NCBI RefSeq assembly: GCF_003122325.1
Contig: NZ_QFBC01000003.1
Location: 62,001-126,000, forward strand
DNA length: 64,000 nt
Origin: Rhizobium album
Lineage (GTDB): Bacteria > Pseudomonadota > Alphaproteobacteria > Rhizobiales > Rhizobiaceae
Reading direction: 5' to 3'
Part shown: positions 1 through 64,000 of the stretch, one piece after another
Position numbering within the stretch: position 1 is the stretch's first letter
Layout of the letters: every line of letters begins with the position of its first letter
Notes under the pieces: generated by a model
The model's database searches: none
What the model was told of the DNA's origin: nothing
The model's input: only the letters and a program-made list of their open reading frames with translations
Made by a program: the position numbers and the translations under genes

Positions 1-241
1 ACGGGTCCATGTGGACCGTCTCGGTATCCGGCATCAACACCATGTCCGACTCGTTGATGGCTTTCCAGCCGGCGATGGAAGAACCGTCGAACATGACGCC
101 GTCGGCGAACATATCCTCGTCCACAACCGTGACGTCCATCGTCAAATGCTGCAGCTTGCCCTTCGGATCGGTGAAGCGCAGATCGACGAACTTGACGTCG
201 TTCTCCTTGATCTGCTTCAGGATATCACTTGCGGTCGTCAT
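1..241 (-). CDS. glnA: Glutamine synthetase type I, N-terminal part (runs off window edge)
   Basis: Only the first 80 codons are present; the gene continues beyond base 1. The N-terminus MTTASDILKQIKENDVKFVD and the segment MFDGSSIAGWKAINESDM are typical of GlnA, which makes glutamine from glutamate, ammonia and ATP. The ATG (complement of 239-241) is preceded by a purine-rich AAGGAAAATG-type ribosome site. It lies 56 bp downstream of glnB on the same strand, the usual glnB-glnA operon of alphaproteobacteria, so it is probably co-transcribed from the sigma-54 promoter upstream of glnB. Identity is near certain; nothing can be said about the catalytic domain. Confidence 0.96.
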   Translation of the reverse strand, partial: MTTASDILKQIKENDVKFVDLRFTDPKGKLQHLTMDVTVVDEDMFADGVMFDGSSIAGWKAINESDMVLMPDTETVHMDP

Positions 242-297
242 TTAACATTTTCCTTGAGTGAGATGACGATTATGACCCCGTCCTGATGACGGGGCTA

Positions 298-979
<682 letters not shown>

Positions 980-2452
980 ATGAGCGTTTCGATCGAGCAT
1001 TTTCTCCTGACGCCAGCCGAGATGGGCGCCTGCGATTCCGCGGCGGAAGCCTCCGGCATCGATTCCTTCGGCCTGATGGAACGGGCAGGACAGGCGGTGG
1101 CCGCTTCGGCGCTGCGGCATTCCCCCGAAGCCTGTCGGTTCGTCGTGCTGTGCGGGCCGGGCAACAATGGCGGCGACGGTTATGTTGCCGCGCGCGCCCT
1201 GATGGAAAGCGGTGCCGAGGTCGCGGTCTTTCACCTCGGGGATCCGGCCAGTTTGAAGGGCGACGCAGCCAAGGCGAGGACATCATGCCCGGCCGCCTCG
1301 GCTTCCATCGAGGACTACCGGCCGCGGCGGGGCGACGTCGTCGTCGATGCGCTGTTCGGTGCCGGGCTGTCGCGCCCGGTTCCGCCTGTCGTAGCGGATG
1401 TCATTAAACGGGTCACAGCGGCCGGCATCGCCGTCGTGGCCGTCGACCTGCCTAGCGGCGTGTGCGGCCTGCGCGGCTTGCCGCTCGGAGCGGCTTTCCA
1501 GGCAAAGAAGACCGTCACCTTCATGACGGCGAAACCCGGCCATCGCCTGATGCCGGGGCGCAGCCTGTGCGGCGACGTGGAAATCTTCGACATCGGCATG
1601 CCGCACCGCATCGTCGAGGGGCATGCCGGCGTATTGCGGGAGAACGCGCCGGAGATCTGGAACGATCATCTACCGGAAACCGGTGTTGACGCCCACAAGT
1701 TCAGGCGCGGCCACCTGGTGGTCTTTTCGGGCGGGCCGACAACGACCGGCGCGGCGCGGCTTTCCAGCCGGGCCGGCTTCCGCATCGGCGCCGGGCTGGT
1801 GACCCTGGCGTCGCCTGCCGAGGCGCTTGCCCTCAACGCCGGGGCGCTGACATCCGTCATGCTGCGGGAGGTGGACGATAGCGCCGCGCTGACGGCATGG
1901 ATCGAAGACGCCCGCCTGTCCGCCTTCGTGCTCGGACCGGGTTTTGGCATCGGCGAAAAGGCACGGCGTTTTGTCGCCGCATTGTGCGAAAGGCCGCTGG
2001 TGCTCGACGCCGACGGCATCAGTTCCTTCCGCGAAACGCCGGAGGCATTGTTCTCGCTGTTTGCCGATGGAAAAACCCGGCTGGTGCTGACGCCGCACGA
2101 GGGCGAATTTGCCCGGCTGTTTCCCGACATCGCCGCCGATGAGACCCTCGGCAAGACTGAAAAGGCGGCGCGCGCTGCCGCCCGCGCCCATGCCGTCGTC
2201 GTCTACAAGGGCGCGGATACGGTGATCGCCGCGCCCGACGGGCGCGCCGCGATCAACACCAATGCGCCGCAGTGGCTCGCCACCGCCGGCTCGGGCGACG
2301 TTCTCGCCGGCATGATCGGCGGCCTGCTGGCACAAGGCATGCCGGCCTACGAGGCCGCCTGCGCCGCCGTCTACCGCCATGGCGAGGCCGGCGCCCGCCT
2401 CGGCGAGGGCCTGACCTCAGAAGACCTTGCCGAGGCTGTCAGACGCACCTGA
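980..2452 (+). CDS. nnr: Bifunctional NAD(P)H-hydrate repair enzyme (epimerase plus ADP-dependent dehydratase)
   Basis: 490 residues with two fused domains, as usual in bacteria. The N-terminal YjeF_N/NnrE epimerase domain (about 10-215) has GPGNNGGDGYVAAR at 59-72. The C-terminal NnrD dehydratase domain (about 225-490) has the nucleotide-site motif GSGDVLAGMIGG at 437-448. Together they repair hydrated NADH and NADPH: the epimerase interconverts R and S forms and the dehydratase uses ADP to restore NAD(P)H. ATG chosen at 980 because the domain begins directly after it. The region after the DLPSG motif reads VCGLRGLPLGAAF where many relatives have a GxDGxTG-like loop, a minor variation. Confidence 0.95.
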   Translation: MSVSIEHFLLTPAEMGACDSAAEASGIDSFGLMERAGQAVAASALRHSPEACRFVVLCGPGNNGGDGYVAARALMESGAEVAVFHLGDPASLKGDAAKARTSCPAASASIEDYRPRRGDVVVDALFGAGLSRPVPPVVADVIKRVTAAGIAVVAVDLPSGVCGLRGLPLGAAFQAKKTVTFMTAKPGHRLMPGRSLCGDVEIFDIGMPHRIVEGHAGVLRENAPEIWNDHLPETGVDAHKFRRGHLVVFSGGPTTTGAARLSSRAGFRIGAGLVTLASPAEALALNAGALTSVMLREVDDSAALTAWIEDARLSAFVLGPGFGIGEKARRFVAALCERPLVLDADGISSFRETPEALFSLFADGKTRLVLTPHEGEFARLFPDIAADETLGKTEKAARAAARAHAVVVYKGADTVIAAPDGRAAINTNAPQWLATAGSGDVLAGMIGGLLAQGMPAYEAACAAVYRHGEAGARLGEGLTSEDLAEAVRRT

Positions 2453-2649
2453 GACGCCTTCGACAGCAACGAAGGATCTCGACGCTTCGAGCATGTGGAT
2501 AACGATGTTAAGCGAAAACAAGCAGATACAACGGCTTCCCATGCCACAGAAAAGCGAAAACACTATGCGTCCAGCTTTGAATGCGACCACTTGTTGATAA
2601 ACCGTCATTCCCTCGATGACGCAGGAGGCGTTTGCAAGCGGCCTGAAGG

Positions 2650-3456
2650 CTACGCGTCCACCTGTCTTTGCAGCGCAATTGCCCCATGCGGCGCGTTCAC
2701 TTTGCCTTCGTGGATCATGAAGGCGAAGACGTCGCGCGGTTTGGTTTCCACCTTACGGCCCTGGTCCACCAGGGGCAGGTCGTCCGGCACCTTGCCTTCA
2801 GCCCAGCGCGACAGCCGTGCGGCCCAATCCTTCATATCCTTCTCCGGATAGCAGGTCGGAATATCGTCCGAGCCCTTCTGGAGGCGCGCATAGATGAAAT
2901 CGGCGGTCACGTCGGCCACCATCGGATAATCGAAATGCTCGGCGCACACCGGCGCAACGCCGTATTTGGCGAGCAGCGCCACGAATTCCGGCACCTTGAA
3001 GGAATCGTGTCGGACCTCAACCACATGCCGCAACGGCAAGCCGTCCTGCTTTTCCGGCAGAAGTTTCAGAAAAGCCTCGAAATCCTCGGGATCGAACTTT
3101 TTCGTCGGCGCGAATTGCCAGAGCAGGGGACCAAGATGATGCCCGAGTTCGCTGATGCCCGACGAGAGGAATTTCCCCATCGATTCGCCGGCTTCCGCCA
3201 GCACGCGGCGATTGGTGACGAAACGTGTCGCCTTGAGCGAGAAGATGAAGTCATCCGGAACATCGGCCGCCCACTTGGCGAAGGTCTCCGGCTTCTGCGT
3301 GGCATAATAGGTGCCGTTGACCTCGATGACCTTCAACTGGCGGCTGGCATAATTCAGTTCGTCCTTCTGCTTGAGATCGGCGGGAAAAAAATGTCCGCGC
3401 CATGGCTCGAACGTCCAGCCGCCGATGCCGACGCGGATCGTACCCGATTTGCTCAT
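2650..3456 (-). CDS. DUF72 family protein (YecE-like)
   Basis: 268 residues. The start IRVGIGGWTFEPWRGHFFP and the stretch LKVIEVNGTYYATQKPETFAKWA are characteristic of the DUF72 TIM-barrel-like family, whose biochemical role is not established. I chose the ATG at 3456 because GGAGGAAC lies just upstream; a longer reading from 3522 would run through the ribosome site. It is 23 bp downstream of the acetyltransferase, itself coupled to uvrA, so it is the third gene of a uvrA operon and perhaps SOS-inducible through the box at 6985-6999. Confidence 0.9.
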   Translation of the reverse strand: MSKSGTIRVGIGGWTFEPWRGHFFPADLKQKDELNYASRQLKVIEVNGTYYATQKPETFAKWAADVPDDFIFSLKATRFVTNRRVLAEAGESMGKFLSSGISELGHHLGPLLWQFAPTKKFDPEDFEAFLKLLPEKQDGLPLRHVVEVRHDSFKVPEFVALLAKYGVAPVCAEHFDYPMVADVTADFIYARLQKGSDDIPTCYPEKDMKDWAARLSRWAEGKVPDDLPLVDQGRKVETKPRDVFAFMIHEGKVNAPHGAIALQRQVDA

Positions 3457-3479
3457 TCGTTCCTCCACGCTGGCGAGGT

Positions 3480-3941
3480 TCACCCCGCATCGATTGTCTT
3501 TGCCATGTCGACAATGGTCCACCCTGGCCGATAGGGGTTGGGCCGTCGACCCGTTTCATGAAAACCGAAGGCCAGATAAAGCGCGATATTCCGCTCCATC
3601 CTCGCATTCGTGTAGAGGCGCAGTTCCGGCACCGACCATTCCCGCGCCCTGGCTTCAAGCCAGTTCAAGATCGCCAGTCCCTGTCCCGTCCGCTGGAAAT
3701 CCGGCGAGACCGCGATGCTGAAAAGCATGGCGTGATCCGAATGGCGCTCGACGACTGCAAGTCCGGCCACCGCGTCGTCCACTTGCCGCAACCAGACTTC
3801 GCCGCGCTCTACGCGCGGTCCATAATCCTCCGTCACCGGGATAGGCGGGTAGCCGAAAGCATCGGTGTAGGGCTGGTAGGCCGCCGCCTTCAGCGCCACG
3901 ACCAACGGCACATCCGCAGCCGTTGCGAGCCGCATCGTCAT
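3480..3941 (-). CDS. GNAT family N-acetyltransferase
   Basis: 153 residues covering a single GNAT fold. The acetyl-CoA pyrophosphate-binding motif appears as [10 protein letters not shown] near residues 83-92, followed by the usual GFHETGRR-type motif B near the C-terminus. The substrate cannot be deduced. Its ATG overlaps the uvrA stop codon in an ATGA arrangement (3938-3941), implying translational coupling to the nucleotide-excision-repair gene. Confidence 0.88.
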
Positions 3942-6859
3942 TCCGCCGCCACCGCCTTCTTTGCTGGTCGCCGCTCCAGCAGCTCCTTGAGGAACTGGCC
4001 CGTATAGGAGCGCTCTTCACGTACGATCTGCTCCGGCGTGCCGACGGCGACGATCTCGCCGCCGCCATCGCCACCCTCGGGACCAAAATCGAGGATCCAG
4101 TCGGCCGTCTTGATGACCTCGAGATTGTGCTCGATGACCACGACGGAATTGCCCTGGTTGACCAGTTCCTGCAGCATTTCCAACAATTTGGCGACGTCAT
4201 GGAAATGCAGGCCGGTCGTCGGCTCGTCGAGGATATAGAGCGTACGGCCGGTGGAGCGTTTGGACAGTTCCTTGGCGAGCTTGACGCGCTGCGCCTCGCC
4301 GCCCGACAGGGTGTTCGCCTGCTGGCCGACCTTGATGTAGCCAAGGCCGACATCCTTCAGCGACTGCAACTTGTCGCGCACCGCCGGCACGGCGGCGAAG
4401 AAATCGACGCCTTCTTCCACCGTCATGTCGAGAACATCGGCGATCGACTTGCTCTTGAAGGTGACGTCCAGCGTCTCGCGATTGTAACGCTTGCCATGGC
4501 AGACGTCGCAGGTGACGTAGACATCCGGCAGGAAGTGCATCTCGATCTTGATCACCCCGTCGCCCTGGCAGGCCTCGCAACGCCCCCCCTTGACGTTGAA
4601 GGAGAACCGGCCCGGCTGATAACCGCGGGCCTTGGCTTCCGGCAGGCCGGCGAACCAGTCGCGGATCGGCGTGAAGGCGCCGGTATAGGTTGCTGGGTTG
4701 GAGCGCGGTGTGCGGCCGATCGGCGACTGGTCGATGTCGATCACCTTGTCGATATGCTCGAAACCGTCGATCCGGTCGTGGTCCGCCGGATTTTCGCGCG
4801 CGCCCATGACGCGCCGCGCCGCCGACTTGTAGAGCGTCTCGATCAGGAAGGTCGACTTGCCGCCGCCGGAAACGCCGGTGACTGCCGTGAAGACGCCGAG
4901 CGGAATGGCGGCCGTGACATTCTTCAGGTTGTTACCACGGGCGCCGACGACCTTGATTTCCTTGCCCTTCTTCGGCTTGCGTCGCTCGGCCGGAACCGGC
5001 ACGCCCAATTCGCCGGACAGATATTTGCCGGTCAGCGATTTCGGATTGGCCATGACCTGCTGTGGCGTGCCTTCGGCCACCACCTGTCCGCCATGCACGC
5101 CGGCGGCCGGGCCGATATCGACCACATAATCGGCCGTCAGGATGGCGTCCTCATCATGCTCGACGACGATCACGGTGTTGCCGATGTCGCGCAGGTGCTT
5201 CAGCGTATCGAGCAGCCGGGCATTGTCGCGCTGGTGCAGGCCGATCGACGGTTCGTCCAGCACGTAAAGCACGCCCGTCAGGCCGGAGCCGATCTGCGAG
5301 GCAAGCCGGATGCGCTGGCTCTCGCCGCCAGACAGCGTGCCGGAATTGCGCGACAGGCTGAGATAATCGAGGCCGACATCGTTGAGGAAGCGCAGGCGCT
5401 CGCGGATTTCCTTGAGGATGCGCACGGCGATCTCGTTCTGCTTCGCCGTCAGTTTGTCCGGCAGGATCTCGAACCAGTCGCGCGCCACCCGGATCGACAT
5501 GTCGGTGACTTCGCCGATATGTAGGCGGTTGATCTTGACGGCCAGCGCTTCCGGTTTCAGGCGGTAGCCGTTGCAGGCCGGGCAGGGGGCCGCCGACATG
5601 TAACGCTCGATTTCTTCACGCGCCCAGGCGGAATCGGTCTCCTTCCAGCGGCGCTCGAGATTGGGAACGATACCCTCGAAGGTCTTTGTCGTCGTGTAGG
5701 AACGCGCGCCATCGGCATAGAGAAATTCCACCTTCTCCTCGGTGCCGTGCAGGATCGCCGCCTGCGCCGAAATCGACAGATCCGACCAGCGATCATTGAG
5801 CTTGAAACCAAAGGCTTTCCCCAGCGCTTCCAGCGTCTGGTTGTAATAGGGCGAGGTCGACTTGGCCCAGGGGGCCACCGCGCCATCCTTCAGCCTCTTG
5901 TCGTGCTCCGGCACGATCAATGCCTCGTCGATCTTCTGCAACGAGCCGAGGCCGTCACAGGACGGGCATGCGCCAAACGGGTTGTTGAACGAAAACAGCC
6001 GCGGCTCGATTTCCGGAATGGTGAAACCGGAGACCGGGCAGGCGAATTTTTCCGAAAACAGCACCCGTTCATGCGTCTCGTTCAGCGACTTGTTGGCCGA
6101 ACCGCCGGCCGCCGTCTCTTCCACCGGCAGAGGTTTGTCGGCGAATTCCGCGACCGCCAGGCCATCGGCCAGCCTCAGGCTGGTCTCCAGGCTGTCCGCG
6201 AGGCGTGCAGCGATGTCGGACCGCACCACGAGGCGGTCGACGACGACGTCGATGTCGTGCTTGTATTTCTTGTCCAGCGTCGGGGCATCGGCGATCTCGT
6301 AGAACTGGCCGTCGATCTTGACGCGCTGGAACCCCTTCTTCATCAGTTCGGCGAGTTCTTTCTTGTACTCGCCCTTGCGGCCGCGGATCATCGGCGCCAG
6401 GATATAAAGACGCGCGCCCTCCTCGAAAGCGAGGATGCGGTCGACCATCTGGCTGACCGTCTGGCTTTCGATCGGCAGACCCGTTGCAGGCGAATAGGGA
6501 ACGCCGACACGCGCAAACAACAGGCGCATGTAGTCGTAGATTTCCGTCACCGTGCCGACCGTCGAGCGCGGATTGCGCGAGGTGGTCTTCTGCTCGATGG
6601 AAATCGCCGGCGACAGGCCGTCGATCCGGTCGACATCCGGCTTCTGCATCATCTCCAGGAACTGCCGGGCATAGGCCGACAGGCTCTCGACGTAGCGCCG
6701 CTGGCCTTCCGCATAGATGGTATCGAAGGCGAGCGACGATTTTCCCGATCCGGAAAGACCCGTCATGACGATCAGCGAATTGCGGGGCAAGTCGAGATCG
6801 ATGCTCTTGAGATTGTGTTCGCGGGCACCGCGAATGGAAAGCGATTTCAGTTCACTCAT
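3938..6859 (-). CDS. uvrA: Excinuclease ABC subunit A
   Basis: 973 residues, normal UvrA length. UvrA is the damage-recognition ATPase of nucleotide excision repair and acts with UvrB on DNA. Both ABC modules are visible: Walker [15 protein letters not shown] near the N-terminus and [15 protein letters not shown] in the second half, each with its signature ([24 protein letters not shown]). Zinc-module cysteines include [12 protein letters not shown] and [10 protein letters not shown]; the first zinc motif reads CPVSGFTI, one cysteine short of the E. coli CPxC form. The ATG at 6859 is preferred over a TTG at 6883. First gene of an operon with the acetyltransferase and DUF72 genes, divergent from ssb and under a LexA-type box. 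Confidence 0.97.
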
Positions 6860-6959
6860 GGGGTCACTCGTATCCGGGGACAAGACCGGCGCTATCCGGT
6901 AAAGGCAGTCCTTATGTAGTCATGCCGTCGCGCGTGTCGAGGCGAAATCTGCGATTCTA

Positions 6960-6988
6960 TTGACACGATTATAGAGATTTACTAGAAC
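6960..6988 (+). promoter_or_regulatory. Sigma-70-type promoter of ssb
   Basis: TTGACA at 6960-6965, exactly 17 bp, then TAGAAC at 6983-6988, upstream of ssb. The last four bases of the -10 are the first half-site of the SOS box. The predicted start near 6995 gives a leader of about 125 nt. Confidence 0.65.
6968..6973 (-). promoter_or_regulatory. Likely -10 element of the uvrA promoter
   Basis: Minus strand reads TATAAT, a perfect -10 hexamer, about 110 bp upstream of uvrA. The LexA-type box (6985-6999) sits over the expected -35 region, so repressor binding would block polymerase. The -35 hexamer itself is poor, which is common for regulated alphaproteobacterial promoters. Confidence 0.55.
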
Positions 6989-6999
6989 AAATAAAGAAC
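6985..6999. promoter_or_regulatory. Alphaproteobacterial SOS (LexA) box shared by uvrA and ssb
   Basis: The plus strand reads GAACAAATAAAGAAC, which on the minus strand is GTTC-N7-GTTC, the direct-repeat LexA operator of alphaproteobacteria. It overlaps the -10 of the ssb promoter (TTGACA 6960-6965, 17-bp spacer, TAGAAC 6983-6988) and lies just upstream of the uvrA -10, so one operator can control both divergent genes. Confidence 0.8.
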
Positions 7000-7118
7000 A
7001 AAATTGCCTGTGGATTATCAAACAGGGTGAACCATCGAGGCGTTTCGATGGTTTAAGATATACGGATCAATTTTTCTCGTGAGATGCCGCAGGCAGTGCG
7101 GCAGGCAGGGTGAAGCGT

Positions 7119-7661
7119 ATGGCTGGCAGCGTCAACAAGGTAATTCTGATTGGAAACGTGGGTGCCGACCCCGAAATCCGCCGCACGCAGGACGGCCGGC
7201 CGATCGCCAACCTGCGCATCGCAACCTCGGATACCTGGCGGGATCGAAACTCCGGGGAGCGGCGTGAAAAGACGGAATGGCATACGGTCGTCGTCTTCAA
7301 CGAAGGGCTGTGCAAGGTCGTCGAGCAATATGTCAAGAAGGGCGCCAAGCTTTATATCGAAGGCGCCTTGCAGACGCGCAAGTGGCAGGATCGCGACGGT
7401 CAGGACCGCTATTCGACGGAAGTGGTGCTGCAGGGCTTCAATTCGACCCTGACCATGCTGGACGGACGCGGCGAAGGCGGCGGCGACCGCAGCTTCAGCG
7501 GCAGCAGCGGACGCCCGTCCGGCGACTTCGGCGGTGACTACGGTGGCGACGACTACGGCCAGTCGTCTTCCTCGTCGCGTGGCGCACCGGCCCGGGGCAG
7601 CTCTTCGTCCTCCTCCGGCGGCAATTTTTCGCGCGATCTCGACGACGACATCCCGTTCTGA
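7119..7661 (+). CDS. ssb: Single-stranded DNA-binding protein
   Basis: 180 residues. The OB fold occupies about residues 1-110 (MAGSVNKVILIGNVGADPEI, then TEWHTVVVFNEGLC and KLYIEGALQTRKWQD). A Gly/Ser-rich linker follows, and the invariant acidic tip DLDDDIPF at the C-terminus docks repair and replication partners. The ATG at 7119 has AGGG eight bases upstream and gives the conserved N-terminus; a GTG at 7110 would add three unneeded residues. SSB coats single-stranded DNA as a tetramer. The SOS box in its promoter fits damage induction together with uvrA. Confidence 0.97.
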   Translation: MAGSVNKVILIGNVGADPEIRRTQDGRPIANLRIATSDTWRDRNSGERREKTEWHTVVVFNEGLCKVVEQYVKKGAKLYIEGALQTRKWQDRDGQDRYSTEVVLQGFNSTLTMLDGRGEGGGDRSFSGSSGRPSGDFGGDYGGDDYGQSSSSSRGAPARGSSSSSSGGNFSRDLDDDIPF

Positions 7662-7685
7662 TCGACTGCTGTCCGTCGGCGGCTA

Positions 7686-8306
7686 TCAGATCCCGAAGGC
7701 GGAACGGATGCCGTCGACGACGAATTGCGCGGCAAGGGCTGCAAGAACGACCCCAAGCAGCCGGGTGAGGATCGCCCGGCCGGTGACGCCCAGGAAACGA
7801 TCGATGCGCTCGGCGATGATCAGCGTGGCGAACAGCAAGAGCGTGCAGAAGGCGATGATCAGGATCAGTTGAAACCGGTCGATTGCGCTCGGCATCGAGC
7901 CGGCGAGCAGGATCGTCGCCGAGATGGCGCCGGGGCCGGCAATCAGCGGCAAGGCCAGCGGAAACACGGCGATGTTGTGGATGTGGTCCTTGGTGATCGC
8001 CGCCTCCGAGGTCTTTTCCTTGCGCTCCTGCCGCTTCTCGAACACCATCTCGAAGGCGATCCAGAACAGAAGCAAGCCGCCGGCGATGCGGAACGCGCCG
8101 ATCGAGATGCCGAGAATGCCGAGCACGCTAGCGCCGAACAGCGCGAAGACGGCAAGGATGCAGAAGGCGATCAGCGTGCCGCGGAACGCCACCTGGCGGC
8201 GCTGCTCGCGGCTCATGCCGACGGTGAGGCCGAGAAAGATCGGCGCGAGCCCCGGCGGATCCAGCGTCACCAGCAGCGTCGTCAAGGCGTTGATCAGCAC
8301 GTCCAT
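7686..8306 (-). CDS. MarC family integral membrane protein
   Basis: 206 residues, about six hydrophobic segments, with the family signatures LDPPGLAPIFLGLT near the N-terminus and PLALPLIAGPGAIS in the middle. MarC/YchE proteins are inner-membrane proteins of unclear function; the early link to multiple antibiotic resistance has not held up. Convergent with ssb, only 24 bp apart. Confidence 0.92.
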   Translation of the reverse strand: MDVLINALTTLLVTLDPPGLAPIFLGLTVGMSREQRRQVAFRGTLIAFCILAVFALFGASVLGILGISIGAFRIAGGLLLFWIAFEMVFEKRQERKEKTSEAAITKDHIHNIAVFPLALPLIAGPGAISATILLAGSMPSAIDRFQLILIIAFCTLLLFATLIIAERIDRFLGVTGRAILTRLLGVVLAALAAQFVVDGIRSAFGI

Positions 8307-8538
8307 GGCAGCGGCACCCCTCTTTTTGTTCCCCTGGCGCGATTGTGCCGCCTGCGGCCGGCAAGGTCAAAGCCCTGCGACACGATTTTCGCGCTCCGGC
8401 GACGATCCGGGGCAGGGCGGCAAATGCCTGTCGCGCTGCTTGTGGCGGGCGCTGTGGTCGGCGGCGCCCCAGACCACGGTAAAATCCGCCAATTGCCTTG
8501 TTTTGGCCGCTGAAATCTGTTCACAACCGCCTGGAAAA

Positions 8539-8568
8539 TTGGCGCCACGAGCCGGTTTCCGCTATAAA
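8539..8568 (+). promoter_or_regulatory. Candidate gyrA promoter
   Basis: TTGGCG (8539-8544), 18-bp spacer, TATAAA (8563-8568), 37 bp before the gyrA start codon. It is the best promoter-like pair in the 298-bp marC-gyrA gap, where I found no gene. Spacing is one base long and the -35 is imperfect, so confidence is moderate. Confidence 0.5.
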
Positions 8569-8604
8569 ACCCCATCTGATTCCGAAACAAGATCGTGATT
8601 CAAT

Positions 8605-11406
8605 TTGACTGAACAAACACCCCCGGGTGGCGGCAAATATCCGCCAGGCATCGAACCTATTTCCATTATGGAGGAAATGCAGCGGTCGTATCTCGATTAC
8701 GCCATGAGCGTCATCGTCAGCCGCGCGCTTCCTGATGTCCGCGACGGGCTGAAGCCCGTGCATCGGCGCATCCTGTACGGCATGTCCGAACTGGGCATCG
8801 ACTGGAACAAGAAATACGTCAAATGTGCGCGCGTCACTGGCGACGTGATGGGTAAATACCATCCGCACGGCAATGCGGCGATCTACGATGCGCTGGCGCG
8901 CATGGCGCAGGACTGGTCGCTCCGCCTGCCGTTGATCGACGGCCAGGGCAATTTCGGCTCGGTCGACGGCGACCCGCCGGCGGCCGAACGCTACACCGAG
9001 TGCCGCTTGCAGAAGTCGGCGCACGCGCTTTTGGACGATCTCGACAAGGAAACCGTCGATTTCCGCGACAACTACGACGGCACGCTGAACGAACCGGCAG
9101 TCCTGCCGGCGAAATTCCCCAACCTGCTGGTCAACGGCGCCGGCGGCATCGCCGTCGGCATGGCGACCAACATTCCGCCGCACAACCTGTCGGAAGTCAT
9201 CAACGCCTGCATCGCGCTGATCGAAAATCCGGCGATGGAGCTGCCGGAACTGATGCAGATCATTCCCGGCCCGGATTTCCCGACCGGCGCGCTGATCCTC
9301 GGCCGCTCCGGCATCCGCTCGGCCTATGAGACCGGCCGCGGTTCGGTGATCATGCGTGGCGTCGCCCGCATCGAGCCGATGCGCGGCGACCGCGAGCAGA
9401 TCATCATCTCCGAAATTCCCTACCAGGTGAACAAGGCGACGATGATCGAGAAGATGGCCGAACTGGTGCGCGAAAAGCGCATCGAGGGCATTTCCGACCT
9501 GCGCGACGAATCCGACCGCCAGGGATACCGCGTCGTCGTCGAGCTGAAGCGCGACGCCAATGCCGAGGTCATCCTCAACCAGCTCTATCGCTACACGCCG
9601 CTGCAGACCTCCTTCGGCTGCAACATGGTGGCGCTCAACGGCGGCAAGCCGGAACAGCTGACGCTGCTGGACATGCTGCGCGCTTTCGTTTCCTTCCGTG
9701 AAGAGGTCATTAGCCGGCGAACGAAATACCTGCTGCGCAAGGCGCGCGAGCGGGCGCACGTCTTGGTCGGCCTGGCGATTGCGGTGGCCAACATCGACGA
9801 AGTCATCCGCGTCATCCGCGAAGCGCCGGATCCGCAGACGGCACGCGAAACCCTCATGGAACGCCGCTGGCCGGCCGTCGAGGTCGAATCGCTGATCCGC
9901 CTGATCGACGACCCGCGCCATCGCATCAATGACGACCTCACCTACAATCTCTCAGAGGAACAGGCACGCGCCATCCTCGAGCTTCGTCTTGCCCGCCTGA
10001 CGGCGCTCGGCCGCGACGAAATCGGCGACGAACTCAACAAGATCGGCGAGGAAATCAAGGAATATCTCGACATCCTGTCGTCGCGCCTGCGCATCCAGAG
10101 CATCGTCAAGGACGAACTCGGCGCCATCCGCGACGAGTTCGGCACGCCGCGCCGCACCGAGATCATCGACGGCGGCCTCGAAATGGAAGACGAGGACCTG
10201 ATCGCCCGTGAGGACATGGTGGTCACGGTTTCGCACCTCGGCTACATCAAGCGCGTGCCGCTCGCCACCTACCGGGCGCAGCGCCGCGGCGGCAAGGGCC
10301 GGTCGGGCATGGCCACGCGTGACGAGGATTTCGTTACCCGGCTATTCGTTGCCAATACGCACACGCCGGTTCTGTTCTTCTCGTCCCGCGGTATCGTCTA
10401 CAAGGAGAAGGTCTGGCGCCTGCCGATCGGCACGCCGCAATCGCGCGGCAAGGCGCTGATCAACATGCTGCCGCTGGAGCCCGGCGAACGCATCACCACC
10501 ATCATGCCGCTGCCGGAGGACGAGGACAGCTGGGACAACCTCGACGTGATGTTCTCGACGACGCGCGGCACCGTGCGCCGCAACAAGCTGTCGGATTTCG
10601 TCCAGGTCAACCGCAACGGCAAGATCGCCATGAAGCTGGAGGAGGACGGCGACGAAATCCTCTCGGTGGAAACCTGCACAGGTCCCAACCTCGATCTCGG
10701 CCTTCCCGGCGACGACGTGCTGCTGACGACGGCGCTTGGCCAGTGCATCCGCTTCCCGGTGGACGACGTGCGCGTCTTTGCCGGCCGCAATTCGGTCGGC
10801 GTGCGCGGCATCACGCTCGGCAGCGGCGACCGCATCATCTCGATGACCATTGTCGGCCATGTCGAAGCGGAACCTTGGGAGCGCGCCGCCTATCTGAAGC
10901 GGTCTGCGGCCGAGCGTCGTGCCAGCGGCGTCGATGAGGACGATATCGCCCTCGTCGGCGAGGAGGTCTCGGAAGAGGGCCAGCTTTCCGATGAACGCTA
11001 CGAATACCTGAAGGAGCGCGAACAGTTCGTGCTCACGGTTTCGGAAAAGGGTTTTGGCAAGCGGTCTTCTTCTTACGATTTCCGTACCTCGGGCCGTGGC
11101 GGCAAGGGCATTCGTGCCACCGACACGTCGAAGACCGGCGAGATCGGCGAGCTGGTCGCAGCCTTCCCGATCCTCGACGCCGACCAGATCATGCTCGTCT
11201 CCGATGGCGGCCAGCTGATCCGCGTACCGGTCGGCGGTATCCGCATCGCCAGCCGCGCCACCAAGGGCGTGACGATCTTCTCCACCGCCAAGGATGAGAA
11301 GGTGGTTTCGGTCGAGCGCATCAGCGAGCCGGAGAGCGATGAAGACAATGGATCGGACATCGAGGCCGACGGCAACGGCGGCGAAGCCGGCACCACGGCC
11401 GAATAA
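8605..11406 (+). CDS. gyrA: DNA gyrase subunit A
   Basis: 933 residues, somewhat longer than the E. coli protein. GyrA is the DNA breakage-reunion subunit of the A2B2 gyrase that introduces negative supercoils. The catalytic tyrosine is Tyr130 in [10 protein letters not shown], and the C-terminal beta-pinwheel repeats include the GyrA box QRRGGKG near residue 555. Translation starts at TTG (8605-8607), giving [18 protein letters not shown]; no ATG lies between it and the conserved [17 protein letters not shown]. In the quinolone region the sequence [10 protein letters not shown] places Asn90 and Ala91 where E. coli has Asp82 and Ser83. A 35-residue acidic insertion precedes the last two blades. 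Confidence 0.98.
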
Positions 11407-11435
11407 GCGACCTGTATTGATCCATCATGAACAGG

Positions 11436-11462
11436 ACGGGCGGCACGAGCCGCCCGTTTTGC
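11436..11462 (+). terminator. Rho-independent terminator of gyrA
   Basis: Perfect 9-bp stem ACGGGCGGC / GCCGCCCGT with loop ACGA, followed by TTTT, 30 bp after the gyrA stop codon. Confidence 0.85.
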
Positions 11463-11490
11463 GTTTATGGCGGCCCTGTCAGGGCAAAGA

Positions 11491-11523
11491 AAAAACCGGA
11501 CGGGAGGAGCCATCCGGTTTTTT
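11491..11523. terminator. Second, bidirectional terminator-like hairpin
   Basis: Stem ACCGGA / TCCGGT with a 12-base loop, preceded by an A-run and followed by a T-run, so it can end transcription from either side: gyrA on the plus strand and the small minus-strand ORF at 11569-11703. Confidence 0.7.
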
Positions 11524-11568
11524 GCAGAAGCGGCGGGAGGAGGTGCCGCTTTGATAAAGGGATGTGCG

Positions 11569-11703
11569 TCAGAAGGCGCGGTGAGCCCGCGTCAGTTCCT
11601 TCATGTCTTCGCTTTCGCGCCTGAGTTCGGAGAGGGCCGATACCACGGACGCGACGAACATCGAGCTGATCAGAGCGGCGAGTACGGTCAAAGTCAGAAA
11701 CAT
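11569..11703 (-). CDS. Small membrane protein, 44 residues, unknown
   Basis: Begins MFLTLTVLAALISSMFVASV, a single predicted transmembrane helix, followed by a charged tail ELRRESEDMKELTRAHRAF. The ATG at 11703 has a good ribosome site (GGAAAGGAAAGATCC). It ends just before the bidirectional terminator at 11491-11523. I do not recognise the family. The start signal and the helix-plus-charged-tail layout support a real small protein, but no homology can be cited. Confidence 0.5.
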   Translation of the reverse strand: MFLTLTVLAALISSMFVASVVSALSELRRESEDMKELTRAHRAF

Positions 11704-11753
11704 GGATCTTTCCTTTCCTTGGTGGCCGGCGATCTCTATCGCCTTTCTTGTCG

Positions 11754-11912
11754 TCAATATTGACTGAGCTTGTATGAACGCGCTGTTACTTCGGTGACGC
11801 CGGTTTTAGCGACCGCGGTGCCGTTTTCGCCGTAGAGCGAGACGGTTGCCGTCAGCATGGCGCCGACCATGCACATCCAGACCAGGCTGATCATCGAAAT
11901 CTTGTCGAACAT
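11754..11912 (-). CDS. Small membrane protein, 52 residues, unknown
   Basis: Starts MFDKISMISLVWMCMVGAML, one hydrophobic segment (about 7-25), then a short probably periplasmic tail with the sequence SLYGENGTAVAKTGVTEVTA. A moderate ribosome site, GAAGAGA, lies 10 bases upstream of the ATG. It is 50 bp upstream of the 44-residue small protein on the same strand, and the two could form a dicistron. No family recognised. Confidence 0.45.
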   Translation of the reverse strand: MFDKISMISLVWMCMVGAMLTATVSLYGENGTAVAKTGVTEVTARSYKLSQY

Positions 11913-12022
11913 GATTTTGTTTCTCTTCAGATTTTTTTGCATATCTGCTTTCCGGTAACTAAATGCGCAGGGTTAAATTTTGTTCCAGGGTCCTGGTGAG
12001 ACTACCTTAACCAAAATTCGTC

Positions 12023-12235
12023 TTAAGCCTCTTTGAATGGCTCGTTCATCTGGCGTTCAGCTTTCTGGAGCCGCATCGGCTTACGTTGGGGGCGGGGTCC
12101 GGCAATTCCGGCGGCCAGATGGCGCCATGAAGCCGGTGTGCGCCACTCGACGCTGCAGGCCCGGTCGAAGCGGTGAAAGGCCCATTCGAGCACCAGCGAT
12201 GCGGCCACCGTGGCGAGGGTCAACAACACAAGCAT
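12023..12235 (-). CDS. Small single-pass membrane protein, 70 residues, unknown
   Basis: N-terminal hydrophobic helix ([20 protein letters not shown]) then a basic cytoplasmic-looking tail ending [11 protein letters not shown]. The ribosome site is weak. The last codons form one copy of an imperfect 30-bp repeat whose second copy (12314-12343) encodes a very similar tail, [13 protein letters not shown], in the same orientation. The differences include synonymous third-position changes, suggesting the peptide matters. Function unknown. Confidence 0.4.
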
Positions 12236-12439
12236 CGTCTTTTCGTCCCGTTTTCTTTGAGGCGCCCCGCCTCATCCCTGGCGCAATCCAACCATTTTCA
12301 GGCTGAAACAGGCTTGAATGGCGCATTCATCGGCCGTTCACCTGCAAGGCGCCGGGCCGGGGCAGGGGGAAAGCCGCAAAAGGCTTGCAGCGCCGGCTCT
12401 TCCGTGACAAAAGGCCTCGAAACCGAAAGCCGGCCGATC

Positions 12440-12934
12440 ATGATCACAGCGTTTTATCCCGGGTCCTTCGATCCGATGACCAACGGACATCTGGACATCC
12501 TCGTGCAGGCGCTGGCGCTGACGCCGCGGGTCATCGTCGCCATCGGTGTTCATCCGGGCAAGACGCCGCTGTTTTCTTTCGAAGAGCGCGCCGATCTCAT
12601 TCGCCGGTCGATCGCCGACGTGTTGCCGGAAAAGGCGGATGGCGTTTCGGTCGTCTCCTTTGGCAATCTCGTCGTCGATGCGGCGCGCGAACACGGCGCC
12701 AGCCTGCTGATCCGCGGCCTGCGCGACGGCACCGATCTCGATTACGAAATGCAGATGGCGGGGATGAACCGGCGCATGGCGCCGGATGTCCAGACCGTCT
12801 TCCTGCCGGCGGAACCGGCCTCGCGGCCCATTACCGCCACATTGGTGCGCCAGATCGCAGCCATGGGCGGGGATGTCAGCGGTTTTGTTCCTGCTACGGT
12901 TTTCCGGGCGCTCAAGGCCCGTTTTGTGTCTTGA
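12440..12934 (+). CDS. coaD: Phosphopantetheine adenylyltransferase
   Basis: 164 residues, normal length. CoaD transfers AMP from ATP to 4'-phosphopantetheine, giving dephospho-CoA, the penultimate CoA step. The nucleotidyltransferase signature [13 protein letters not shown] (TxGH at 14-17) and the second ATP motif [12 protein letters not shown] near the C-terminus are present. The ATG at 12440 gives the canonical [12 protein letters not shown] start, though its ribosome site is weak. First gene of the group coaD-cyclophilin-cyclophilin. Confidence 0.97.
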
Positions 12935-12960
12935 GCCTTAGCCATACGAATGGAGCTCAC

Positions 12961-13530
12961 ATGAAATATTTTACTCTCGCCTTTGCGGCGGTTCTCTATG
13001 TCGCCTCCTTCGCCGGCGAGGTCATCGCCCAGCAGGCGCAGCATTTGCTGACCATCCAGCTCAAGGACGGCCCCGTCGTCATCGAGCTTGACCCGAAGAA
13101 CGCTCCGAAGCACGTCGCCCAGATCGAGGCGCTGGCCAAGAACGGCGACTATGACAACGTCGCCTTCCACCGCGTCATCGACGGTTTCATGGCCCAGACC
13201 GGCGACGTCCAGTACGGCGACATGAACGACGGCTTCGACGCATCCGCTGCCGGCACCGGCGGTTCGAAGCTCCCCGATATCCCCGCCGAATTTTCCGACG
13301 TGCCCTTCAAGCGCGGCACCGTCGGCATGGCGCGCGCCCAGGACCCGAATTCCGCCAATTCGCAGTTCTTCATCATGTTCGCCGACGGCGATTTCCTCAA
13401 CGGCCAGTACACGGTCGTCGGCAAGGTCGTTTCGGGCATGGAAAACGTCGACAATATCAAGCGTGGCGAAGGCCAGAACGGCGAAGTCAGCGATCCCGAC
13501 CGGATGATCAAGGTCACCGTCGGCAAATAA
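12961..13530 (+). CDS. ppiA: Secreted cyclophilin-type peptidyl-prolyl isomerase
   Basis: 189 residues. A signal peptide of about 23 residues (MKYFTLAFAAVLYVASFAGE, cut after VIA) directs the enzyme to the periplasm. The cyclophilin domain fills the rest, with active-site Arg71 in FHRVIDGFMAQTGD and NSANSQFFIMF. It catalyses cis-trans isomerisation at proline during folding of exported proteins. GGAGCTCAC gives a good ribosome site before the ATG. Lies 26 bp after coaD and 34 bp before the cytoplasmic paralogue. Confidence 0.95.
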   Translation: MKYFTLAFAAVLYVASFAGEVIAQQAQHLLTIQLKDGPVVIELDPKNAPKHVAQIEALAKNGDYDNVAFHRVIDGFMAQTGDVQYGDMNDGFDASAAGTGGSKLPDIPAEFSDVPFKRGTVGMARAQDPNSANSQFFIMFADGDFLNGQYTVVGKVVSGMENVDNIKRGEGQNGEVSDPDRMIKVTVGK

Positions 13531-13564
13531 ACAGCGCGCCAGCGCAGCCATAAAGGAGAAAGAC

Positions 13565-14080
13565 ATGGCCGAGATCAAGGATCCCGAAAACACCCTCATC
13601 CTCGAAACCACCAAGGGCAAGGTCGTCATCCAGCTTCTGCCGGAAGTGGCGCCGGAGCATGTCGCCCGCATCAAGGAACTGGCCCGCGAAAAGGCCTATG
13701 ACGGCGTGGTGTTCCACCGCGTCATCGAGGATTTCATGGCCCAGACCGGCGACGTGGAATATGGCAAGCAGGGTTCGGAAACCTTCAACCCGGGCCGGGC
13801 CGGCATGGGCGGTTCTTCCAAGCCGGACCTGAAGGCGGAATTCTCCGCAACCTCGCATACGCGCGGCACCTGCTCGATGGCCCGCTCGCAGAACCCGAAC
13901 TCGGCCAACTCGCAGTTCTTCATCTGCTTCACCGACGCCCCCTGGCTGAACAAGCAATATTCGGTCTGGGGCCAGGTCATCGAAGGCATGGACAATGTCG
14001 ACAAGATCAAGCGCGGCGAGCCGGTGCGCGATCCCGACTCGATCGTTTCCGCACGGGTTGCCGCCGACGCCGCAGCCTGA
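13565..14080 (+). CDS. ppiB: Cytoplasmic cyclophilin-type peptidyl-prolyl isomerase
   Basis: 171 residues, no signal peptide. Core motifs are FHRVIEDFMAQTGD (active-site Arg52) and NPNSANSQFFICFTDAPWL. Strong ribosome site AAAGGAGAAAGAC. A clear tandem paralogue of the preceding periplasmic enzyme, this one acting in the cytoplasm. A terminator follows at 14097-14127. Confidence 0.95.
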   Translation: MAEIKDPENTLILETTKGKVVIQLLPEVAPEHVARIKELAREKAYDGVVFHRVIEDFMAQTGDVEYGKQGSETFNPGRAGMGGSSKPDLKAEFSATSHTRGTCSMARSQNPNSANSQFFICFTDAPWLNKQYSVWGQVIEGMDNVDKIKRGEPVRDPDSIVSARVAADAAA

Positions 14081-14096
14081 TCTTTCTCGCCATCGC

Positions 14097-14127
14097 AAAA
14101 CCGCCCTGCCTGTCCGGGGCGGTTTTT
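14097..14127 (+). terminator. Rho-independent terminator after ppiB
   Basis: Stem AACCGCCC / GGGCGGTT followed by TTTTT, 17 bp after the ppiB stop; closes the coaD-ppiA-ppiB group. Confidence 0.85.
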
Positions 14128-14168
14128 GCTTTTTCTCGTAGACTACGTTCTTCTAGGGATTCGCTGTC

Positions 14169-14618
14169 ATGGCTGGAATTTTATGGGCGTTGTTCGGCAT
14201 TGCCGCGGGCGCCTGCATCGCGTTTCAGGCACCGATCAATGCACAGCTCGGACGCGGCCTTGGCCTTCCCGTCGCCGCGGCGATGATCTCGTTCCTGGCC
14301 GGCGCCATCGTGCTCGGCATTATCACCGTCGTCTTCACCCGCGTCGAGGGAACGGTGCTGGATTGGCGTGCGCCGGCGCCCTGGCTGTATGTCGCCGGCG
14401 GCTGCCTCGGCGGTTTCTATGTAACCGCCGCCGTACTGCTGACGCCACGCATCGGCGCGACGGAGCTGATGGCCTTCGCCATCGCCGGCCAGCTCTGCGC
14501 CGGCCTCGTCATCGACCGATTCGGGCTGCTCGACGTTGCCGTGCGCGAAATCAGCGTCGGGCGGCTGGCGGGGGCGATGCTGCTTTGCGTCGGCGTCCTG
14601 ATGATCCGGATGTTCTGA
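14169..14618 (+). CDS. Half-size DMT-superfamily membrane protein (YdcZ/DUF606 type)
   Basis: 149 residues and about five transmembrane segments, starting MAGILWALFGIAAGACIAFQ. The stretch INAQLGRGLGLPVAAAMISF is typical of YdcZ/DUF606, half-size drug/metabolite transporter relatives probably working as dimers. Substrate unknown. It ends three bases before queA, so it is probably co-transcribed with queA-tgt, but there is no other reason to tie it to queuosine. Confidence 0.85.
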   Translation: MAGILWALFGIAAGACIAFQAPINAQLGRGLGLPVAAAMISFLAGAIVLGIITVVFTRVEGTVLDWRAPAPWLYVAGGCLGGFYVTAAVLLTPRIGATELMAFAIAGQLCAGLVIDRFGLLDVAVREISVGRLAGAMLLCVGVLMIRMF

Positions 14619-14621
14619 GCC

Positions 14622-15704
14622 ATGCGCGTCGATCTCTTCGATTTCGATCTTCCGGAAGACAACATCGCGCTCAGGCCGGCCGAGCCGCGCGAAAGCGCCC
14701 GGTTGCTCGTCGTCCGGCCGGATGCAGAACCGATGCTTGCCGATCACCACGTCGGCGACCTGCCGTCCTTCCTGCGCCCGGGCGATGCGCTGGTGTTCAA
14801 CGACACCAAGGTCATCCCGGCGCAGTTGGAGGGGATCCGCAGGCGCGAGGGCGCCGGCGGCCAACAGGTTTCGGCAACGCTTCACATGCGCGTGGCGCCC
14901 GACCGCTGGAAGGCTTTCGCCAAGCCCGGCAAGCGCATCAAGGTCGGAGACCGCATCAGCTTCGGCCACAACGGCGACGTTTGCCTGCTCGGCACGCTCG
15001 ATGCCGCCGTCGAGGAGAAGGGCGAAGGCGGCGAAGTTACGCTGCTTTTCGATCTCTCCGGCCCGGCGCTCGACGAGGCCATCGCCATCGCCGGCCATAT
15101 TCCGCTGCCGCCCTACATCGCCGCCAAGCGTCCGGACGACGACCAGGACCGGCGCGACTACCAGACCATTTATGCCCGGGAGGAGGGCGCCGTCGCGGCC
15201 CCCACCGCCGGGCTGCATTTTACCCCGAGCCTGTTCGAAACACTCGACAAGGCCGGCATCGAACGGCATTTCGTCACCCTGCATGTCGGTGCCGGCACCT
15301 TCCTGCCGGTCAAGGCAGACGATACGGCCGACCACAAGATGCACCAGGAGATCGGCACGGTCGATGCCGCGACGGCTGCTAGACTCAATGCGGTGAAGGC
15401 AAGCGGCGGGCGAATCGTCTGCGTCGGCACAACCTCGCTGCGGTTGATCGAAAGTGCGGCCGCGGATGACGGCACCATACGGCCGTGGTCCGGCGCCACC
15501 GGCATCTTCATCACCCCCGGCTACCGTTTTAAGGCGGTGGACGTGCTGATGACCAATTTCCACCTGCCGCGCTCGACGCTGTTCATGCTGGTCTCGGCCT
15601 TCAGCGGCCTGGAGACCATGCGGGCGGCCTATGCGCATGCCATCGAAACCGGCTATCGTTTTTATTCTTATGGCGATGCCAGCCTGCTTTTCCGGAAAGA
15701 CTGA
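14622..15704 (+). CDS. queA: S-adenosylmethionine:tRNA ribosyltransferase-isomerase
   Basis: 360 residues, full length. QueA moves the ribosyl moiety of SAM onto preQ1-modified tRNA, giving epoxyqueuosine. The start [20 protein letters not shown], the block [20 protein letters not shown] and the C-terminal [17 protein letters not shown] are diagnostic. Its stop codon overlaps the tgt start (TGATG), so the two queuosine genes are translationally coupled. Confidence 0.97.
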
Positions 15705-16834
15705 TGAGCGAAACCTTTCAATTCAACCTGAAGAAGGTCGAAGGCAGCGCCCGCCTCGGCGAGATCACCATGCCGCGCGGCACGATCCGCACGCCGGCCT
15801 TCATGCCGGTCGGCACGGTCGGCACCGTCAAGGCGATGTATCTCGATCAGGTGCGCGACAGCGGCGCCGACATCATCCTCGGCAACACCTACCACCTGAT
15901 GCTGCGGCCCGGTCCCGAACGGGTCGCCCGCCTCGGCGGCCTCCACGAGCTGATCCGCTGGCCGCATCCGATCCTTACCGACAGCGGCGGCTTCCAGGTC
16001 ATGTCGCTCTCCAGCCTGCGCAAGCTAGACGAGCAGGGCGTCACCTTCAAGAGCCACGTCGACGGCTCGACGCACCATATGTCGCCGGAACGTTCGATCG
16101 AGATCCAGGGCCTGCTCGACTCGGACATCCAGATGCAGCTCGATGAATGCGTGGCGTTGCCGGCCGAACCGAAGGACATCGAGCGCGCCATGGAAATGTC
16201 GCTGCGCTGGGCCGAACGCTGCCGCGTCGCCTTCGGCGAGCAGCCGGGCAAAGCGATGTTCGGTATCGTCCAGGGCGGCGACGTGCAGGCCCTGCGCGTC
16301 CGCTCTGCCGAAGGCCTGAAGCAACTCGACCTCAAGGGGTATGCCGTCGGCGGCTTGGCGGTCGGCGAGCCGCAGCCTGTGATGCTCGACATGCTCGACA
16401 TCACCCTGCCGGTGCTGCCGACGGAAAAGCCGCGTTACCTGATGGGCGTCGGCACGCCGGACGATATCCTGAAATCGGTGGCCCGCGGCATCGACATGTT
16501 CGACTGCGTCATGCCGACCCGCTCCGGCCGCCACGGGCTGGCCTTCACGCGCCGCGGCAAGGTCAACATCCGCAACGCCCGCCACGCCGAGGACAGCCGT
16601 CCGCTCGACGAGGAATCGACCTGCCCGGCAGCGCGCGACTATTCCCGCGCCTACCTGCACCATCTCGTCCGTTCCAACGAGGCGTTGGGCGGCATGCTGC
16701 TGTCGTGGAACAACCTGCATTATTACCAGGAATTGATGCAGGGGATCCGCAAGTCCATCGCCGAAGGACGTTTCCGCGATTTTTACGCCGAAACGCTGGA
16801 AAACTGGGCGCAGGGCGACATTCCCCCGCGCTGA
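15704..16834 (+). CDS. tgt: Queuine/preQ1 tRNA-guanine transglycosylase
   Basis: 376 residues. Tgt exchanges guanine 34 for preQ1 in GUN-anticodon tRNAs, the step before QueA. The catalytic aspartates are in place ([13 protein letters not shown] and [17 protein letters not shown]), as is the base-recognition segment FGIVQGG. The C-terminal zinc site is unusual: bacterial Tgt normally has C-x-C-x2-C followed by a histidine about 25 residues on, but here the stretch is [20 protein letters not shown], keeping only the middle cysteine. Bases 16606-16635 read this way without ambiguity and the frame is open to the end, so this is a substitution and not a frameshift. Confidence 0.96.
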
Positions 16835-16844
16835 GGCAAGACCG

Positions 16845-17270
16845 TCAGATACCGGTGCTCTGCGTCGTGCGGAGCATCTGCACCCCGTTGATCTTGTAGC
16901 TGCCATCGGGCTGGCGCTGCAGCTGGTAGAGCGCCGAATAATCCTTGCCTTCGGTACCGGTGATCAAGAGTTCCTGGATCACCGTCTCGCCGCCATTGAT
17001 GCTTTTCGAGCGGCCGAAGGCATAATTGCCGGGGCGATAGACCGGCGTGTAGCTTTTCCGCACCATGTCGAAGAAACGATCCTTATCCGGAAAGATCGAT
17101 TTGATCGTCGGCGACGCATATGAATAAGCGGCATCGGCATCGTTCTTCAGAAAGGCGGCGATCTGGCGCTCGATGATCGATTGCCCCGCCACCACGGGGT
17201 CTTCGGCAAGGGCAGCGGGCGGCACGGCAAGAAGAAGGGCACTGACGGCAAGGACTTGCGAAAGGCGCAT
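16845..17270 (-). CDS. Secreted DUF4864 protein
   Basis: 141 residues. Signal peptide (MRLSQVLAVSALLLAVPPAA, cleaved after ALA), then one DUF4864 domain of the NTF2-like type: IIERQIAAFLKNDADAAYSY, FPDKDRFFDMVRKSYTPVYR and a final YKINGVQML strand. Members are exported alphaproteobacterial proteins without an assigned role. Stands alone, convergent with tgt. Confidence 0.85.
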   Translation of the reverse strand: MRLSQVLAVSALLLAVPPAALAEDPVVAGQSIIERQIAAFLKNDADAAYSYASPTIKSIFPDKDRFFDMVRKSYTPVYRPGNYAFGRSKSINGGETVIQELLITGTEGKDYSALYQLQRQPDGSYKINGVQMLRTTQSTGI

Positions 17271-17420
17271 GGTGATTCTCCTTCGACGAAGGAAGAATAT
17301 TAGGACGGAATGCTTGTTTGGAAAGCGGCGCCTTCCTTTTGCCTGCTTTGCAACACGAACGCGGAACCAAATCCCGTCCTGCCAGTTCCCTTGGTCATCT
17401 AGGATGAATTGGAGAACATC

Positions 17421-17675
17421 ATGTCTCGGTCCATGCCCGCGACGTCAGTCGCGGCAGCGGGTTTCCTGTTGACCGCTGCCTTCCCCGCCTCGGCTGCGCT
17501 CGAAAGCGACGTCGGTTTCTCACCACTGCCGGAAGTGCAGGTTTCTTACAACGACGTCACCAATACCGTGCAGAAACGGGCCGGTTGCAACGAAGTCAAG
17601 GCAACGATTCTCGTTGATGAAAACGGACGCATGGTGGCGCTGCTCTACACCACCGATCCGGAAGCGGCCTGCTAG
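17421..17675 (+). CDS. Small secreted protein, unknown
   Basis: 84 residues. Signal-peptide-like start (MSRSMPATSVAAAGFLLTAA, cleaved near ASA), then about 57 residues with two cysteines (Cys59 in RAGCNEVK and the C-terminal residue) that might pair. The ATG at 17421 is preceded by the ribosome site TTGGAGAAC; a TTG at 17409 would lie inside that site. I do not recognise the family. Confidence 0.6.
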   Translation: MSRSMPATSVAAAGFLLTAAFPASAALESDVGFSPLPEVQVSYNDVTNTVQKRAGCNEVKATILVDENGRMVALLYTTDPEAAC

Positions 17676-17736
17676 AGTCTGGAACATTTGCCCTCTCCCC
17701 GGGTTCGGATGGGCAGTTCGAAAAAGGAGAACGACG

Positions 17737-18051
17737 ATGCCCAGAGGCGACAAATCGAAATACACCGAGAAGCAGGAACGCAAGGCCGACCATATTGCCG
17801 AAGGTTACGAGGACCGCGGCGTTTCGGCCAAGGAGGCTGAACGTCGCGCCTGGGCGACGGTCAACAAGGACAGCGGCGGCGGCAACAAGTCCGGCTCCGG
17901 CCGCGGCCATCCCGATACCAACGCCTCGGCAAAGAAGGGTGGCAAGAAAGGCGGCGAAGCGTCTGCCAACCGGTCGCCAGCAGAACGCTCCGCCTCGGCG
18001 AAAAAAGCGGCTGCGACCCGCAAGCGCAACGAACAGCATGCAAGCCACTGA
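17737..18051 (+). CDS. Small basic hydrophilic protein (PRGDKSKYT type)
   Basis: 104 residues, no membrane segment. The N-terminus MPRGDKSKYTEKQERKADHI and the block EAERRAWATVNKDSGGGNKSG recur in proteobacterial proteins often labelled plasmid stabilisation protein without good support. The Lys/Ala/Ser-rich C-terminal half looks disordered and histone-tail-like, so nucleic-acid contact is possible but unproven. Ribosome site AAAAAGGAGAACGAC. Its 3' end overlaps the likely start of udgX by 14 bp, implying co-transcription. Confidence 0.75.
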   Translation: MPRGDKSKYTEKQERKADHIAEGYEDRGVSAKEAERRAWATVNKDSGGGNKSGSGRGHPDTNASAKKGGKKGGEASANRSPAERSASAKKAAATRKRNEQHASH

Positions 18052-18742
18052 CGGTTCCAAAGCATCGATGCGGACGCGCGATACGGATTCGCGCGTTTTG
18101 GCATCCGGCATTGCCTATCAGGAGCCCCACTCGCATACCTCCTCGCTGAAACGCATGCGTGACGAGGCGCAAGCGTGTGAACGTTGCGAGCTCTATCGTC
18201 ATGCAACACACGTCGTCTTCGGCGAGGGAACAAAGGCAGCCTCCATCGTTCTTGTCGGTGAACAACCGGGAGACAAGGAAGATCTGGCAGCCCGCCCTTT
18301 TGTCGGCCCGGCCGGCCGACTGCTCAATGAATGCCTGTCCGAGGCAGGCATCGACCGGGCCGACTGTTACGTCACCAACGCAGTCAAACACTTCAAGTTC
18401 GAGCAACGTGGCAAGCGGCGCCTGCATTCAAAGCCGAATGCAGGAGAGGTACGCGCCTGTGCCTGGTGGCTCGGCGGCGAACTCGATATCGTCAAGCCGA
18501 AGCTTGTCGTGGCGCTTGGAGCGACGGCGCTTCTTGCCCTGCTCGGTCGATCGGTCGGTCTGATGAAGCAGCGCGGAAAGTTGCTGGAGACGCCGGCGGG
18601 GCATCCGGTTCTGGTAACCATACACCCTTCATTCCTTCTGCGTCTTCGTGCGCAGGGCGATATCGAAGCCGAACGCCGGCTCTTCGTCCAGGACCTCACG
18701 AAGGCAGTTCCGTTTCTGAAGCAGACATCCGCGCAGCACTGA
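18038..18742 (+). CDS. udgX: UdgX-type uracil-DNA glycosylase with KRRLH loop
   Basis: 234 residues from the ATG at 18038; another ATG at 18068 is equally possible. Motif A is GEQPGDKEDLAARPFVGPAG (74-93) and motif B is HPS (196-198), as in UDG families 4/5. The distinguishing feature is GKRRLHSKP at 125-133. In mycobacterial UdgX the loop is KRRIH and its His forms a covalent bond with the abasic sugar after uracil release; the equivalent here is His130, with Ile replaced by Leu. Iron-sulfur ligands are probably Cys47, Cys50 and Cys141; where family 4 has another cysteine this protein has His118 (VKHFKF). UdgX should excise uracil and stay covalently attached to the DNA. Confidence 0.85.
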   Translation: MQATDGSKASMRTRDTDSRVLASGIAYQEPHSHTSSLKRMRDEAQACERCELYRHATHVVFGEGTKAASIVLVGEQPGDKEDLAARPFVGPAGRLLNECLSEAGIDRADCYVTNAVKHFKFEQRGKRRLHSKPNAGEVRACAWWLGGELDIVKPKLVVALGATALLALLGRSVGLMKQRGKLLETPAGHPVLVTIHPSFLLRLRAQGDIEAERRLFVQDLTKAVPFLKQTSAQH

Positions 18743-18850
18743 ACGTACGGCACGCATCCTCCATCATACCTTCGAGACCGCATCGTCTTTGCCACTTTAC
18801 CACGGTTGAGACGGCGCGGTATAGGAGGGCAACCTGGGAGGACCTATCCG

Positions 18851-19894
18851 ATGACGAAAGTGCGTGCGCTTGTTCTCGAACGCCAGCATGAACTGGCCCT
18901 GCGTGACATCGACCTGCCGATGGCGACCGGCCGCGACGAGGTGAAGATCAAGATCCACACCGTCGGCGTCTGTGGTTCGGATGTGCATTATTATACGCAC
19001 GGCAAGATCGGCCCGTTCGTCGTCAACGAGCCGATGGTGCTCGGTCACGAGGCTGCGGGTACGGTCGTCGAGGTCGGGGCAGGGGTTGCCCACCTGAAAG
19101 TCGGAGACCGCGTCTGCATGGAACCCGGTATTCCCGATCCGAATTCGAAGGCGAGCCGCCTCGGCATGTACAATGTCGATCCGGCCGTGGTCTTCTGGGC
19201 GACGCCGCCGGTCCATGGCGTGTTGACACCCTATGTCGTCCATCCCGCCAACTATACCTACAAGCTCCCCGACAATGTCAGCTTTGCCGAAGGCGCCATG
19301 GTCGAACCTTTCGCGGTCGGCATGCAGGCGGCGACCAAGGCGAAAATCGTTCCTGGCGATACCGCCGTCGTTCTCGGCGCCGGCCCGATCGGCACCATGG
19401 TGGCGATTGCAGCCCTTGCCGGCGGCTGCGCCCGCGCCATCGTCGCTGATCTGGCCCAGCCGAAGCTCGATATCGCCGCGCTCTATCAGGGCGTGATCCC
19501 GGTCAACATCCGGGAAAAGAACCTCGTGGAAGAGGTCAAGGCGCTGACGGACGGATGGGGCGCCGACGTAATCTTCGAATGCTCCGGTTCGCCGAAAGCC
19601 TGGGAGACGATCATGGACCTGCCGCGCCCGGGCGGCGTCATCGTCGCAGTCGGCCTGCCGGTCAATCCGGTTGCCTTCGACGTCTCGACGGCATCCACCA
19701 AGGAGTTGCGCATCGAATCGGTGTTCCGCTACGCCCACCAGTACGAGCGCTCCATCGCGCTGCTGGGCTCCGGTCGCGTCGATCTCAAGCCGCTGATTTC
19801 CGATACGTTCGGTTTCGAGGACGCGATCAAGGCCTTCGACCGCGCCGTGGAAGCGCGGCCCAGCGACGTCAAGCTACAGATCGTCATGGAATAA
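18851..19894 (+). CDS. Zinc-dependent polyol dehydrogenase (xylitol/sorbitol dehydrogenase type)
   Basis: 347 residues, medium-chain dehydrogenase family. Catalytic zinc ligands are Cys41 ([11 protein letters not shown]), His66-Glu67 (LGHEAAGT) and Glu in MVEPFAVG; the Rossmann fingerprint [10 protein letters not shown] is present. The cysteines of the structural zinc loop are absent, as in the sorbitol/xylitol dehydrogenase branch ([19 protein letters not shown]). It would oxidise an alditol to a ketose with NAD. GGGAGGA precedes the ATG at 18851. It converges on the FGGY kinase, and the pair dehydrogenase plus kinase suggests polyol to ketose to ketose phosphate. Substrate specificity cannot be read from sequence. 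Confidence 0.9.
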
Positions 19895-19901
19895 ACATCG
19901 C

Positions 19902-19942
19902 GGCCCACCCCTTGCCGCAGCAAACGCGGTAAGGGGTGGGCC
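19902..19942. terminator. Bidirectional terminator between dehydrogenase and kinase
   Basis: A 17-bp arm (GGCCCACCCCTTGCCGC, 19902-19918) pairs with 19926-19942 with one mismatch around a 7-base loop. It sits exactly between two convergent genes, so it probably ends both transcripts, although there is no strong T-run. Confidence 0.6.
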
Positions 19943-19948
19943 GGTCGG

Positions 19949-21460
19949 TCACCCGACCTGATAGTGTTTCGCCACCTCTTCCAGGTGCCGGTTGGCGAAA
20001 TAGACGGCTGCCTGCTTGCGCGACAAAGCTTCCCATTGCGGCGCGGCGGACAGGTCCGGCTCGATGCGTTCGGCCACCCGCGTCATCGCGCCGACCGCAG
20101 TGTCGAAGGACGGGAACCAGCCGGATCCGACCGCCGCCGAAATACCCGCCCCCAGCGCCGACGCTTCGTTCGAGAGGCTGCGCACCACCGGCAACCCGGT
20201 GGAGTCGGCAACGATCTTCAGCCACAACCGGCTGTCGGCGCCGCCGCCGATCACCAGGATCTGCTCCAGCGACAGGCCGGCCGCGCGCATCAGCTTCAGT
20301 GCCCGGGCAAATTCGAGCGTGATGGCTTCCAGCCCGGCGCGGTAGAGATGCGCCTGCGTGTGCTGCGGCCCGAGGCCGGTGAAGGTCGCCGTCGATTCGA
20401 TATCCCAGTAGGGATCGAGGCAGCCCATCAGGTGCGAGCAGACGGTAACGCCTTCGGAGCCGACCGGCATCTTTAGCCCTGCTTCCTCCAGCCGGCGGAA
20501 CGTCGCTTCCGACCGCCCTCCGGCAAAATTGTCGACGAACCAGTTGACGAAAAATGCACCGGCCCGCTGCACCGATTCCAGGATGTAGCCGTCGCCCGTC
20601 GGCGAGACCAGCGTCCGCCAGGCCTTGCTGATCTCCGCCGTCGGCGACCAGACGCCACCGACGACGGCCGTCCCGAGGTTGAGGTAGACGACACCGGGCT
20701 TGATCGCCCCGACGCCGAGGCCGGCGCACTGGCCGTCGCCGCCGCCGGCAAAAACCGGCGTCCCGGCCTTCAGCCCGGTTTCGGCTGCCGCCGTCTCGGT
20801 AATAGCGCCGACGCGTTCGCCCGGCCGCAGCAGCTTCGGCAGCTTTGTTGTCGGGATTTTCAGATGGTCGAGGATGGTGCGCGACCACTGCTTTTCATGG
20901 ATGTCGAGAATGCCGAAGGGGTCGGCGCTGGTCCATGTCGCAGCCGAGGCTCCCGTCAGCCGCCGCGTCAGGAAGCCATGCACATCGACGATGCCGGCGG
21001 CACTGTCCAACAGCTCCGGCATATATTCCCGGTACCAGCGCAGCCGGTAGACGCAAGGGATACAATCCACCGGCTTGCCGGAGATGCGATGCATCTCATG
21101 GTCGCCGATTTCCGCCGCCATGACCTTGGTGATCTCGGCGGCCCTTCGGTCGAGCCAGAGCGTTGCCGGCGCCAGCGGCTTGCCGTCGGCATCGACGAGC
21201 GCCATGGTCTCGCGCTGGTTCGAAATGGCTATGCCGTCGATCAAGGCGGGATCGATGGCGCCGGTCACCTGCCGGATTGCCGTCACCGCCGAACGCCACC
21301 AGTCCTCGGCATTCTGCTCGGCACGCATCGCATCCGGCTGGAGGATGTCCAGCGGCGCGCGGCCTTCCGCCGCCGCCGTGCCGTCCTTTGCCCATACGAT
21401 TGCCTTCACGGATTGGGTCGAGCTATCGATCCCAATCACATACCGCTCCTCCCGCGACAT
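19949..21460 (-). CDS. FGGY-family carbohydrate kinase (xylulokinase-like)
   Basis: 503 residues with both actin-like FGGY domains. The N-terminal phosphate loop is YVIGIDSSTQSVKAIVW; the catalytic aspartate is in FAGGGDGQCAGLG; the C-terminal nucleotide motif is VIGGGADSRLWLKIVADSTG. ATP-dependent phosphorylation of a ketose or polyol is expected; the family spans xylulose, ribulose, erythritol and glycerol kinases and I cannot separate these by eye. The ATG at 21460 follows GAGGAGGACAGG. It lies downstream of the SorC-type regulator on the same strand with a RIME-like repeat between them, so regulator and kinase are probably one transcript. Confidence 0.9.
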   Translation of the reverse strand: MSREERYVIGIDSSTQSVKAIVWAKDGTAAAEGRAPLDILQPDAMRAEQNAEDWWRSAVTAIRQVTGAIDPALIDGIAISNQRETMALVDADGKPLAPATLWLDRRAAEITKVMAAEIGDHEMHRISGKPVDCIPCVYRLRWYREYMPELLDSAAGIVDVHGFLTRRLTGASAATWTSADPFGILDIHEKQWSRTILDHLKIPTTKLPKLLRPGERVGAITETAAAETGLKAGTPVFAGGGDGQCAGLGVGAIKPGVVYLNLGTAVVGGVWSPTAEISKAWRTLVSPTGDGYILESVQRAGAFFVNWFVDNFAGGRSEATFRRLEEAGLKMPVGSEGVTVCSHLMGCLDPYWDIESTATFTGLGPQHTQAHLYRAGLEAITLEFARALKLMRAAGLSLEQILVIGGGADSRLWLKIVADSTGLPVVRSLSNEASALGAGISAAVGSGWFPSFDTAVGAMTRVAERIEPDLSAAPQWEALSRKQAAVYFANRHLEEVAKHYQVG

Positions 21461-21479
21461 CCTGTCCTCCTCGTCAGAC

Positions 21480-21584
21480 CTAGAGCAATTCCAGCAAAAG
21501 TGCGTAGCGGTTTTGCGTCCGGAATTGCGTAAAAACAAAGGGATAGAGCATTTTCGCGTTTCGGAGAAAAGCGGAAATTCTCTA
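21480..21584. repeat. RIME-like rhizobial intergenic palindromic repeat
   Basis: About 105 bp made of two palindromes. The first arm GCAATTCCAGCAAAA pairs with TTTTGCGTCCGGAATTGC; the second pairs AGAGCATTTTCGC with the segment ending GAAATTCTCT. The stretch AGCGGTTTTGCGTCCGGAAT followed by TGCGTAAAAACAAA is a very common interspersed element in Rhizobium and Agrobacterium genomes, which I equate with RIME1. The right edge overlaps and supplies the stop codon of the SorC-type regulator (21582-21584). Confidence 0.75.
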
Positions 21585-22568
21585 TTTGCCGAGCAACGCT
21601 TCTCCCGTCGCGATGTCGGTTACGAAATGGGTTGCGTAGCCACCGATCAGTGTCGCGTGGATCGCGGTGATCTTGGTTTTTCCTCCGGCAACGCAGATGC
21701 GGCTCGGCACCTGCTGCAGCTCTTCCAGCGCAAGGCCGACCATGCGATCGTCGAGATCGCCCAGCAACGGCCGGCCGGCAGCATCGATGAAGCGGCCGAT
21801 GATCACGCCGACGGCGCCATGGCGGACATATTCGTCGATATCCTCCTGGCTGGCGATACCGGATGCCCGCACCGTGCTCTTCACGCCGATATCGCCGACG
21901 CCGAAGACGATCCGATCGGTGGAATGGATCAGCTCGAACTGCTTCTTCAGCACCGGCTCGTCGAGCAGCATCTCCTTGAGTTCACGCGTCGTCAGCACGG
22001 CGGGCGCCAGAAGATTGACGCAGCGCGCCTTGATGCGGCTCGACATCACCGAGGTGCAGAGTTCGGCGGAAAAATCCGGGCTTCCGGTCGAACTGCCGGT
22101 CACCTGCACGACGGTGAGATTTTCGATCGGCTGAGGCAGCGAAATCAGGTCGGCAACGGCAAGCACCGTGCGTCCCCAGGCGACCCCGATCGTATCGCCC
22201 GGCTTGATCTGCTCGGCGAGCACCCGCGCGCCCGCCTCGCCAAGCCGGTCGACCAGATGTCCATCGTCCAGCGACGGAATGATAAAAACACCGTCGAGGC
22301 CATATTTTTCGGTGAGTTTTCGCGCCAGCGTCGTCCGGCCGTTGGCTTCGCTGGAGATTCGGATCGACACGATGCCGCGCTCGCGCGCTTCCTGCAGATA
22401 GTTGACGATGGTGGCGCGCGAAACCCCGAGCCGCTTGGCGATCTCGCTCTGCGTCAGCTGGTCGGCATAATAAAGCCACGCCGCCCAGACGACGGCGTCG
22501 TCGAATTCCGTCGGCAGGTTCAGCGACCGATCCGGGGCCTGGCTCTTTTCTGAAATCATCTCGGACAT
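21582..22568 (-). CDS. SorC/DeoR-family sugar-binding transcriptional regulator
   Basis: 328 residues. An N-terminal helix-turn-helix (about 27-60: YADQLTQSEIAKRLGVSRAT, then VNYLQEARERGIV) is joined to a SugarBind domain with GDTIGVAWGRTV and the C-terminal GGKTKITAI loop. Such regulators (SorC, DeoR, EryD) respond to phosphorylated sugars and usually repress or activate the adjacent polyol operon. I prefer the ATG at 22568; a longer frame from 22598 would put its start inside the operator-like inverted repeat. Divergent from the G1P dehydrogenase operon, upstream of the FGGY kinase. The stop codon comes from the RIME-like repeat. Confidence 0.9.
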   Translation of the reverse strand: MSEMISEKSQAPDRSLNLPTEFDDAVVWAAWLYYADQLTQSEIAKRLGVSRATIVNYLQEARERGIVSIRISSEANGRTTLARKLTEKYGLDGVFIIPSLDDGHLVDRLGEAGARVLAEQIKPGDTIGVAWGRTVLAVADLISLPQPIENLTVVQVTGSSTGSPDFSAELCTSVMSSRIKARCVNLLAPAVLTTRELKEMLLDEPVLKKQFELIHSTDRIVFGVGDIGVKSTVRASGIASQEDIDEYVRHGAVGVIIGRFIDAAGRPLLGDLDDRMVGLALEELQQVPSRICVAGGKTKITAIHATLIGGYATHFVTDIATGEALLGK

Positions 22569-22593
22569 GAAACGCACCTTGGCGGCAAGCGGT

Positions 22594-22635
22594 GGCATTT
22601 GTCAATTCCGCCTGTCTTCTGTCTTGACAAGTGCC
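22594..22635. promoter_or_regulatory. Operator-like inverted repeat in the divergent promoter region
   Basis: GGCATTTGTCAA (22594-22605) and TTGACAAGTGCC (22624-22635) are inverted copies with a single mismatch. Their centres are 30 bp apart, about three helical turns, so two protein units would face the same side of the DNA. The right arm contains TTGACA, a perfect -35 hexamer pointing at the dehydrogenase operon. This is the natural binding site for the adjacent SorC-type regulator, by inference from position and symmetry. Confidence 0.6.
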
Positions 22636-22685
22636 AAGCAAGGGTGTCTTTTGTTCATCAAGAAAAAACGAGCAGGTCTAGGGAT

Positions 22686-24041
22686 ATGGAAACGGCATCG
22701 CAAACCACGCGCCGGGCCGATGCGCCGGCCGGCGGTTGGACAGCACAAATAGACGACATGGTCGCCGGCCGCTGGGTCAATCCGGAAACGGGCAAGCCCG
22801 CAAGCGTGCCTTATGAACGGATCGTCATCGAAGAGAGCCTTGACGGCGCCGAAGCCGATCTGGTTGCCAGCCTGAAGCTTGGCGAAAAATTCACCGTCGT
22901 CGCCGATGCCGATACCTGGGACGCCATGGGCTCCCGTATCGCCAAGTCGCTGAAAAGCCTCGGTCCTGTCGATACCGTCATCCTCGATCATCCGCATGCC
23001 GACATGGCGCATGTGGAGATGATGAAGGACAAGCTGAAACATTCCGAAGCCATCGTCGCCGTCGGTTCGGGCACGGTCAACGACCTCTGCAAGTTCGTTA
23101 CCGGCCTCGACGGTCGCCGCTACTGTGTCTTCGGAACCGCCGGTTCGATGAACGGCTACACCTCCTCGACCGCTTCGATCACCCTCGAAAGCGGCCTCAA
23201 AGTATCCTTGCCGTCGCATACGCCGGCTGGTTTCTTTGTCGATCTCGGCGTTTCGGCCGCCGCTCCCAAGCATCTTGCCGCTGCCGGTTTTGCCGACTGC
23301 CTGGTGCGCTCCGTCGCGCAGGTAGACTGGTGGCTTTCGCACCGTCTGTTCGGAACCCTGTACAAGACGGTTCCCTACACCATCCAGGAACACGACGAGC
23401 GTGAACTCAACGCCCGTGCCGGCCTGCTGCCGAAGGGCGATGTCTCGGCCCAGGGCTATCTCTACCGTGTATTGACGCTCTGCGGCCTCGGCATTTCCTT
23501 CACCGGCATGTCGAACCACGGCTCGATGGGCGAACACCAGATCTCCCATTACATCGATTGCTTTGCCGGCGACCTGCACAAGGGCACGCTGCACGGCCAG
23601 CAGGTGGGCGCCGGCGTGCTCACCATGGGCCGCCTGCAGCAGCAGATGCTGGCGAGCGACAAGCCGCCGGTCATCAAGCAGACCCGGATCGATCGCGACG
23701 GCATGGCGAAACGCATGGGCGCCGAAGTCGCCGCGCAATGCTTTGCCGAAATCCAGCCGAAGATTTTTGACGAAAAAGGTGCGGCGGAACTCAACGCCAA
23801 GCTCGAAGCCCTGTGGCCCGAGCTGCGCCAGGAACTGCTGGCCTTCATCATCCCCATCGACGAAATGAGCCGGCTGCTTGCCGCTGCCGAAGGTCCGATG
23901 ACCGGCCGCGACCTCGGCCTGCCCTCGGAATTCTACCGCGAGGCCGTCGTCCATTGCCGCGAAATGCGCAACCGCTATTCCTTCCTGGATCTCGCCGCCG
24001 ATGCGGGCATCCTCGAAGAATTCGCAGCAGACGAGGTTTAA
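22686..24041 (+). CDS. sn-glycerol-1-phosphate dehydrogenase family protein (AraM/EgsA-like)
   Basis: 451 residues, iron/zinc-dependent alcohol dehydrogenase-like fold. Diagnostic features are the NAD motif VGSGTVNDLCKFV (about 126-138), the family block GTAGSMNGYTSSTASITLES (150-169), and metal-ligand candidates Asp204 (FADCLVR) and histidines in NHGSMGEHQISHYID and LHGQQVGAG. Known bacterial members (AraM/EgsA) interconvert sn-glycerol 1-phosphate and dihydroxyacetone phosphate with NAD(H); related phosphopolyols are possible. The ATG at 22686 is close behind AGGGAT; the N-terminal 40 residues are longer than in AraM. First gene of an operon with a HAD phosphatase four bases downstream. Confidence 0.85.
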   Translation: METASQTTRRADAPAGGWTAQIDDMVAGRWVNPETGKPASVPYERIVIEESLDGAEADLVASLKLGEKFTVVADADTWDAMGSRIAKSLKSLGPVDTVILDHPHADMAHVEMMKDKLKHSEAIVAVGSGTVNDLCKFVTGLDGRRYCVFGTAGSMNGYTSSTASITLESGLKVSLPSHTPAGFFVDLGVSAAAPKHLAAAGFADCLVRSVAQVDWWLSHRLFGTLYKTVPYTIQEHDERELNARAGLLPKGDVSAQGYLYRVLTLCGLGISFTGMSNHGSMGEHQISHYIDCFAGDLHKGTLHGQQVGAGVLTMGRLQQQMLASDKPPVIKQTRIDRDGMAKRMGAEVAAQCFAEIQPKIFDEKGAAELNAKLEALWPELRQELLAFIIPIDEMSRLLAAAEGPMTGRDLGLPSEFYREAVVHCREMRNRYSFLDLAADAGILEEFAADEV

Positions 24042-24044
24042 GCC

Positions 24045-24860
24045 ATGCGCCCGGTAGCCGACATGCCGCTCGAGACCGCCGCAAATATCACGATCCTGTT
24101 TGCGGATATCGACGACACGCTGACCCATGAAGGACGGCTTCCGGGCTGCGCCTATCAGGCGCTCGAAGACCTGATGAAGGCGGGCATCGCCGTCGCACCG
24201 ATCACCGGCCGCCCGGCCGGCTGGTGCGACATGATCGCCCGCATGTGGCCGGTCACCGGCGTCGTCGGCGAAAACGGTGCGTTCTATTTCTCCTACGACG
24301 AGGCGGCTCGCAAGATGCGCCGCAGCTTCGCCATTCCCGCCGAGACACGTGCGAAAGATCGCGAACGGCTGGTGTCCGTGCGCGAGCGCATTTTGCGCGA
24401 GGTGCCGGGTGCCGCCGTTTCCGCCGACCAGCTTTACCGCGAAGCGGATCTCGCCATCGATTTCTGCGAGGACGTGCCGGCCCTGCCGCGCGGTGATATC
24501 GACCGCATCAAGCAGATCTTCGAGGAGGAGGGCGGCGTCGCCAAGGTCTCGTCCATCCATGTCAACGGCTGGTTCGGCGAATACGACAAGCTGACCATGT
24601 CGAAGCGGTTTGCCCGCGAAATCCTCGATGTCGACCTCGACGCCGGGAAGGATCGCATCGTCTTCGTCGGCGACAGCCCCAACGACGCGCCGATGTTCGG
24701 CTTCTTCCCGAATGCCTGCGGTGTCGCCAACGTCCTGCATTTCCGCGGCCAGATGGAGGCGGAGCCGGCCTATGTGACGCAGAAGGAAGGCGGCTTCGGT
24801 TTCGTTGAGGTGGCCGAGCGGCTGCTGGCGGCGCGGCGCGCCAGGGCAGGTGCCGCATGA
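24045..24860 (+). CDS. HAD-IIB (Cof-like) phosphatase
   Basis: 271 residues. HAD motif I is FADIDDTLTHEG with nucleophile Asp21 and acid/base Asp23; motif II lies at PITGRPAGWC; motif IV is VFVGDSPNDAPMFGFF. The cap is the C2B type, as in sucrose-phosphate and mannosyl-3-phosphoglycerate phosphatases, so a sugar or polyol phosphate is a reasonable substrate. Sandwiched between the G1P dehydrogenase (3-bp gap) and the GlpD-like gene (ATGA overlap), so all three are translated together and probably share a metabolite. Confidence 0.87.
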   Translation: MRPVADMPLETAANITILFADIDDTLTHEGRLPGCAYQALEDLMKAGIAVAPITGRPAGWCDMIARMWPVTGVVGENGAFYFSYDEAARKMRRSFAIPAETRAKDRERLVSVRERILREVPGAAVSADQLYREADLAIDFCEDVPALPRGDIDRIKQIFEEEGGVAKVSSIHVNGWFGEYDKLTMSKRFAREILDVDLDAGKDRIVFVGDSPNDAPMFGFFPNACGVANVLHFRGQMEAEPAYVTQKEGGFGFVEVAERLLAARRARAGAA

Positions 24861-26398
24861 CGACCCGGCGCTTCGACCTCGCAATCATCGGCGGCGGCAT
24901 CAACGGCTGCGGCATCGCCCGCGATGCGGCCGGGCGAGGCCTCGGCGTTTTCCTTTGCGAGCAGGGCGACCTCGGCTCGGCGACGTCGTCGGCCTCGACA
25001 AAACTCATCCATGGCGGCCTGCGGTATCTCGAACATTACGATTTCAAGCTCGTCCGCCATGCGCTGACCGAACGCGAACGCCTCTGGGCGATTGCACCGC
25101 ACATCATCTGGCCGCTGCGTTTCGTGCTGCCGCATCGCAAGGGCCTGCGCCCGGCATGGATGCTGCGGCTCGGCCTGTTCATCTACGACCATCTCGGCGG
25201 CCGCAAGATGCTGCCAGGCACCGAAACGCTCAGGCTGACCACCAATCCGCTCGGCGCGCCGCTGCACGATGTCTCGTCGGTCGGTTTCGAATATTCCGAC
25301 TGCTGGGTACAGGACAATCGCCTGGTCGTGCTGAACGCCCGCGACGCCCGTTCCAAAGGCGCCGACATCCGCGTTCGCACCCGCTGCACCGAAGCCCGCC
25401 GGGAAAACGGCGAATGGCTGGTGACGGTGCAGGACACGGAAACCGGCGAACAGGAAACCATCCGCGCCCGGGCGCTCGTCAATGCTGCCGGGCCGTGGGT
25501 CGATCAGGTGTTGTCATCGACGGTCAAGCTCAAGGCGCCGGGATCTCTGCGGTTGGTGCAGGGCTCGCACATCGTCGTCGACAAGCTCTACGACCACGAC
25601 CGCTGCTACATCTTCCAGAACCCGGACGGCCGGATCTTCTTCTCGATCCCCTACGAGGAAGATTTCACCCTCATCGGCACCACCGACCAGGATTTCAAGG
25701 GCGAACTGTCGAACGTCCGCGCCTCGGAGAAAGAGATCGCCTATCTCTGCGAAGCGGCATCCTCCTATTTCAGCAAGACGATCGCACCCGGCGACGTCGT
25801 CTGGAGCTATTCCGGCGTTCGCGCCCTGTTCGACAACGGCGCGGAAAACGCCCAGAAGACGACACGCGACTACGTGCTGGCCGTCGACAAGGAAAACGGC
25901 GCAGCCCCGCTGCTTTCCGTCTTCGGCGGCAAGATCACCACCTTCCGCTGCCTGGCGGAAGACGCGCTCGAACGGTTGGCGGCAATCTTTCCGGACTGGA
26001 CCCGCCATGCCGGATGGACAGCCACCAAACCCTTGCCGGGCGGCGATTTTCCGGTCGGCGGCGCCGGCACGCTCGCAACGCACCTTCGGCGCGATTACCC
26101 CTTCCTAAGCGAGAAGGAAGCCCGTAGGCTGGTGAAACATTACGGCACGGACGCCCGCATCATTCTTGGCAGGGCGAAATCCGCAGCCGATCTCGGGCGC
26201 GACTTCGGAGGGTCGCTGACCGAAGCGGAAGTTCTCTTTCTCATGCAGCGCGAGTTCACGCTCTGCGCCGCGGATATCGTATGGCGCCGCACCAAGAGCG
26301 GCCTGAGGATGACAGCGCAGGAGATCGAAGCACTCGATCTCTGGATAACGGAATTACGGAAGGACATGGCGAAGCCGCTGATGAAGCAGGCGGGCTGA
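24857..26398 (+). CDS. glpD: FAD-dependent glycerol-3-phosphate dehydrogenase (GlpD type)
   Basis: 513 residues. N-terminal FAD fingerprint FDLAIIGGGINGCGIARDAA, the GlpD signature STKLIHGGLRYLEHYDFKLV, the substrate-binding block VWSYSGVRALF, and a C-terminal helical domain (KEARRLVKHYG onward) as in GlpD. It oxidises sn-glycerol 3-phosphate, or a longer polyol phosphate as in the erythritol homologue EryB, passing electrons to quinone at the inner membrane. Overlaps the HAD gene by ATGA. A perfect 11-bp hairpin follows at 26406-26432, before the transporter genes. Confidence 0.92.
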   Translation: MTTRRFDLAIIGGGINGCGIARDAAGRGLGVFLCEQGDLGSATSSASTKLIHGGLRYLEHYDFKLVRHALTERERLWAIAPHIIWPLRFVLPHRKGLRPAWMLRLGLFIYDHLGGRKMLPGTETLRLTTNPLGAPLHDVSSVGFEYSDCWVQDNRLVVLNARDARSKGADIRVRTRCTEARRENGEWLVTVQDTETGEQETIRARALVNAAGPWVDQVLSSTVKLKAPGSLRLVQGSHIVVDKLYDHDRCYIFQNPDGRIFFSIPYEEDFTLIGTTDQDFKGELSNVRASEKEIAYLCEAASSYFSKTIAPGDVVWSYSGVRALFDNGAENAQKTTRDYVLAVDKENGAAPLLSVFGGKITTFRCLAEDALERLAAIFPDWTRHAGWTATKPLPGGDFPVGGAGTLATHLRRDYPFLSEKEARRLVKHYGTDARIILGRAKSAADLGRDFGGSLTEAEVLFLMQREFTLCAADIVWRRTKSGLRMTAQEIEALDLWITELRKDMAKPLMKQAG

Positions 26399-26405
26399 CA
26401 CGACA

Positions 26406-26432
26406 GCACCGGCGAAGAGTTTTCGCCGGTGC
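26406..26432 (+). other. Stem-loop between glpD-like gene and transporter genes
   Basis: Perfect inverted repeat GCACCGGCGAA / TTCGCCGGTGC with a 5-base loop. No T-run follows, so it may protect or process the message instead of terminating it. Confidence 0.6.
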
Positions 26433-26511
26433 GGCAAATGCTTGAGGTACGGAATGCCGTCTAGAGAACCCCGGAGGAGGGGGCGAGACGGCAGGAGGAG
26501 GGACTGCAGGA

Positions 26512-27399
26512 ATGGCCGTCGCACAGGTCAAACGTATCGCTATTTCGGATTCGCCGATTCCCTGGCTGGCGCCGCTCGTCGCGCTGCTGGTGGTCTTCAC
26601 CATCTATCCGCTGTTCTACAATATCTGGCTGAGCTTCCACGAATATTTCCCGCGCAAGCGCGCCATCCAGTTTGTCGGCATGCAGAACTGGCAGCAACTC
26701 TGGGAAGACACCCGCTTCTGGAGTTCGCTCGGCGTCACCTTCGTCTATTTTGCCGTGGCGCTGGTCTTCGAGATCGTGCTCGGCATGGCGATCGCGCTGC
26801 TGCTCGATGCGGAATTGCCGGGTTTCGGCGGGCTGCGCGCCATCCTGTCGCTGACGCTGGTCATTCCGCCCGCCATCGCCGGCATGATGTTCCTGCTGAT
26901 GGAGGACGCCCAGTTCGGGGTGCTGACCTATATACTCAACTCATTGGGATTGCTGGACAAGACGACACCGATCCTCGCCACGTCCTCCACGGCGCTGGCC
27001 GGCGTGCTGGTGGCCGAGATCTGGCAATGGACACCCTTCATGGTGCTGATCTTCATGGCCGGCCTGCGCTCGCTTCCGGCCGAGCCCTACGAAGCGGCGA
27101 TGATAGACGGTGCCTCCGCCTTCCAGATGTTCCGCCGCCTGACGCTGCCGATGATGTCGAAGGTGATCGCCGTCGCCGTGCTGCTGCGTGGCATCGATCT
27201 GTTCCGTGTCTTCGACTACGTCTTCGTCATGACCTCCGGCGGGCCGGGCACGGCCACCTACACGCTGAGCCTCTATGCCTGGCAACAGACCTTCAGCTTC
27301 ATCAAGTGGGGTTACGGCGCAACATTGAGCCTCGTCAGCCTGGCGATCATCATGGTGCTCGCCAATATCTTCATCCGTGTCTTCAAGGTGAGGTGGTAA
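26512..27399 (+). CDS. ABC sugar-type transporter permease (MalF-like)
   Basis: 295 residues, six predicted transmembrane helices. The EAA cytoplasmic loop that contacts the ATPase reads EPYEAAMIDGASAFQMFRRL. First of a permease pair in a carbohydrate uptake (CUT1) system. Strong ribosome site (GGAGGAGGGACTGCAGGA) before the ATG. The second permease starts two bases after its stop codon. Confidence 0.93.
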   Translation: MAVAQVKRIAISDSPIPWLAPLVALLVVFTIYPLFYNIWLSFHEYFPRKRAIQFVGMQNWQQLWEDTRFWSSLGVTFVYFAVALVFEIVLGMAIALLLDAELPGFGGLRAILSLTLVIPPAIAGMMFLLMEDAQFGVLTYILNSLGLLDKTTPILATSSTALAGVLVAEIWQWTPFMVLIFMAGLRSLPAEPYEAAMIDGASAFQMFRRLTLPMMSKVIAVAVLLRGIDLFRVFDYVFVMTSGGPGTATYTLSLYAWQQTFSFIKWGYGATLSLVSLAIIMVLANIFIRVFKVRW

Positions 27400-27400
27400 G

Positions 27401-28282
27401 ATGCACCAGAGTCGCGGTATCAGAACGCTTCGTACCATCGCCGGATGGCTCGTTGTCGGCGTCTTCTTCTTCCCGATCTATTTCTGGACGACGGTCGCTT
27501 TCCGCAACGCCAAGGATATTTTCAACTGGCCGCCGATCTTCGTCGATTTCGAGCCGACGGCGCGCAACTTCGAACAGGTCTTCGGCATATCGCTGGGTTT
27601 CGGTTTCGGTGCCCAGGAGGCGGTGACGCCGGGCGGCGGCAATTTCTACATGGCGCCGCGCCTGTGGGATTCAATCGTCATCGCCTCGATGTCGACCGTG
27701 CTTGCTATCGTCGTCGCCACGCTCGCCGCCTATTGCCTGTCGCGCATGCATTTTCGCGGACGGCATGAGTTCGTCAACTGGGTGCTGTCCACCCGCATGA
27801 TGCCGCCGGTGGCCGTCGCCGTGCCGATGTTCTTCATCTTCAAGCAGTTCAGCCTGCTCGACACCTATCTCGGCGTCATCCTGGTACACGGGTTGATGAA
27901 CCTGCCGCTGGCGGTGCTGCTGATGAAGAGCTTCTTCGACGACATCCCGTCCGAGATCGACGAGAGCGCGCTGCTCGACGGCGCCTCGCGCTGGACCATC
28001 TTCCGGCGCATCGTCCTGCCGATGGCCAAGGGCGGCATCGCCGCCACCGCCGTGCTCTGCTTCATCTTCTCATGGACGGAATTCCTGTTCGTGCTGACGC
28101 TGACGCAGACCAGCATCAAGACCGTTCCGGTCGTCTCCTCCACCTTCGTGACCTCGATCGGTACGGCCTGGGGGAACATGGCGGCGCTGGGTGCCGCGGC
28201 GATCGTACCTGCCTTCATCGTGATCATGCTGGTGCAGCGCCACCTGGTGCGCGGCCTGACGATGGGATCGCTGAAACAGTAA
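27401..28282 (+). CDS. ABC sugar-type transporter permease (MalG-like)
   Basis: 293 residues, six predicted helices; EAA loop EIDESALLDGASRWTIFRRI. Residues about 55-78 (ISLGFGFGAQEAVTPGGGNF) form a periplasmic insertion before the second helix, longer than in MalG. Pairs with the preceding permease to form the membrane channel. Downstream, a hairpin at 28335-28359 separates it from the binding-protein gene. Confidence 0.93.
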   Translation: MHQSRGIRTLRTIAGWLVVGVFFFPIYFWTTVAFRNAKDIFNWPPIFVDFEPTARNFEQVFGISLGFGFGAQEAVTPGGGNFYMAPRLWDSIVIASMSTVLAIVVATLAAYCLSRMHFRGRHEFVNWVLSTRMMPPVAVAVPMFFIFKQFSLLDTYLGVILVHGLMNLPLAVLLMKSFFDDIPSEIDESALLDGASRWTIFRRIVLPMAKGGIAATAVLCFIFSWTEFLFVLTLTQTSIKTVPVVSSTFVTSIGTAWGNMAALGAAAIVPAFIVIMLVQRHLVRGLTMGSLKQ

Positions 28283-28334
28283 TCCGCCGGACGGGACGGG
28301 AGAGCCCGCCGGCAGACCAGAGGATGAATGAACC

Positions 28335-28359
28335 GCGGGGAACAATGACGTTGCCCCGC
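28335..28359 (+). other. Stem-loop upstream of the binding-protein gene
   Basis: GCGGGGAAC pairs with GTTGCCCCGC with one bulged base around AATGAC. Ends 16 bases before the ATG of the solute-binding protein; the ribosome site GAGGAGGAGAG lies between. Probably an mRNA 5' stabiliser or processing boundary. Confidence 0.5.
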
Positions 28360-28375
28360 ATTGAGGAGGAGAGAC

Positions 28376-29875
28376 ATGAAAGACAGCATCAGAAAAGGCT
28401 ATCTGGCCAACATAACGGACAAATATGTCCGCGGTCAGATGGACCGTCGCGATTTCCTGCGCTTTGCCGGCAAGCTTGGCCTCGGCGCCAGCGCCCTCGG
28501 CATGGGTTTTGGCAATCGCCCCTTCTTCGGCATGTCCAGCGCCCAGGCGCAGGAAGCCTACCAGCCTTCGCCGGATGTCATCGCCTGGCTGAAGGACGTG
28601 GGCAAGCCCTTCGCCGGCACGACGCTGAAGCTGGCAACGGAATCCACCCCGCCGTCCAATGCCATCAACTCGCAGCTCAAGAAATATTTCGAGGAAGCGA
28701 CCGGCATCAAGGTCGAGATCGAAGTCTTGCCGCTGGAGCAGGTCCTGCAGAAGCTGACGCTCGACGTCGCCTCCTCGCTCGGCACCTACGACCTCTATTA
28801 CATCGACCAGAGCTGGGCGGCGAGCTTCAGCCAGGACGTCTTCGATCCGCGTGAGCAGTATTCGGCCAAGGCCGACCTCGCCATGCCGAACTACAATCTC
28901 GACGACTTCCTGCCGGCGCTCGTCGACGGTATCGCCAAGTACGAGGATCGTTGGGTCGGCGTACCTTACGACATCCCGATCTTCATCATGATCTACCGCA
29001 AGGACATCTACGAGAAGCTCGGCCTCAAGGCACCGGCGACGCTCGAGGAGCTGTACACCAACTCCAAGGCCATCACCGACCAGATGGGTCCGAACACCTA
29101 CGGTTATGCCGGCCAGATGAAATCGGGCCATTATGCGCTGGAATGCGAATGGACCTCGTTCCTCTGGGGCCATGGCGGCTCGATCTTCAATGCCGACAAG
29201 AAGTTCAGCGGCAATGACGAGCAGGGCATCGCAGCCCTCGACTACTACAGCAAGCTCCGGGCGATCATGCCCCCGGGCGTCGACGGCTGGACCTGGGACG
29301 GTCAGGGACAGGCGGTTGCCCAGGGCGTTGCCGCTTCCATGCTCTCCTGGGGTGAATTCTTCCCCTATTTCGACGATCCGAGCCAGACGAAGATCTCCGG
29401 TCTTTGCGAAGCCGTCGTTCCGCCGCAGCCGATCGCGCTGCGCACGGTCAAGGAAACCGGCTACGGCGAAATCCCCGGCGTCGGCCACCAGGGCGGTTCC
29501 TCGCTCGCCGTGTCGAAATATTCGAAGAACCCGGATGCAGCATGGCTGTTCATGCAGTGGGCCACCTGCGCCGATACCCAGGTGGGCATCACCGTGCTGG
29601 GCGGCGGCACCGGCCCGACGCGCTCCAGCGTCTATGACGATCCGCGCATCAAGGCCAACGCCCGCGTCGGCGCCGGCACGACCCGCCACCTGCAGGTCGT
29701 GCGCGAAACCATCGCCAACCACATGGGCTCCGAGCCGGACCTGCCGGAATGGGCACAGATCTCCTCCGACACGATCCCGGTCGGCCTCGGCAAGTATTTC
29801 GCCGGCGGCTACGGCTCGTCGAAGGAAGCCATGGACGACATCGCCGGCCAGGTCGAAGGCATCCTGAAGGGCTGA
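28376..29875 (+). CDS. Extracellular solute-binding protein of the ABC importer, Tat-exported
   Basis: 499 residues. The N-terminus carries a twin-arginine signal, DRRDFLRFAG at 23-32, then a hydrophobic stretch and an AQA cleavage site near 58, so the protein is exported folded. The mature part is a family-1 (carbohydrate) binding protein with TLKLATEST, LYYIDQSWAASFSQ and GVPYDIPIFIMIYRKDIYEKL. It captures the substrate in the periplasm and delivers it to the two permeases. Its length and Tat signal resemble rhizobial glycerol and polyol binding proteins such as GlpV. Strong stem-loops flank the gene on both sides. Confidence 0.92.
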   Translation: MKDSIRKGYLANITDKYVRGQMDRRDFLRFAGKLGLGASALGMGFGNRPFFGMSSAQAQEAYQPSPDVIAWLKDVGKPFAGTTLKLATESTPPSNAINSQLKKYFEEATGIKVEIEVLPLEQVLQKLTLDVASSLGTYDLYYIDQSWAASFSQDVFDPREQYSAKADLAMPNYNLDDFLPALVDGIAKYEDRWVGVPYDIPIFIMIYRKDIYEKLGLKAPATLEELYTNSKAITDQMGPNTYGYAGQMKSGHYALECEWTSFLWGHGGSIFNADKKFSGNDEQGIAALDYYSKLRAIMPPGVDGWTWDGQGQAVAQGVAASMLSWGEFFPYFDDPSQTKISGLCEAVVPPQPIALRTVKETGYGEIPGVGHQGGSSLAVSKYSKNPDAAWLFMQWATCADTQVGITVLGGGTGPTRSSVYDDPRIKANARVGAGTTRHLQVVRETIANHMGSEPDLPEWAQISSDTIPVGLGKYFAGGYGSSKEAMDDIAGQVEGILKG

Positions 29876-29894
29876 TCGACAGCAAGCGTGAAGG

Positions 29895-29924
29895 CGGCCG
29901 GCCGGGCAGGGGCCCGGCCGGCCG
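29895..29924 (+). other. Strong stem-loop downstream of the binding-protein gene
   Basis: Perfect 13-bp stem CGGCCGGCCGGGC / GCCCGGCCGGCCG with a 4-base loop, 20 bp after the stop codon and without a T-run. Such hairpins typically stabilise the abundant binding-protein message relative to downstream genes. Confidence 0.65.
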
Positions 29925-29988
29925 TATCCAGCATAAAGGGAGAGGAGCCTCGCCCAGGGGCAGGCTCGTGAATGTCGAGGAGGAGTTC

Positions 29989-30714
29989 ATGGACAAGAAA
30001 CCGTTGGTCGCCATCACCGGCGCCAGTTCCGGCATCGGGGAATCGACGGCACGCGCCTTTTCGGCAGCCGGCCACCCGTTGCTGTTGATGGCGCGCCGGC
30101 TCGACCGGCTGAAAGCGCTCAACCTGCCGAACGCCGTCCTGCGCCAGGTGGACGTGCGCGACCGCGCCGCGATCGCCGCAGCCGTCGCCGACGCCGAAGC
30201 GGAACATGGCCCCGTCGACATGATGTTCGCCAATGCCGGCATCGCCCGTCTCGGCGATATCGCCAAGCAGCCGGCCGAAGACTGGGACGAGATGATCGAC
30301 ATCAACGTCAAGGGCGTGATGAACACGGTTCACGCCGTCATGAACGGCATGATCGAGCGCAAGCAGGGCACGCTGGTGATGATGAGCTCGATTGCCGGCC
30401 GCAAGGTCTATCCGGATCACACCGTCTATTGCGGCACGAAATTTTTCGTCCATGCCGTCTCCGAAAGCCTGCGGGAATATCTGGCGCCGCACGACGTGCG
30501 TGTTATCGTCTTGTCGCCCGGCATCATCGACACGGAAGTGCTGGATCACGTCAAGGACGAGACGACGCTGGCCAACTACAAGGCCAACAAATCGGCGATC
30601 GGCGGCGGCATCCCGGCCGATATCGTCGGCGACCTGATTCTCAATGCCTACCAGCTGCCGCAGCGGGCGCTCGTGCAGGAAATCGTCATCACGCCGACAC
30701 GGCAGAAATACTGA
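29989..30714 (+). CDS. Short-chain dehydrogenase/reductase
   Basis: 241 residues, classical SDR. Cofactor motif TGASSGIGESTARAF near the N-terminus, NAG motif FANAGIAR, catalytic serine in MMSSIAGRK and the active pair in YCGTKFF (Tyr-x3-Lys). Expected to oxidise or reduce a hydroxyl group with NAD(P); within this operon a polyol or keto-sugar is likely. The ATG at 29989 follows GAGGAGGAG; longer readings would start upstream of that site. Confidence 0.9.
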   Translation: MDKKPLVAITGASSGIGESTARAFSAAGHPLLLMARRLDRLKALNLPNAVLRQVDVRDRAAIAAAVADAEAEHGPVDMMFANAGIARLGDIAKQPAEDWDEMIDINVKGVMNTVHAVMNGMIERKQGTLVMMSSIAGRKVYPDHTVYCGTKFFVHAVSESLREYLAPHDVRVIVLSPGIIDTEVLDHVKDETTLANYKANKSAIGGGIPADIVGDLILNAYQLPQRALVQEIVITPTRQKY

Positions 30715-30784
30715 GGCGCGCCGCGCCTCGGCTCTCTTGAAATAATGCAGTTATGGCGCCGGTCGGGCGCAGTGGAGCGTGTTC

Positions 30785-31849
30785 ATGGCAACTGTGGAAT
30801 ATAACAGGATCGGCAAGTCCTTCGGAGCGGTCAACATCATGCGCGACGTGTCGTTTCGCATCGAGGAACACCAGTTCGTCGTGCTTCTCGGCCCCTCCGG
30901 TTGCGGCAAGACCACGCTCTTGCGCATGACCGCCGGCCTGGAAACAGTCAGCGAAGGCGACCTGATGATCGGCGGCAAGCGGGTGAACGACGTCCATCCG
31001 CGTGACCGTGACATCGCCATGGTGTTCCAGAACTACGCGCTCTATCCGACGATGAAGGTCTACGACAACATCGCCTTCAGTCTCGAAGTCGCCAAGGTGC
31101 AGACCGACGAGATCAAGCGGCGCGTCGAGGCGGCGGCCGAAGTCCTGAACCTGACGCCTTACCTGCAGCGTTATCCCAAGGAACTGTCCGGCGGCCAGCG
31201 CCAGCGTGTCGCCATGGGCCGCGCCATGGTGCGCGAACCCTCGGTGTTCCTGTTCGACGAACCGCTGTCGAACCTCGACGCCAAGCTGCGCGCCCACATG
31301 CGCACCGAGATCCGCCAGCTCCACAACCGGCTGAAAACCACCACCATCTACGTTACCCACGACCAGATCGAGGCGATGACCATGGCCGACAAGATCGTCG
31401 TCATGCGCGCCGGCAAGATCGAGCAGATCGGCTCGCCCGACGAGGTCTACGATACGCCGGCGAGCAAATATGTCGCCGATTTCATCGGCTCTGCCGCGAT
31501 CAACTTCATGCCGGGCACGGTGGTGACGGGCGAGGGGCAGCCGGCGGTCGATACCCCGAACGGCCGGATCCGCGTCCTGCCCGGTGCCGCGGTCAAGCCC
31601 GGCCAGAAGGTCATCTGCGGCATCCGCCCGACCGACGCCGTCGTCAGCGACGACGGCCCGATCCGCACCAGGGCGTTGCTCGTCGAACGCATGGGCCACG
31701 ACGTGCAACTCTGCACCGCCGCACCCGCCGGCCAGTTCCTCGCCATCGTCGATCGCTCGCGACCGTTCGCGGAAGGCGTTGAAGTCCGTTTCGACGCGGC
31801 CCCGGAAAAGGTGCACGTCTTCGACGCCGAAACGGAAATGCGCCTCTGA
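30785..31849 (+). CDS. ABC sugar importer ATP-binding protein (MalK/UgpC-like)
   Basis: 354 residues. Walker A GPSGCGKTTLL (36-46), Q-loop VFQNYALYPTM, signature LSGGQRQRVAMGRAM, Walker B FLFDEPLSNLDAKL and the switch His in YVTHDQIEAM. A C-terminal TOBE/MalK-type regulatory domain (about 235-354, SAAINFMPGTVV onward) follows. Powers the two upstream permeases. ATG at 30785 chosen over GTG at 30779. Last gene of the operon. Confidence 0.94.
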   Translation: MATVEYNRIGKSFGAVNIMRDVSFRIEEHQFVVLLGPSGCGKTTLLRMTAGLETVSEGDLMIGGKRVNDVHPRDRDIAMVFQNYALYPTMKVYDNIAFSLEVAKVQTDEIKRRVEAAAEVLNLTPYLQRYPKELSGGQRQRVAMGRAMVREPSVFLFDEPLSNLDAKLRAHMRTEIRQLHNRLKTTTIYVTHDQIEAMTMADKIVVMRAGKIEQIGSPDEVYDTPASKYVADFIGSAAINFMPGTVVTGEGQPAVDTPNGRIRVLPGAAVKPGQKVICGIRPTDAVVSDDGPIRTRALLVERMGHDVQLCTAAPAGQFLAIVDRSRPFAEGVEVRFDAAPEKVHVFDAETEMRL

Positions 31850-31996
31850 GACACGACAGGGCAGGGCGCAAAGGGCGCCTTCGCAGATCGCATGTAGCAC
31901 AATCACAAGGCCACGAGATCGTCGCCTGATGCGCCGCGCTTGCATCGTCAATCCAGCGGGTTTCGCACCTCGCTCAGCCGACGGCCTCTATGAAGC

Positions 31997-32302
31997 TCAG
32001 ATTCCCGACCCGTCGAGTTCTTCGTCATCCTTGCCCTGCCAGGCGGAAGGCAACATTATCCGATCGACGTCGGCCGCGGGCATGGGCATCCAGCATTTCA
32101 GTTCCGGCTCCGCATATTCGATAATCCGGCCTGGAGCCGAATCGGAAGAACGCCAGGCTTCTCCACCGAACTGATCGCCATTCGACCAGTAGGCGAGATC
32201 GACGGCGCCCGGCCCCTGTTCCGATGGCCGGATCGTAACGAGGATACGGCTGCCGTCCCTCGGCGCGGTTCGCATATGTCGCCAGCGGCCTGGTTCTTCC
32301 AT
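31997..32302 (-). CDS. Conserved hypothetical protein, DUF551-like
   Basis: 101 residues, soluble. The order of features (MRTAPRDGSRILVTIRP, a tryptophan-rich middle, and CWMPMPAAD near the C-terminus) resembles small DUF551-like proteins with the pattern P-x-DG-x-x-VLV ... W-x-P-L-P, found in phages and chromosomes without known function. The ribosome site GGGAGAAGGAGACAACA before the ATG supports expression. Stands alone between the polyol module and a broken acetyltransferase gene. Confidence 0.55.
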   Translation of the reverse strand: MEEPGRWRHMRTAPRDGSRILVTIRPSEQGPGAVDLAYWSNGDQFGGEAWRSSDSAPGRIIEYAEPELKCWMPMPAADVDRIMLPSAWQGKDDEELDGSGI

Positions 32303-32437
32303 TGTTGTCTCCTTCTCCCTGGATGCCGGAGTGTCACCTCAGACGTCGGAACGGTCAACTCGTAGTTTGCCAGAAGGTCAGCGGCCACGACGACACACCT
32401 GCTGAAACAGACGCGCGAAATTCCGCGCTTTCATCGT

Positions 32438-32993
32438 TCACGCCAGCCTGAGCATCGCCATGTCGCCGTTGCCGAGAGCGGCGAGATTGGCCTCGATCTT
32501 GTCGATCGGCCAGGCCCACCAGGCGAGATGAAGAAGCGCGTCGATAACGTCGCCGGGATAACGCATGCGAATAATGGACGCCGGGTTGCCTCCGACCACG
32601 GCGTAGGGCGGAACATCACGGGCAACGACCGAGGCCGCGGCGACAATCGCGCCCGCGCCAATATGCACGCCGGGCATGATCGCCGCGTCATGGCCAATCC
32701 ATACGTCGTGGCCGACAACCGTGTCCTTTACCGGCAGGTCCTTGCAGCCGAAGGTCTCCGGCTTGAAGATCCGAAAAGGGTAGGTGGTGAAACCTGTCGC
32801 GAACGCCATGCCCGAGATACGGAGCCAGAATTGCGGCCGTGTCTTCCGGCTTTCCGGAATGCGTATAATAACTGAAATCACCGATCTCCATCCGCGGATG
32901 ATCTATGACACTCTTCAGATAGACCGTGTCGCGATAGACGGTCCCGTCGGGCAGGGTAATGGGATGAACAGCATTTGCATCGAGAAGAGCCAT
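32438..32993 (-). pseudogene. Broken xenobiotic (CatB-type) acetyltransferase
   Basis: Two reading frames together encode a hexapeptide-repeat acetyltransferase of the CatB/Vat type. Frame 1 (from the ATG at 32993) gives MALLDANAVHPITLPDGTVY through SYYTHSGKPEDTAAILAPYL. The other frame resumes with MAFATGFTTYPFRIF and runs VVGHDVWIGHDAAIMPGVHI to AVVGGNPASIIRMRYP. In relatives about 35 residues, with the catalytic-histidine region (IGKFCQIAHG-like), separate APYL from GFTTYPF. Here they are missing and the frame changes, so an internal deletion of roughly 100 bp that is not a multiple of three has inactivated the gene. Confidence 0.8.
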
Positions 32994-33103
32994 GAAGAAC
33001 CTTTGAACTGCCAGTCACGCGGACAAAAGCCTCGTGCCCGTGGCAATCTTTTTCGTGAGGCTAGTGTCTTCGAGCGGGTAAATCCATGTCCAGGGGGAAT
33101 TCG

Positions 33104-34030
33104 ATGTTTGTTTCAGAGGCTTTTGCGCTCAGTTCGGCAGTCTGTATCGCACTCAGTTCGATGTTCATCAACGAACTCAACGGACGCGTACCGCTGCTCC
33201 GGCTTGCACGTTGGCAGATCACGGCGGGCTTCGTGATCACGGCCTGTGCCGCCTTGGCCCTGGGAGGGTGGAGAACGCTCGAAAGCTGGCAGGTTTGGTA
33301 TCTGGCAGCCTCTGGCGTCTTCGGCATCGCCATTGCCAGCACGACCTATTTCGCCGCCATCTACATTGCCGGCCCACGCCTGACGGCCTTGCTGTTCTCG
33401 CTGGCATCTCCCTTCGCGCTGATCATGGGATACGTCGCATTCGGCGAAACGATCACCGGAACTCAGGGGCTCGGCGTCGGTCTGATCCTGACGGGGATCA
33501 TCATCGCGATCGGTGTTCGCCGCCGTCGCCCGCCGGCAATGATGCCATTTTCCGACGCACAACCGAACGATTCCATCGTTCCTGTGGGGCCGCCGCCGTC
33601 CTTGCTTGGAATTTCTCTCGTAATCCTCACGGCTTTTGGCCAGGCGCTTGGCAGCCTGCTGGCACGACCCGCGATGGCGTCAGGCGTCGAACCGTTCACG
33701 GCCATGGCAATTCGATCGGGATTGGCAGTGATCTTCTTCTGAGCCTTGCTTGCGCTGCCGGCGGTCCGACGGCAAGCCGCGAGCAGGTTTCACCCGGCCG
33801 ATCTCGGCATTGCGATCACGGCGGCATTTTTCGGCACGGCGCTCGGCATGTCACTCCTGATGGCCGCGCTGAACACCGGAAATGTCGGGATCGTTTCGAC
33901 GCTTTCTTCCATGACGCCCGTCGTCATCCTGCCGATGGTCTGGTTGAGAAGCGGCCAGATGCCACGCCTGCATGCGTGGGGCGGAGCCGCGCTCGCTGTT
34001 ATCGGAACCGCATTGATCAGCGTGCATTAG
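33104..34030 (+). pseudogene. DMT/EamA-family transporter interrupted by one in-frame TGA
   Basis: A ten-helix EamA transporter would be encoded by 308 codons from the ATG at 33104 (MFVSEAFALSSAVCIALSSM), but codon 213 is TGA (33740-33742) in the context AVIFF-stop-ALLALP. The same frame stays open and convincingly EamA-like to 34030 (GTALGMSLLMAALNTGNVGI, WLRSGQMPRLHAWGGAALAV). A TGG-to-TGA change of a tryptophan is the simplest explanation. The truncated product would lose the last three or four helices. Confidence 0.8.
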
Positions 34031-34674
34031 CGTCGGTTTCACACTGCGGATTGCGACGGGCGAGCAGACAGGGACTGGGCATTCTAACTTTGCGACTACA
34101 TAAATAAATTGCATAATCTACATTATGGAACTAAAACATATTCCAAATTCACTTCCACGCAGCCGACTGCACAACATCTTGTCGACTTAATTTCCCCAAA
34201 TCCTTCATCGATAGCCATGTGACTGGAATCGCGATGCAAGTCTTCGATGACTTTTGCAATGGCGGAACAAACAGCCGGTATTCCCGTTGACGACAACAGC
34301 GGACGAAGTCAGAGGATGCAGAATTGCGAATGATTATGCTGGCGATACTGGCTGTCATGGTGGGATCGATCCTGGCCATACCGCTGCTCCAGGCCCGTGA
34401 TACGGGTGCCGTCAAATCGGCCAGTGAAATGATCGAGCCATGACCTCCGAATATTCAGCCCGGCCTGCCATGGTTAATTCCGTGTATCCTCGATTTCAGG
34501 TTAATGCCGCTACTGCCTGCAAAGCGATCTTGAGCGGCACAAAACCGCGAAAAATGCGCACGAAAATGACATTTCCTAAAAATTGAATTTTTCGTCTAAC
34601 CCCAATTTAAGTGCCCCGTGGCATTCAGGTCGCATGGTTCGAGAACCTAATCATTAAGCACTGATAGGGAAATC
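34031..34674. other. 644-bp region with no substantial gene
   Basis: Contains an A/T-rich patch (about 34095-34150, CATAAATAAATTGCATAATC and onward) whose composition differs from the G+C-rich surroundings, a possible 37-codon ORF (34330-34443) and the promoter region of the TadG-like gene. It lies directly after two inactivated genes and looks like decayed or inserted sequence. I see no RNA gene here. Confidence 0.45.
34330..34443 (+). CDS. Possible very small membrane protein (37 residues)
   Basis: Reads MIMLAILAVMVGSILAIPLL followed by QARDTGAVKSASEMIEP: one hydrophobic helix and a short polar tail. A purine-rich CAGAGGA lies about 17 bases upstream, a little far. It is 231 bp upstream of the TadG-like gene on the same strand. 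No family recognised; this may be chance. Confidence 0.3.
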   Translation: MIMLAILAVMVGSILAIPLLQARDTGAVKSASEMIEP

Positions 34675-35907
34675 ATGTCTGCCAAATCTCCGCGATCTGG
34701 AACGTGCAGCGTAATACCGGCGCTTCTCCGGAACCGGAGCGGGAACTTTGGTGTGCTGACGGCGCTTCTTTTGCCTTTGCTGATCGTCGCCGCCGGCGGT
34801 TCGGTCGATCTCGGCCGCGCCTACCTCGAAAAAACCCGCCTTCAGGGCCTTCTCGACTCGGCAACCCTGGCAGCCGTAACCAAATCCGACGACGCCAGCC
34901 AGCTCGCCGAAGCCAAGGCGATGCTCGCCAAGCAGGTCGATCCGCAAATCGACATCGACGAGTTGCTCGGCCTCTCCAAAAACCCCGATGGCAGCCTCAC
35001 CGCCACCCTCGATTCGTCGGTCAAGACCCCGTTCCTCGCTCTTCTCGGCATCGAAACCTTGCCGATCAACGTCGCGTCGACGGCAATCGCCAGCCAGGCC
35101 AGCAACGGAGCCTGCGTCTATGTGCTCGGCAATGAGAACCAGGCCGTGCTGATCAATTCCGGTGCCAACGTCTATTCCGAACGATGCAGCATCCAGGTAC
35201 ATTCCACCGCCAATCCTGCCTATATCATGAATTCCGGCTCCAAGGTCGATACCGCCAAGTTCTGCGTCAAGGGCACGCAATACATCAAGAACGGCGGCAC
35301 GCTGACCAATGTCGAGCATGGCTGCGCCGCACAGGCAGACCCCTATGCCGGCAAGCTGCCGGAACCTGTCGTACCGACGACCTGCACCACCAGTGGCGCC
35401 AGGGACGGCCAGACGATCAGCCTCAATCCCGGTGTCCATTGCGACACCACCTTCAACGGCAGCCCGACGATTACCTTCCAGCCCGGTCTGCACATCATCA
35501 AGGGCCGGATGATCGTCAACAGCAATGCGACCATCCATGCCGAAGGCGTGACATTCTACTTCCCTGACGTCAACAGCGAGCTGCGCGTCAACGGCGGTGT
35601 CAAATTCACCGGAACGGCCCCGACCAGCGGCACCTACAAAGGCATATTGATGTTCGAAAAGACCAGCAATGCCGCCAACAACGCCAGCAAGCAGCAATAT
35701 ATCTTCAACGGCTCGAAGGGCGAAGTGCTGGAAGGCATCATCTATCTGCCGAACAGGAACGTCACCTACAACTCGACCACCAACCAGGTTAGCCGCATCT
35801 CGCTGGTGGTCAACACCATGATCATGAATTCCGCCAACTGGCTGATGGAGCCCTATTCCGGCAGCGGCGGCAGCGGCGCTGTGGCGAACGTCCGCCTGGT
35901 AAAGTGA
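34675..35907 (+). CDS. TadG-like pilus-assembly/secreted envelope protein
   Basis: 410 residues. An N-terminal hydrophobic segment in the TadE/TadG context (SGNFGVLTALLLPLLIVAAG, then SVDLGRAYLEKTRLQGLLDS and ATLAA) anchors the protein. The large C-terminal part is repetitive and beta-rich (NSGANVY, NSGSKVDT, NGGTLTN, NSNATIHAEG), resembling a solenoid. TadG-like proteins are minor pilins or envelope proteins of Flp/Tad pili, but no other tad gene is in the window, so this is an orphan whose partner genes, if any, lie elsewhere. Terminator follows at 35942-35972. Confidence 0.82.
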   Translation: MSAKSPRSGTCSVIPALLRNRSGNFGVLTALLLPLLIVAAGGSVDLGRAYLEKTRLQGLLDSATLAAVTKSDDASQLAEAKAMLAKQVDPQIDIDELLGLSKNPDGSLTATLDSSVKTPFLALLGIETLPINVASTAIASQASNGACVYVLGNENQAVLINSGANVYSERCSIQVHSTANPAYIMNSGSKVDTAKFCVKGTQYIKNGGTLTNVEHGCAAQADPYAGKLPEPVVPTTCTTSGARDGQTISLNPGVHCDTTFNGSPTITFQPGLHIIKGRMIVNSNATIHAEGVTFYFPDVNSELRVNGGVKFTGTAPTSGTYKGILMFEKTSNAANNASKQQYIFNGSKGEVLEGIIYLPNRNVTYNSTTNQVSRISLVVNTMIMNSANWLMEPYSGSGGSGAVANVRLVK

Positions 35908-35941
35908 CGCAAACCGCCCCTGCCCGGCGAAGAACAGCATG

Positions 35942-35972
35942 AGACCCGGCCAGCGCCGGGTCTTTCGTCTTC
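35942..35972 (+). terminator. Rho-independent terminator after the TadG-like gene
   Basis: Perfect 9-bp stem AGACCCGGC / GCCGGGTCT with loop CAGC, followed by TTCGTCTT. Confidence 0.75.
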
Positions 35973-35993
35973 AGATCGTCATCGACGGCTGGC

Positions 35994-36713
35994 TCAGCAC
36001 CAGGGTTTTGCCCTGGCGCCGCTCTTTGGCCGGGCAAGGCCGAGCGACAGCAACTCGTCGGCCAGCGATTTGCCGCCGCGGGTGAGTATCCTGAACTTGT
36101 CATCCTTTCCTTCCCCATCCTCGCCCCCGGCAGGCGCAAGGTCGAACGGGCCGGCGTTCAGGAATTCCTTCAATTTGACGGCGGCTGCAAAGCCGCGGCG
36201 GCGTTCGTCGTCGCAACCGGCCTGGTGCATGCCTGGCGCATCGATGCCGGCGAGGCGGATCTTCATGCCCCGGTGCCAGAACGTCGCGCCATCGACGACA
36301 CAGTTCTTCAACCCGGTGGTGCCGCAATAGGCGAAATGCGCCTTGTAGCCCTCGCCCGCCAACGGCTCGTCGAGCTTGCGTTCCTGCGGCACCGGGATGG
36401 CTGCAACATCCTTCTGCGTTTTTGTGCCGGCACGACTTGCCTGTGGCAGCGCACGTTCCTCGACAACGGTCTTGCGGCTGATCGATGCGGTTTTTTCGGG
36501 TGACGTCTCCTTGCGCTGTTCGGCCTCCTTTTTGAAGACGACGATCTGGCTCGGCGTTTGCGGCAGCCAGTCGGTGCGGTGTTCATAGGCATAAAGCCCG
36601 CCGGCAGTCAGAACCGTCAAGGCCAGCCAGGGCCATGCGCGCTTCGACGTCCGCGGCGCCTTCGACCGGCGGCCCGTCGTCTTGCGCCGAGCCCCACCCT
36701 TTGCTTTTGCCAT
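35994..36713 (-). CDS. Membrane-anchored SNase-fold protein, catalytic residues degenerate
   Basis: 239 residues: a basic N-terminus (GGARRKTTGRRSKAPRTSKR), one transmembrane helix (about 27-43), a charged linker (about 60-120), then a thermonuclease-like domain. The domain shows NCVVDGATFWHRGMKIRLAG and IDAPGMHQAGCDDERRRGFA. Compared with staphylococcal nuclease, Arg35 and Asp40 equivalents remain (Arg153, Asp158), but the Asp21 position is Ala (VDGAT) and Glu43 is Gly (DAPG). Nuclease activity is therefore doubtful; a binding or structural envelope role is possible. Confidence 0.8.
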   Translation of the reverse strand: MAKAKGGARRKTTGRRSKAPRTSKRAWPWLALTVLTAGGLYAYEHRTDWLPQTPSQIVVFKKEAEQRKETSPEKTASISRKTVVEERALPQASRAGTKTQKDVAAIPVPQERKLDEPLAGEGYKAHFAYCGTTGLKNCVVDGATFWHRGMKIRLAGIDAPGMHQAGCDDERRRGFAAAVKLKEFLNAGPFDLAPAGGEDGEGKDDKFRILTRGGKSLADELLSLGLARPKSGARAKPWC

Positions 36714-36823
36714 AACCCCGACCCTTCCTGCTTTCGGCGGGATTATGCGACTCTATGGTTTCCGAATCCTTTTCAAGGCCGCCATTTTGGCACGACCACA
36801 GAAAATGCCCGGCTGGAACCGTA

Positions 36824-37468
36824 TCAGACGAAGAAGCCGGACAGGCCCTGCCCGGCGCTATAGGCAGCATAGACCAGCACGCCGAAATAGAGCGTCGTCG
36901 CCAGAAGGAAGAAATAGCCGGCAAGCACGGTCATCCCGTCGCGCTGCAACATGCCGATGGCCAGCAACAGGATGGCAACGCCCGGCAGCGTGTTGGAAAA
37001 CGGAATCAGCCCAAGAGGGAACATCAGCAGGATGCCGCCATACATGATGGCGGCACCGTTGAGGCGGTTGGCGAGGCCGGCCATCGTCAGGAATCGCAGG
37101 CGCGGCCGCACGAAACGGTCGAGCTTGGACACCATGTCGGCCCCCTTGCGCAGCGTCGGTACCAGCTTTTCCGTCTCGATCTGGCGATTGAGCAAGCGTG
37201 CGGGCAGCCAGGGCATGCGATTGAGAATGATGGCGAGGCTGATCATGATGATCGCCGCACCAAACACCGTGCTGACGCCTGGAATGGAAACGGGAATGAG
37301 GAAGGGCAGGGTTAAAAGCGCGCACAGGAACAGGAAACCCTGCTCACCCATGGCCGTCATCAACTGACGCAGCGTTATGGTCTGCCCCTCGATGCTGGCA
37401 ATCGTCCGATAGAGCGTATCGCTCATCTTTTCGGTGCTGTCGGCAAATTCAATGGTCACGTCGCGCAT
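36824..37468 (-). CDS. exoD: Exopolysaccharide synthesis protein ExoD
   Basis: 214 residues, four or five hydrophobic segments, full-length ExoD family. Typical features are MGEQGFLFLCALLTLPFLIP early on, followed by IPGVSTVFGAAIIMISLAII. In Sinorhizobium meliloti exoD mutants are altered in exopolysaccharide and alkali tolerance and are invasion-defective; the biochemical role is unknown. Single gene. Confidence 0.9.
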   Translation of the reverse strand: MRDVTIEFADSTEKMSDTLYRTIASIEGQTITLRQLMTAMGEQGFLFLCALLTLPFLIPVSIPGVSTVFGAAIIMISLAIILNRMPWLPARLLNRQIETEKLVPTLRKGADMVSKLDRFVRPRLRFLTMAGLANRLNGAAIMYGGILLMFPLGLIPFSNTLPGVAILLLAIGMLQRDGMTVLAGYFFLLATTLYFGVLVYAAYSAGQGLSGFFV

Positions 37469-37538
37469 TCCTCGTTGAAGGCGACGAAACTAGCGAATGG
37501 AGCCTGAAAATGAAATAGTCGTGGCGCAAGCCACGGCC

Positions 37539-37567
37539 ACAGCGCCACCGTAAACCGGTGGCGCTGT
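37539..37567. other. Stem-loop between the small DUF883-like gene and exoD
   Basis: Perfect 12-bp stem ACAGCGCCACCG / CGGTGGCGCTGT with loop TAAAC, downstream of the small minus-strand gene at 37593-37859. It probably ends or insulates that transcript, although no T-run follows. A small GTGGC-GCAA-GCCAC hairpin lies next to it (37521-37534). Confidence 0.6.
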
Positions 37568-37592
37568 CATGGAGTCGCGATGGATTGCAAGC

Positions 37593-37859
37593 TCAGCGGC
37601 GGCTGAGCACACCCAGCATGTAAGCGATGCCGGCGGTGGCGATCAGCGTGAACAGCGGCTCTTCCCGCACCTTGTCGCGCGCCCGCTCCATCAGCAGGTT
37701 TGCCTCTTCCGCCGCAGCCGCCTTGGCGCCGTGGCCGAGGGCTGCAACACTTTCGGAAAGCTTGGCAAGGTCGGCGCGCAAGGTGGCGATCTGGTTGGCA
37801 AGATCGTCGGCTGCCATCTCGGCTTCTATCTTGGCGGTGGCGGTCTTCAGCTCGGCCAT
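37593..37859 (-). CDS. Small DUF883/ElaB-like membrane-associated protein
   Basis: 88 residues: a long amphipathic, probably coiled-coil helix (about 1-65, ADDLANQIATLRADLAKLSE) followed by one C-terminal transmembrane segment (PLFTLIATAGIAYMLGVL) and the tail SRR. This layout is that of ElaB/YgaM/YqjD-type proteins (DUF883), some of which bind ribosomes and sit in the inner membrane in stationary phase. Function here is not proven. Confidence 0.75.
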   Translation of the reverse strand: MAELKTATAKIEAEMAADDLANQIATLRADLAKLSESVAALGHGAKAAAAEEANLLMERARDKVREEPLFTLIATAGIAYMLGVLSRR

Positions 37860-38066
37860 GGAAATCTCCCTTTGAATGCCTGTGTTAAACGCCGAGTTTG
37901 GCTTTTTGGTTCCCGCACCGCAACAGTTTCATCGTCGCAGCCGGCTGATGCGGCGCCCTGTGCTGCTTTTCACCGTACACAGCTTCATTTCCTGTGCAGA
38001 TTGATTTAAGGAACGTCGATTGTTTCGCCGCAAGGGCGCGGAAATTGACACGAGGTTTGCATACCG

Positions 38067-39959
38067 ATGCTTGAACTGCTGAGAAAGGGCGCCCGCACCT
38101 GGGTCGCCAAGGGTCTCCTCCTGCTTCTGGTCCTCTCCTTCGGCATATGGGGCGTTTCGCGTTCGATCGTTCATGATATGTCGAACAGCGTGATCAGCGT
38201 CGGCGACCAGAAGGTCTCGGCCAACGAGTTCCGCCTCGCCTATCATCGACAGGTCGCCAATCTCAGCCGCCAGTTCGGCACGGAGCTGACGCCGGAGCAG
38301 GCGCGCGCCTTCGGCATCGACCAGCAGGTCTATGCCCAGCTCGTCGCCGGCGCCGCGCTCGACCAGCTGTCGGAAGACCTGCATCTCGGCCTTTCCGAAG
38401 ACCGCCTTGCGACGCTGATCGCCGAAGACCCGGCCTTCCGCGCCGTCAACGGCCAGTTCGACCGCCAGCTCTTCTCGACGCGCCTGCGCAATGCCGGCCT
38501 GCGCGAGGACGACTATATCCAGGAGCGCAGCAAGGTTGCCGTGCGCAGCCAGATCGTCGATGCCGTTTCCGACGGCTTCACGCCGCCGGCAACCCTGGTT
38601 GCCGCGCTGAAGCATTACCGTACGGAAAGCCGCGGCATCGACTACCTGCTTTTGACCAACGCCAATATCGATCCGATCAAGACCCCGGCGGACGATGTGT
38701 TGCAGAGCTGGTTCGACGGTGCCAAGGCCCGTTATCGCGCTCCGGAATACCGCAAGATCACCTTCGTGAAGCTCGAGCCCTCCGACATCGCCGCGCCCGC
38801 CGATATCACCGAGGACGCCATCAAGGAAGACTTCGAGAAGCGCAAGGAAAGCTACCGCACGCCGGAAACCCGCACCATCGAACAGCTGACCTTCACCGAC
38901 AAGGAAATGGCCGATGCCGCCGCCACGGCGCTGCAGAACGGCACGACCTTCGACCAGCTGGTCACCGACCAGGGCAAGACGCCGGCCGACGTGCTGCTCG
39001 GTGATTTCACCCGTGACGGCATGGTCGATGCGGCCGTTGCCGATGCCGCCTTCGCGGTGAAGGCGAGCGGCGGCACCACGCCGGTCGTCCAGGGTTCCTT
39101 CGGCCCGGTCATCGTCCGCGTCACAAATATCCGCGCCGAGACCACCAAGACGCTGGATGACGTCAGGGAAGACATTCGCCGCGAGCTGGCGCTTGCCGCC
39201 GCAAGCCAGGAAATTCTCAACGTCCACGACCGTTTCGAAGACCTGCGTGCCTCCGGTTCGACACTGGAAGACGCCGCCAAGGAACTCAAGCTGTCGGCAG
39301 TGACCGTCAATGCCGTCGATGCCAGCGGTCTCGATCAGCAGGGCGAACAGGTCAAGGATCTTCCGGCCGCAGCATCCTTGATCTCCGATGCCTTCAAGGC
39401 CGACGTCGGCGCCGAAACGACGCCGGTGTCGCTCGGCAGCGACGGTTACGTCTGGTTCGAGGTGGACGACGTGATCGCCGAGCGCGACCGCCCGCTGACC
39501 GAAGTCCGCGAGAAGGCGCTGGCCGATTGGACCGCGGAGCAGCAGAAGGCAGCGCTTGCCGCCAAGGCCGCCAGCCTCAAGGACGAAGTCGCCAAGGGCA
39601 AGCCGCTGGCGGACCTCGCTACGGAGATGGGAATCGCCGTCGAGACAAAGACCGGCCTGCGCCGCAACAGCGACGATCCGGTTCTCGGCCGCACCGCCGT
39701 GACTGCCGCATTCGGCGGCCCGCTGGGCACCGTCGCCAATGCCGCCAGCGCCGATGGCGAAGGCCAGATCCTGCTGAAGGTCACCGAAGTCAACGAACAG
39801 CCGACCACCGACGTGCTGGCCAACGACGATGCGGAAATCAAGGCGATCGCCGGCGCTGCCGGTGACGACATCCTCGACCAGATGGTCAGCGAACTGCAGA
39901 CGCAATACGGCGTCTCCATCAACCGGACGCTCGCCGAACAGGCGATGACCGTCCGATAA
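38067..39959 (+). CDS. ppiD: Periplasmic folding factor PpiD (SurA_N plus parvulin domain)
   Basis: 630 residues. A single N-terminal transmembrane anchor (about 16-32, [20 protein letters not shown]), a SurA-type chaperone segment ([20 protein letters not shown]), then a parvulin-like PPIase domain around residues 265-365 ([20 protein letters not shown]). PpiD helps newly exported outer-membrane proteins leave the Sec translocon. No convincing ribosome site. Next on the strand are trpD-trpC-moaC-moeA; the 19-bp gap to trpD suggests one transcript. Confidence 0.92.
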
Positions 39960-39978
39960 CAGCGGGATTGGGGGAGAC

Positions 39979-40995
39979 ATGTCGCTGCTGAAACCCTTGA
40001 TCGCCAAGGTGGCCAACCGCCAGGCGCTGTCCCGCGAGGAATCGCGTAACGCCTTCGACATCCTGATGTCGGGCGAGGCGACGCCCTCGCAGATCGGCGG
40101 ACTGCTGATGGCCATGCGCGTGCGCGGCGAGACCGTCGACGAGATCGTCGGCGCGGTCGAGACCATGCGGGCGAAAATGTTGCGGGTCGAGGCGCCCGCC
40201 GATGCCGTCGACATCGTCGGTACCGGCGGCGACGGCACCGGCACCTACAACATCTCCACCCTCGCCTCGCTGATCGTCGCCGGTGCCGGCCTGCCGGTCG
40301 CCAAGCACGGCAACCGGGCGCTCTCCTCGAAATCCGGCGCCGCCGATGCGCTTTCGGCGCTCGGCGTCAATCTCGATATCGATGCCGAGCATATCGGCCG
40401 CTGCATCAGCGAAGCCGGCATCGGCTTCATGTTCGCCCAGATGCACCATTCGGCCATGCGCCATGTCGGCCCGAGCCGCGTCGAGCTCGGCACAAGGACG
40501 ATCTTCAATCTTCTCGGTCCCCTCTCCAATCCGGCCGGCGCCAGGCGGCAACTCCTCGGCGTCTTCGCGCCGCAATGGGTCGAGCCGCTGGCCGAAGTGC
40601 TGCGCGACCTCGGCTCCGAATCGGTCTGGGTCGTGCATGGCGACGGCATGGACGAGATCACCACGACGGGCACCACCAAGGTGGCCGCCCTCGAAGACGG
40701 GAAGATCCGCCAGTTCGAACTGACGCCGGCCGATTTCGGCGTCGAAACGGCAACGCTCGCCGACCTCAAGGGCGGCGACGGCGAAGCCAATGCGGCATCC
40801 CTGCGTGCCGTACTGTCTGGCGTCCGCAACGCCTACCGCGACATCTCGCTCTGCAATGCCGCTGCGGCCCTGGTCGTCGCCGGCAAGGCATCGACCATCC
40901 GCGAGGGTATGACGCTCGCCACCCAGTCCCTGGAAAGCGGCGCCTCCGCTGCCGCGCTCGACCGCCTGGTGGCCGTGTCCAACGAAAAGGAGTGA
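39979..40995 (+). CDS. trpD: Anthranilate phosphoribosyltransferase
   Basis: 338 residues. Converts anthranilate and PRPP to phosphoribosyl-anthranilate, the second tryptophan step. PRPP-binding signature [20 protein letters not shown] (about 75-94) and the substrate block [20 protein letters not shown] are intact. Followed after 5 bp by trpC. trpE/G are not in the window. Confidence 0.97.
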
Positions 40996-41000
40996 GCGCG

Positions 41001-41816
41001 ATGACCGACATCCTGCGCAAGATCGAAGCCTACAAGCGCGAAGAGATCGCAAGCGCCAAGACGCGCGTGCCGCTCGACGAGTTGAAGGCCATCGCCGCTG
41101 GCCAGCCCGCGCCCCGTGGCTTCCTCGACGCGGTGCGCCGCAAGCAGGCCGACGGAAAATTCGGGCTGATCGCCGAGATCAAGAAGGCAAGCCCGTCGAA
41201 GGGCTTGATCCGCCCGGATTTCGATCCGCCCGCACTCGCCGCAGCTTATGAAGCCGGTGGCGCCGCCTGTCTTTCGGTGCTGACGGACACGCCGAGCTTC
41301 CAGGGTGCCCCGGAATTCCTCACCGCCGCCCGCGCCGCCTGCAGCCTGCCGGCGCTGCGCAAGGATTTCATGTTCGATACCTACCAGGTGCATGAAGCCC
41401 GTGCCTGGGGCGCCGATTGCATCCTGCTGATCATGGCAAGCCTGTCCGACGACGATGCCCGCCGCCTGGAAGACGAAGCCTTCGCGCTTGGCATGGACGT
41501 GCTCGTCGAAGTCCACGATGCGGAAGAAATGGAACGGGCGCTGAAACTCGCCTCGCCGCTCATCGGCATCAACAACCGCAACCTGCGCACCTTCGACGTC
41601 AGCCTCACGGTCAGCGAACAACTGGCCTCGATGGTGCCGGGTGACCGGCTGCTGGTGGGCGAAAGCGGCATCTTCACCCATGCCGATTGCGAGCGGCTGC
41701 GGGCCTGCGGCATCACCACCTTCCTCGTCGGCGAGAGCCTGATGCGCAAGGACGACGTCACCGCCGCCACCCGCACCCTGCTCACCGGTGACGCCGGCAC
41801 CGTGGCTGCCGCCTGA
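41001..41816 (+). CDS. trpC: Indole-3-glycerol-phosphate synthase
   Basis: 271 residues, monofunctional TrpC. Catalyses ring closure of CdRP to indole-3-glycerol phosphate. Catalytic Lys in [11 protein letters not shown], Glu in [11 protein letters not shown], and the phosphate motifs INNRNLRTF and VGESGIFT are all present. ATG at 41001 with AAAGGAG. The stop overlaps moaC by one base (TGATG). Confidence 0.97.
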
Positions 41817-42310
41817 TGTCGGAAGTCCGCCTTACCCATATCGGCGCCTCGGGCGAGGCGTTTATGGTCGATGTCGGCGACAAGGCCGAGACCGTGCGTG
41901 TCGCCACCGCCGAGGGATTCGTCCGCATGGCGCCGGAAACCCTGGCGCTGATCCGTGAAGGCAATGCCAAGAAGGGCGACGTCATCGGCACCGCCCGCCT
42001 CGCCGGCATCATGGCCGCCAAGCAGACGGCCAACCTCATTCCGCTCTGCCACCCGCTGATGCTCACCAAGGTGAGTGTCGACATCACCCAGGATGACACC
42101 CTGCCCGGCCTCAGGATCACGGCGACGGCAAAACTCACCGGCCGCACCGGCGTCGAGATGGAGGCGCTCACTGCCGTCTCCGTCGCGGCGCTGACCATCT
42201 ACGACATGGCCAAGGCAGCCGACAAGGCCATGGAGATCGGCGGCATCCGCCTCGTCGAAAAAACCGGCGGCAAGTCGGGCGACTATCGCCTGCCGGAGGC
42301 CCTGAGATGA
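41816..42310 (+). CDS. moaC: Cyclic pyranopterin monophosphate synthase accessory protein
   Basis: 164 residues. MoaC converts 3',8-cH2GTP from MoaA into cyclic pyranopterin monophosphate for molybdenum cofactor. Signatures are [37 protein letters not shown] and [20 protein letters not shown]. The start overlaps the trpC stop and the stop overlaps the moeA start, so trpC, moaC and moeA are translationally linked. Confidence 0.97.
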
Positions 42311-43542
42311 GCCTGCTCGCCGTCGCCGCGGCGCAGGAGCGCCTGCTCTCCAGGACCGAACCGCTAATCGACATCGAATCGGTGTCGCTGCATGCCGCCG
42401 ATGGCCGCGTACTGGCGGAAGATCTCGCCGCCCGCCTGACCCAGCCGCCCTTCGACGCTTCGGCCATGGACGGTTATGCGCTGCGCAGTGGCGATGCCTC
42501 ACAAATCGGCAGCGAACTAACCGTCATCGGCACGTCGTCCGCCGGCCACGCCTTTTCCGGCACGGTCGGACAAGGTGAGGCGGTGCGCATCTTCACCGGC
42601 GCTCCCGTGCCGGCCGGCGCCGATGTCGTGCTGATCCAGGAAGATGCCGAACGGCTCGACGGCAACCGCATCCGCAACAGTTTCGTGCCGATCGCCGGCC
42701 GCCACATCCGCCCGCGTGGCCAGGATTTCGCCGAAGGCGAGGTAGTGCTGAAACGCGGCACGCCGCTCGATTTTTCCAGGCTGACGGTTGCGGCGGCGAT
42801 GAACCATGCCACCCTGCCCGTCTATCGCCGCCCGCTGGTCGCCGTCATCGCCACCGGTGACGAACTGGTGACGCCGGGCAATCAGCCGGGCATGGCCCAG
42901 ATCGTCGCGTCCAACACTTATGGCATTTCAGCGCTCGCCCGCAATGCCGGCGCCGATATCCTCGATCTCGGCATCGTGCCCGACGACAAGCAGCAGATCA
43001 CTGCTGCGATCGACCGCGCCCGCGAGGATGGCGTCGATGTCATCGTGACGCTCGGTGGCGCCTCGGTCGGCGATCACGACCTCGTCCAGTCGACCATGGT
43101 CGATGCCGGCATGCAGCTCGATTTCTGGCGTATCGCCATGCGTCCCGGCAAGCCGCTGATGGTCGGCAGCCTCGGCAACACGCATGTGCTCGGCCTGCCC
43201 GGCAATCCGGTCTCGACGCTGGTCTGCGGCCTGCTGTTCCTCGAACCCCTGCTGCGCAAGCTTTCGCACCTGCCGCCCGCAAGGCGGGAGGCAACAGCCC
43301 TTGCCGCCGCAGCCCTGCCCGCCAACGACCAGCGGCAGGATTATCTGCGCGCCAGGCTGAGCCGCGATGCCGAAGGCAACCTTCTGGCGGAAAGCTATGG
43401 CAAGCAGGATTCGTCGATGATGAAGATTTTTGCCCATTCCGATTGCCTGATCATCCGCCCGCCGCATGCCCCGGAACTGCCGGCCGGCCTGCCCTGCCCG
43501 ATCCTGCTCCTGCGCCCCGGGACAGTATCCGCGGACCGCTGA
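42307..43542 (+). CDS. moeA: Molybdopterin molybdenumtransferase
   Basis: 411 residues, standard four-domain MoeA. It inserts molybdate into adenylylated molybdopterin. N-terminal MoeA_N ([25 protein letters not shown]), the MoCF-binding core [14 protein letters not shown] with [14 protein letters not shown], and a C-terminal domain ([16 protein letters not shown]) are visible. Overlaps moaC by ATGA. In rhizobial genomes I remember, lexA follows moeA; here the next gene is the tandem nuclease-like protein. Confidence 0.96.
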
Positions 43543-43707
43543 AAACTCTGGCTGGAGGGGCGAAAGCCGCGCCGCAGCGCTTCCTGGCCCGCTTGGCAGG
43601 AACTATCCCCGGCATTTTCGGTTGACGACGGAAGATTTGGTGGACCGCCGGAAACAAGCGGCCCTAAATCGATTCCACGGGGAATCAGCCGGATGGGGAA
43701 GTAACGC

Positions 43708-44760
43708 ATGCTGGAACGCACGCCGAAGCACAAGGAACTGCAGATCGGCTTCAAGATGCTGTGCGAAAAATTGCTGACGCGCGAAAGCTTCCTGATCATG
43801 GAAGCCGGCTGGAAGCAGAAGCATGGGCGCACCGCCGTCTCCACCGCCGACCTGACCATCAAGCGGCCCTCCGAGGCCGACCTGACAGTCGTCGAGGCAA
43901 AGTTCTACCGCAGCCGCCGGGTCGATCTCACCCTGTTCCGCAATGCGCTGGAAGAGCTGAAGAAACATCGCGACGCCAAGAAGGCCAAGAACGCGATGAT
44001 GATCGTCACCTGCGAGATCACGCCGGCGATGCGGGCCGAAACGGAGCGCCACGGCGCCGCGCTTTGGGGCCTCGCCGACCTCCTGCTGCTCACCGCCAAG
44101 ACGCCGACGCTCGCCGATACGCTTGCCGACCTGCTGCGCGAGGCCGATCCGGGCGCGGCCGGCCGCGAACTGTTTTCCGACGAGCTTCAGCAACTGGAAG
44201 AGCAGTCGCCGCGCATCAAGACCAAGAACGAGGGAGCGCGCCTGATCGCCGATCTCGACCAGGTCAAGCCGGGCCGCGAAGGCGTGAAGAAATTCGAGCA
44301 ACTGTGCGACAAGGCGATCCGCTACCTGTTCGCCGACCAGTTCCAGCGCTGGAATTCGCAGCCGCATATCGACGACCGGCTGCACCGCCCCAACCTCATC
44401 GCGCGCCTCGTGCCGAAACACGAATTCTGGATCTCGCTGAGCGAGGATTTTCGATGCCGCTACGTCCTGTTCTCATTCGAAAACGACACGGAGCCGCTGG
44501 ATCAGGGCGATATCCTGTCGAATGTCCGGCATCTGTCCACCGGCGCCCTGCGTACCGTGCTGGTGATCGTCTGCCGCGGCGGCCTCGACGCCGGCGCGCG
44601 GCGGGCCATGCAATCCGCCCTGCGCGAGGACGGGCATTTCATTCTGACGCTCACCTTGGCGGAGTTGAAGGACATGCTGACCGCCAAGGACGGCGGCGAC
44701 GAATTCAGCGACGTGCTGATCGACCGTTCGGCAGACTTGCTGACGGACCTGACGCCGTAA
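43708..44760 (+). CDS. Tandem restriction-endonuclease-like (PD-(D/E)XK) protein, second domain degenerate
   Basis: 350 residues, no membrane or signal segment. The N-terminal part (about 1-140) looks like an Mrr-type nuclease fold: TADLTIKRPSEADLTVVEAK followed by FYRSRRVDLTLFRNALEEL and NAMMIVTCEITPAM, with candidate active residues Asp48 (or Asp58), Glu63 and Lys65. A second fold (about 188-345) begins GREGVKKFEQLCDKAIRYLF and reaches CRYVLFSFENDTEPLDQGDI, but where an active enzyme would have ExK it has FSFEN (255-259), so it is probably inactive. No methylase or ATPase lies beside it. Preceded by GGGGAAGT before the ATG. Function unproven. Confidence 0.7.
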   Translation: MLERTPKHKELQIGFKMLCEKLLTRESFLIMEAGWKQKHGRTAVSTADLTIKRPSEADLTVVEAKFYRSRRVDLTLFRNALEELKKHRDAKKAKNAMMIVTCEITPAMRAETERHGAALWGLADLLLLTAKTPTLADTLADLLREADPGAAGRELFSDELQQLEEQSPRIKTKNEGARLIADLDQVKPGREGVKKFEQLCDKAIRYLFADQFQRWNSQPHIDDRLHRPNLIARLVPKHEFWISLSEDFRCRYVLFSFENDTEPLDQGDILSNVRHLSTGALRTVLVIVCRGGLDAGARRAMQSALREDGHFILTLTLAELKDMLTAKDGGDEFSDVLIDRSADLLTDLTP

Positions 44761-44776
44761 CAATCCCCTGAAATGC

Positions 44777-44800
44777 AAAAACCGGCCAACGGCCGGTTTT
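44777..44800 (+). terminator. Terminator after the tandem nuclease-like gene
   Basis: Stem ACCGGCC / GGCCGGT with a 3-base loop (44781-44797), A-run before and TTTT after; it may work in both directions and also end the convergent pyrG transcript. A further hairpin TCGGGCTT / AAGCCCGA lies at 44831-44852. Confidence 0.8.
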
Positions 44801-44867
44801 CAACTGCATAAAATCTTTATGATCAGATCCTCGGGCTTCACAAAAAGCCCGAAGACCCCAAAACCTA

Positions 44868-46508
<1,641 letters not shown>

Positions 46509-46585
46509 TTACCTTTTCACAAACGATTCCACCAGCCCAAAAATCCATGTTGTGAATTTTTCGGGGTCTGGCAGTGGATAATCAA

Positions 46586-46622
46586 CAAAAGAAAACCGGC
46601 AGGGTCTTTCGAGCCTGCCGGC
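46586..46622 (-). terminator. Terminator of secG
   Basis: On the minus strand CCGGCAGG and CCTGCCGG form a perfect 8-bp stem with a 10-base loop, followed by TTTTCTTTTG, about 20 bp after the secG stop codon. Confidence 0.8.
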
Positions 46623-46641
46623 GCTTGATCTGAGAAGTCTG

Positions 46642-47082
46642 TTACTGACCTGTCGGAACACCGGTTGTGTTGGTGTCCGTCGTGGTCGTCGACGTGCCGT
46701 TGCCGGTCGTCGGCTGCGCGTCACCGGTGGCCGGAACGGCACCGTCGGTGTCGGCCGCAGGCTGCTGGCCATTGGTGTTGGTCGTGCCGCCGAGCTGGTC
46801 GAGGACGCCGTTGCCCTGGCCCGTCGTGCTCTGGATACGGTCGAGGATGTCGCTCGGCCGCGATTCGTAGCGGGCGAGGATGCCCATGGCCAGCGAGGTG
46901 ATGAAGAACAGCGTGGCAAGAATGGCGGTCGTGCGGGTCAGCGCATTGGCCGTGCCGCGCGCCGACATGAAACCGGAACCGCCGCCGATGCCCAGGCCAC
47001 CGCCCTCGGAGCGTTGGATCAACACGACGCCGACAAGCGCCAGCACGATCATGAGGTGAACGACGATCAATACGGTCTGCAT
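46642..47082 (-). CDS. secG: Preprotein translocase subunit SecG
   Basis: 146 residues. Two transmembrane helices: MQTVLIVVHLMIVLALVGVV and the segment near TTAILATLFFITSLAMGILA, joined by the conserved loop RSEGGGLGIGGGSGFMSARG. The long Thr/Gly/Asn-rich C-terminal tail is common in alphaproteobacteria. SecG assists SecYEG protein export. Lies between tpiA and pyrG on the same strand. Confidence 0.95.
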   Translation of the reverse strand: MQTVLIVVHLMIVLALVGVVLIQRSEGGGLGIGGGSGFMSARGTANALTRTTAILATLFFITSLAMGILARYESRPSDILDRIQSTTGQGNGVLDQLGGTTNTNGQQPAADTDGAVPATGDAQPTTGNGTSTTTTDTNTTGVPTGQ

Positions 47083-47183
47083 GGGTTTCCAGTCCTGCCT
47101 CTTGCGGGCAAAGTCAAAACGCGTTGGCGGCTCTTTACATGAGGCTTTCGTCTATTCCAAGCCCCCATGGCATTTTGAAGACG

Positions 47184-47954
47184 TCAAGCCAGCAATTCTT
47201 CGTACGCACGGTAGATGGCGAGGAAGTCCGCGGCTTTCAAGCTCGCGCCGCCGATCAATGCGCCGTCGACATTGGCGACGCCCATCAGTTCCTTGGCGTT
47301 GCCGGGTTTTACCGAGCCGCCGTAGAGGATGCGCATGGTCTTGCCCTGGTTTCCAAAGCGGGCAACCAGTTCCTTGCGCATGAAGGCATGTGCCTCCTCG
47401 ATATCCTTCACGGTCGGCGTCAGGCCGGTGCCGATCGCCCAAACGGGCTCATAGGCGATAACGGTGTTTTCCGCAGTCGCCTCGTCCGGAACGGAACCGG
47501 CAAGCTGACGCTTCAGGATGTCGAGCGTCTGGCCGGCCTGGCGCTGTTCGGCCGTCTCGCCGATGCAGATGATCGCGGTCAGTTCGGCCGCATTGGCGGC
47601 AATCGCCTTGGCGCGCACCAGATGGTCGGTTTCGGCATGGTCCGTCCGCCGCTCCGAATGGCCGACGATCACATAGGTGCCGTAGCAATCGGCGATCATC
47701 TCGGCCGAAATGTCGCCCGTATGGGCGCCGGAGGCATTCTGGTGGCAATCCTGCGCGCCGATGGCGAGCGGGCTGTCGGTGCACAGCGCGGTGGCGACGT
47801 AAAGCAGGGTCGCCGGCGGGCAGATCAATGTCTCGACCTTGTCCGAGAGAGGCGAAAGGACGCCCTCGGCCATCGCCTTGATCTGGTCGAGCGAGGCACG
47901 CGTGCCGTTCATTTTCCAGTTTCCCGCGACAAGCGGGCGAACATCCGGGGTCAT
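47184..47954 (-). CDS. tpiA: Triosephosphate isomerase
   Basis: 256 residues. Interconverts dihydroxyacetone phosphate and glyceraldehyde 3-phosphate. Lys14 lies in VAGNWKMNG, the catalytic His in VIVGHSERR, the catalytic Glu in [11 protein letters not shown], and the C-terminal phosphate loop in GGASL. I use the ATG at 47954; the in-frame ATG at 47966 (MDRLM) is an alternative. It would also handle the dihydroxyacetone phosphate produced by the polyol module. Confidence 0.96.
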
Positions 47955-48160
47955 CAGACGATCCATTCTTGGTTGGCGAGAATTGAATGCCGGAGAAAGG
48001 CTGACGTAACGAAAGCTCCCCTTGGGACAGCCCTTGAACGAAAGCCCCGCGCCGTCACCGTTTCCCCTGCGACTGATCCCCTTCATAGTCACAATGGGCG
48101 GGGAATCAACGAAATCCGGCAAAATTTTACCGGAAAGCGAAAGTTTTCGGGCAGGCACAG

Positions 48161-49384
48161 TTAATTTTCGCCGGCCGCCCAGAGATCGGCGGCAAAGCGC
48201 GGGTCCCGCCAGTCTTCCAGCGATGCCGGCGGGGGCCATGCCTCCTCCCCGGCAAGATCGATATCGACCGGCAGGCGCCGGCCGTCATACGTCCGGGCGA
48301 TCGCCGCAAGCTGGCCGATGAGCGCCGTCGTCGCCCGCCCGTCCTCGGGGAAAACGAAGAGGAAACCGTCGCGATCGCTGCCCGGCCGGAACTCCGTCAG
48401 CACAGGCGTCCTGCCGGCTCTCCGCAGCGCCGCCCGGCACGCCTCCAAAAATCCCGCCGAGCCCGCCGGCGGCACGTCCACGGCAAAACGGCGGAAGGCC
48501 GCCAGCAGCCGCGCTCCGCCGGTCCACGGCCATGCCTCCAACGGCCAGAAGAAATCCCACCACGCCACCGTCTTCGCCGCGTCCCCGCCCCCGGTCGCGT
48601 GCCAGGCAATCCTGCCCGCGACCTGGACGATGCGCGGTTGAAAAAACCATGGCTGCAGCGGCACGGTCAAAGGCAGGCGGCGGCGTTTCGGCATGTCGGG
48701 CAGTTCCGAGCCGGCATCGGCGTGATCGGCGGCGATGACCACACCCCGTCCGGCCCTATCCAGCCAGGCCCAGGCATATTCATGGATTTCCGCCCGCTCC
48801 CGGGCAAGCGCCAGCCCGTCCTCCGGCGTTGAAAACCGCAAGGTGTGGCGCTGCACATGCGCCGATGGTACCTTCATCAACTGCAATTCGACGGAGAGGA
48901 TCAGCCCGGTCAGGCCATATCCGCCCAGCGTCGCGGCAAACAATTCGGCATTGTCCCGGCGCGAACAGGTCAGCACCTCGCCCGAACTTCTCATCAGCCG
49001 CAACGACCGCACATGTTCCGAAAAACACCCGCGTTGCATCCGGTTTCGCCCGGCAGGATCGGTCGCGGTCATGCCGCCAATGCTCGCCGCAGCGCTGCCT
49101 GCCGTAACGGGAAGAAAGAACCGTTGCGCCACCGCCCTGCCGACGACGGCCCGCAACGTCACCCCGGCTTCGCAGTCGATGACGCCGGTGCCGGGATCGA
49201 AGGACAGGATGCGGTTGCGCGGCCGCATGTCAATCAGCCTGCCGCCGTTGCGGACGAGCGCGCCGCCCGACAGCCGCCCGCCGACGCCAAGAAACGGCCC
49301 GTTAAGATCGGCCGCCTCGTTTTCAAAACGATCGGCGGAAAGGGTTTGCCTGTCCGGCAGGTTTTGATCGTCCGGTGCCGCCAT
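48161..49384 (-). CDS. FAD-binding oxidoreductase of the DprE1/FAD_binding_4 type
   Basis: 407 residues. An FAD_binding_4 domain starts with [20 protein letters not shown] and continues [39 protein letters not shown] and [20 protein letters not shown]. The pattern of the last two is close to mycobacterial DprE1, the decaprenylphosphoryl-ribose oxidase; glycolate oxidase and lactone oxidase relatives are alternatives. Substrate unknown. No DprE2-like partner is next to it. The start at 49384 is five bases after the stop of the secreted hydrolase, so the two genes are probably one operon. Confidence 0.8.
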
Positions 49385-49389
49385 GCCCG

Positions 49390-50280
49390 TCAACGGCCCG
49401 CAAGCAGCCAGTTCAACACCGCGCGCCAATCGACCATGCGGATCGGCGTGCCGTGCGAGCCCGTCTCGAACAGGGTGAAGCGGGCGGGATAACCGGCCTT
49501 GTGCAGCCGGTCGTAGAAGGCGATCTGGTCCGTTGCGGCATAAACGCTGTCCTCGCTTCCGTGAAAGAATGCGATCGGCAGCTTCGCCTTGTGGAAAACG
49601 CTCTGCGTAAAATCGGGATCGGTCGTACCGCCGAGGATCACCATGCTAGACAGCAGGCTTGCCTCCGTCTCGCGTGTCACGCCCCAGCAGATGAAGCTGC
49701 CCATCGAGGCGCAGGTCAAAATCACCGGCCGTCCCGGCGATTGCGTCACGGCATAACGGATCAGCCCGGCAACGTCGGAAACGCCGGCGGCGTCGAAGCT
49801 GCGCACGCTCGGCGCATAATAGACGCCGCCATTTTTGACGGCCAGGTTCTTCAGCCGGTTGAAATTGCCGCCGAACCGGTAGTCGTTGGCGCCCAGCCGC
49901 CGGTCGCCGCCGCGTCCGTGGATGAAGATCACCGTAAAGGCAGCGTTTCGGGCCGCTCCGGCGCGAAAGAGATCGAGCTTCCGCCCGCCAAGCCCCAGCG
50001 TTTCGTTCGCCTGGTATTTCTTGATGCCGAGATCGACAAAACGCCGCTTCACCCGCTGTTCGGGGATCTGGTCGCGCTCGTAGATGTCGCGCATCTTCTG
50101 ATAGTCGATGCGCTGGAAATCGCCGTCGTCGCGGCTTTCCAGCACCGTCTGGCCGGAAAACAGGTCGTCCTTGAAAGGCTGCAGCGTCTCCGCGCCCGCC
50201 ACGGCCGGCGACAGAAACCCGGCGAAAAGTGCCGTCAAAGCAAGAATTCGAGCCAGAATCCGAAAATGAGTTGTGGACAT
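49390..50280 (-). CDS. Secreted alpha/beta hydrolase
   Basis: 296 residues. Signal peptide about 30 residues (LARILALTALFAGFLSPAVA). Hydrolase features are the oxyanion region FIHGRGGDRRLGAND, the nucleophile elbow TCASMGSFICWG (Ser in A-S-M-G-S instead of the usual G-x-S-x-G), acid in GSEDSVYA and histidine in TGSHGTPIRM. Periplasmic esterase or similar; substrate unknown. It stops six bases before the start of the FAD oxidoreductase. Confidence 0.85.
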   Translation of the reverse strand: MSTTHFRILARILALTALFAGFLSPAVAGAETLQPFKDDLFSGQTVLESRDDGDFQRIDYQKMRDIYERDQIPEQRVKRRFVDLGIKKYQANETLGLGGRKLDLFRAGAARNAAFTVIFIHGRGGDRRLGANDYRFGGNFNRLKNLAVKNGGVYYAPSVRSFDAAGVSDVAGLIRYAVTQSPGRPVILTCASMGSFICWGVTRETEASLLSSMVILGGTTDPDFTQSVFHKAKLPIAFFHGSEDSVYAATDQIAFYDRLHKAGYPARFTLFETGSHGTPIRMVDWRAVLNWLLAGR

Positions 50281-50520
50281 GTGCCGCACCGTTCCTTTGC
50301 ACTGCGGTTCTGCCTTGCCATCCCCGGCTTCGCAAAGCAATCCTGATGCCAAAGTTTGCCGCTGATTTGCCGGGCATCGCGCTTTTGCAGGGATTCCGTC
50401 ATAATTCCGGCGATTCGCGACCTGACGAACAAAGCAGGTACAAATACGGTGGCCGTGCGAGCGCCGCGTTCTCCCAGCGCCGGCCCGATCGGCCTTGAAG
50501 GATAAGATCTGAAGAATTCG

Positions 50521-52563
50521 ATGGATAACAACGATCTCTTTTCCGCAGTCCCGGCGCAGCCGCAGCCGGAACCGCAGGCCATGGCGCCCGCCGCCAAGCC
50601 TGCAACACGCAGCCCGGCGCCCCCGCCGACGTCGAGCGACACCTACGACGCTTCGGCCATTCGTGTCCTTGAAGGGCTGGAGCCGGTGCGCATGCGTCCC
50701 GGCATGTATATCGGCGGCACCGACGAGAAAGCGCTGCACCACCTTTTTGCCGAAGTCATCGACAACTCGATGGACGAGGCGGTCGCCGGCCATGCCAACT
50801 TCATCGAAGTGCACATGGACACGCAAGGCTTCCTGACCGTCACCGACAACGGTCGCGGCATTCCGGTGGAAAACCACCCGCAGGTGCCCGGCAAGTCGAC
50901 GCTCGAAGTGATCATGACCAAGCTGCATGCCGGCGGCAAGTTCGACGGCAAGGCCTACGAGACCTCGGGCGGCCTGCACGGCGTCGGCGTGTCCGTCGTC
51001 AACGCGCTCTCCGATCTGCTCGAAGTCGAAGTGGCGCGGAACCGCAAGCTCTATCGCCAGCGTTTTTCCCGCGGCCTGCCGCAGGGCGGGCTGGAGGAAC
51101 TGGGCGACGTCCACAATCGCCGCGGCACCCGCGTGCGCTTCCACCCCGATCCGCAGATTTTTGGCGATCACGTCCGCTTCGATCCGGGCCGCATCTTCCG
51201 CATGGCGCGGTCGAAGGCCTATCTGTTCGGCGGCGTCGAAATCCGCTGGAGCTGCGATCCCGGCGTGCTGCCGGAAGGTTCTGAGTTTCCGGAAAAGGCC
51301 GTCTTCCATTTCCCCGGCGGCCTCAAGGATTACCTGCAGGCGACGCTCGGCAAGGAATTCACCGTCACCCGCGAGATCTTTTCCGGCCGCACGGAAAAGA
51401 CCGGCGGCCATGGCGCGATGGAATGGGCAGTCACCTGGTATGGCGGCGATCAGCAGATCCATTCCTACTGCAACACCATCCCGACGCCCGAAGGCGGCAC
51501 CCACGAGGCCGGCCTGCGCATCGCGCTGACAAAGGGCCTGAAGAACTACGCGGAACTGACGCAGAACAAGCGCGCCGCCATCGTCACCACCGACGACGTG
51601 ATGATTTCGGCCGTCGGCATGCTCTCCGTATTCATTCGCGAACCGGAATTCGTCGGCCAGACCAAGGACAAGCTCGCCACCGTGGAGGCCCAGCGGATCG
51701 TCGAAAACGCCCTGCGCGACCCCTTCGACCACTACCTCGCCGACAATCCGGCCGAAGCGGCAAAACTGCTCGAATGGGTGATCGAGCGTGCCGACGAGCG
51801 GGTGCGCCGCCGCAAGGAAAAGGAAGTCAACCGCAAGACGGCCGTTCGCAAGCTGCGCCTGCCCGGCAAGCTTGCCGATTGCTCGCAAAACACCGCCGAA
51901 GGCGCCGAACTGTTCATTGTCGAGGGCGATTCGGCCGGCGGCTCCGCCAAGCAGGCGCGCAACCGCGCCAACCAGGCGATCCTGCCGCTGCGCGGCAAGA
52001 TCCTCAACGTCGCCAGCGCCGGCCGTGACAAATTGTCCGCCAACCAGCAGATCGCCGATCTCATCCAGGCGCTCGGCTGCGGCACGCGCACGAAATATCG
52101 CGAAGAAGACCTGCGCTACGAACGCATCATCATTATGACCGATGCCGATGTCGACGGCGCCCACATCGCCTCGCTGCTGATCACCCTGTTCTACCAGGAA
52201 ATGCCGGAGCTCGTGCGCGGCGGCCACCTGTTCCTCGCCGTGCCGCCGCTCTACCGCATGACCCAGGGCGGCAAGACGCTGTATGCCCGCGACGACGCGC
52301 ATCGGCAGGAACTGATGGAAACTACCTTCAAGGGCAAGAAGGTGGAAATCGGCCGCTTCAAGGGCCTTGGCGAGATGATGCCGGCACAGCTCAAGGAAAC
52401 CACCATGGACCCGTCGAAACGCACGCTGCTGCGCGTCGCCATCGACGAGGTGGATTTCGAAGGCACCCGCGACGCGGTCGACGCGCTGATGGGAACCAAG
52501 CCGGACGCCCGCTTCCGTTTCATCCAGGAGCGCGCGGCTTTCGCGGAAAACCTCGACATCTGA
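50521..52563 (+). CDS. parE: DNA topoisomerase IV subunit B
   Basis: 680 residues. The GHKL ATPase domain shows VIDNSMDEAVAGHANFIEVH, DNGRGIPVENHPQVPGKSTL and GGLHGVGVSVVNALSD. The transducer segment follows, then the Toprim domain with LFIVEGDSAGGSAKQARNRA and MTDADVDGAHI. Spacing and length fit ParE better than GyrB (no 160-residue insertion). ParE with ParC decatenates daughter chromosomes. The first 40 residues are a proline- and alanine-rich extension (AQPQPEPQAMAPAAKPATRS). ATG at 50521 close to GAAGAATTCG. Confidence 0.96.
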   Translation: MDNNDLFSAVPAQPQPEPQAMAPAAKPATRSPAPPPTSSDTYDASAIRVLEGLEPVRMRPGMYIGGTDEKALHHLFAEVIDNSMDEAVAGHANFIEVHMDTQGFLTVTDNGRGIPVENHPQVPGKSTLEVIMTKLHAGGKFDGKAYETSGGLHGVGVSVVNALSDLLEVEVARNRKLYRQRFSRGLPQGGLEELGDVHNRRGTRVRFHPDPQIFGDHVRFDPGRIFRMARSKAYLFGGVEIRWSCDPGVLPEGSEFPEKAVFHFPGGLKDYLQATLGKEFTVTREIFSGRTEKTGGHGAMEWAVTWYGGDQQIHSYCNTIPTPEGGTHEAGLRIALTKGLKNYAELTQNKRAAIVTTDDVMISAVGMLSVFIREPEFVGQTKDKLATVEAQRIVENALRDPFDHYLADNPAEAAKLLEWVIERADERVRRRKEKEVNRKTAVRKLRLPGKLADCSQNTAEGAELFIVEGDSAGGSAKQARNRANQAILPLRGKILNVASAGRDKLSANQQIADLIQALGCGTRTKYREEDLRYERIIIMTDADVDGAHIASLLITLFYQEMPELVRGGHLFLAVPPLYRMTQGGKTLYARDDAHRQELMETTFKGKKVEIGRFKGLGEMMPAQLKETTMDPSKRTLLRVAIDEVDFEGTRDAVDALMGTKPDARFRFIQERAAFAENLDI

Positions 52564-52756
52564 CCGGACAAGCGGATATGGCCGCATCCCGGTGCAGCAA
52601 TCGATAAACCCTGCCCTGCCATAATGTTTTAGAGATTGGCTGCTAGTATCCTCGCGGGGTGGAGGAAACGGCAGCCGCACTTGCGGACGGAAGCTTGAAA
52701 CGCCGGCTTCGATCACCCATAGTCTGTGGCAAACGCGAACCTGTAAAGAAGTTGTC

Positions 52757-53974
52757 TTGACCGTCCCTGATCCCACACGAAGCCGCGGCGAACCGCGATG
52801 GCTCGGTCCCTCGACCCCGCTGCGCGCCGCCCTGATCCCGCCGCTCTCGGCCGCCCGCTGGCTTCTGGTGCTGGTTTTTTTCGCCGGTATCTACTTCTTC
52901 CACGGTTTCCTGGTGCCGGTTCTGGCCGCCCTGGTCATCGGTTTTGCCAGCTGGCCGATCTATTCGAAGCTGCAGCGCAATGTCGGCGGCAACAGCACCA
53001 TCGCCGCGACGATCGCCATCACGCTGATCCTCGCCTTCCTCGTGGTGCCGATCACCATCGCGGTGTTCTACACCATCGATGAAGTGCGGCAGTGGTTTAC
53101 CTGGATCGTCGAAGCCAATCGCGACGGTGCTCCCGTTCCGGAATGGATGGTCGCACTTCCAGGCGTCGGCCCCTGGATCGGCGAGCAGTGGACAAAACAT
53201 ATCTCCACCCCCGGCTCCATCGGCGCGCTGATGCAGGTGGCGAGCGGCGCCAATATCGGCAACATCTACAGGGCGGTTCTGGCGGCCGGCGGCGGCGCCT
53301 TCCATCTGTTTTTGACCCTGCTTTTCATGATGATTGCGCTGTTCTTCGTCTATCGCAACGGCGAAGCCTTCGCAAAGCAGGTCGATCTTCTCGGCGAGCG
53401 CATCCTGCCGACCCGCTGGGAGCGCATTTCCCGCGTCGTGCCGGCCACCATCAGTTCCACCGTCACCGGCATGACGCTGATCGCCATCGGTGAAGGCATC
53501 GTGCTCGGCATCGCCTATTGGATCGCCGGCGTCCCCTCGCCCGTGACCCTCGGCGTCCTGACCGGCGTCATGGCGTTGATACCGGGCGGTGCCCCCCTGT
53601 CATTCACGCTCATTTCGATCTACCTCGTCGCCAGCGGCGCGCCCATTGCCGGTATCGGCCTGTTCGTCTGGGGTTCGGTGGAGCTGTTCATCGTCGACAA
53701 GACGCTCAGGCCCCGGCTTGTCGGTGGCCCGATCAAGCTGCCGTTCCTGCCGACATTCTTCGGCCTGATCGGCGGCGTCAAGACGATGGGTTTCCTCGGC
53801 CTGTTCATCGGCCCGGTGCTGATGGCGCTTCTGGTGGCCATCTGGCGCGAATGGCTGCGCGAGGCGGAAATCTCCGCAGAGGACCCGCAGACGCAGCCCC
53901 TGGCGCAGGCGACGGTCACGGCGAAACCAGCCTCCCCGCCCCTCGTCAAGCAGGAAGAGGAATCGGCGGCCTGA
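52757..53974 (+). CDS. AI-2E family transporter
   Basis: 405 residues, eight hydrophobic segments. Family hallmarks are FVYRNGEAFAKQVDLLGERI, the long central loop and the C-terminal TLRPRLVGGPIKLPFLPTFF followed by GLIGGVKTMGFLGLFIGPVL. AI-2E proteins include TqsA (autoinducer export) and Na+/H+ antiporters; the specific role is not decidable. There is no ATG before the first helix, so translation starts at the TTG at 52757 (TTGACCGTCCCTGATCCC). The last 35 residues are Pro/Ala-rich. Confidence 0.85.
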   Translation: MTVPDPTRSRGEPRWLGPSTPLRAALIPPLSAARWLLVLVFFAGIYFFHGFLVPVLAALVIGFASWPIYSKLQRNVGGNSTIAATIAITLILAFLVVPITIAVFYTIDEVRQWFTWIVEANRDGAPVPEWMVALPGVGPWIGEQWTKHISTPGSIGALMQVASGANIGNIYRAVLAAGGGAFHLFLTLLFMMIALFFVYRNGEAFAKQVDLLGERILPTRWERISRVVPATISSTVTGMTLIAIGEGIVLGIAYWIAGVPSPVTLGVLTGVMALIPGGAPLSFTLISIYLVASGAPIAGIGLFVWGSVELFIVDKTLRPRLVGGPIKLPFLPTFFGLIGGVKTMGFLGLFIGPVLMALLVAIWREWLREAEISAEDPQTQPLAQATVTAKPASPPLVKQEEESAA

Positions 53975-54075
53975 CGTATGTCCGGCCGCTTTCCCATGAC
54001 GACTTGCGGCGCGTCGGCGCGATAACGGAAGATTCATAGCCCCTCCGCTATTCTCGGCTCCAACCCGAGCTCTTG

Positions 54076-54843
54076 ATGCGGATCATCGCCATGCACCGCC
54101 TGCTGACCCTTTCGCTTTTCGCCGCGCTTTCCGCCTCGACCGCCTGGGCGGTCGATTCCCACGATATCCACTGGACTTACGACGGCCCGCAAGGGCCGGA
54201 TCACTGGGCGGTCCTCAACGAAGGTTTTCACGCCTGCGAACTCGGCCAGGTGCAGTCGCCGATCGATATCCTGTCCACCAGCACCGCCGACCTGCCGGCG
54301 ATCCGCTTCCGTTACGGAACCATCCCGACCGAGATCGTCAACAACGGCCACACGATCCAGGTCAACGTTCCCGCGGGCCACAGCATCGTCACCGACGGTG
54401 AAGAATACCAGCTGGTGCAGTTCCATTTCCACACGCCGAGCGAATACCATATCGAGGGCAAGGAATATCCGCTGGAACTGCATCTCGTTCACAAGAACGC
54501 CAAGGGGGGGCTTGCCGTGGTCGGCGTGATGATCGAGGAAGGCCCGGTCAATACCGAACTCGAGGATATCTTCTGGAATGCCCCGGAAAAATCCGGCACC
54601 ACCGCCAAGCTGGAGACGATCGAAACCGACCTGTCGAAATTCCTGCCGAAGCAGGATACCTACTTCAAATTTATGGGGTCGCTGACCACGCCGCCCTGCA
54701 GCGAAGGGGTGAGCTGGCACATGATGACGACGCCGATCACCGCCTCCATGGCGCAGATCGCCAAGTTCAAGGAACGGTTCCAGATGAATGCCCGGCCGTT
54801 GCAGCCGATGAACGGCCGCCTCGTGGTGCGTGACATAAATTAA
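54076..54843 (+). CDS. Alpha-type carbonic anhydrase, secreted
   Basis: 255 residues. Signal peptide about 26 residues (MHRLLTLSLFAALSASTAWA is its core). The three zinc histidines are His117 and His119 (VQFHFHTPSEYH) and His136 (LELHLVHKN). Cys54 and the cysteine in TTPPCSEGVSWHMM can form the conserved disulfide, and VQSPIDI and LTTPPCSEG are family signatures. Hydrates CO2 to bicarbonate in the periplasm. Start could also be the ATG at 54091. Confidence 0.93.
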   Translation: MRIIAMHRLLTLSLFAALSASTAWAVDSHDIHWTYDGPQGPDHWAVLNEGFHACELGQVQSPIDILSTSTADLPAIRFRYGTIPTEIVNNGHTIQVNVPAGHSIVTDGEEYQLVQFHFHTPSEYHIEGKEYPLELHLVHKNAKGGLAVVGVMIEEGPVNTELEDIFWNAPEKSGTTAKLETIETDLSKFLPKQDTYFKFMGSLTTPPCSEGVSWHMMTTPITASMAQIAKFKERFQMNARPLQPMNGRLVVRDIN

Positions 54844-54872
54844 GCGATGGACCGGCGGATGCGGCGAGCCGC

Positions 54873-56000
54873 TCAGGCGGCCAGCGTCGCACAGTCGCGC
54901 GCCATCTGACGCTGCTCGGCGATGTTCAGCTTCTCGACCATATCCAGCAATTCGCCCTCGGCAGTCGCATCGAGTCTCTCGCTGCGGAACCTGTCGAGCA
55001 ATTGCGTCGAAACCGATTGCAGCAGCGTGCCGATCGGCAAGGTCGCGGCCCGGCGCCACAACAGCGTCGCCTCGACGAAAACGGCGCTGACATCCCGCGG
55101 CAGGCCTGTCGCCTCGTAGAGCGCCCGCAGCGCATGCATCCGGCCCGTCGACAGGATCGAGCGAACGCGCCGGTCGTCGAGCCCTGAGAGATTGACGAGG
55201 GCAGCGGCAATAAAGTCCACCTTGCCGCTGCACAGCGCATGCATCAGGAACGCCGGCGTCAGCCGCCCGTCGATCCGCAGGTGCTCGACAAGTGCCGGCA
55301 GTTCCGCCACGGCGGTCGATCCGGCGAGCGACACCGTGCCGGCATCCCTCGCCTCGGCCGTGATCCGCCGGGCGCGTTCATTGCCGACGGCAACGCGCAC
55401 CAGGTCGAGACCGGCCAGCGCCTCGCTCACCCGCAGCATCAGCAGATGCCTGGCATCCGCCGGCAATTCGTCGCGCTGCAGCAGCAGGCTGCGGATGTCG
55501 CCGTCTGCGCCATGGCGTTCCGCCAGCCGCTTCAGCGTGGTCCGCGATATCTCGGCGCCGGAGTTTTCGAGCAGCGTCAAAACCTCCGCCCACTCGCCCA
55601 CCTCGGCGATCGCCGCCGAAACCGCGCGGGAAAGGCTCGCTCGCGATGCCACGAGTGCCCGCGTCATCGTGCTGCCGCGCCCGACGAGGTCGACCAGATC
55701 GGCATCCGTCAGCGCCGGCGAACGCAGGATGATCGCCGAGGCAATGTCCGGCTGGTCTTCGGCAAGAGACATCACCACCGCGCGCGGCGCCTTCGGCGTA
55801 TCGGCCAGAACTTCGGCCAGCGCCAGGCGGACACGCGGCGACGGATCATCGAGCAGGTAGGTCATCGCCATCGCTGCCGCCGCCCGTTCCCGCGGGGTGA
55901 TACGCGCCATCAGGAAGGCTCGCCCCAGGGCTGCAGCAGCGCGCGCCCGGTCGGCGGTCTTTGCTTTTTCGGCCCAGCGAAGGAATGCCTCTACAATCAC
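54873..56000 (-). CDS. DUF2336 protein
   Basis: 375 residues, entirely helical, HEAT-like repeat appearance (ALGRAFLMARITPRERAAAA, TYLLDDPSPRVRLALAEVLA, DTPKAPRAVVMSLAEDQPDI). DUF2336 proteins are alphaproteobacterial, without enzymatic assignment. The start is GTG at 56000 (GTGATTGTAGAGGCATTC) with CGAGG upstream. Convergent with the carbonic anhydrase. Confidence 0.85.
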   Translation of the reverse strand: MIVEAFLRWAEKAKTADRARAAAALGRAFLMARITPRERAAAAMAMTYLLDDPSPRVRLALAEVLADTPKAPRAVVMSLAEDQPDIASAIILRSPALTDADLVDLVGRGSTMTRALVASRASLSRAVSAAIAEVGEWAEVLTLLENSGAEISRTTLKRLAERHGADGDIRSLLLQRDELPADARHLLMLRVSEALAGLDLVRVAVGNERARRITAEARDAGTVSLAGSTAVAELPALVEHLRIDGRLTPAFLMHALCSGKVDFIAAALVNLSGLDDRRVRSILSTGRMHALRALYEATGLPRDVSAVFVEATLLWRRAATLPIGTLLQSVSTQLLDRFRSERLDATAEGELLDMVEKLNIAEQRQMARDCATLAA

Positions 56001-56219
56001 GTTAACCTCGGGACTTGGCGCATGACGAACTCATGTCGTGAAAGCTAGCGGCAAAAAGTTTAAGATTGGTTCACCATGTTTGTTAACGTCGGCGGAAGCC
56101 GTTGAAACTGCTGGCGGCAGCTTCTATTCAAGGGCAACCGACGGATCGGACGAGGCAAAAAGCAGGAGAGGCTTCCAGATGCAGCGCCAGGCGCGAACCC
56201 CTGCAGGACGGCGGCGCTG

Positions 56220-57101
56220 ATGCGCTCGTGGCTTCTCGTTCCCGGCCTCGATTCGCCGACGCTGACCGACAGCCTGCGCTCCGGCGCCGATGCTGTCGTC
56301 ATCGATCTTCCCGCCAGCCTGCCCGAGCGTAAGGACGAAGCCCGGGGGATCACAGCCGATTTCCTCAAGGCGCGGAAAACCAGGACCTCTGGACAAGCTG
56401 CATGTTTCGTGCAGATCCACGGCTTCTCCTCCAATTTGGCGGAACGCGATCTCGACGCCGTGATGGCGGGAGCGCCCGACGGCATCGTTCTCTCCGCGAC
56501 ACGCTCCGCGGCCGATATCCAGCGGCTGGACGTGATGATCTCCGTGAGGGAAGCGATGCACGGGCTGCCGGAGGGCGAGACCGGTATCGTCGCCATGCTC
56601 GGCGATACGGCGGAGGGAATAATCGCCGCCGCCTCCGGCCGGGCCTTCGATTCGCCGCGCCTGCTGGGGCTCGCCTGGTCGATGCCGGGGCTTGCCGCCG
56701 ATCTCGGCGCCGAACGGCTTCACGATGCGGAGGGTCGCATGACCGATGCCCTGCGGTTTGGCCGCACGGCGATGCATATGGCGGCTGCGGCTGCCGGCAT
56801 CGCCGCCATCGATTCGCCGTCGGGATTGCTGCAGCCGGACCGCCTGCAACGCGACTGCCGGGAGGCCAAGGCAGACGGCTTCGAAGGCAAATTCGCGCTT
56901 CACCCCGCGCAGCTGCCCATCATCAACGCCCTGTTTTCGCCGACGATGGAAGAAATCGACACGGCCCGGAAAATCGTCGGCCGTTTTTCCGCACCGCCCT
57001 CAGGCCCGCTTTTTGCCGCAGACGGTTCGGTCCTGGCGCAAAAAGATCTCGCCCGGGCACGCCGCTTCCTGCAATACGCGCCCGGCCGAAACGATCGCTG
57101 A
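56220..57101 (+). CDS. HpcH/HpaI aldolase / CitE-like lyase, divergent
   Basis: 293 residues, TIM-barrel of the citrate-lyase-beta family. N-terminal RSWLLVPGLDSPTLTDSLRS, then GADAVVIDLPASLPERKDEA, where typical members read DLEDAV. The Arg of the usual VRVN motif is replaced (CFVQIHGFSS), and the metal-binding Glu region reads MLGDTAEGIIAAASG instead of ETA. Other conserved parts (LGAERLHDAEGRMTDALRFG, RDCREAKADGFEGKFALHPA) are intact. It may act on a different acyl-CoA or be inactive. No upstream operon partner. Confidence 0.8.
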   Translation: MRSWLLVPGLDSPTLTDSLRSGADAVVIDLPASLPERKDEARGITADFLKARKTRTSGQAACFVQIHGFSSNLAERDLDAVMAGAPDGIVLSATRSAADIQRLDVMISVREAMHGLPEGETGIVAMLGDTAEGIIAAASGRAFDSPRLLGLAWSMPGLAADLGAERLHDAEGRMTDALRFGRTAMHMAAAAAGIAAIDSPSGLLQPDRLQRDCREAKADGFEGKFALHPAQLPIINALFSPTMEEIDTARKIVGRFSAPPSGPLFAADGSVLAQKDLARARRFLQYAPGRNDR

Positions 57102-57707
57102 TCAGGGCCTCGGCGGCCGGATCATCTCGAACACGTCGCTGCCTTCGGTATAATCCATGTAGCCCATGCGGGCGACGGGCCGCGCCACCGCCATGTCCAG
57201 CCGTCCGTCGCGAATGATCGTTTCGTCGATGTGGATGCCCACCACCTGGCCGAAAACCAGCACGTCGTCGGTGGGCTTGCCCGAAAGATCCAGCGGATTG
57301 CGGACCTCGGTCACCCGGCATTCCAGCACCGCCAAGGCTTCGGCGACATAAGGCGCATCGACGAGTTCGCCCTGTCTGGCGGCAAGCCCGGCGATCTCGA
57401 ATTCATCGACACCGTAGGGCACGGCCACGGAACTGGCATTCATCTTCTCGACCAGATGGCGGCTGACGAAATTGGTGGTGAACACGCCGGTTTCTTCGGC
57501 GTTGCGGGCGCTGTGCTTGCGGCCGCCGGAGGAAAACATCACCAGTTTCGGCGAATCACCGATAGCATTGAAGAACGAATAGGGCGAGAGGTTGCGCGAC
57601 CCGTCCAGCCCCCGCGTCCCGATCCAGCCGATCGGCCGCGGCGCCACGATCGCCTTGAAGGGATCGTGGCGCAGGCCGTGGCGGTTCTCGTCGGCGGTGT
57701 AAAACAT
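57102..57707 (-). CDS. Flavin reductase-like FMN-binding protein
   Basis: 201 residues, split-barrel fold. Signatures are [40 protein letters not shown] and SPYSFFNAIGDSPKLVMF, common to the flavin reductase-like family (DIM6/NTAB). Likely an FMN-containing reductase or partner to a monooxygenase. It starts inside the stop codon of the nitroreductase (TGATG), so the two are translationally coupled. Confidence 0.85.
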   Translation of the reverse strand: MFYTADENRHGLRHDPFKAIVAPRPIGWIGTRGLDGSRNLSPYSFFNAIGDSPKLVMFSSGGRKHSARNAEETGVFTTNFVSRHLVEKMNASSVAVPYGVDEFEIAGLAARQGELVDAPYVAEALAVLECRVTEVRNPLDLSGKPTDDVLVFGQVVGIHIDETIIRDGRLDMAVARPVARMGYMDYTEGSDVFEMIRPPRP

Positions 57708-58294
57708 CAGTCGTCGCTGCCGCCGACCCAGGAGACGATCTCCGCCAGGTCCGGACGCGGCCGTTCCACCGGCGGGAAATCCGACGAGCCGATATGAATG
57801 AAACCGGCCACCTTCTCTTCCGGCTTGACGCCGAGCAGCGGATAGGCGCGGGTGTCGAAGGCAAACCATTCCGTCAGCCAGTTGGACACGTAACCATGTG
57901 CATTGGCAGCCATCAGCACGTTGAGGCACAGGGCGCCCGCCGACATCAGCTGCTCCCATTCCGGGATCTTGAAGTGCGGCGCAGCCGTGCTGACCACCGC
58001 AACGACCGTCGGCGCGCGGGTGAAGCGGGTGCGCTCCACCTCGATCAGCTCGTCGGACAGGTTGGGCTCGGCCGCAAGGCGCAGCTTCAGCAGTTCCTCG
58101 CCGATCCTTGCCCGCTCCTCGCCGCGATAGACGATGAAGCGCCAGGGCGCCAGCTTGCCGTGATCGGGAACGCGGGACGCCAGGCGCAGGATCTCTTCCA
58201 ACTCGCCTTTCGACGGTCCGGGGTCGCGCATCTGGAAGGCGGGGATCGAGCGGCGGACGGCGAGATAGTCGAGGAGGTGTGCGTCTTTCTGCAT
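57707..58294 (-). CDS. Nitroreductase family protein
   Basis: 195 residues, FMN-dependent nitroreductase fold: [38 protein letters not shown] and [23 protein letters not shown](P)H-dependent reduction of nitro or quinone compounds is expected; substrate unknown. First gene of a two-gene operon with the flavin reductase-like protein. Confidence 0.88.
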
Positions 58295-58400
58295 ATCGGT
58301 TCGCTTTCATGTCTGCGGATGCGGTTACGGCCTTGAAATTGCCGCCCGGTTGGTTTGAAGTGCCGCCACCTGCAACAGAAGTCAACCGGCCCCGGAAAAG

Positions 58401-59375
58401 ATGTCATCCCTTTCATTTGCCGCACGCGCCGGCTTTGCAATCACGCTGTTTTTCACCGCCTGCAGCCCGCTTCTCGCCCAAGACGCCTTCCAGAGCTTCC
58501 GCCAGCTCGACAGCACCTCGAAGATGCCGAAGCTCAATGCGTTTTCCGCCACGCCGGGCGTGGTGCCGTCGGCAGAAAGCGCGCTCAAGGACGTGGCGAT
58601 GGAGGCCCGCCTGACCCCCGAGGGCGAGGCGATGCAGGAAGGCCTGTCATGGCGGGTGTTCAGCCCGATCCCCGGCGTCGACGGCAAGCTGCCGCTGGTC
58701 GCCTCGTCGGAAGGCGGTTCTGCCTCGTTCCAGCTGGTGCCGGGCGACTATTTCGTCAACGTCGCCTTCGGCCGCGCCGGCGCCACCAAGAAGCTGCAGG
58801 TGCCCTATACCGGCACGGCCGACAAGCAGGTGCTCGTCCTCGATGCCGGCGGCATCCTCCTGAATGCCGTCTCCGGCTCTGACGTGCGCATTCCGCCGAA
58901 GGAACTGAGCTTTTCGGTCTATTCCGCCGAAGTGCGGGAAGACGGCGAACGCGGCCTCGTGATGGCCGATGTCGCCCCCAACACCGTCATCCGCCTGAAT
59001 GCCGGCACCTATCACGTCGTTTCCGAATATGGCGACGTCAATGCCGCCATCCGCGCCGACATCCAGGTCGAAGCCGGCAAGCTGACGGAAGCGACGATCC
59101 AGCACCGCGCCGCAAAAATCACCCTGAAACTGGTGGCCGACGAGGGCGGCGAAGCGATCGCCGACACGGCCTGGTCGATCCTGGCAAGTTCGGGCGACAT
59201 CGTCGCCGAAAGCGTCAGCGCCTTCCCGACCATGGTGCTCGCCGAAGGCCAGTACACGGCCGTCGCCCGCAACAAGGACAAGATCTACCAGCGCGATTTT
59301 ACCGTGGAAGCCGGCCGCAACACCGACGTCGAAGTCCTGCTCGCCGAGCCGAAGGTGGCTGAAAGCGTCGAATAA
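58401..59375 (+). CDS. Secreted beta-rich hypothetical protein
   Basis: 324 residues. Signal sequence about 27 residues (ARAGFAITLFFTACSPLLAQ). A possible lipobox-like FFTAC at 18-22 sits inside it, so lipidation is an alternative to simple export. The mature part contains repeated beta-sandwich-like units, each with a Y-x-V pattern (LVPGDYFVNVAFGRAG, LNAGTYHVVSEYGDVN, LAEGQYTAVARNKDK). No catalytic motif seen. I do not recognise the function; an envelope or carbohydrate-binding role is plausible but unproven. Confidence 0.7.
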   Translation: MSSLSFAARAGFAITLFFTACSPLLAQDAFQSFRQLDSTSKMPKLNAFSATPGVVPSAESALKDVAMEARLTPEGEAMQEGLSWRVFSPIPGVDGKLPLVASSEGGSASFQLVPGDYFVNVAFGRAGATKKLQVPYTGTADKQVLVLDAGGILLNAVSGSDVRIPPKELSFSVYSAEVREDGERGLVMADVAPNTVIRLNAGTYHVVSEYGDVNAAIRADIQVEAGKLTEATIQHRAAKITLKLVADEGGEAIADTAWSILASSGDIVAESVSAFPTMVLAEGQYTAVARNKDKIYQRDFTVEAGRNTDVEVLLAEPKVAESVE

Positions 59376-59385
59376 GTTTCTGCCG

Positions 59386-60194
59386 TCAAGCCGCCCGGTT
59401 TGCCCGTTTCAAGAACCGCTTCGGCGGCGGCGCCAGCGAGAACACCGCATCGTAAAGCCGCGTGGTGAGGTTCTTGCGGTCGGTGGTGTTCAGCTCTTCC
59501 CAGGAGATCAGGTTGCCGATGCGCGACGAGATGGTCGAGCCCGAGAGCCGGCGGAACTCGCGGATGAGCAGCGAAATGCGCAGCGTCATCGAAATCTTGC
59601 TGGCAAGGTGGAAGAGCCGGCCGTTCTGGCCCTCGAAATAGATCGGGATGACGCTGGCATGCGCCGACTGGATCAATTTTGCCGGGAACATCTTCCACGG
59701 CAGGTCCTCGGCGCGGCCAAACCCCTTCTTCGCCGTGGCAACCCCGCCGGCCGGGAACACCACCACCGTGGTGCCTTCCTTCAGCAGCCGCACGGCCTCG
59801 TGGCGGGTCTTCATGTTCAGCGCCAGCGCTTCCTTGGTCTCCTCGAAGGATACCGGCAGGGAATAAGGCGCAAGTTCGTTGACTTTCAGCAGGTCGTTGT
59901 GGATCAGCACCTTGAAAGGCCGGCCGAGCTGCTCGGCCAGCGCCAGAAGGGCGATGCCGTCGCCACCCGGTCGCTTTTGCCGACGATGTCGCGAGACCAT
60001 GTCTCATAGACGCGGACGTAGCGGTCGCGCCCCGAAAGCCCTTCGATCGAACGGATGAACCAACGCTTGATCCGCGGATCGTTTTCGTTGGCATAAGACA
60101 GCTTCTGGAACTGCAAGTGGTTCGCCGGGTTTCCCCGCCCCTCGGCACCGATCCGGAAGCCGCCTTCGGCTTCCATCCAGGATGATGCCAGCAT
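59386..60194 (-). pseudogene. Broken lysophospholipid acyltransferase (PlsC-like), catalytic core deleted
   Basis: The N-terminal half is in one frame (from the ATG at 60194: GGFRIGAEGRGNPANHLQFQ, then YVRVYETWSRDIVGKSDRV). The C-terminal half is in another (GDGIALLALAEQLGRPFKVL, VFPAGGVATAKKGFGRAEDL, IPIYFEGQNGRLFHLASKI). The frames join where DRV meets GDGIALL. In the family as I remember it, roughly 35-40 residues with the catalytic NHx4D box separate these, so a deletion of about 110 bp has removed the active site and shifted the frame. Confidence 0.8.
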
Positions 60195-60321
60195 TTCATG
60201 ATGGATCGCCGCCTTTCGCCGACTGGACTGCGGCTCGCAACGACCTCCCCCGCACTATAACACGCAGATGACAAAATTCTGACAGCGCCTGTACGATCAC
60301 AGGCGCTGCCACCAATAATGG

Positions 60322-62322
60322 TCAGACGGCGCGCCGGGCGGCGGCCTTGCGCTTGACGTCCGGCGGGGTTGCTTCGTCCACCAGGGCCGCAAGCGCATCG
60401 GCAAGCGCCATCGGCGTCTGCGCCTGCGAGCCGAGCCGGCGGATATTGACCGAGCGCTCTTCCGCTTCCTTCTTGCCGCAGACGACGATCACCGGAACCT
60501 TGGTCACCGAGTGTTCGCGGACCTTGTAGTTGATCTTCTCGTTGCGGAAGTCGGTCTCGACGATCAAGCCGGCGTCACGTAGCACTTCGGCCACTTCGGC
60601 GCCATAAGCATCGGCTTCCGACGTGATCGTCGCGACGACGACCTGCACCGGCGCTACCCAGAGCGGCATGTGACCGGCGAAGTTCTCGATGAGGATGCCG
60701 AGGAAGCGTTCCATCGAGCCGCAGATGGCGCGATGGATCATCACCGGCTGCGTCTTCTCCGAGTTCTGGTCGATATAGAAGGCGCCGAAACGTTCCGGCA
60801 GGTTGAAGTCCACCTGCGTCGTGCCGCACTGCCATTCGCGGCCGATGGCATCCTTCAGCGTATATTCGAACTTCGGCCCGTAGAAAGCGCCCTCGCCCGG
60901 CAGGATGCCGGTCTTGATGCGCCCGCCCGACTGCTCCTCGATGGTCTTGAGAACATCGGTCATGACCGCTTCGGCGCGATCCCACAAGGCATCGGAACCG
61001 ACGCGCTTTTCCGGACGGGTGGAAAGCTTCACCACCACTTCCTTGAAGCCGAAATCCTCGTAGACGGAGAGGATCAGGTCGTTGATCTTCAGGCATTCCG
61101 CCGCCATCTGCTCGTCGGTGCAGAAGATATGCGCGTCGTCCTGCGTGAAGCCGCGCACGCGCATCAGCCCGTGCAATGCGCCCGAAGGCTCATACCGATG
61201 CACATTGCCGAATTCGGCGAGGCGGATCGGCAGTTCGCGATAGGATTTCAGGCCGTGCTTGAAGATCTGGATATGGCCGGGGCAATTCATCGGCTTCAGG
61301 GCGAAGACGCGGTTGTCGGCCTCCTTGTCCTCCGGGTGCGTCAGCGCATGCGCCGATTTCACCGCGAACATGTTTTCCTGATACCAGCCCCAGTGACCGG
61401 AGGTTTCCCACAGCGCGGTGTCGAGCACCTGCGGCGCGTTGACCTCCTGGTAGTCGGCAGCCAGCCGCCGGCGCATGTAGGACACCAGAGTCTGGAAGAT
61501 CCGCCAACCCTTGCCATGCCAGAACACCACGCCCGGACCTTCTTCCTGGAAATGGAACAGGTCCATTTCCCGGCCGAGACGGCGGTGGTCGCGCTTCTCG
61601 GCTTCGGCGAGCACGTGCAGGTAGTTGTCGAGTTCCGCCTGCTCTGCCCAGGCCGTGCCGTAGATGCGGGTCAGCATCGGGTTGTTGCTGTCGCCACGCC
61701 AATAGGCGCCGGCCACCTTCATCAGCTTGAAGGCGGTGCCGACCTGGCCGGTGGAGGCCATGTGCGGGCCGCGACACAGGTCGAACCATTCGCCCTGATT
61801 GTAGATCTTCAGGTCCTGGCCTTCCGGGATCGCATCGACGAGCTCGACCTTGTATTTCTCGCCCTTGGCGGCGAAGACGTCCTTGGCCTTGTCGCGCGAC
61901 CAGATCTCTTTGGTGAACGGTGCGTTGCGGGCGATGATCTCCTTCATCTTCTTCTCGATGACCGGCAGGTCGTCGGGCGTGAAGGGTTCGTCACGGGCAA
62001 AATCGTAATAGAAGCCGTTCTCGATGACCGGGCCGATCGTCACCTGCGTGCCGGGCCACAGTTCCTGCACGGCCTCGGCCATGACGTGGGCGGCATCGTG
62101 GCGGATCAGTTCCAGGGCGCGCGGATCGCTGCGGGTGATGATCTCGATCCTGCCGTCGGTGACGGCATCGGACAGGTCGCGCACCGTCCCGTCGATCGCG
62201 ATGGCGACAGCCTTCTTGACGAGCGACTTGGAAATGGATTCGGCGACGTCGCGGCCCGTGGTGCCGGCGTCGAAGGTACGGACATTGCCGTCAGGAAAAG
62301 TCAGGGAAACAGCTGCGGACAT
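60322..62322 (-). CDS. thrS: Threonyl-tRNA synthetase
   Basis: 666 residues, full length. An N-terminal TGS domain ([20 protein letters not shown]), the second additional (editing) domain with [17 protein letters not shown], the class II catalytic core ([34 protein letters not shown]) with zinc-binding Cys/His/His, and a C-terminal anticodon-binding domain ([20 protein letters not shown]). ATG at 62322 with AAGGAGACC. Charges tRNA-Thr and edits Ser-tRNA-Thr. Confidence 0.98.
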
Positions 62323-62556
62323 GAATGGTCTCCTTGTGTCCAGTCCCGCCAACGAATGCGGGTGGTGATTTTCGGGCCGGAACGCCCGGCGCATGAACGT
62401 GCGCGATATAGAAGGAAAAGCGCGAAATTGGAAGGGCGAACCCGAAACGAACGCTTAAATGCGATCTTTCGTCAACGACCTGGAAGCGCTACGGTCTCGC
62501 TGCATTTTTCCTTCACGAATACCGCGATGAAATCGCCCTGAGCGCAGTCGGGCCGC

Positions 62557-62970
62557 TCAACCCCGGCTACGCCTACCCAGGGACCAGTAAACCCAGGGCT
62601 TGAACCCCGCCCCCGCTTCGATCGCTTCCGGAACCGGATCGAAACCACTGGTCCCGCCCGGCCCGCAGCGACCGACACGAAACAGCGTCAGCCAGCCGCC
62701 GCTCCAAAGCCCGTGCCGTGCGATGGCTTCGTAGCCGTATTCGGAACAGGTCGGCAGATGCCGGCAGGAATTCCCGATCAGGCTGGAAAGCGTCAGCTGG
62801 TAAAGCCGGATCAGCGCCATGCCGATGAGCCGGCCCGGCGTCCTGCGAAACGATCCGCGATAGTTCCGCGACCGTGCCGGCGGATCGGATCCGTCGCGAC
62901 GCTCCTTGGCGGCTGGCTTTTCAGCCCCCGCTTCATCGTCGCGATCACGGATGAAACAGAATTCACACAT
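62557..62970 (-). CDS. yidD: Membrane protein insertion efficiency factor YidD
   Basis: 137 residues. The YidD core is GRLIGMALIRLYQLTLSSLI followed by GNSCRHLPTCSEYGYEAIAR and GRCGPGGTSGFDPVP, with the conserved cysteines of the family. The N-terminal 50 residues are charged and variable (DDEAGAEKPAAKERRDGSDP), so the true start could be later. YidD helps insert inner-membrane proteins near YidC. Ten bases downstream of the IscU-like gene. Confidence 0.85.
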   Translation of the reverse strand: MCEFCFIRDRDDEAGAEKPAAKERRDGSDPPARSRNYRGSFRRTPGRLIGMALIRLYQLTLSSLIGNSCRHLPTCSEYGYEAIARHGLWSGGWLTLFRVGRCGPGGTSGFDPVPEAIEAGAGFKPWVYWSLGRRSRG

Positions 62971-62980
62971 GCCGCCGGAC

Positions 62981-63427
62981 CTAGGCCACGGCCGTTTCGG
63001 CGCGTTTCGCCTCGATCTGCCCGACGGCATCGACCACCGCATCGAAGGTCAGCATCGTCGAGGCGTGGCGCGCCTTGTAGTCCTTCACCGGCCGCAAGGC
63101 ACGCATGTCCTCGAACCGCCCGGAAGGACCTTCGCCGTCCGCTTTCAGCATGGCCAGCATGTCTTCACGTGCCTGCCGCAGTTCCGAGGCAGTGGCGCCG
63201 ACGACATGGCGGGCCATGATCGAGGACGATGCCTGGCCGAGCGCGCAGGCTTTGACGTCATGGGAAAAGTCGGTGACGGTATCGCCGTCCATCTTCAGGA
63301 AGACCTTCACCTTCGAGCCGCAGAGCTTGGAATGCGCCTGCGCACTGGCATCGGCGTCATCCATCATGCCGATCCGCGGGATATTGCCGGCGAATTCGAG
63401 AATCCTGCTGTTATATATGTCGTCCAT
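62981..63427 (-). CDS. Iron-sulfur cluster scaffold (IscU/NifU-N-like)
   Basis: 148 residues, NifU-N/IscU fold. The first two cluster cysteines are in KLCGSKVKVF and DVKACALGQASSS. The third position, normally Cys in RxxC, is RHAST here (LRPVKDYKARHAST), as in the SUF-linked alphaproteobacterial branch. Together with YidD ten bases downstream it forms a small operon. Role in cluster assembly is likely but which apo-proteins it serves is unknown. Confidence 0.82.
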   Translation of the reverse strand: MDDIYNSRILEFAGNIPRIGMMDDADASAQAHSKLCGSKVKVFLKMDGDTVTDFSHDVKACALGQASSSIMARHVVGATASELRQAREDMLAMLKADGEGPSGRFEDMRALRPVKDYKARHASTMLTFDAVVDAVGQIEAKRAETAVA

Positions 63428-63746
63428 CGTCGAAAGTTCTTCTCAACAACCGTTATCGGGCCACCGCATTCGCCTCAGTGAATCGTTTCAAAAGAAAAAA
63501 CACACTGTGTCGTAATCCGGCTCTTTGCGTCGCCCTTGACCATATTATATGTTATGTCGTGCCAAGGTCATGAAAAAACAACGGCCTTGATCATAAGTTG
63601 ATCGGACCCCACATCATTCGCGGTGTTTGGCACGCTGGGCCAGGAACACGGGCCGGGTGAAGTTGGTTCACGCTGAAATGCGTGAATCCGGGGCCGGTCT
63701 TTCTACGTCACGATCCCTTGAAAAAGGATCAGGAGGCAGCAGTCAT
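63428..63746 (+). promoter_or_regulatory. folE leader with two hairpins; no gene
   Basis: 319 bp between the divergent IscU-like gene and folE. A/T-rich at 63536-63565 (TTGACCATATTATATGTTAT), the likely promoter region for both. Farther on, GGTTCACGC and GCGTGAATCC (63665-63689) form a 9-bp stem with a bulge, and GATCC/GGATC (63715-63731) gives a small hairpin right before the folE ribosome site AGGAGG. The leader looks structured but matches no riboswitch class I recognise. Confidence 0.45.
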
Positions 63747-64000
63747 ATGGATGCCATTGTAAAGAATTTCCCGCGTACCGGCCAGGAATCCGGCCGTCCG
63801 ACCCAGCAGGAGGCAGAAGACGCAGTCCGCGTGCTGTTGCGCTGGGCGGGTGACGATCCGCTGCGGGAAGGCTTGCTCGATACGCCGATGCGGGTGGCCA
63901 AGGCCTACCGTGAACTTTTCTCCGGTTACGAGCAGTCGCCGGAAGACGTGCTCGGCCGGACATTCGAGGAGGTTGCCGGTTACGACGACATGGTCCTCGT
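63747..64000 (+). CDS. folE: GTP cyclohydrolase I, 5' part (cut by window edge)
   Basis: First 84 codons only. [39 protein letters not shown] and the following [12 protein letters not shown] are typical of the N-terminal half of type IA GTP cyclohydrolase I, which makes dihydroneopterin triphosphate for folate and queuosine. The catalytic Cys/His zinc residues lie beyond the window. Strong AGGAGG ribosome site before the ATG. Confidence 0.93.

Follow-up and report, generated by a model that had tools for sequence, protein, structure and literature searches.

A gene set in which a G1PDH-like gene and an FGGY-family kinase are accompanied by a SorC regulator, a HAD phosphatase and, at many loci, a CUT1 transporter is a real and widely conserved bacterial module, found across alphaproteobacteria. 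The copy analysed here lies in a 64-kb stretch of the Rhizobium album genome, which we call the window. We suggest, with a confidence that falls just short of even, that the module takes a polyol through a polyol-1-phosphate to a ketose-1-phosphate and then to DHAP and an aldehyde, with the G1PDH-like and GlpD/GpsA-like enzymes acting as polyol-phosphate dehydrogenases. From the observed gene content, conservation, intact catalytic motifs and palindrome conservation we infer all of the reactions, their order, their stereochemistry and the substrate.

Gene content and conservation of the module

All eleven genes described in an earlier, sequence-only reading of this DNA lie where it placed them or within a few codons, and its domain calls hold. 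An MDR zinc dehydrogenase of the sorbitol/xylitol dehydrogenase type (18851..19894, + strand; ADH_N and ADH_zinc_N), which matches the solved sorbitol dehydrogenase 3qe3 (1.5e-76) and xylitol dehydrogenase 7y9p (5e-61), is convergent with the FGGY carbohydrate kinase (19949..21460, − strand; start probably 21460, frame open to 21538), which has a glycerol-kinase-like QRE motif. Also on the − strand is a SorC/DeoR-type sugar-binding transcriptional regulator (21582..22568; PF04198; predicted start, frame open to 22598). The + strand then carries the G1PDH-like (Fe-ADH_2) dehydrogenase (22686..24041), assigned by domain and profile scores and proposed here to be a polyol-1-phosphate 2-dehydrogenase; a HAD-IIB phosphatase (24045..24860) with complete catalytic motifs (DIDDT, TGR, K and GDSPND); a GlpD-type FAD dehydrogenase (24857..26398), the third GlpD of the genome, which overlaps the HAD gene by 4 bases; two CUT1 ABC permeases (26512..27399 and 27401..28282; profile matches); a solute-binding protein (SBP_bac_1; 28376..29875, frame open from TTG 28361) with a Tat-like RRDFLR start; an SDR dehydrogenase (29989..30714; domain match); and a UgpC/MalK-type ABC ATPase (30779..31849, starting at GTG 30779 or ATG 30785; PRK11650 451.3, cut-off 432). 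The tpiA gene near 47184, which had been drawn into the pathway, is real (PF00121) but does not belong to the module, from which it is 15 kb distant.

The conservation of the module was assessed at 64 loci, the window included, all of which have 8 kb or more to either side of the G1PDH-like gene. The loci are mutually related rather than independent, and because they were found by the G1PDH-like gene, all counts are conditional on it. An FGGY-family kinase is present at every locus (of the window type in 58, of another type in six), SorC in 60, the HAD phosphatase in 55, a CUT1 binding protein in 52 and an SDR dehydrogenase within the cluster in 47, while a ketose-1-phosphate-type aldolase is linked in 42. 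GlpD occurs in only 27 of the 64 loci (two of the 27 being fragments), a GpsA-like enzyme in 20, and one or the other in 37; GlpD is therefore optional. It is not a constant member of the module: at the 37 loci without GlpD an FGGY kinase and the G1PDH-like gene stay. The MDR dehydrogenase is contiguous with the cluster at three of 64 loci, the window among them, and a homologue (65–86%) sits on the G1PDH-like locus in L073 (6 kb off), L146, L150 and L152. Of 20 stretches of 20 kb chosen at arbitrary positions in related genomes, one contained a module member under the same identity cut-offs, a single xylulokinase, so the gene set is more than chance. Furthermore, parallel clusters of FGGY, G1PDH-like, GlpD/GpsA-like and HAD genes occur in Rubrobacter and, without the GpsA-like gene, in Shinella. 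Text searches met no published description or assignment of this gene set, in agreement with the earlier statement that no such pathway was known, although most subscription journals lay outside their coverage and this is weak evidence of absence.

Enzymes, transporter and proposed pathway

The motif of the kinase points to a polyol as its substrate. The QRE motif of glycerol kinase is kept in all 75 window-type cluster kinases compared; it is common to solved glycerol kinases and is found neither in xylulokinase nor in most comparison kinases. The window kinase nevertheless scores 168.8 bits against the GlpK equivalog, whose cut-off is 590, and 293.5 bits against the xylulokinase profile, whose cut-off is 380. 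An excerpt of PMC3245297 gives Arg83, Glu84, Tyr135, Asp245 and Phe270 as the substrate residues of glycerol kinase. The cluster kinases keep R and E in 75/75 and D in 74/75, the remaining one having a gap, and in an alignment read by eye neither Tyr nor Phe is conserved.

The G1PDH-like protein of the window contains the Fe-ADH_2 domain PF13685 (119 bits, cut-off 28) and reaches 129.8 bits against the NCBIfam G1PDH equivalog PRK00843, well under the cut-off of 413. Among 88 cluster members, D204, H284 and H303, which we take to be the metal ligands, are invariant, and the GSGT NAD motif retains both Gly in 88, Ser in 87 and Thr in 81. In the xDGxT motif, 78 members have Asn in place of Asp; because 10/88 keep Asp, we no longer take this substitution in the substrate motif to prove a new substrate. 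Public records often annotate the branch as sn-glycerol-1-phosphate dehydrogenase and otherwise as iron-containing alcohol dehydrogenase.

The window GlpD exceeds the cut-off of the GlpD equivalog (762 bits against 360) and keeps GGLRYLE, SGVR, TRDY and GGKxTT, presumably the active-site motifs, as in authentic GlpDs; it may thus simply oxidise glycerol-3-phosphate. These motifs do not fix the substrate, because the paralogue at the erythritol-type C10 locus of the same genome keeps them too. The two further GlpDs of the genome are 59% and 50% (the C10 copy) to the window GlpD, which forms a branch separate from those of C60 and C10. Judged by its make-up, C60 resembles the rhizobial glycerol operon, and for this reason the window module was rejected as a glycerol operon. 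It was likewise rejected as the erythritol locus, given C10; EryC, TPI and DerI/EryI isomerases are not among the window module genes, and isomerase families are found at C10 instead.

On the proposed pathway, the CUT1 ABC transporter would import a polyol, with C5 and C6 alditols the likeliest candidates, the FGGY kinase would place a phosphate onto its terminal CH2OH, and the G1PDH-like enzyme would oxidise the neighbouring C2-OH to yield the ketose-1-phosphate. The opposite C2 epimer would be oxidised by GlpD in the window and by the GpsA-like enzyme at other loci, and a class II ketose-1-phosphate aldolase, which is linked in most relatives and would here need to act in trans, would release DHAP and an aldehyde. 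The MDR and SDR dehydrogenases could have the free polyol, ketose or aldehyde as substrates, the HAD enzyme may dephosphorylate a side product or the ketose-1-phosphate, and SorC would be the local regulator at two palindromes over the promoter. In support of this idea we count the FGGY-family kinase found with the G1PDH-like gene at all 64 loci, the linked aldolases, the GlpD or GpsA-like genes of 37 loci, the QRE motif, the parallel clusters in Rubrobacter and Shinella, and the erythritol-type C10 locus, which follows the same logic. We count against it that the window is without a linked aldolase, that the GlpD motifs are those of authentic GlpDs, that no Fe-ADH_2 enzyme is known to act on pentitol or hexitol phosphates, and that 6/64 loci are without the window-type kinase. 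The pathway does not explain the role of the HAD enzyme, which we also count against it.

Part of the sequence-only reading finds support, namely that the module takes up and breaks down a polyol-like compound and combines an FGGY kinase, a SorC regulator and two types of dehydrogenase whose stereochemistry is expected to be opposite. It is tempting to go further and propose a widespread polyol-1-phosphate pathway in which two dehydrogenases of unrelated fold and opposite C2 stereochemistry, the zinc-type G1PDH-like enzyme and GlpD or the GpsA-like enzyme, bring epimeric alditol phosphates (e.g., those of D-arabitol and ribitol) to one ketose-1-phosphate, the G1PDH-like branch being a sugar-catabolic and not a lipid enzyme family, but we consider this rather unlikely.

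The best solved match of the binding protein is 5iai (Z 43.1), whose ligand we take to be ribitol; at 27% identity this ligand is not transferable to the window protein, and matches 2 to 12 bind maltose, trehalose or glucose. For the Acidiphilium-type CUT2 binding protein, the closest solved relatives by sequence are 4rsm, 5hko and 4rs3, the ligands of which are presumably polyols.

Putative operators, aldolases and competing routes

The gap between the SorC and G1PDH-like genes contains a conserved palindrome, TGnCAnnTGnCA, which SorC probably binds. The only two exact copies in the 64-kb window both lie in this gap, as putative operators 1 (TGGCATTTGTCA, 22593..22604) and 2 (TGACAAGTGCCA, 22625..22636), unstranded and 32 bp apart, and operator 2 overlaps, as seen by eye, a TTGACA −35-like hexamer starting at 22624. 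A genome scan with TTGNCANNTGNCAA, which misses weaker sites because it is stricter than TGnCAnnTGnCA, found the palindrome at five places (10 hits counting both strands), including the place in the window. The site at C3:184089 precedes a GntR-regulated FGGY/HAD/transketolase/Fe-ADH_2 locus, and a seed search, comprising seed matches and ORF starts, recognised no aldolase family around the other three. The idea that R. album has an aldolase controlled by the same operator was accordingly set aside.

The window cluster and 21 other loci of the 64 have no linked aldolase, and it is because the window copy lacks one that the sequence-only reading could not see this enzyme. By tblastn, an aldolase of another class was found in two of the aldolase-less loci, L143 and L129. 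The best aldolase-SDR of the R. album genome (51%) is at C34, outside the module locus, and its two class II aldolases (49% and 47%) are also in other loci; around these aldolases the TGnCAnnTGnCA palindrome occurs once (L172), at a distance of ~4 kb and not preceding the aldolase. Seven genomes without a G1PDH-like gene keep the aldolase-SDR at 71–80% identity. Their loci have a PfkB kinase in five cases, SorC at 55–68% in six and a window-type FGGY kinase or G1PDH in none, and in six of the seven genomes the same palindrome is present once or more, just upstream of the ABC operon in three. The two locus types, FGGY/G1PDH-like and PfkB/aldolase-SDR, fit a common ketose-1-phosphate product.

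The same enzymes could be ordered differently, as in haloarchaea, with the kinase acting on a ketose, the aldolase yielding DHAP and glycolaldehyde or a similar product, and the G1PDH-like enzyme reducing that aldehyde. The haloarchaeal pathway combines, according to an excerpt of PMC9700705, a HAD phosphatase and a FucA-type ribulose-1-phosphate aldolase with a glycolaldehyde reductase that carries the annotation sn-glycerol-1-phosphate dehydrogenase, and the aldolase of the Acidiphilium cluster reaches 167 bits against RU1PAldHalo (cut-off 300). However, the window protein scores 25.4 bits against GlycoaldRedHalo (NF053832; cut-off 550), far less than against PRK00843; the G1PDH-like gene is kept at the 22 loci without a linked aldolase and is absent from the seven aldolase-SDR loci; and the kinase motif points to a polyol. 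We therefore regard an aldehyde reductase as unlikely.

Somewhat less probable again is the route favoured by the sequence-only reading, in which a glycerol-containing compound is imported and G1PDH and GlpD oxidise sn-glycerol-1-phosphate and sn-glycerol-3-phosphate directly to DHAP. The profile score and motifs of GlpD are consistent with it, as are the metal and NAD motifs kept in the G1PDH-like enzyme. Yet GlpD is missing from 37/64 loci; the aldolases of 42/64 loci count against such a route because it needs none; the kinase and the G1PDH-like enzyme lie far below their equivalog cut-offs; neither a phosphodiesterase nor a glycosidase was found among the module genes; and a probable glycerol-type locus is present at C60.

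We give least credence to distal oxidation, in which the kinase would make a pentitol-5-phosphate and the G1PDH-like enzyme would oxidise its far C2, feeding D-xylulose- or D-ribulose-5-phosphate into the pentose phosphate pathway. Needing no aldolase, it explains the aldolase-free loci, including the window, and Bacillus methanolicus has an arabitol phosphate dehydrogenase with xylulose 5-phosphate (excerpt of PMC6685057). A Shinella-type locus, L020, moreover has an authentic XylB (503, cut-off 380), but the aldolase linked at 42/64 loci is left unexplained. The Bacillus methanolicus enzyme is, besides, an MDR-type protein and not Fe-ADH_2. Finally, the phosphoglycerol of cyclic glucans, a conceivable source of G1P, was rejected, since the module genes include no phosphodiesterase and the kinase and aldolase partners do not suit such a source.

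Significance and known systems

Many genes whose annotation is the synthesis of a building block of archaeal-type lipids may in fact serve sugar-alcohol catabolism. The sn-glycerol-1-phosphate dehydrogenase label is tied to the archaeal/bacterial lipid divide; as the constant partner is an FGGY kinase and no recognised lipid enzyme, a polyol-phosphate dehydrogenase role of bacterial G1PDH-like genes is directly testable. If true, it would bear on the presence of AraL and AraM in the Bacillus arabinose operon, and would equip plant-associated Rhizobium, Sinorhizobium, Mesorhizobium and Agrobacterium with a defined polyol pathway under an operator of its own.

Among known systems, the rhizobial/Brucella ery locus, in its C10 copy, shares with the module an FGGY-type kinase, a SorC-family regulator, a GlpD-type enzyme (50%), Aldolase_II, HAD and a CUT1-type transporter. 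It differs in having an AP_endonuc_2 protein, TPI and a DerI/EryI isomerase (NF051858, over cut-off), in having no G1PDH-like enzyme among its listed ORFs, and in its kinase motif, GQGDG as opposed to QRET in the window. The haloarchaeal non-carboxylating pentose bisphosphate pathway shares the HAD phosphatase, a FucA-type ketose-1-phosphate aldolase (in module relatives), a G1PDH-annotated enzyme and DHAP, but, in the excerpt of PMC9700705, starts from nucleosides via ribose-1,5-bisphosphate, and its G1PDH-annotated enzyme reduces glycolaldehyde and has no notable activity on glycerol-1-phosphate. The window protein does not belong to that reductase family (25 versus 550 bits). In Bacillus, araABDLMNPQ unites the HAD AraL, the G1PDH AraM, the FGGY AraB, the class II aldolase-fold AraD and a CUT1 transporter in one operon, in which AraL is HAD-IIA, the substrate is arabinose and there is no GlpD. 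According to the review PMC4244643, AraM is characterised as a true G1PDH. A Priestia plasmid locus holds araB, araA and a G1PDH. In the PfkB/aldolase-SDR/SorC loci L195–L198 and L200, which come from the window's family, the aldolase-SDR is at 72–79% to its R. leguminosarum module counterpart, SorC is at 55–68% to that of the window and the same palindrome occurs once or more, with a PfkB kinase in place of FGGY and G1PDH-like and with a CUT2-like transporter.

Gene content and conservation of the module

The eleven genes of the module (18851-31849) lie, by an ORF check, where the sequence-only reading had placed them, and domain and profile searches bear out the families it had named. The reading frames of the HAD and GlpD genes share 4 bases and only 3 bases separate the G1PDH-like gene (22686-24041, + strand) from the HAD gene, an arrangement that makes co-translation of all three probable. 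The binding protein carries by eye a Tat-like RRDFLR signal at its N-terminus. The contig measures 469 kb. At 33086-34020 (+ strand) of the window, the frame of an EamA/DMT-type transporter has one in-frame stop ~218 codons in and resumes past it, which may reflect either a pseudogene or an error in sequencing.

The G1PDH-like protein occurs in 29 of the 297 genomes of the window's family (E <= 1e-60), which we took to be Rhizobiaceae in GTDB's sense, and 44 plasmid records have matches at any level. Species genomes gave 549 relatives, of which the best 80 were retained, and module genes were located by tblastn in 87 loci (7 plasmid, 80 genome), 88 with the window. Counts are based on the 64 loci (window included) with at least 8 kb on each side of the G1PDH-like gene, using gaps of at most 2.5 kb between genes and a separate identity cut-off per gene. 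Because the loci are related, include some species twice and were all gathered via the G1PDH-like gene, these counts are not independent trials. A control at the same cut-offs, made on 20 stretches of 20 kb that were set arbitrarily in related genomes without matching them to sugar loci, gave one hit, a xylulokinase.

An FGGY-family kinase is present in all 64 clusters, SorC in 60, HAD in 55, SDR in 47 and the MDR dehydrogenase in 3. Binding proteins are of the CUT1 type in 52 loci and the CUT2 type in 7. An aldolase is found in 42 loci (FucA-like Ald2 in 22, RhaD-like aldolase-SDR in 21, both in one), and 37 have GlpD (27) or a GpsA-like gene (20). Requiring at least 70% of the gene has little effect, shifting only CUT1 binding protein (50), GlpD (25) and GpsA-like (19). 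The kinase is of the window's type in 58 loci; the other six (L020, L135, L138, L139, L145 and L149), all of a Shinella type, have XylB and/or a ribulokinase-like FGGYb instead. Rhizobium etli p42a (L018) and R. hidalgonense (L085) carry a reduced copy in which kinase, SorC, G1PDH-like, HAD, SDR, ATPase, aldolase-SDR and GpsA-like genes are whole or nearly so, and permease 2 (27% of length), binding protein (33%) and a downstream, opposite-strand GlpD (37%) are fragments; neither permease 1 nor the usual GlpD was found in these two loci.

Kinase, dehydrogenases and aldolases

In GlpK, one study reports, Arg83, Glu84, Tyr135 and Asp245 bind the glycerol hydroxyls (PMC3245297). Among 75 window-type kinases (one per locus, at least 40% identity over >80% of the seed), Gln-Arg-Glu stands at the glycerol kinase position in 75/75 and an Asp farther along in 74, the last having a gap there; the other two GlpK positions, Tyr135 and Phe270, are not conserved, and the window kinase scores far under the GlpK cut-off. 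Xylulokinase reads QM(H/Y)G at this position, and the letters also differ in the ribulokinase-, erythritol- and rhamnulose-type kinases compared, types that we assigned from context. On these grounds the window-type kinase would be one for a polyol other than glycerol. QRET recurs in an FGGY kinase adjoining an Fe-ADH in Shinella pcSHIWSC3 (L156), where a single run also holds GlpD, a class II FBA-type aldolase, TPP-dependent dehydrogenase subunits, a sugar ABC transporter and a HAD protein.

All 88 G1PDH-like proteins conserve Asp204, His284 and His303, presumably the metal ligands, and in their GSGT motif both Gly are present in 88/88, Ser in 87 and Thr in 81. The window protein reaches a third of the G1PDH equivalog cut-off. 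Catalytic motif residues of the HAD protein are invariant (71/71), which suggests that it functions as a phosphatase. GlpD has canonical motifs, which are uninformative on substrate since the erythritol-type paralogue shares them.

Two further GlpDs of the same genome are 59% (contig C60) and 50% (contig C10) identical to that of the window, and more distant relatives lie on C61 (31%) and C45. The C60 locus, with GlpD, two ATPases, two permeases and a binding protein, resembles the rhizobial glycerol operon. C10 is an erythritol-type locus, whose RpiB-family protein exceeds the D-erythrulose-4-phosphate isomerase cut-off in a profile search (254.9 vs 240). In a quick tree, from which no support values were read, window-type GlpDs separate from both copies, except that L111 falls with C60 and L121, L125 and L141 with C10; in these last three the GlpD concerned is separate from the G1PDH-like gene. 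A different sugar locus of this genome, at G000:C3:180000-199900, has a HAD phosphatase, an Fe-ADH dehydrogenase, a split transketolase and two FGGY kinases, placed behind a regulator of GntR/aminotransferase type; its promoter region contains a TTGTCATATGCCAA palindrome.

Acidiphilium Ald2 is nearest to fuculose-phosphate and ribulose-1-phosphate aldolases, under both cut-offs (217/264 and 167/300). The R. leguminosarum aldolase-SDR clears the bifunctional aldolase/SDR equivalog (1056 vs 639) and falls under that for rhamnulose-1-phosphate (460 vs 568).

A palindrome shared with loci that lack the dehydrogenase

A TGnCAnnTGnCA palindrome, a putative SorC operator, derived by eye from 13 SorC-G1PDH gaps of which 12 contain it, is present in 44 of 66 such gaps and in 32 of the 53 outside the defining set; the gaps hold 68 sites in 14,286 bp, compared with 15 in the remaining 1.30 Mb of the same loci. 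Its only exact copies in the 64-kb window, at 22593 and 22625, lie 32 bp apart in this gap, and the second includes most of a TTGACA -35-like hexamer. Allowing one mismatch gives no excess in the window (14 observed vs 18.3 by chance), and weight is therefore put only on exact, paired sites.

We identified twelve genomes that have an aldolase-SDR but no G1PDH-like gene. Among the seven examined, where the aldolase-SDR is at 71-80% identity, SorC (55-68%) is found in six, a PfkB kinase in five and at least one TGnCAnnTGnCA copy in six, directly upstream of the ABC operon in three; in one, L194, none of the three was found. In these loci the pair of kinase and dehydrogenase seems to give way to a kinase acting directly on a sugar, as expected if both routes yield the same ketose-1-phosphate.

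Proposed route, alternatives and known systems

We propose that a polyol would be taken up, that the FGGY kinase would phosphorylate it at C1 and the G1PDH-like enzyme oxidise C2, and that an aldolase would then split the product into DHAP and an aldehyde. Since sn-glycerol-1-phosphate and sn-glycerol-3-phosphate have opposite handedness at C2, a GlpD or GpsA-like enzyme would form the same ketone from the other C2 epimer. In this way D-arabitol-1-phosphate (G1PDH-like) and ribitol-1-phosphate (GlpD), for instance, would both give D-ribulose-1-phosphate. The earlier idea that phosphates of both hands converge is kept, with longer polyols proposed in place of the glycerol phosphates.

The main rival is that the G1PDH-like enzyme is an aldehyde reductase. 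The nearest characterised trio of HAD, FucA-type aldolase and G1PDH-annotated enzyme belongs to a haloarchaeal pathway (PMC9700705), in which the last is a glycolaldehyde reductase with no notable glycerol-1-phosphate activity. The window protein falls outside that reductase family (25 vs a cut-off of 550 bits), and occurrence of the G1PDH-like gene tracks the kinase, not the aldolase. A further reading, distal oxidation to a pentulose-5-phosphate, would account for the aldolase-free loci. Against the proposed route, the window cluster belongs to the 22 of 64 loci in which no aldolase is linked; two of the other 21, L129 and L143, have an aldolase of another class. The best other aldolases of the window's genome (51%, 49% and 47%) all lie in other loci, and no TGnCAnnTGnCA palindrome was found in front of them.

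Clusters on two Rubrobacter plasmids (L153 and L154) are an actinobacterial parallel to the module, each with three FGGY kinases, one or two G1PDH-annotated dehydrogenases, GpsA-like (inferred in L154) and GlpD-like proteins, HAD-IIA, RpiB and a DHA-kinase-family protein. Literature text searches, with most subscription journals outside their coverage, found no description of the module's gene set. Its parts are known families, and its overall logic resembles that of the erythritol pathway.
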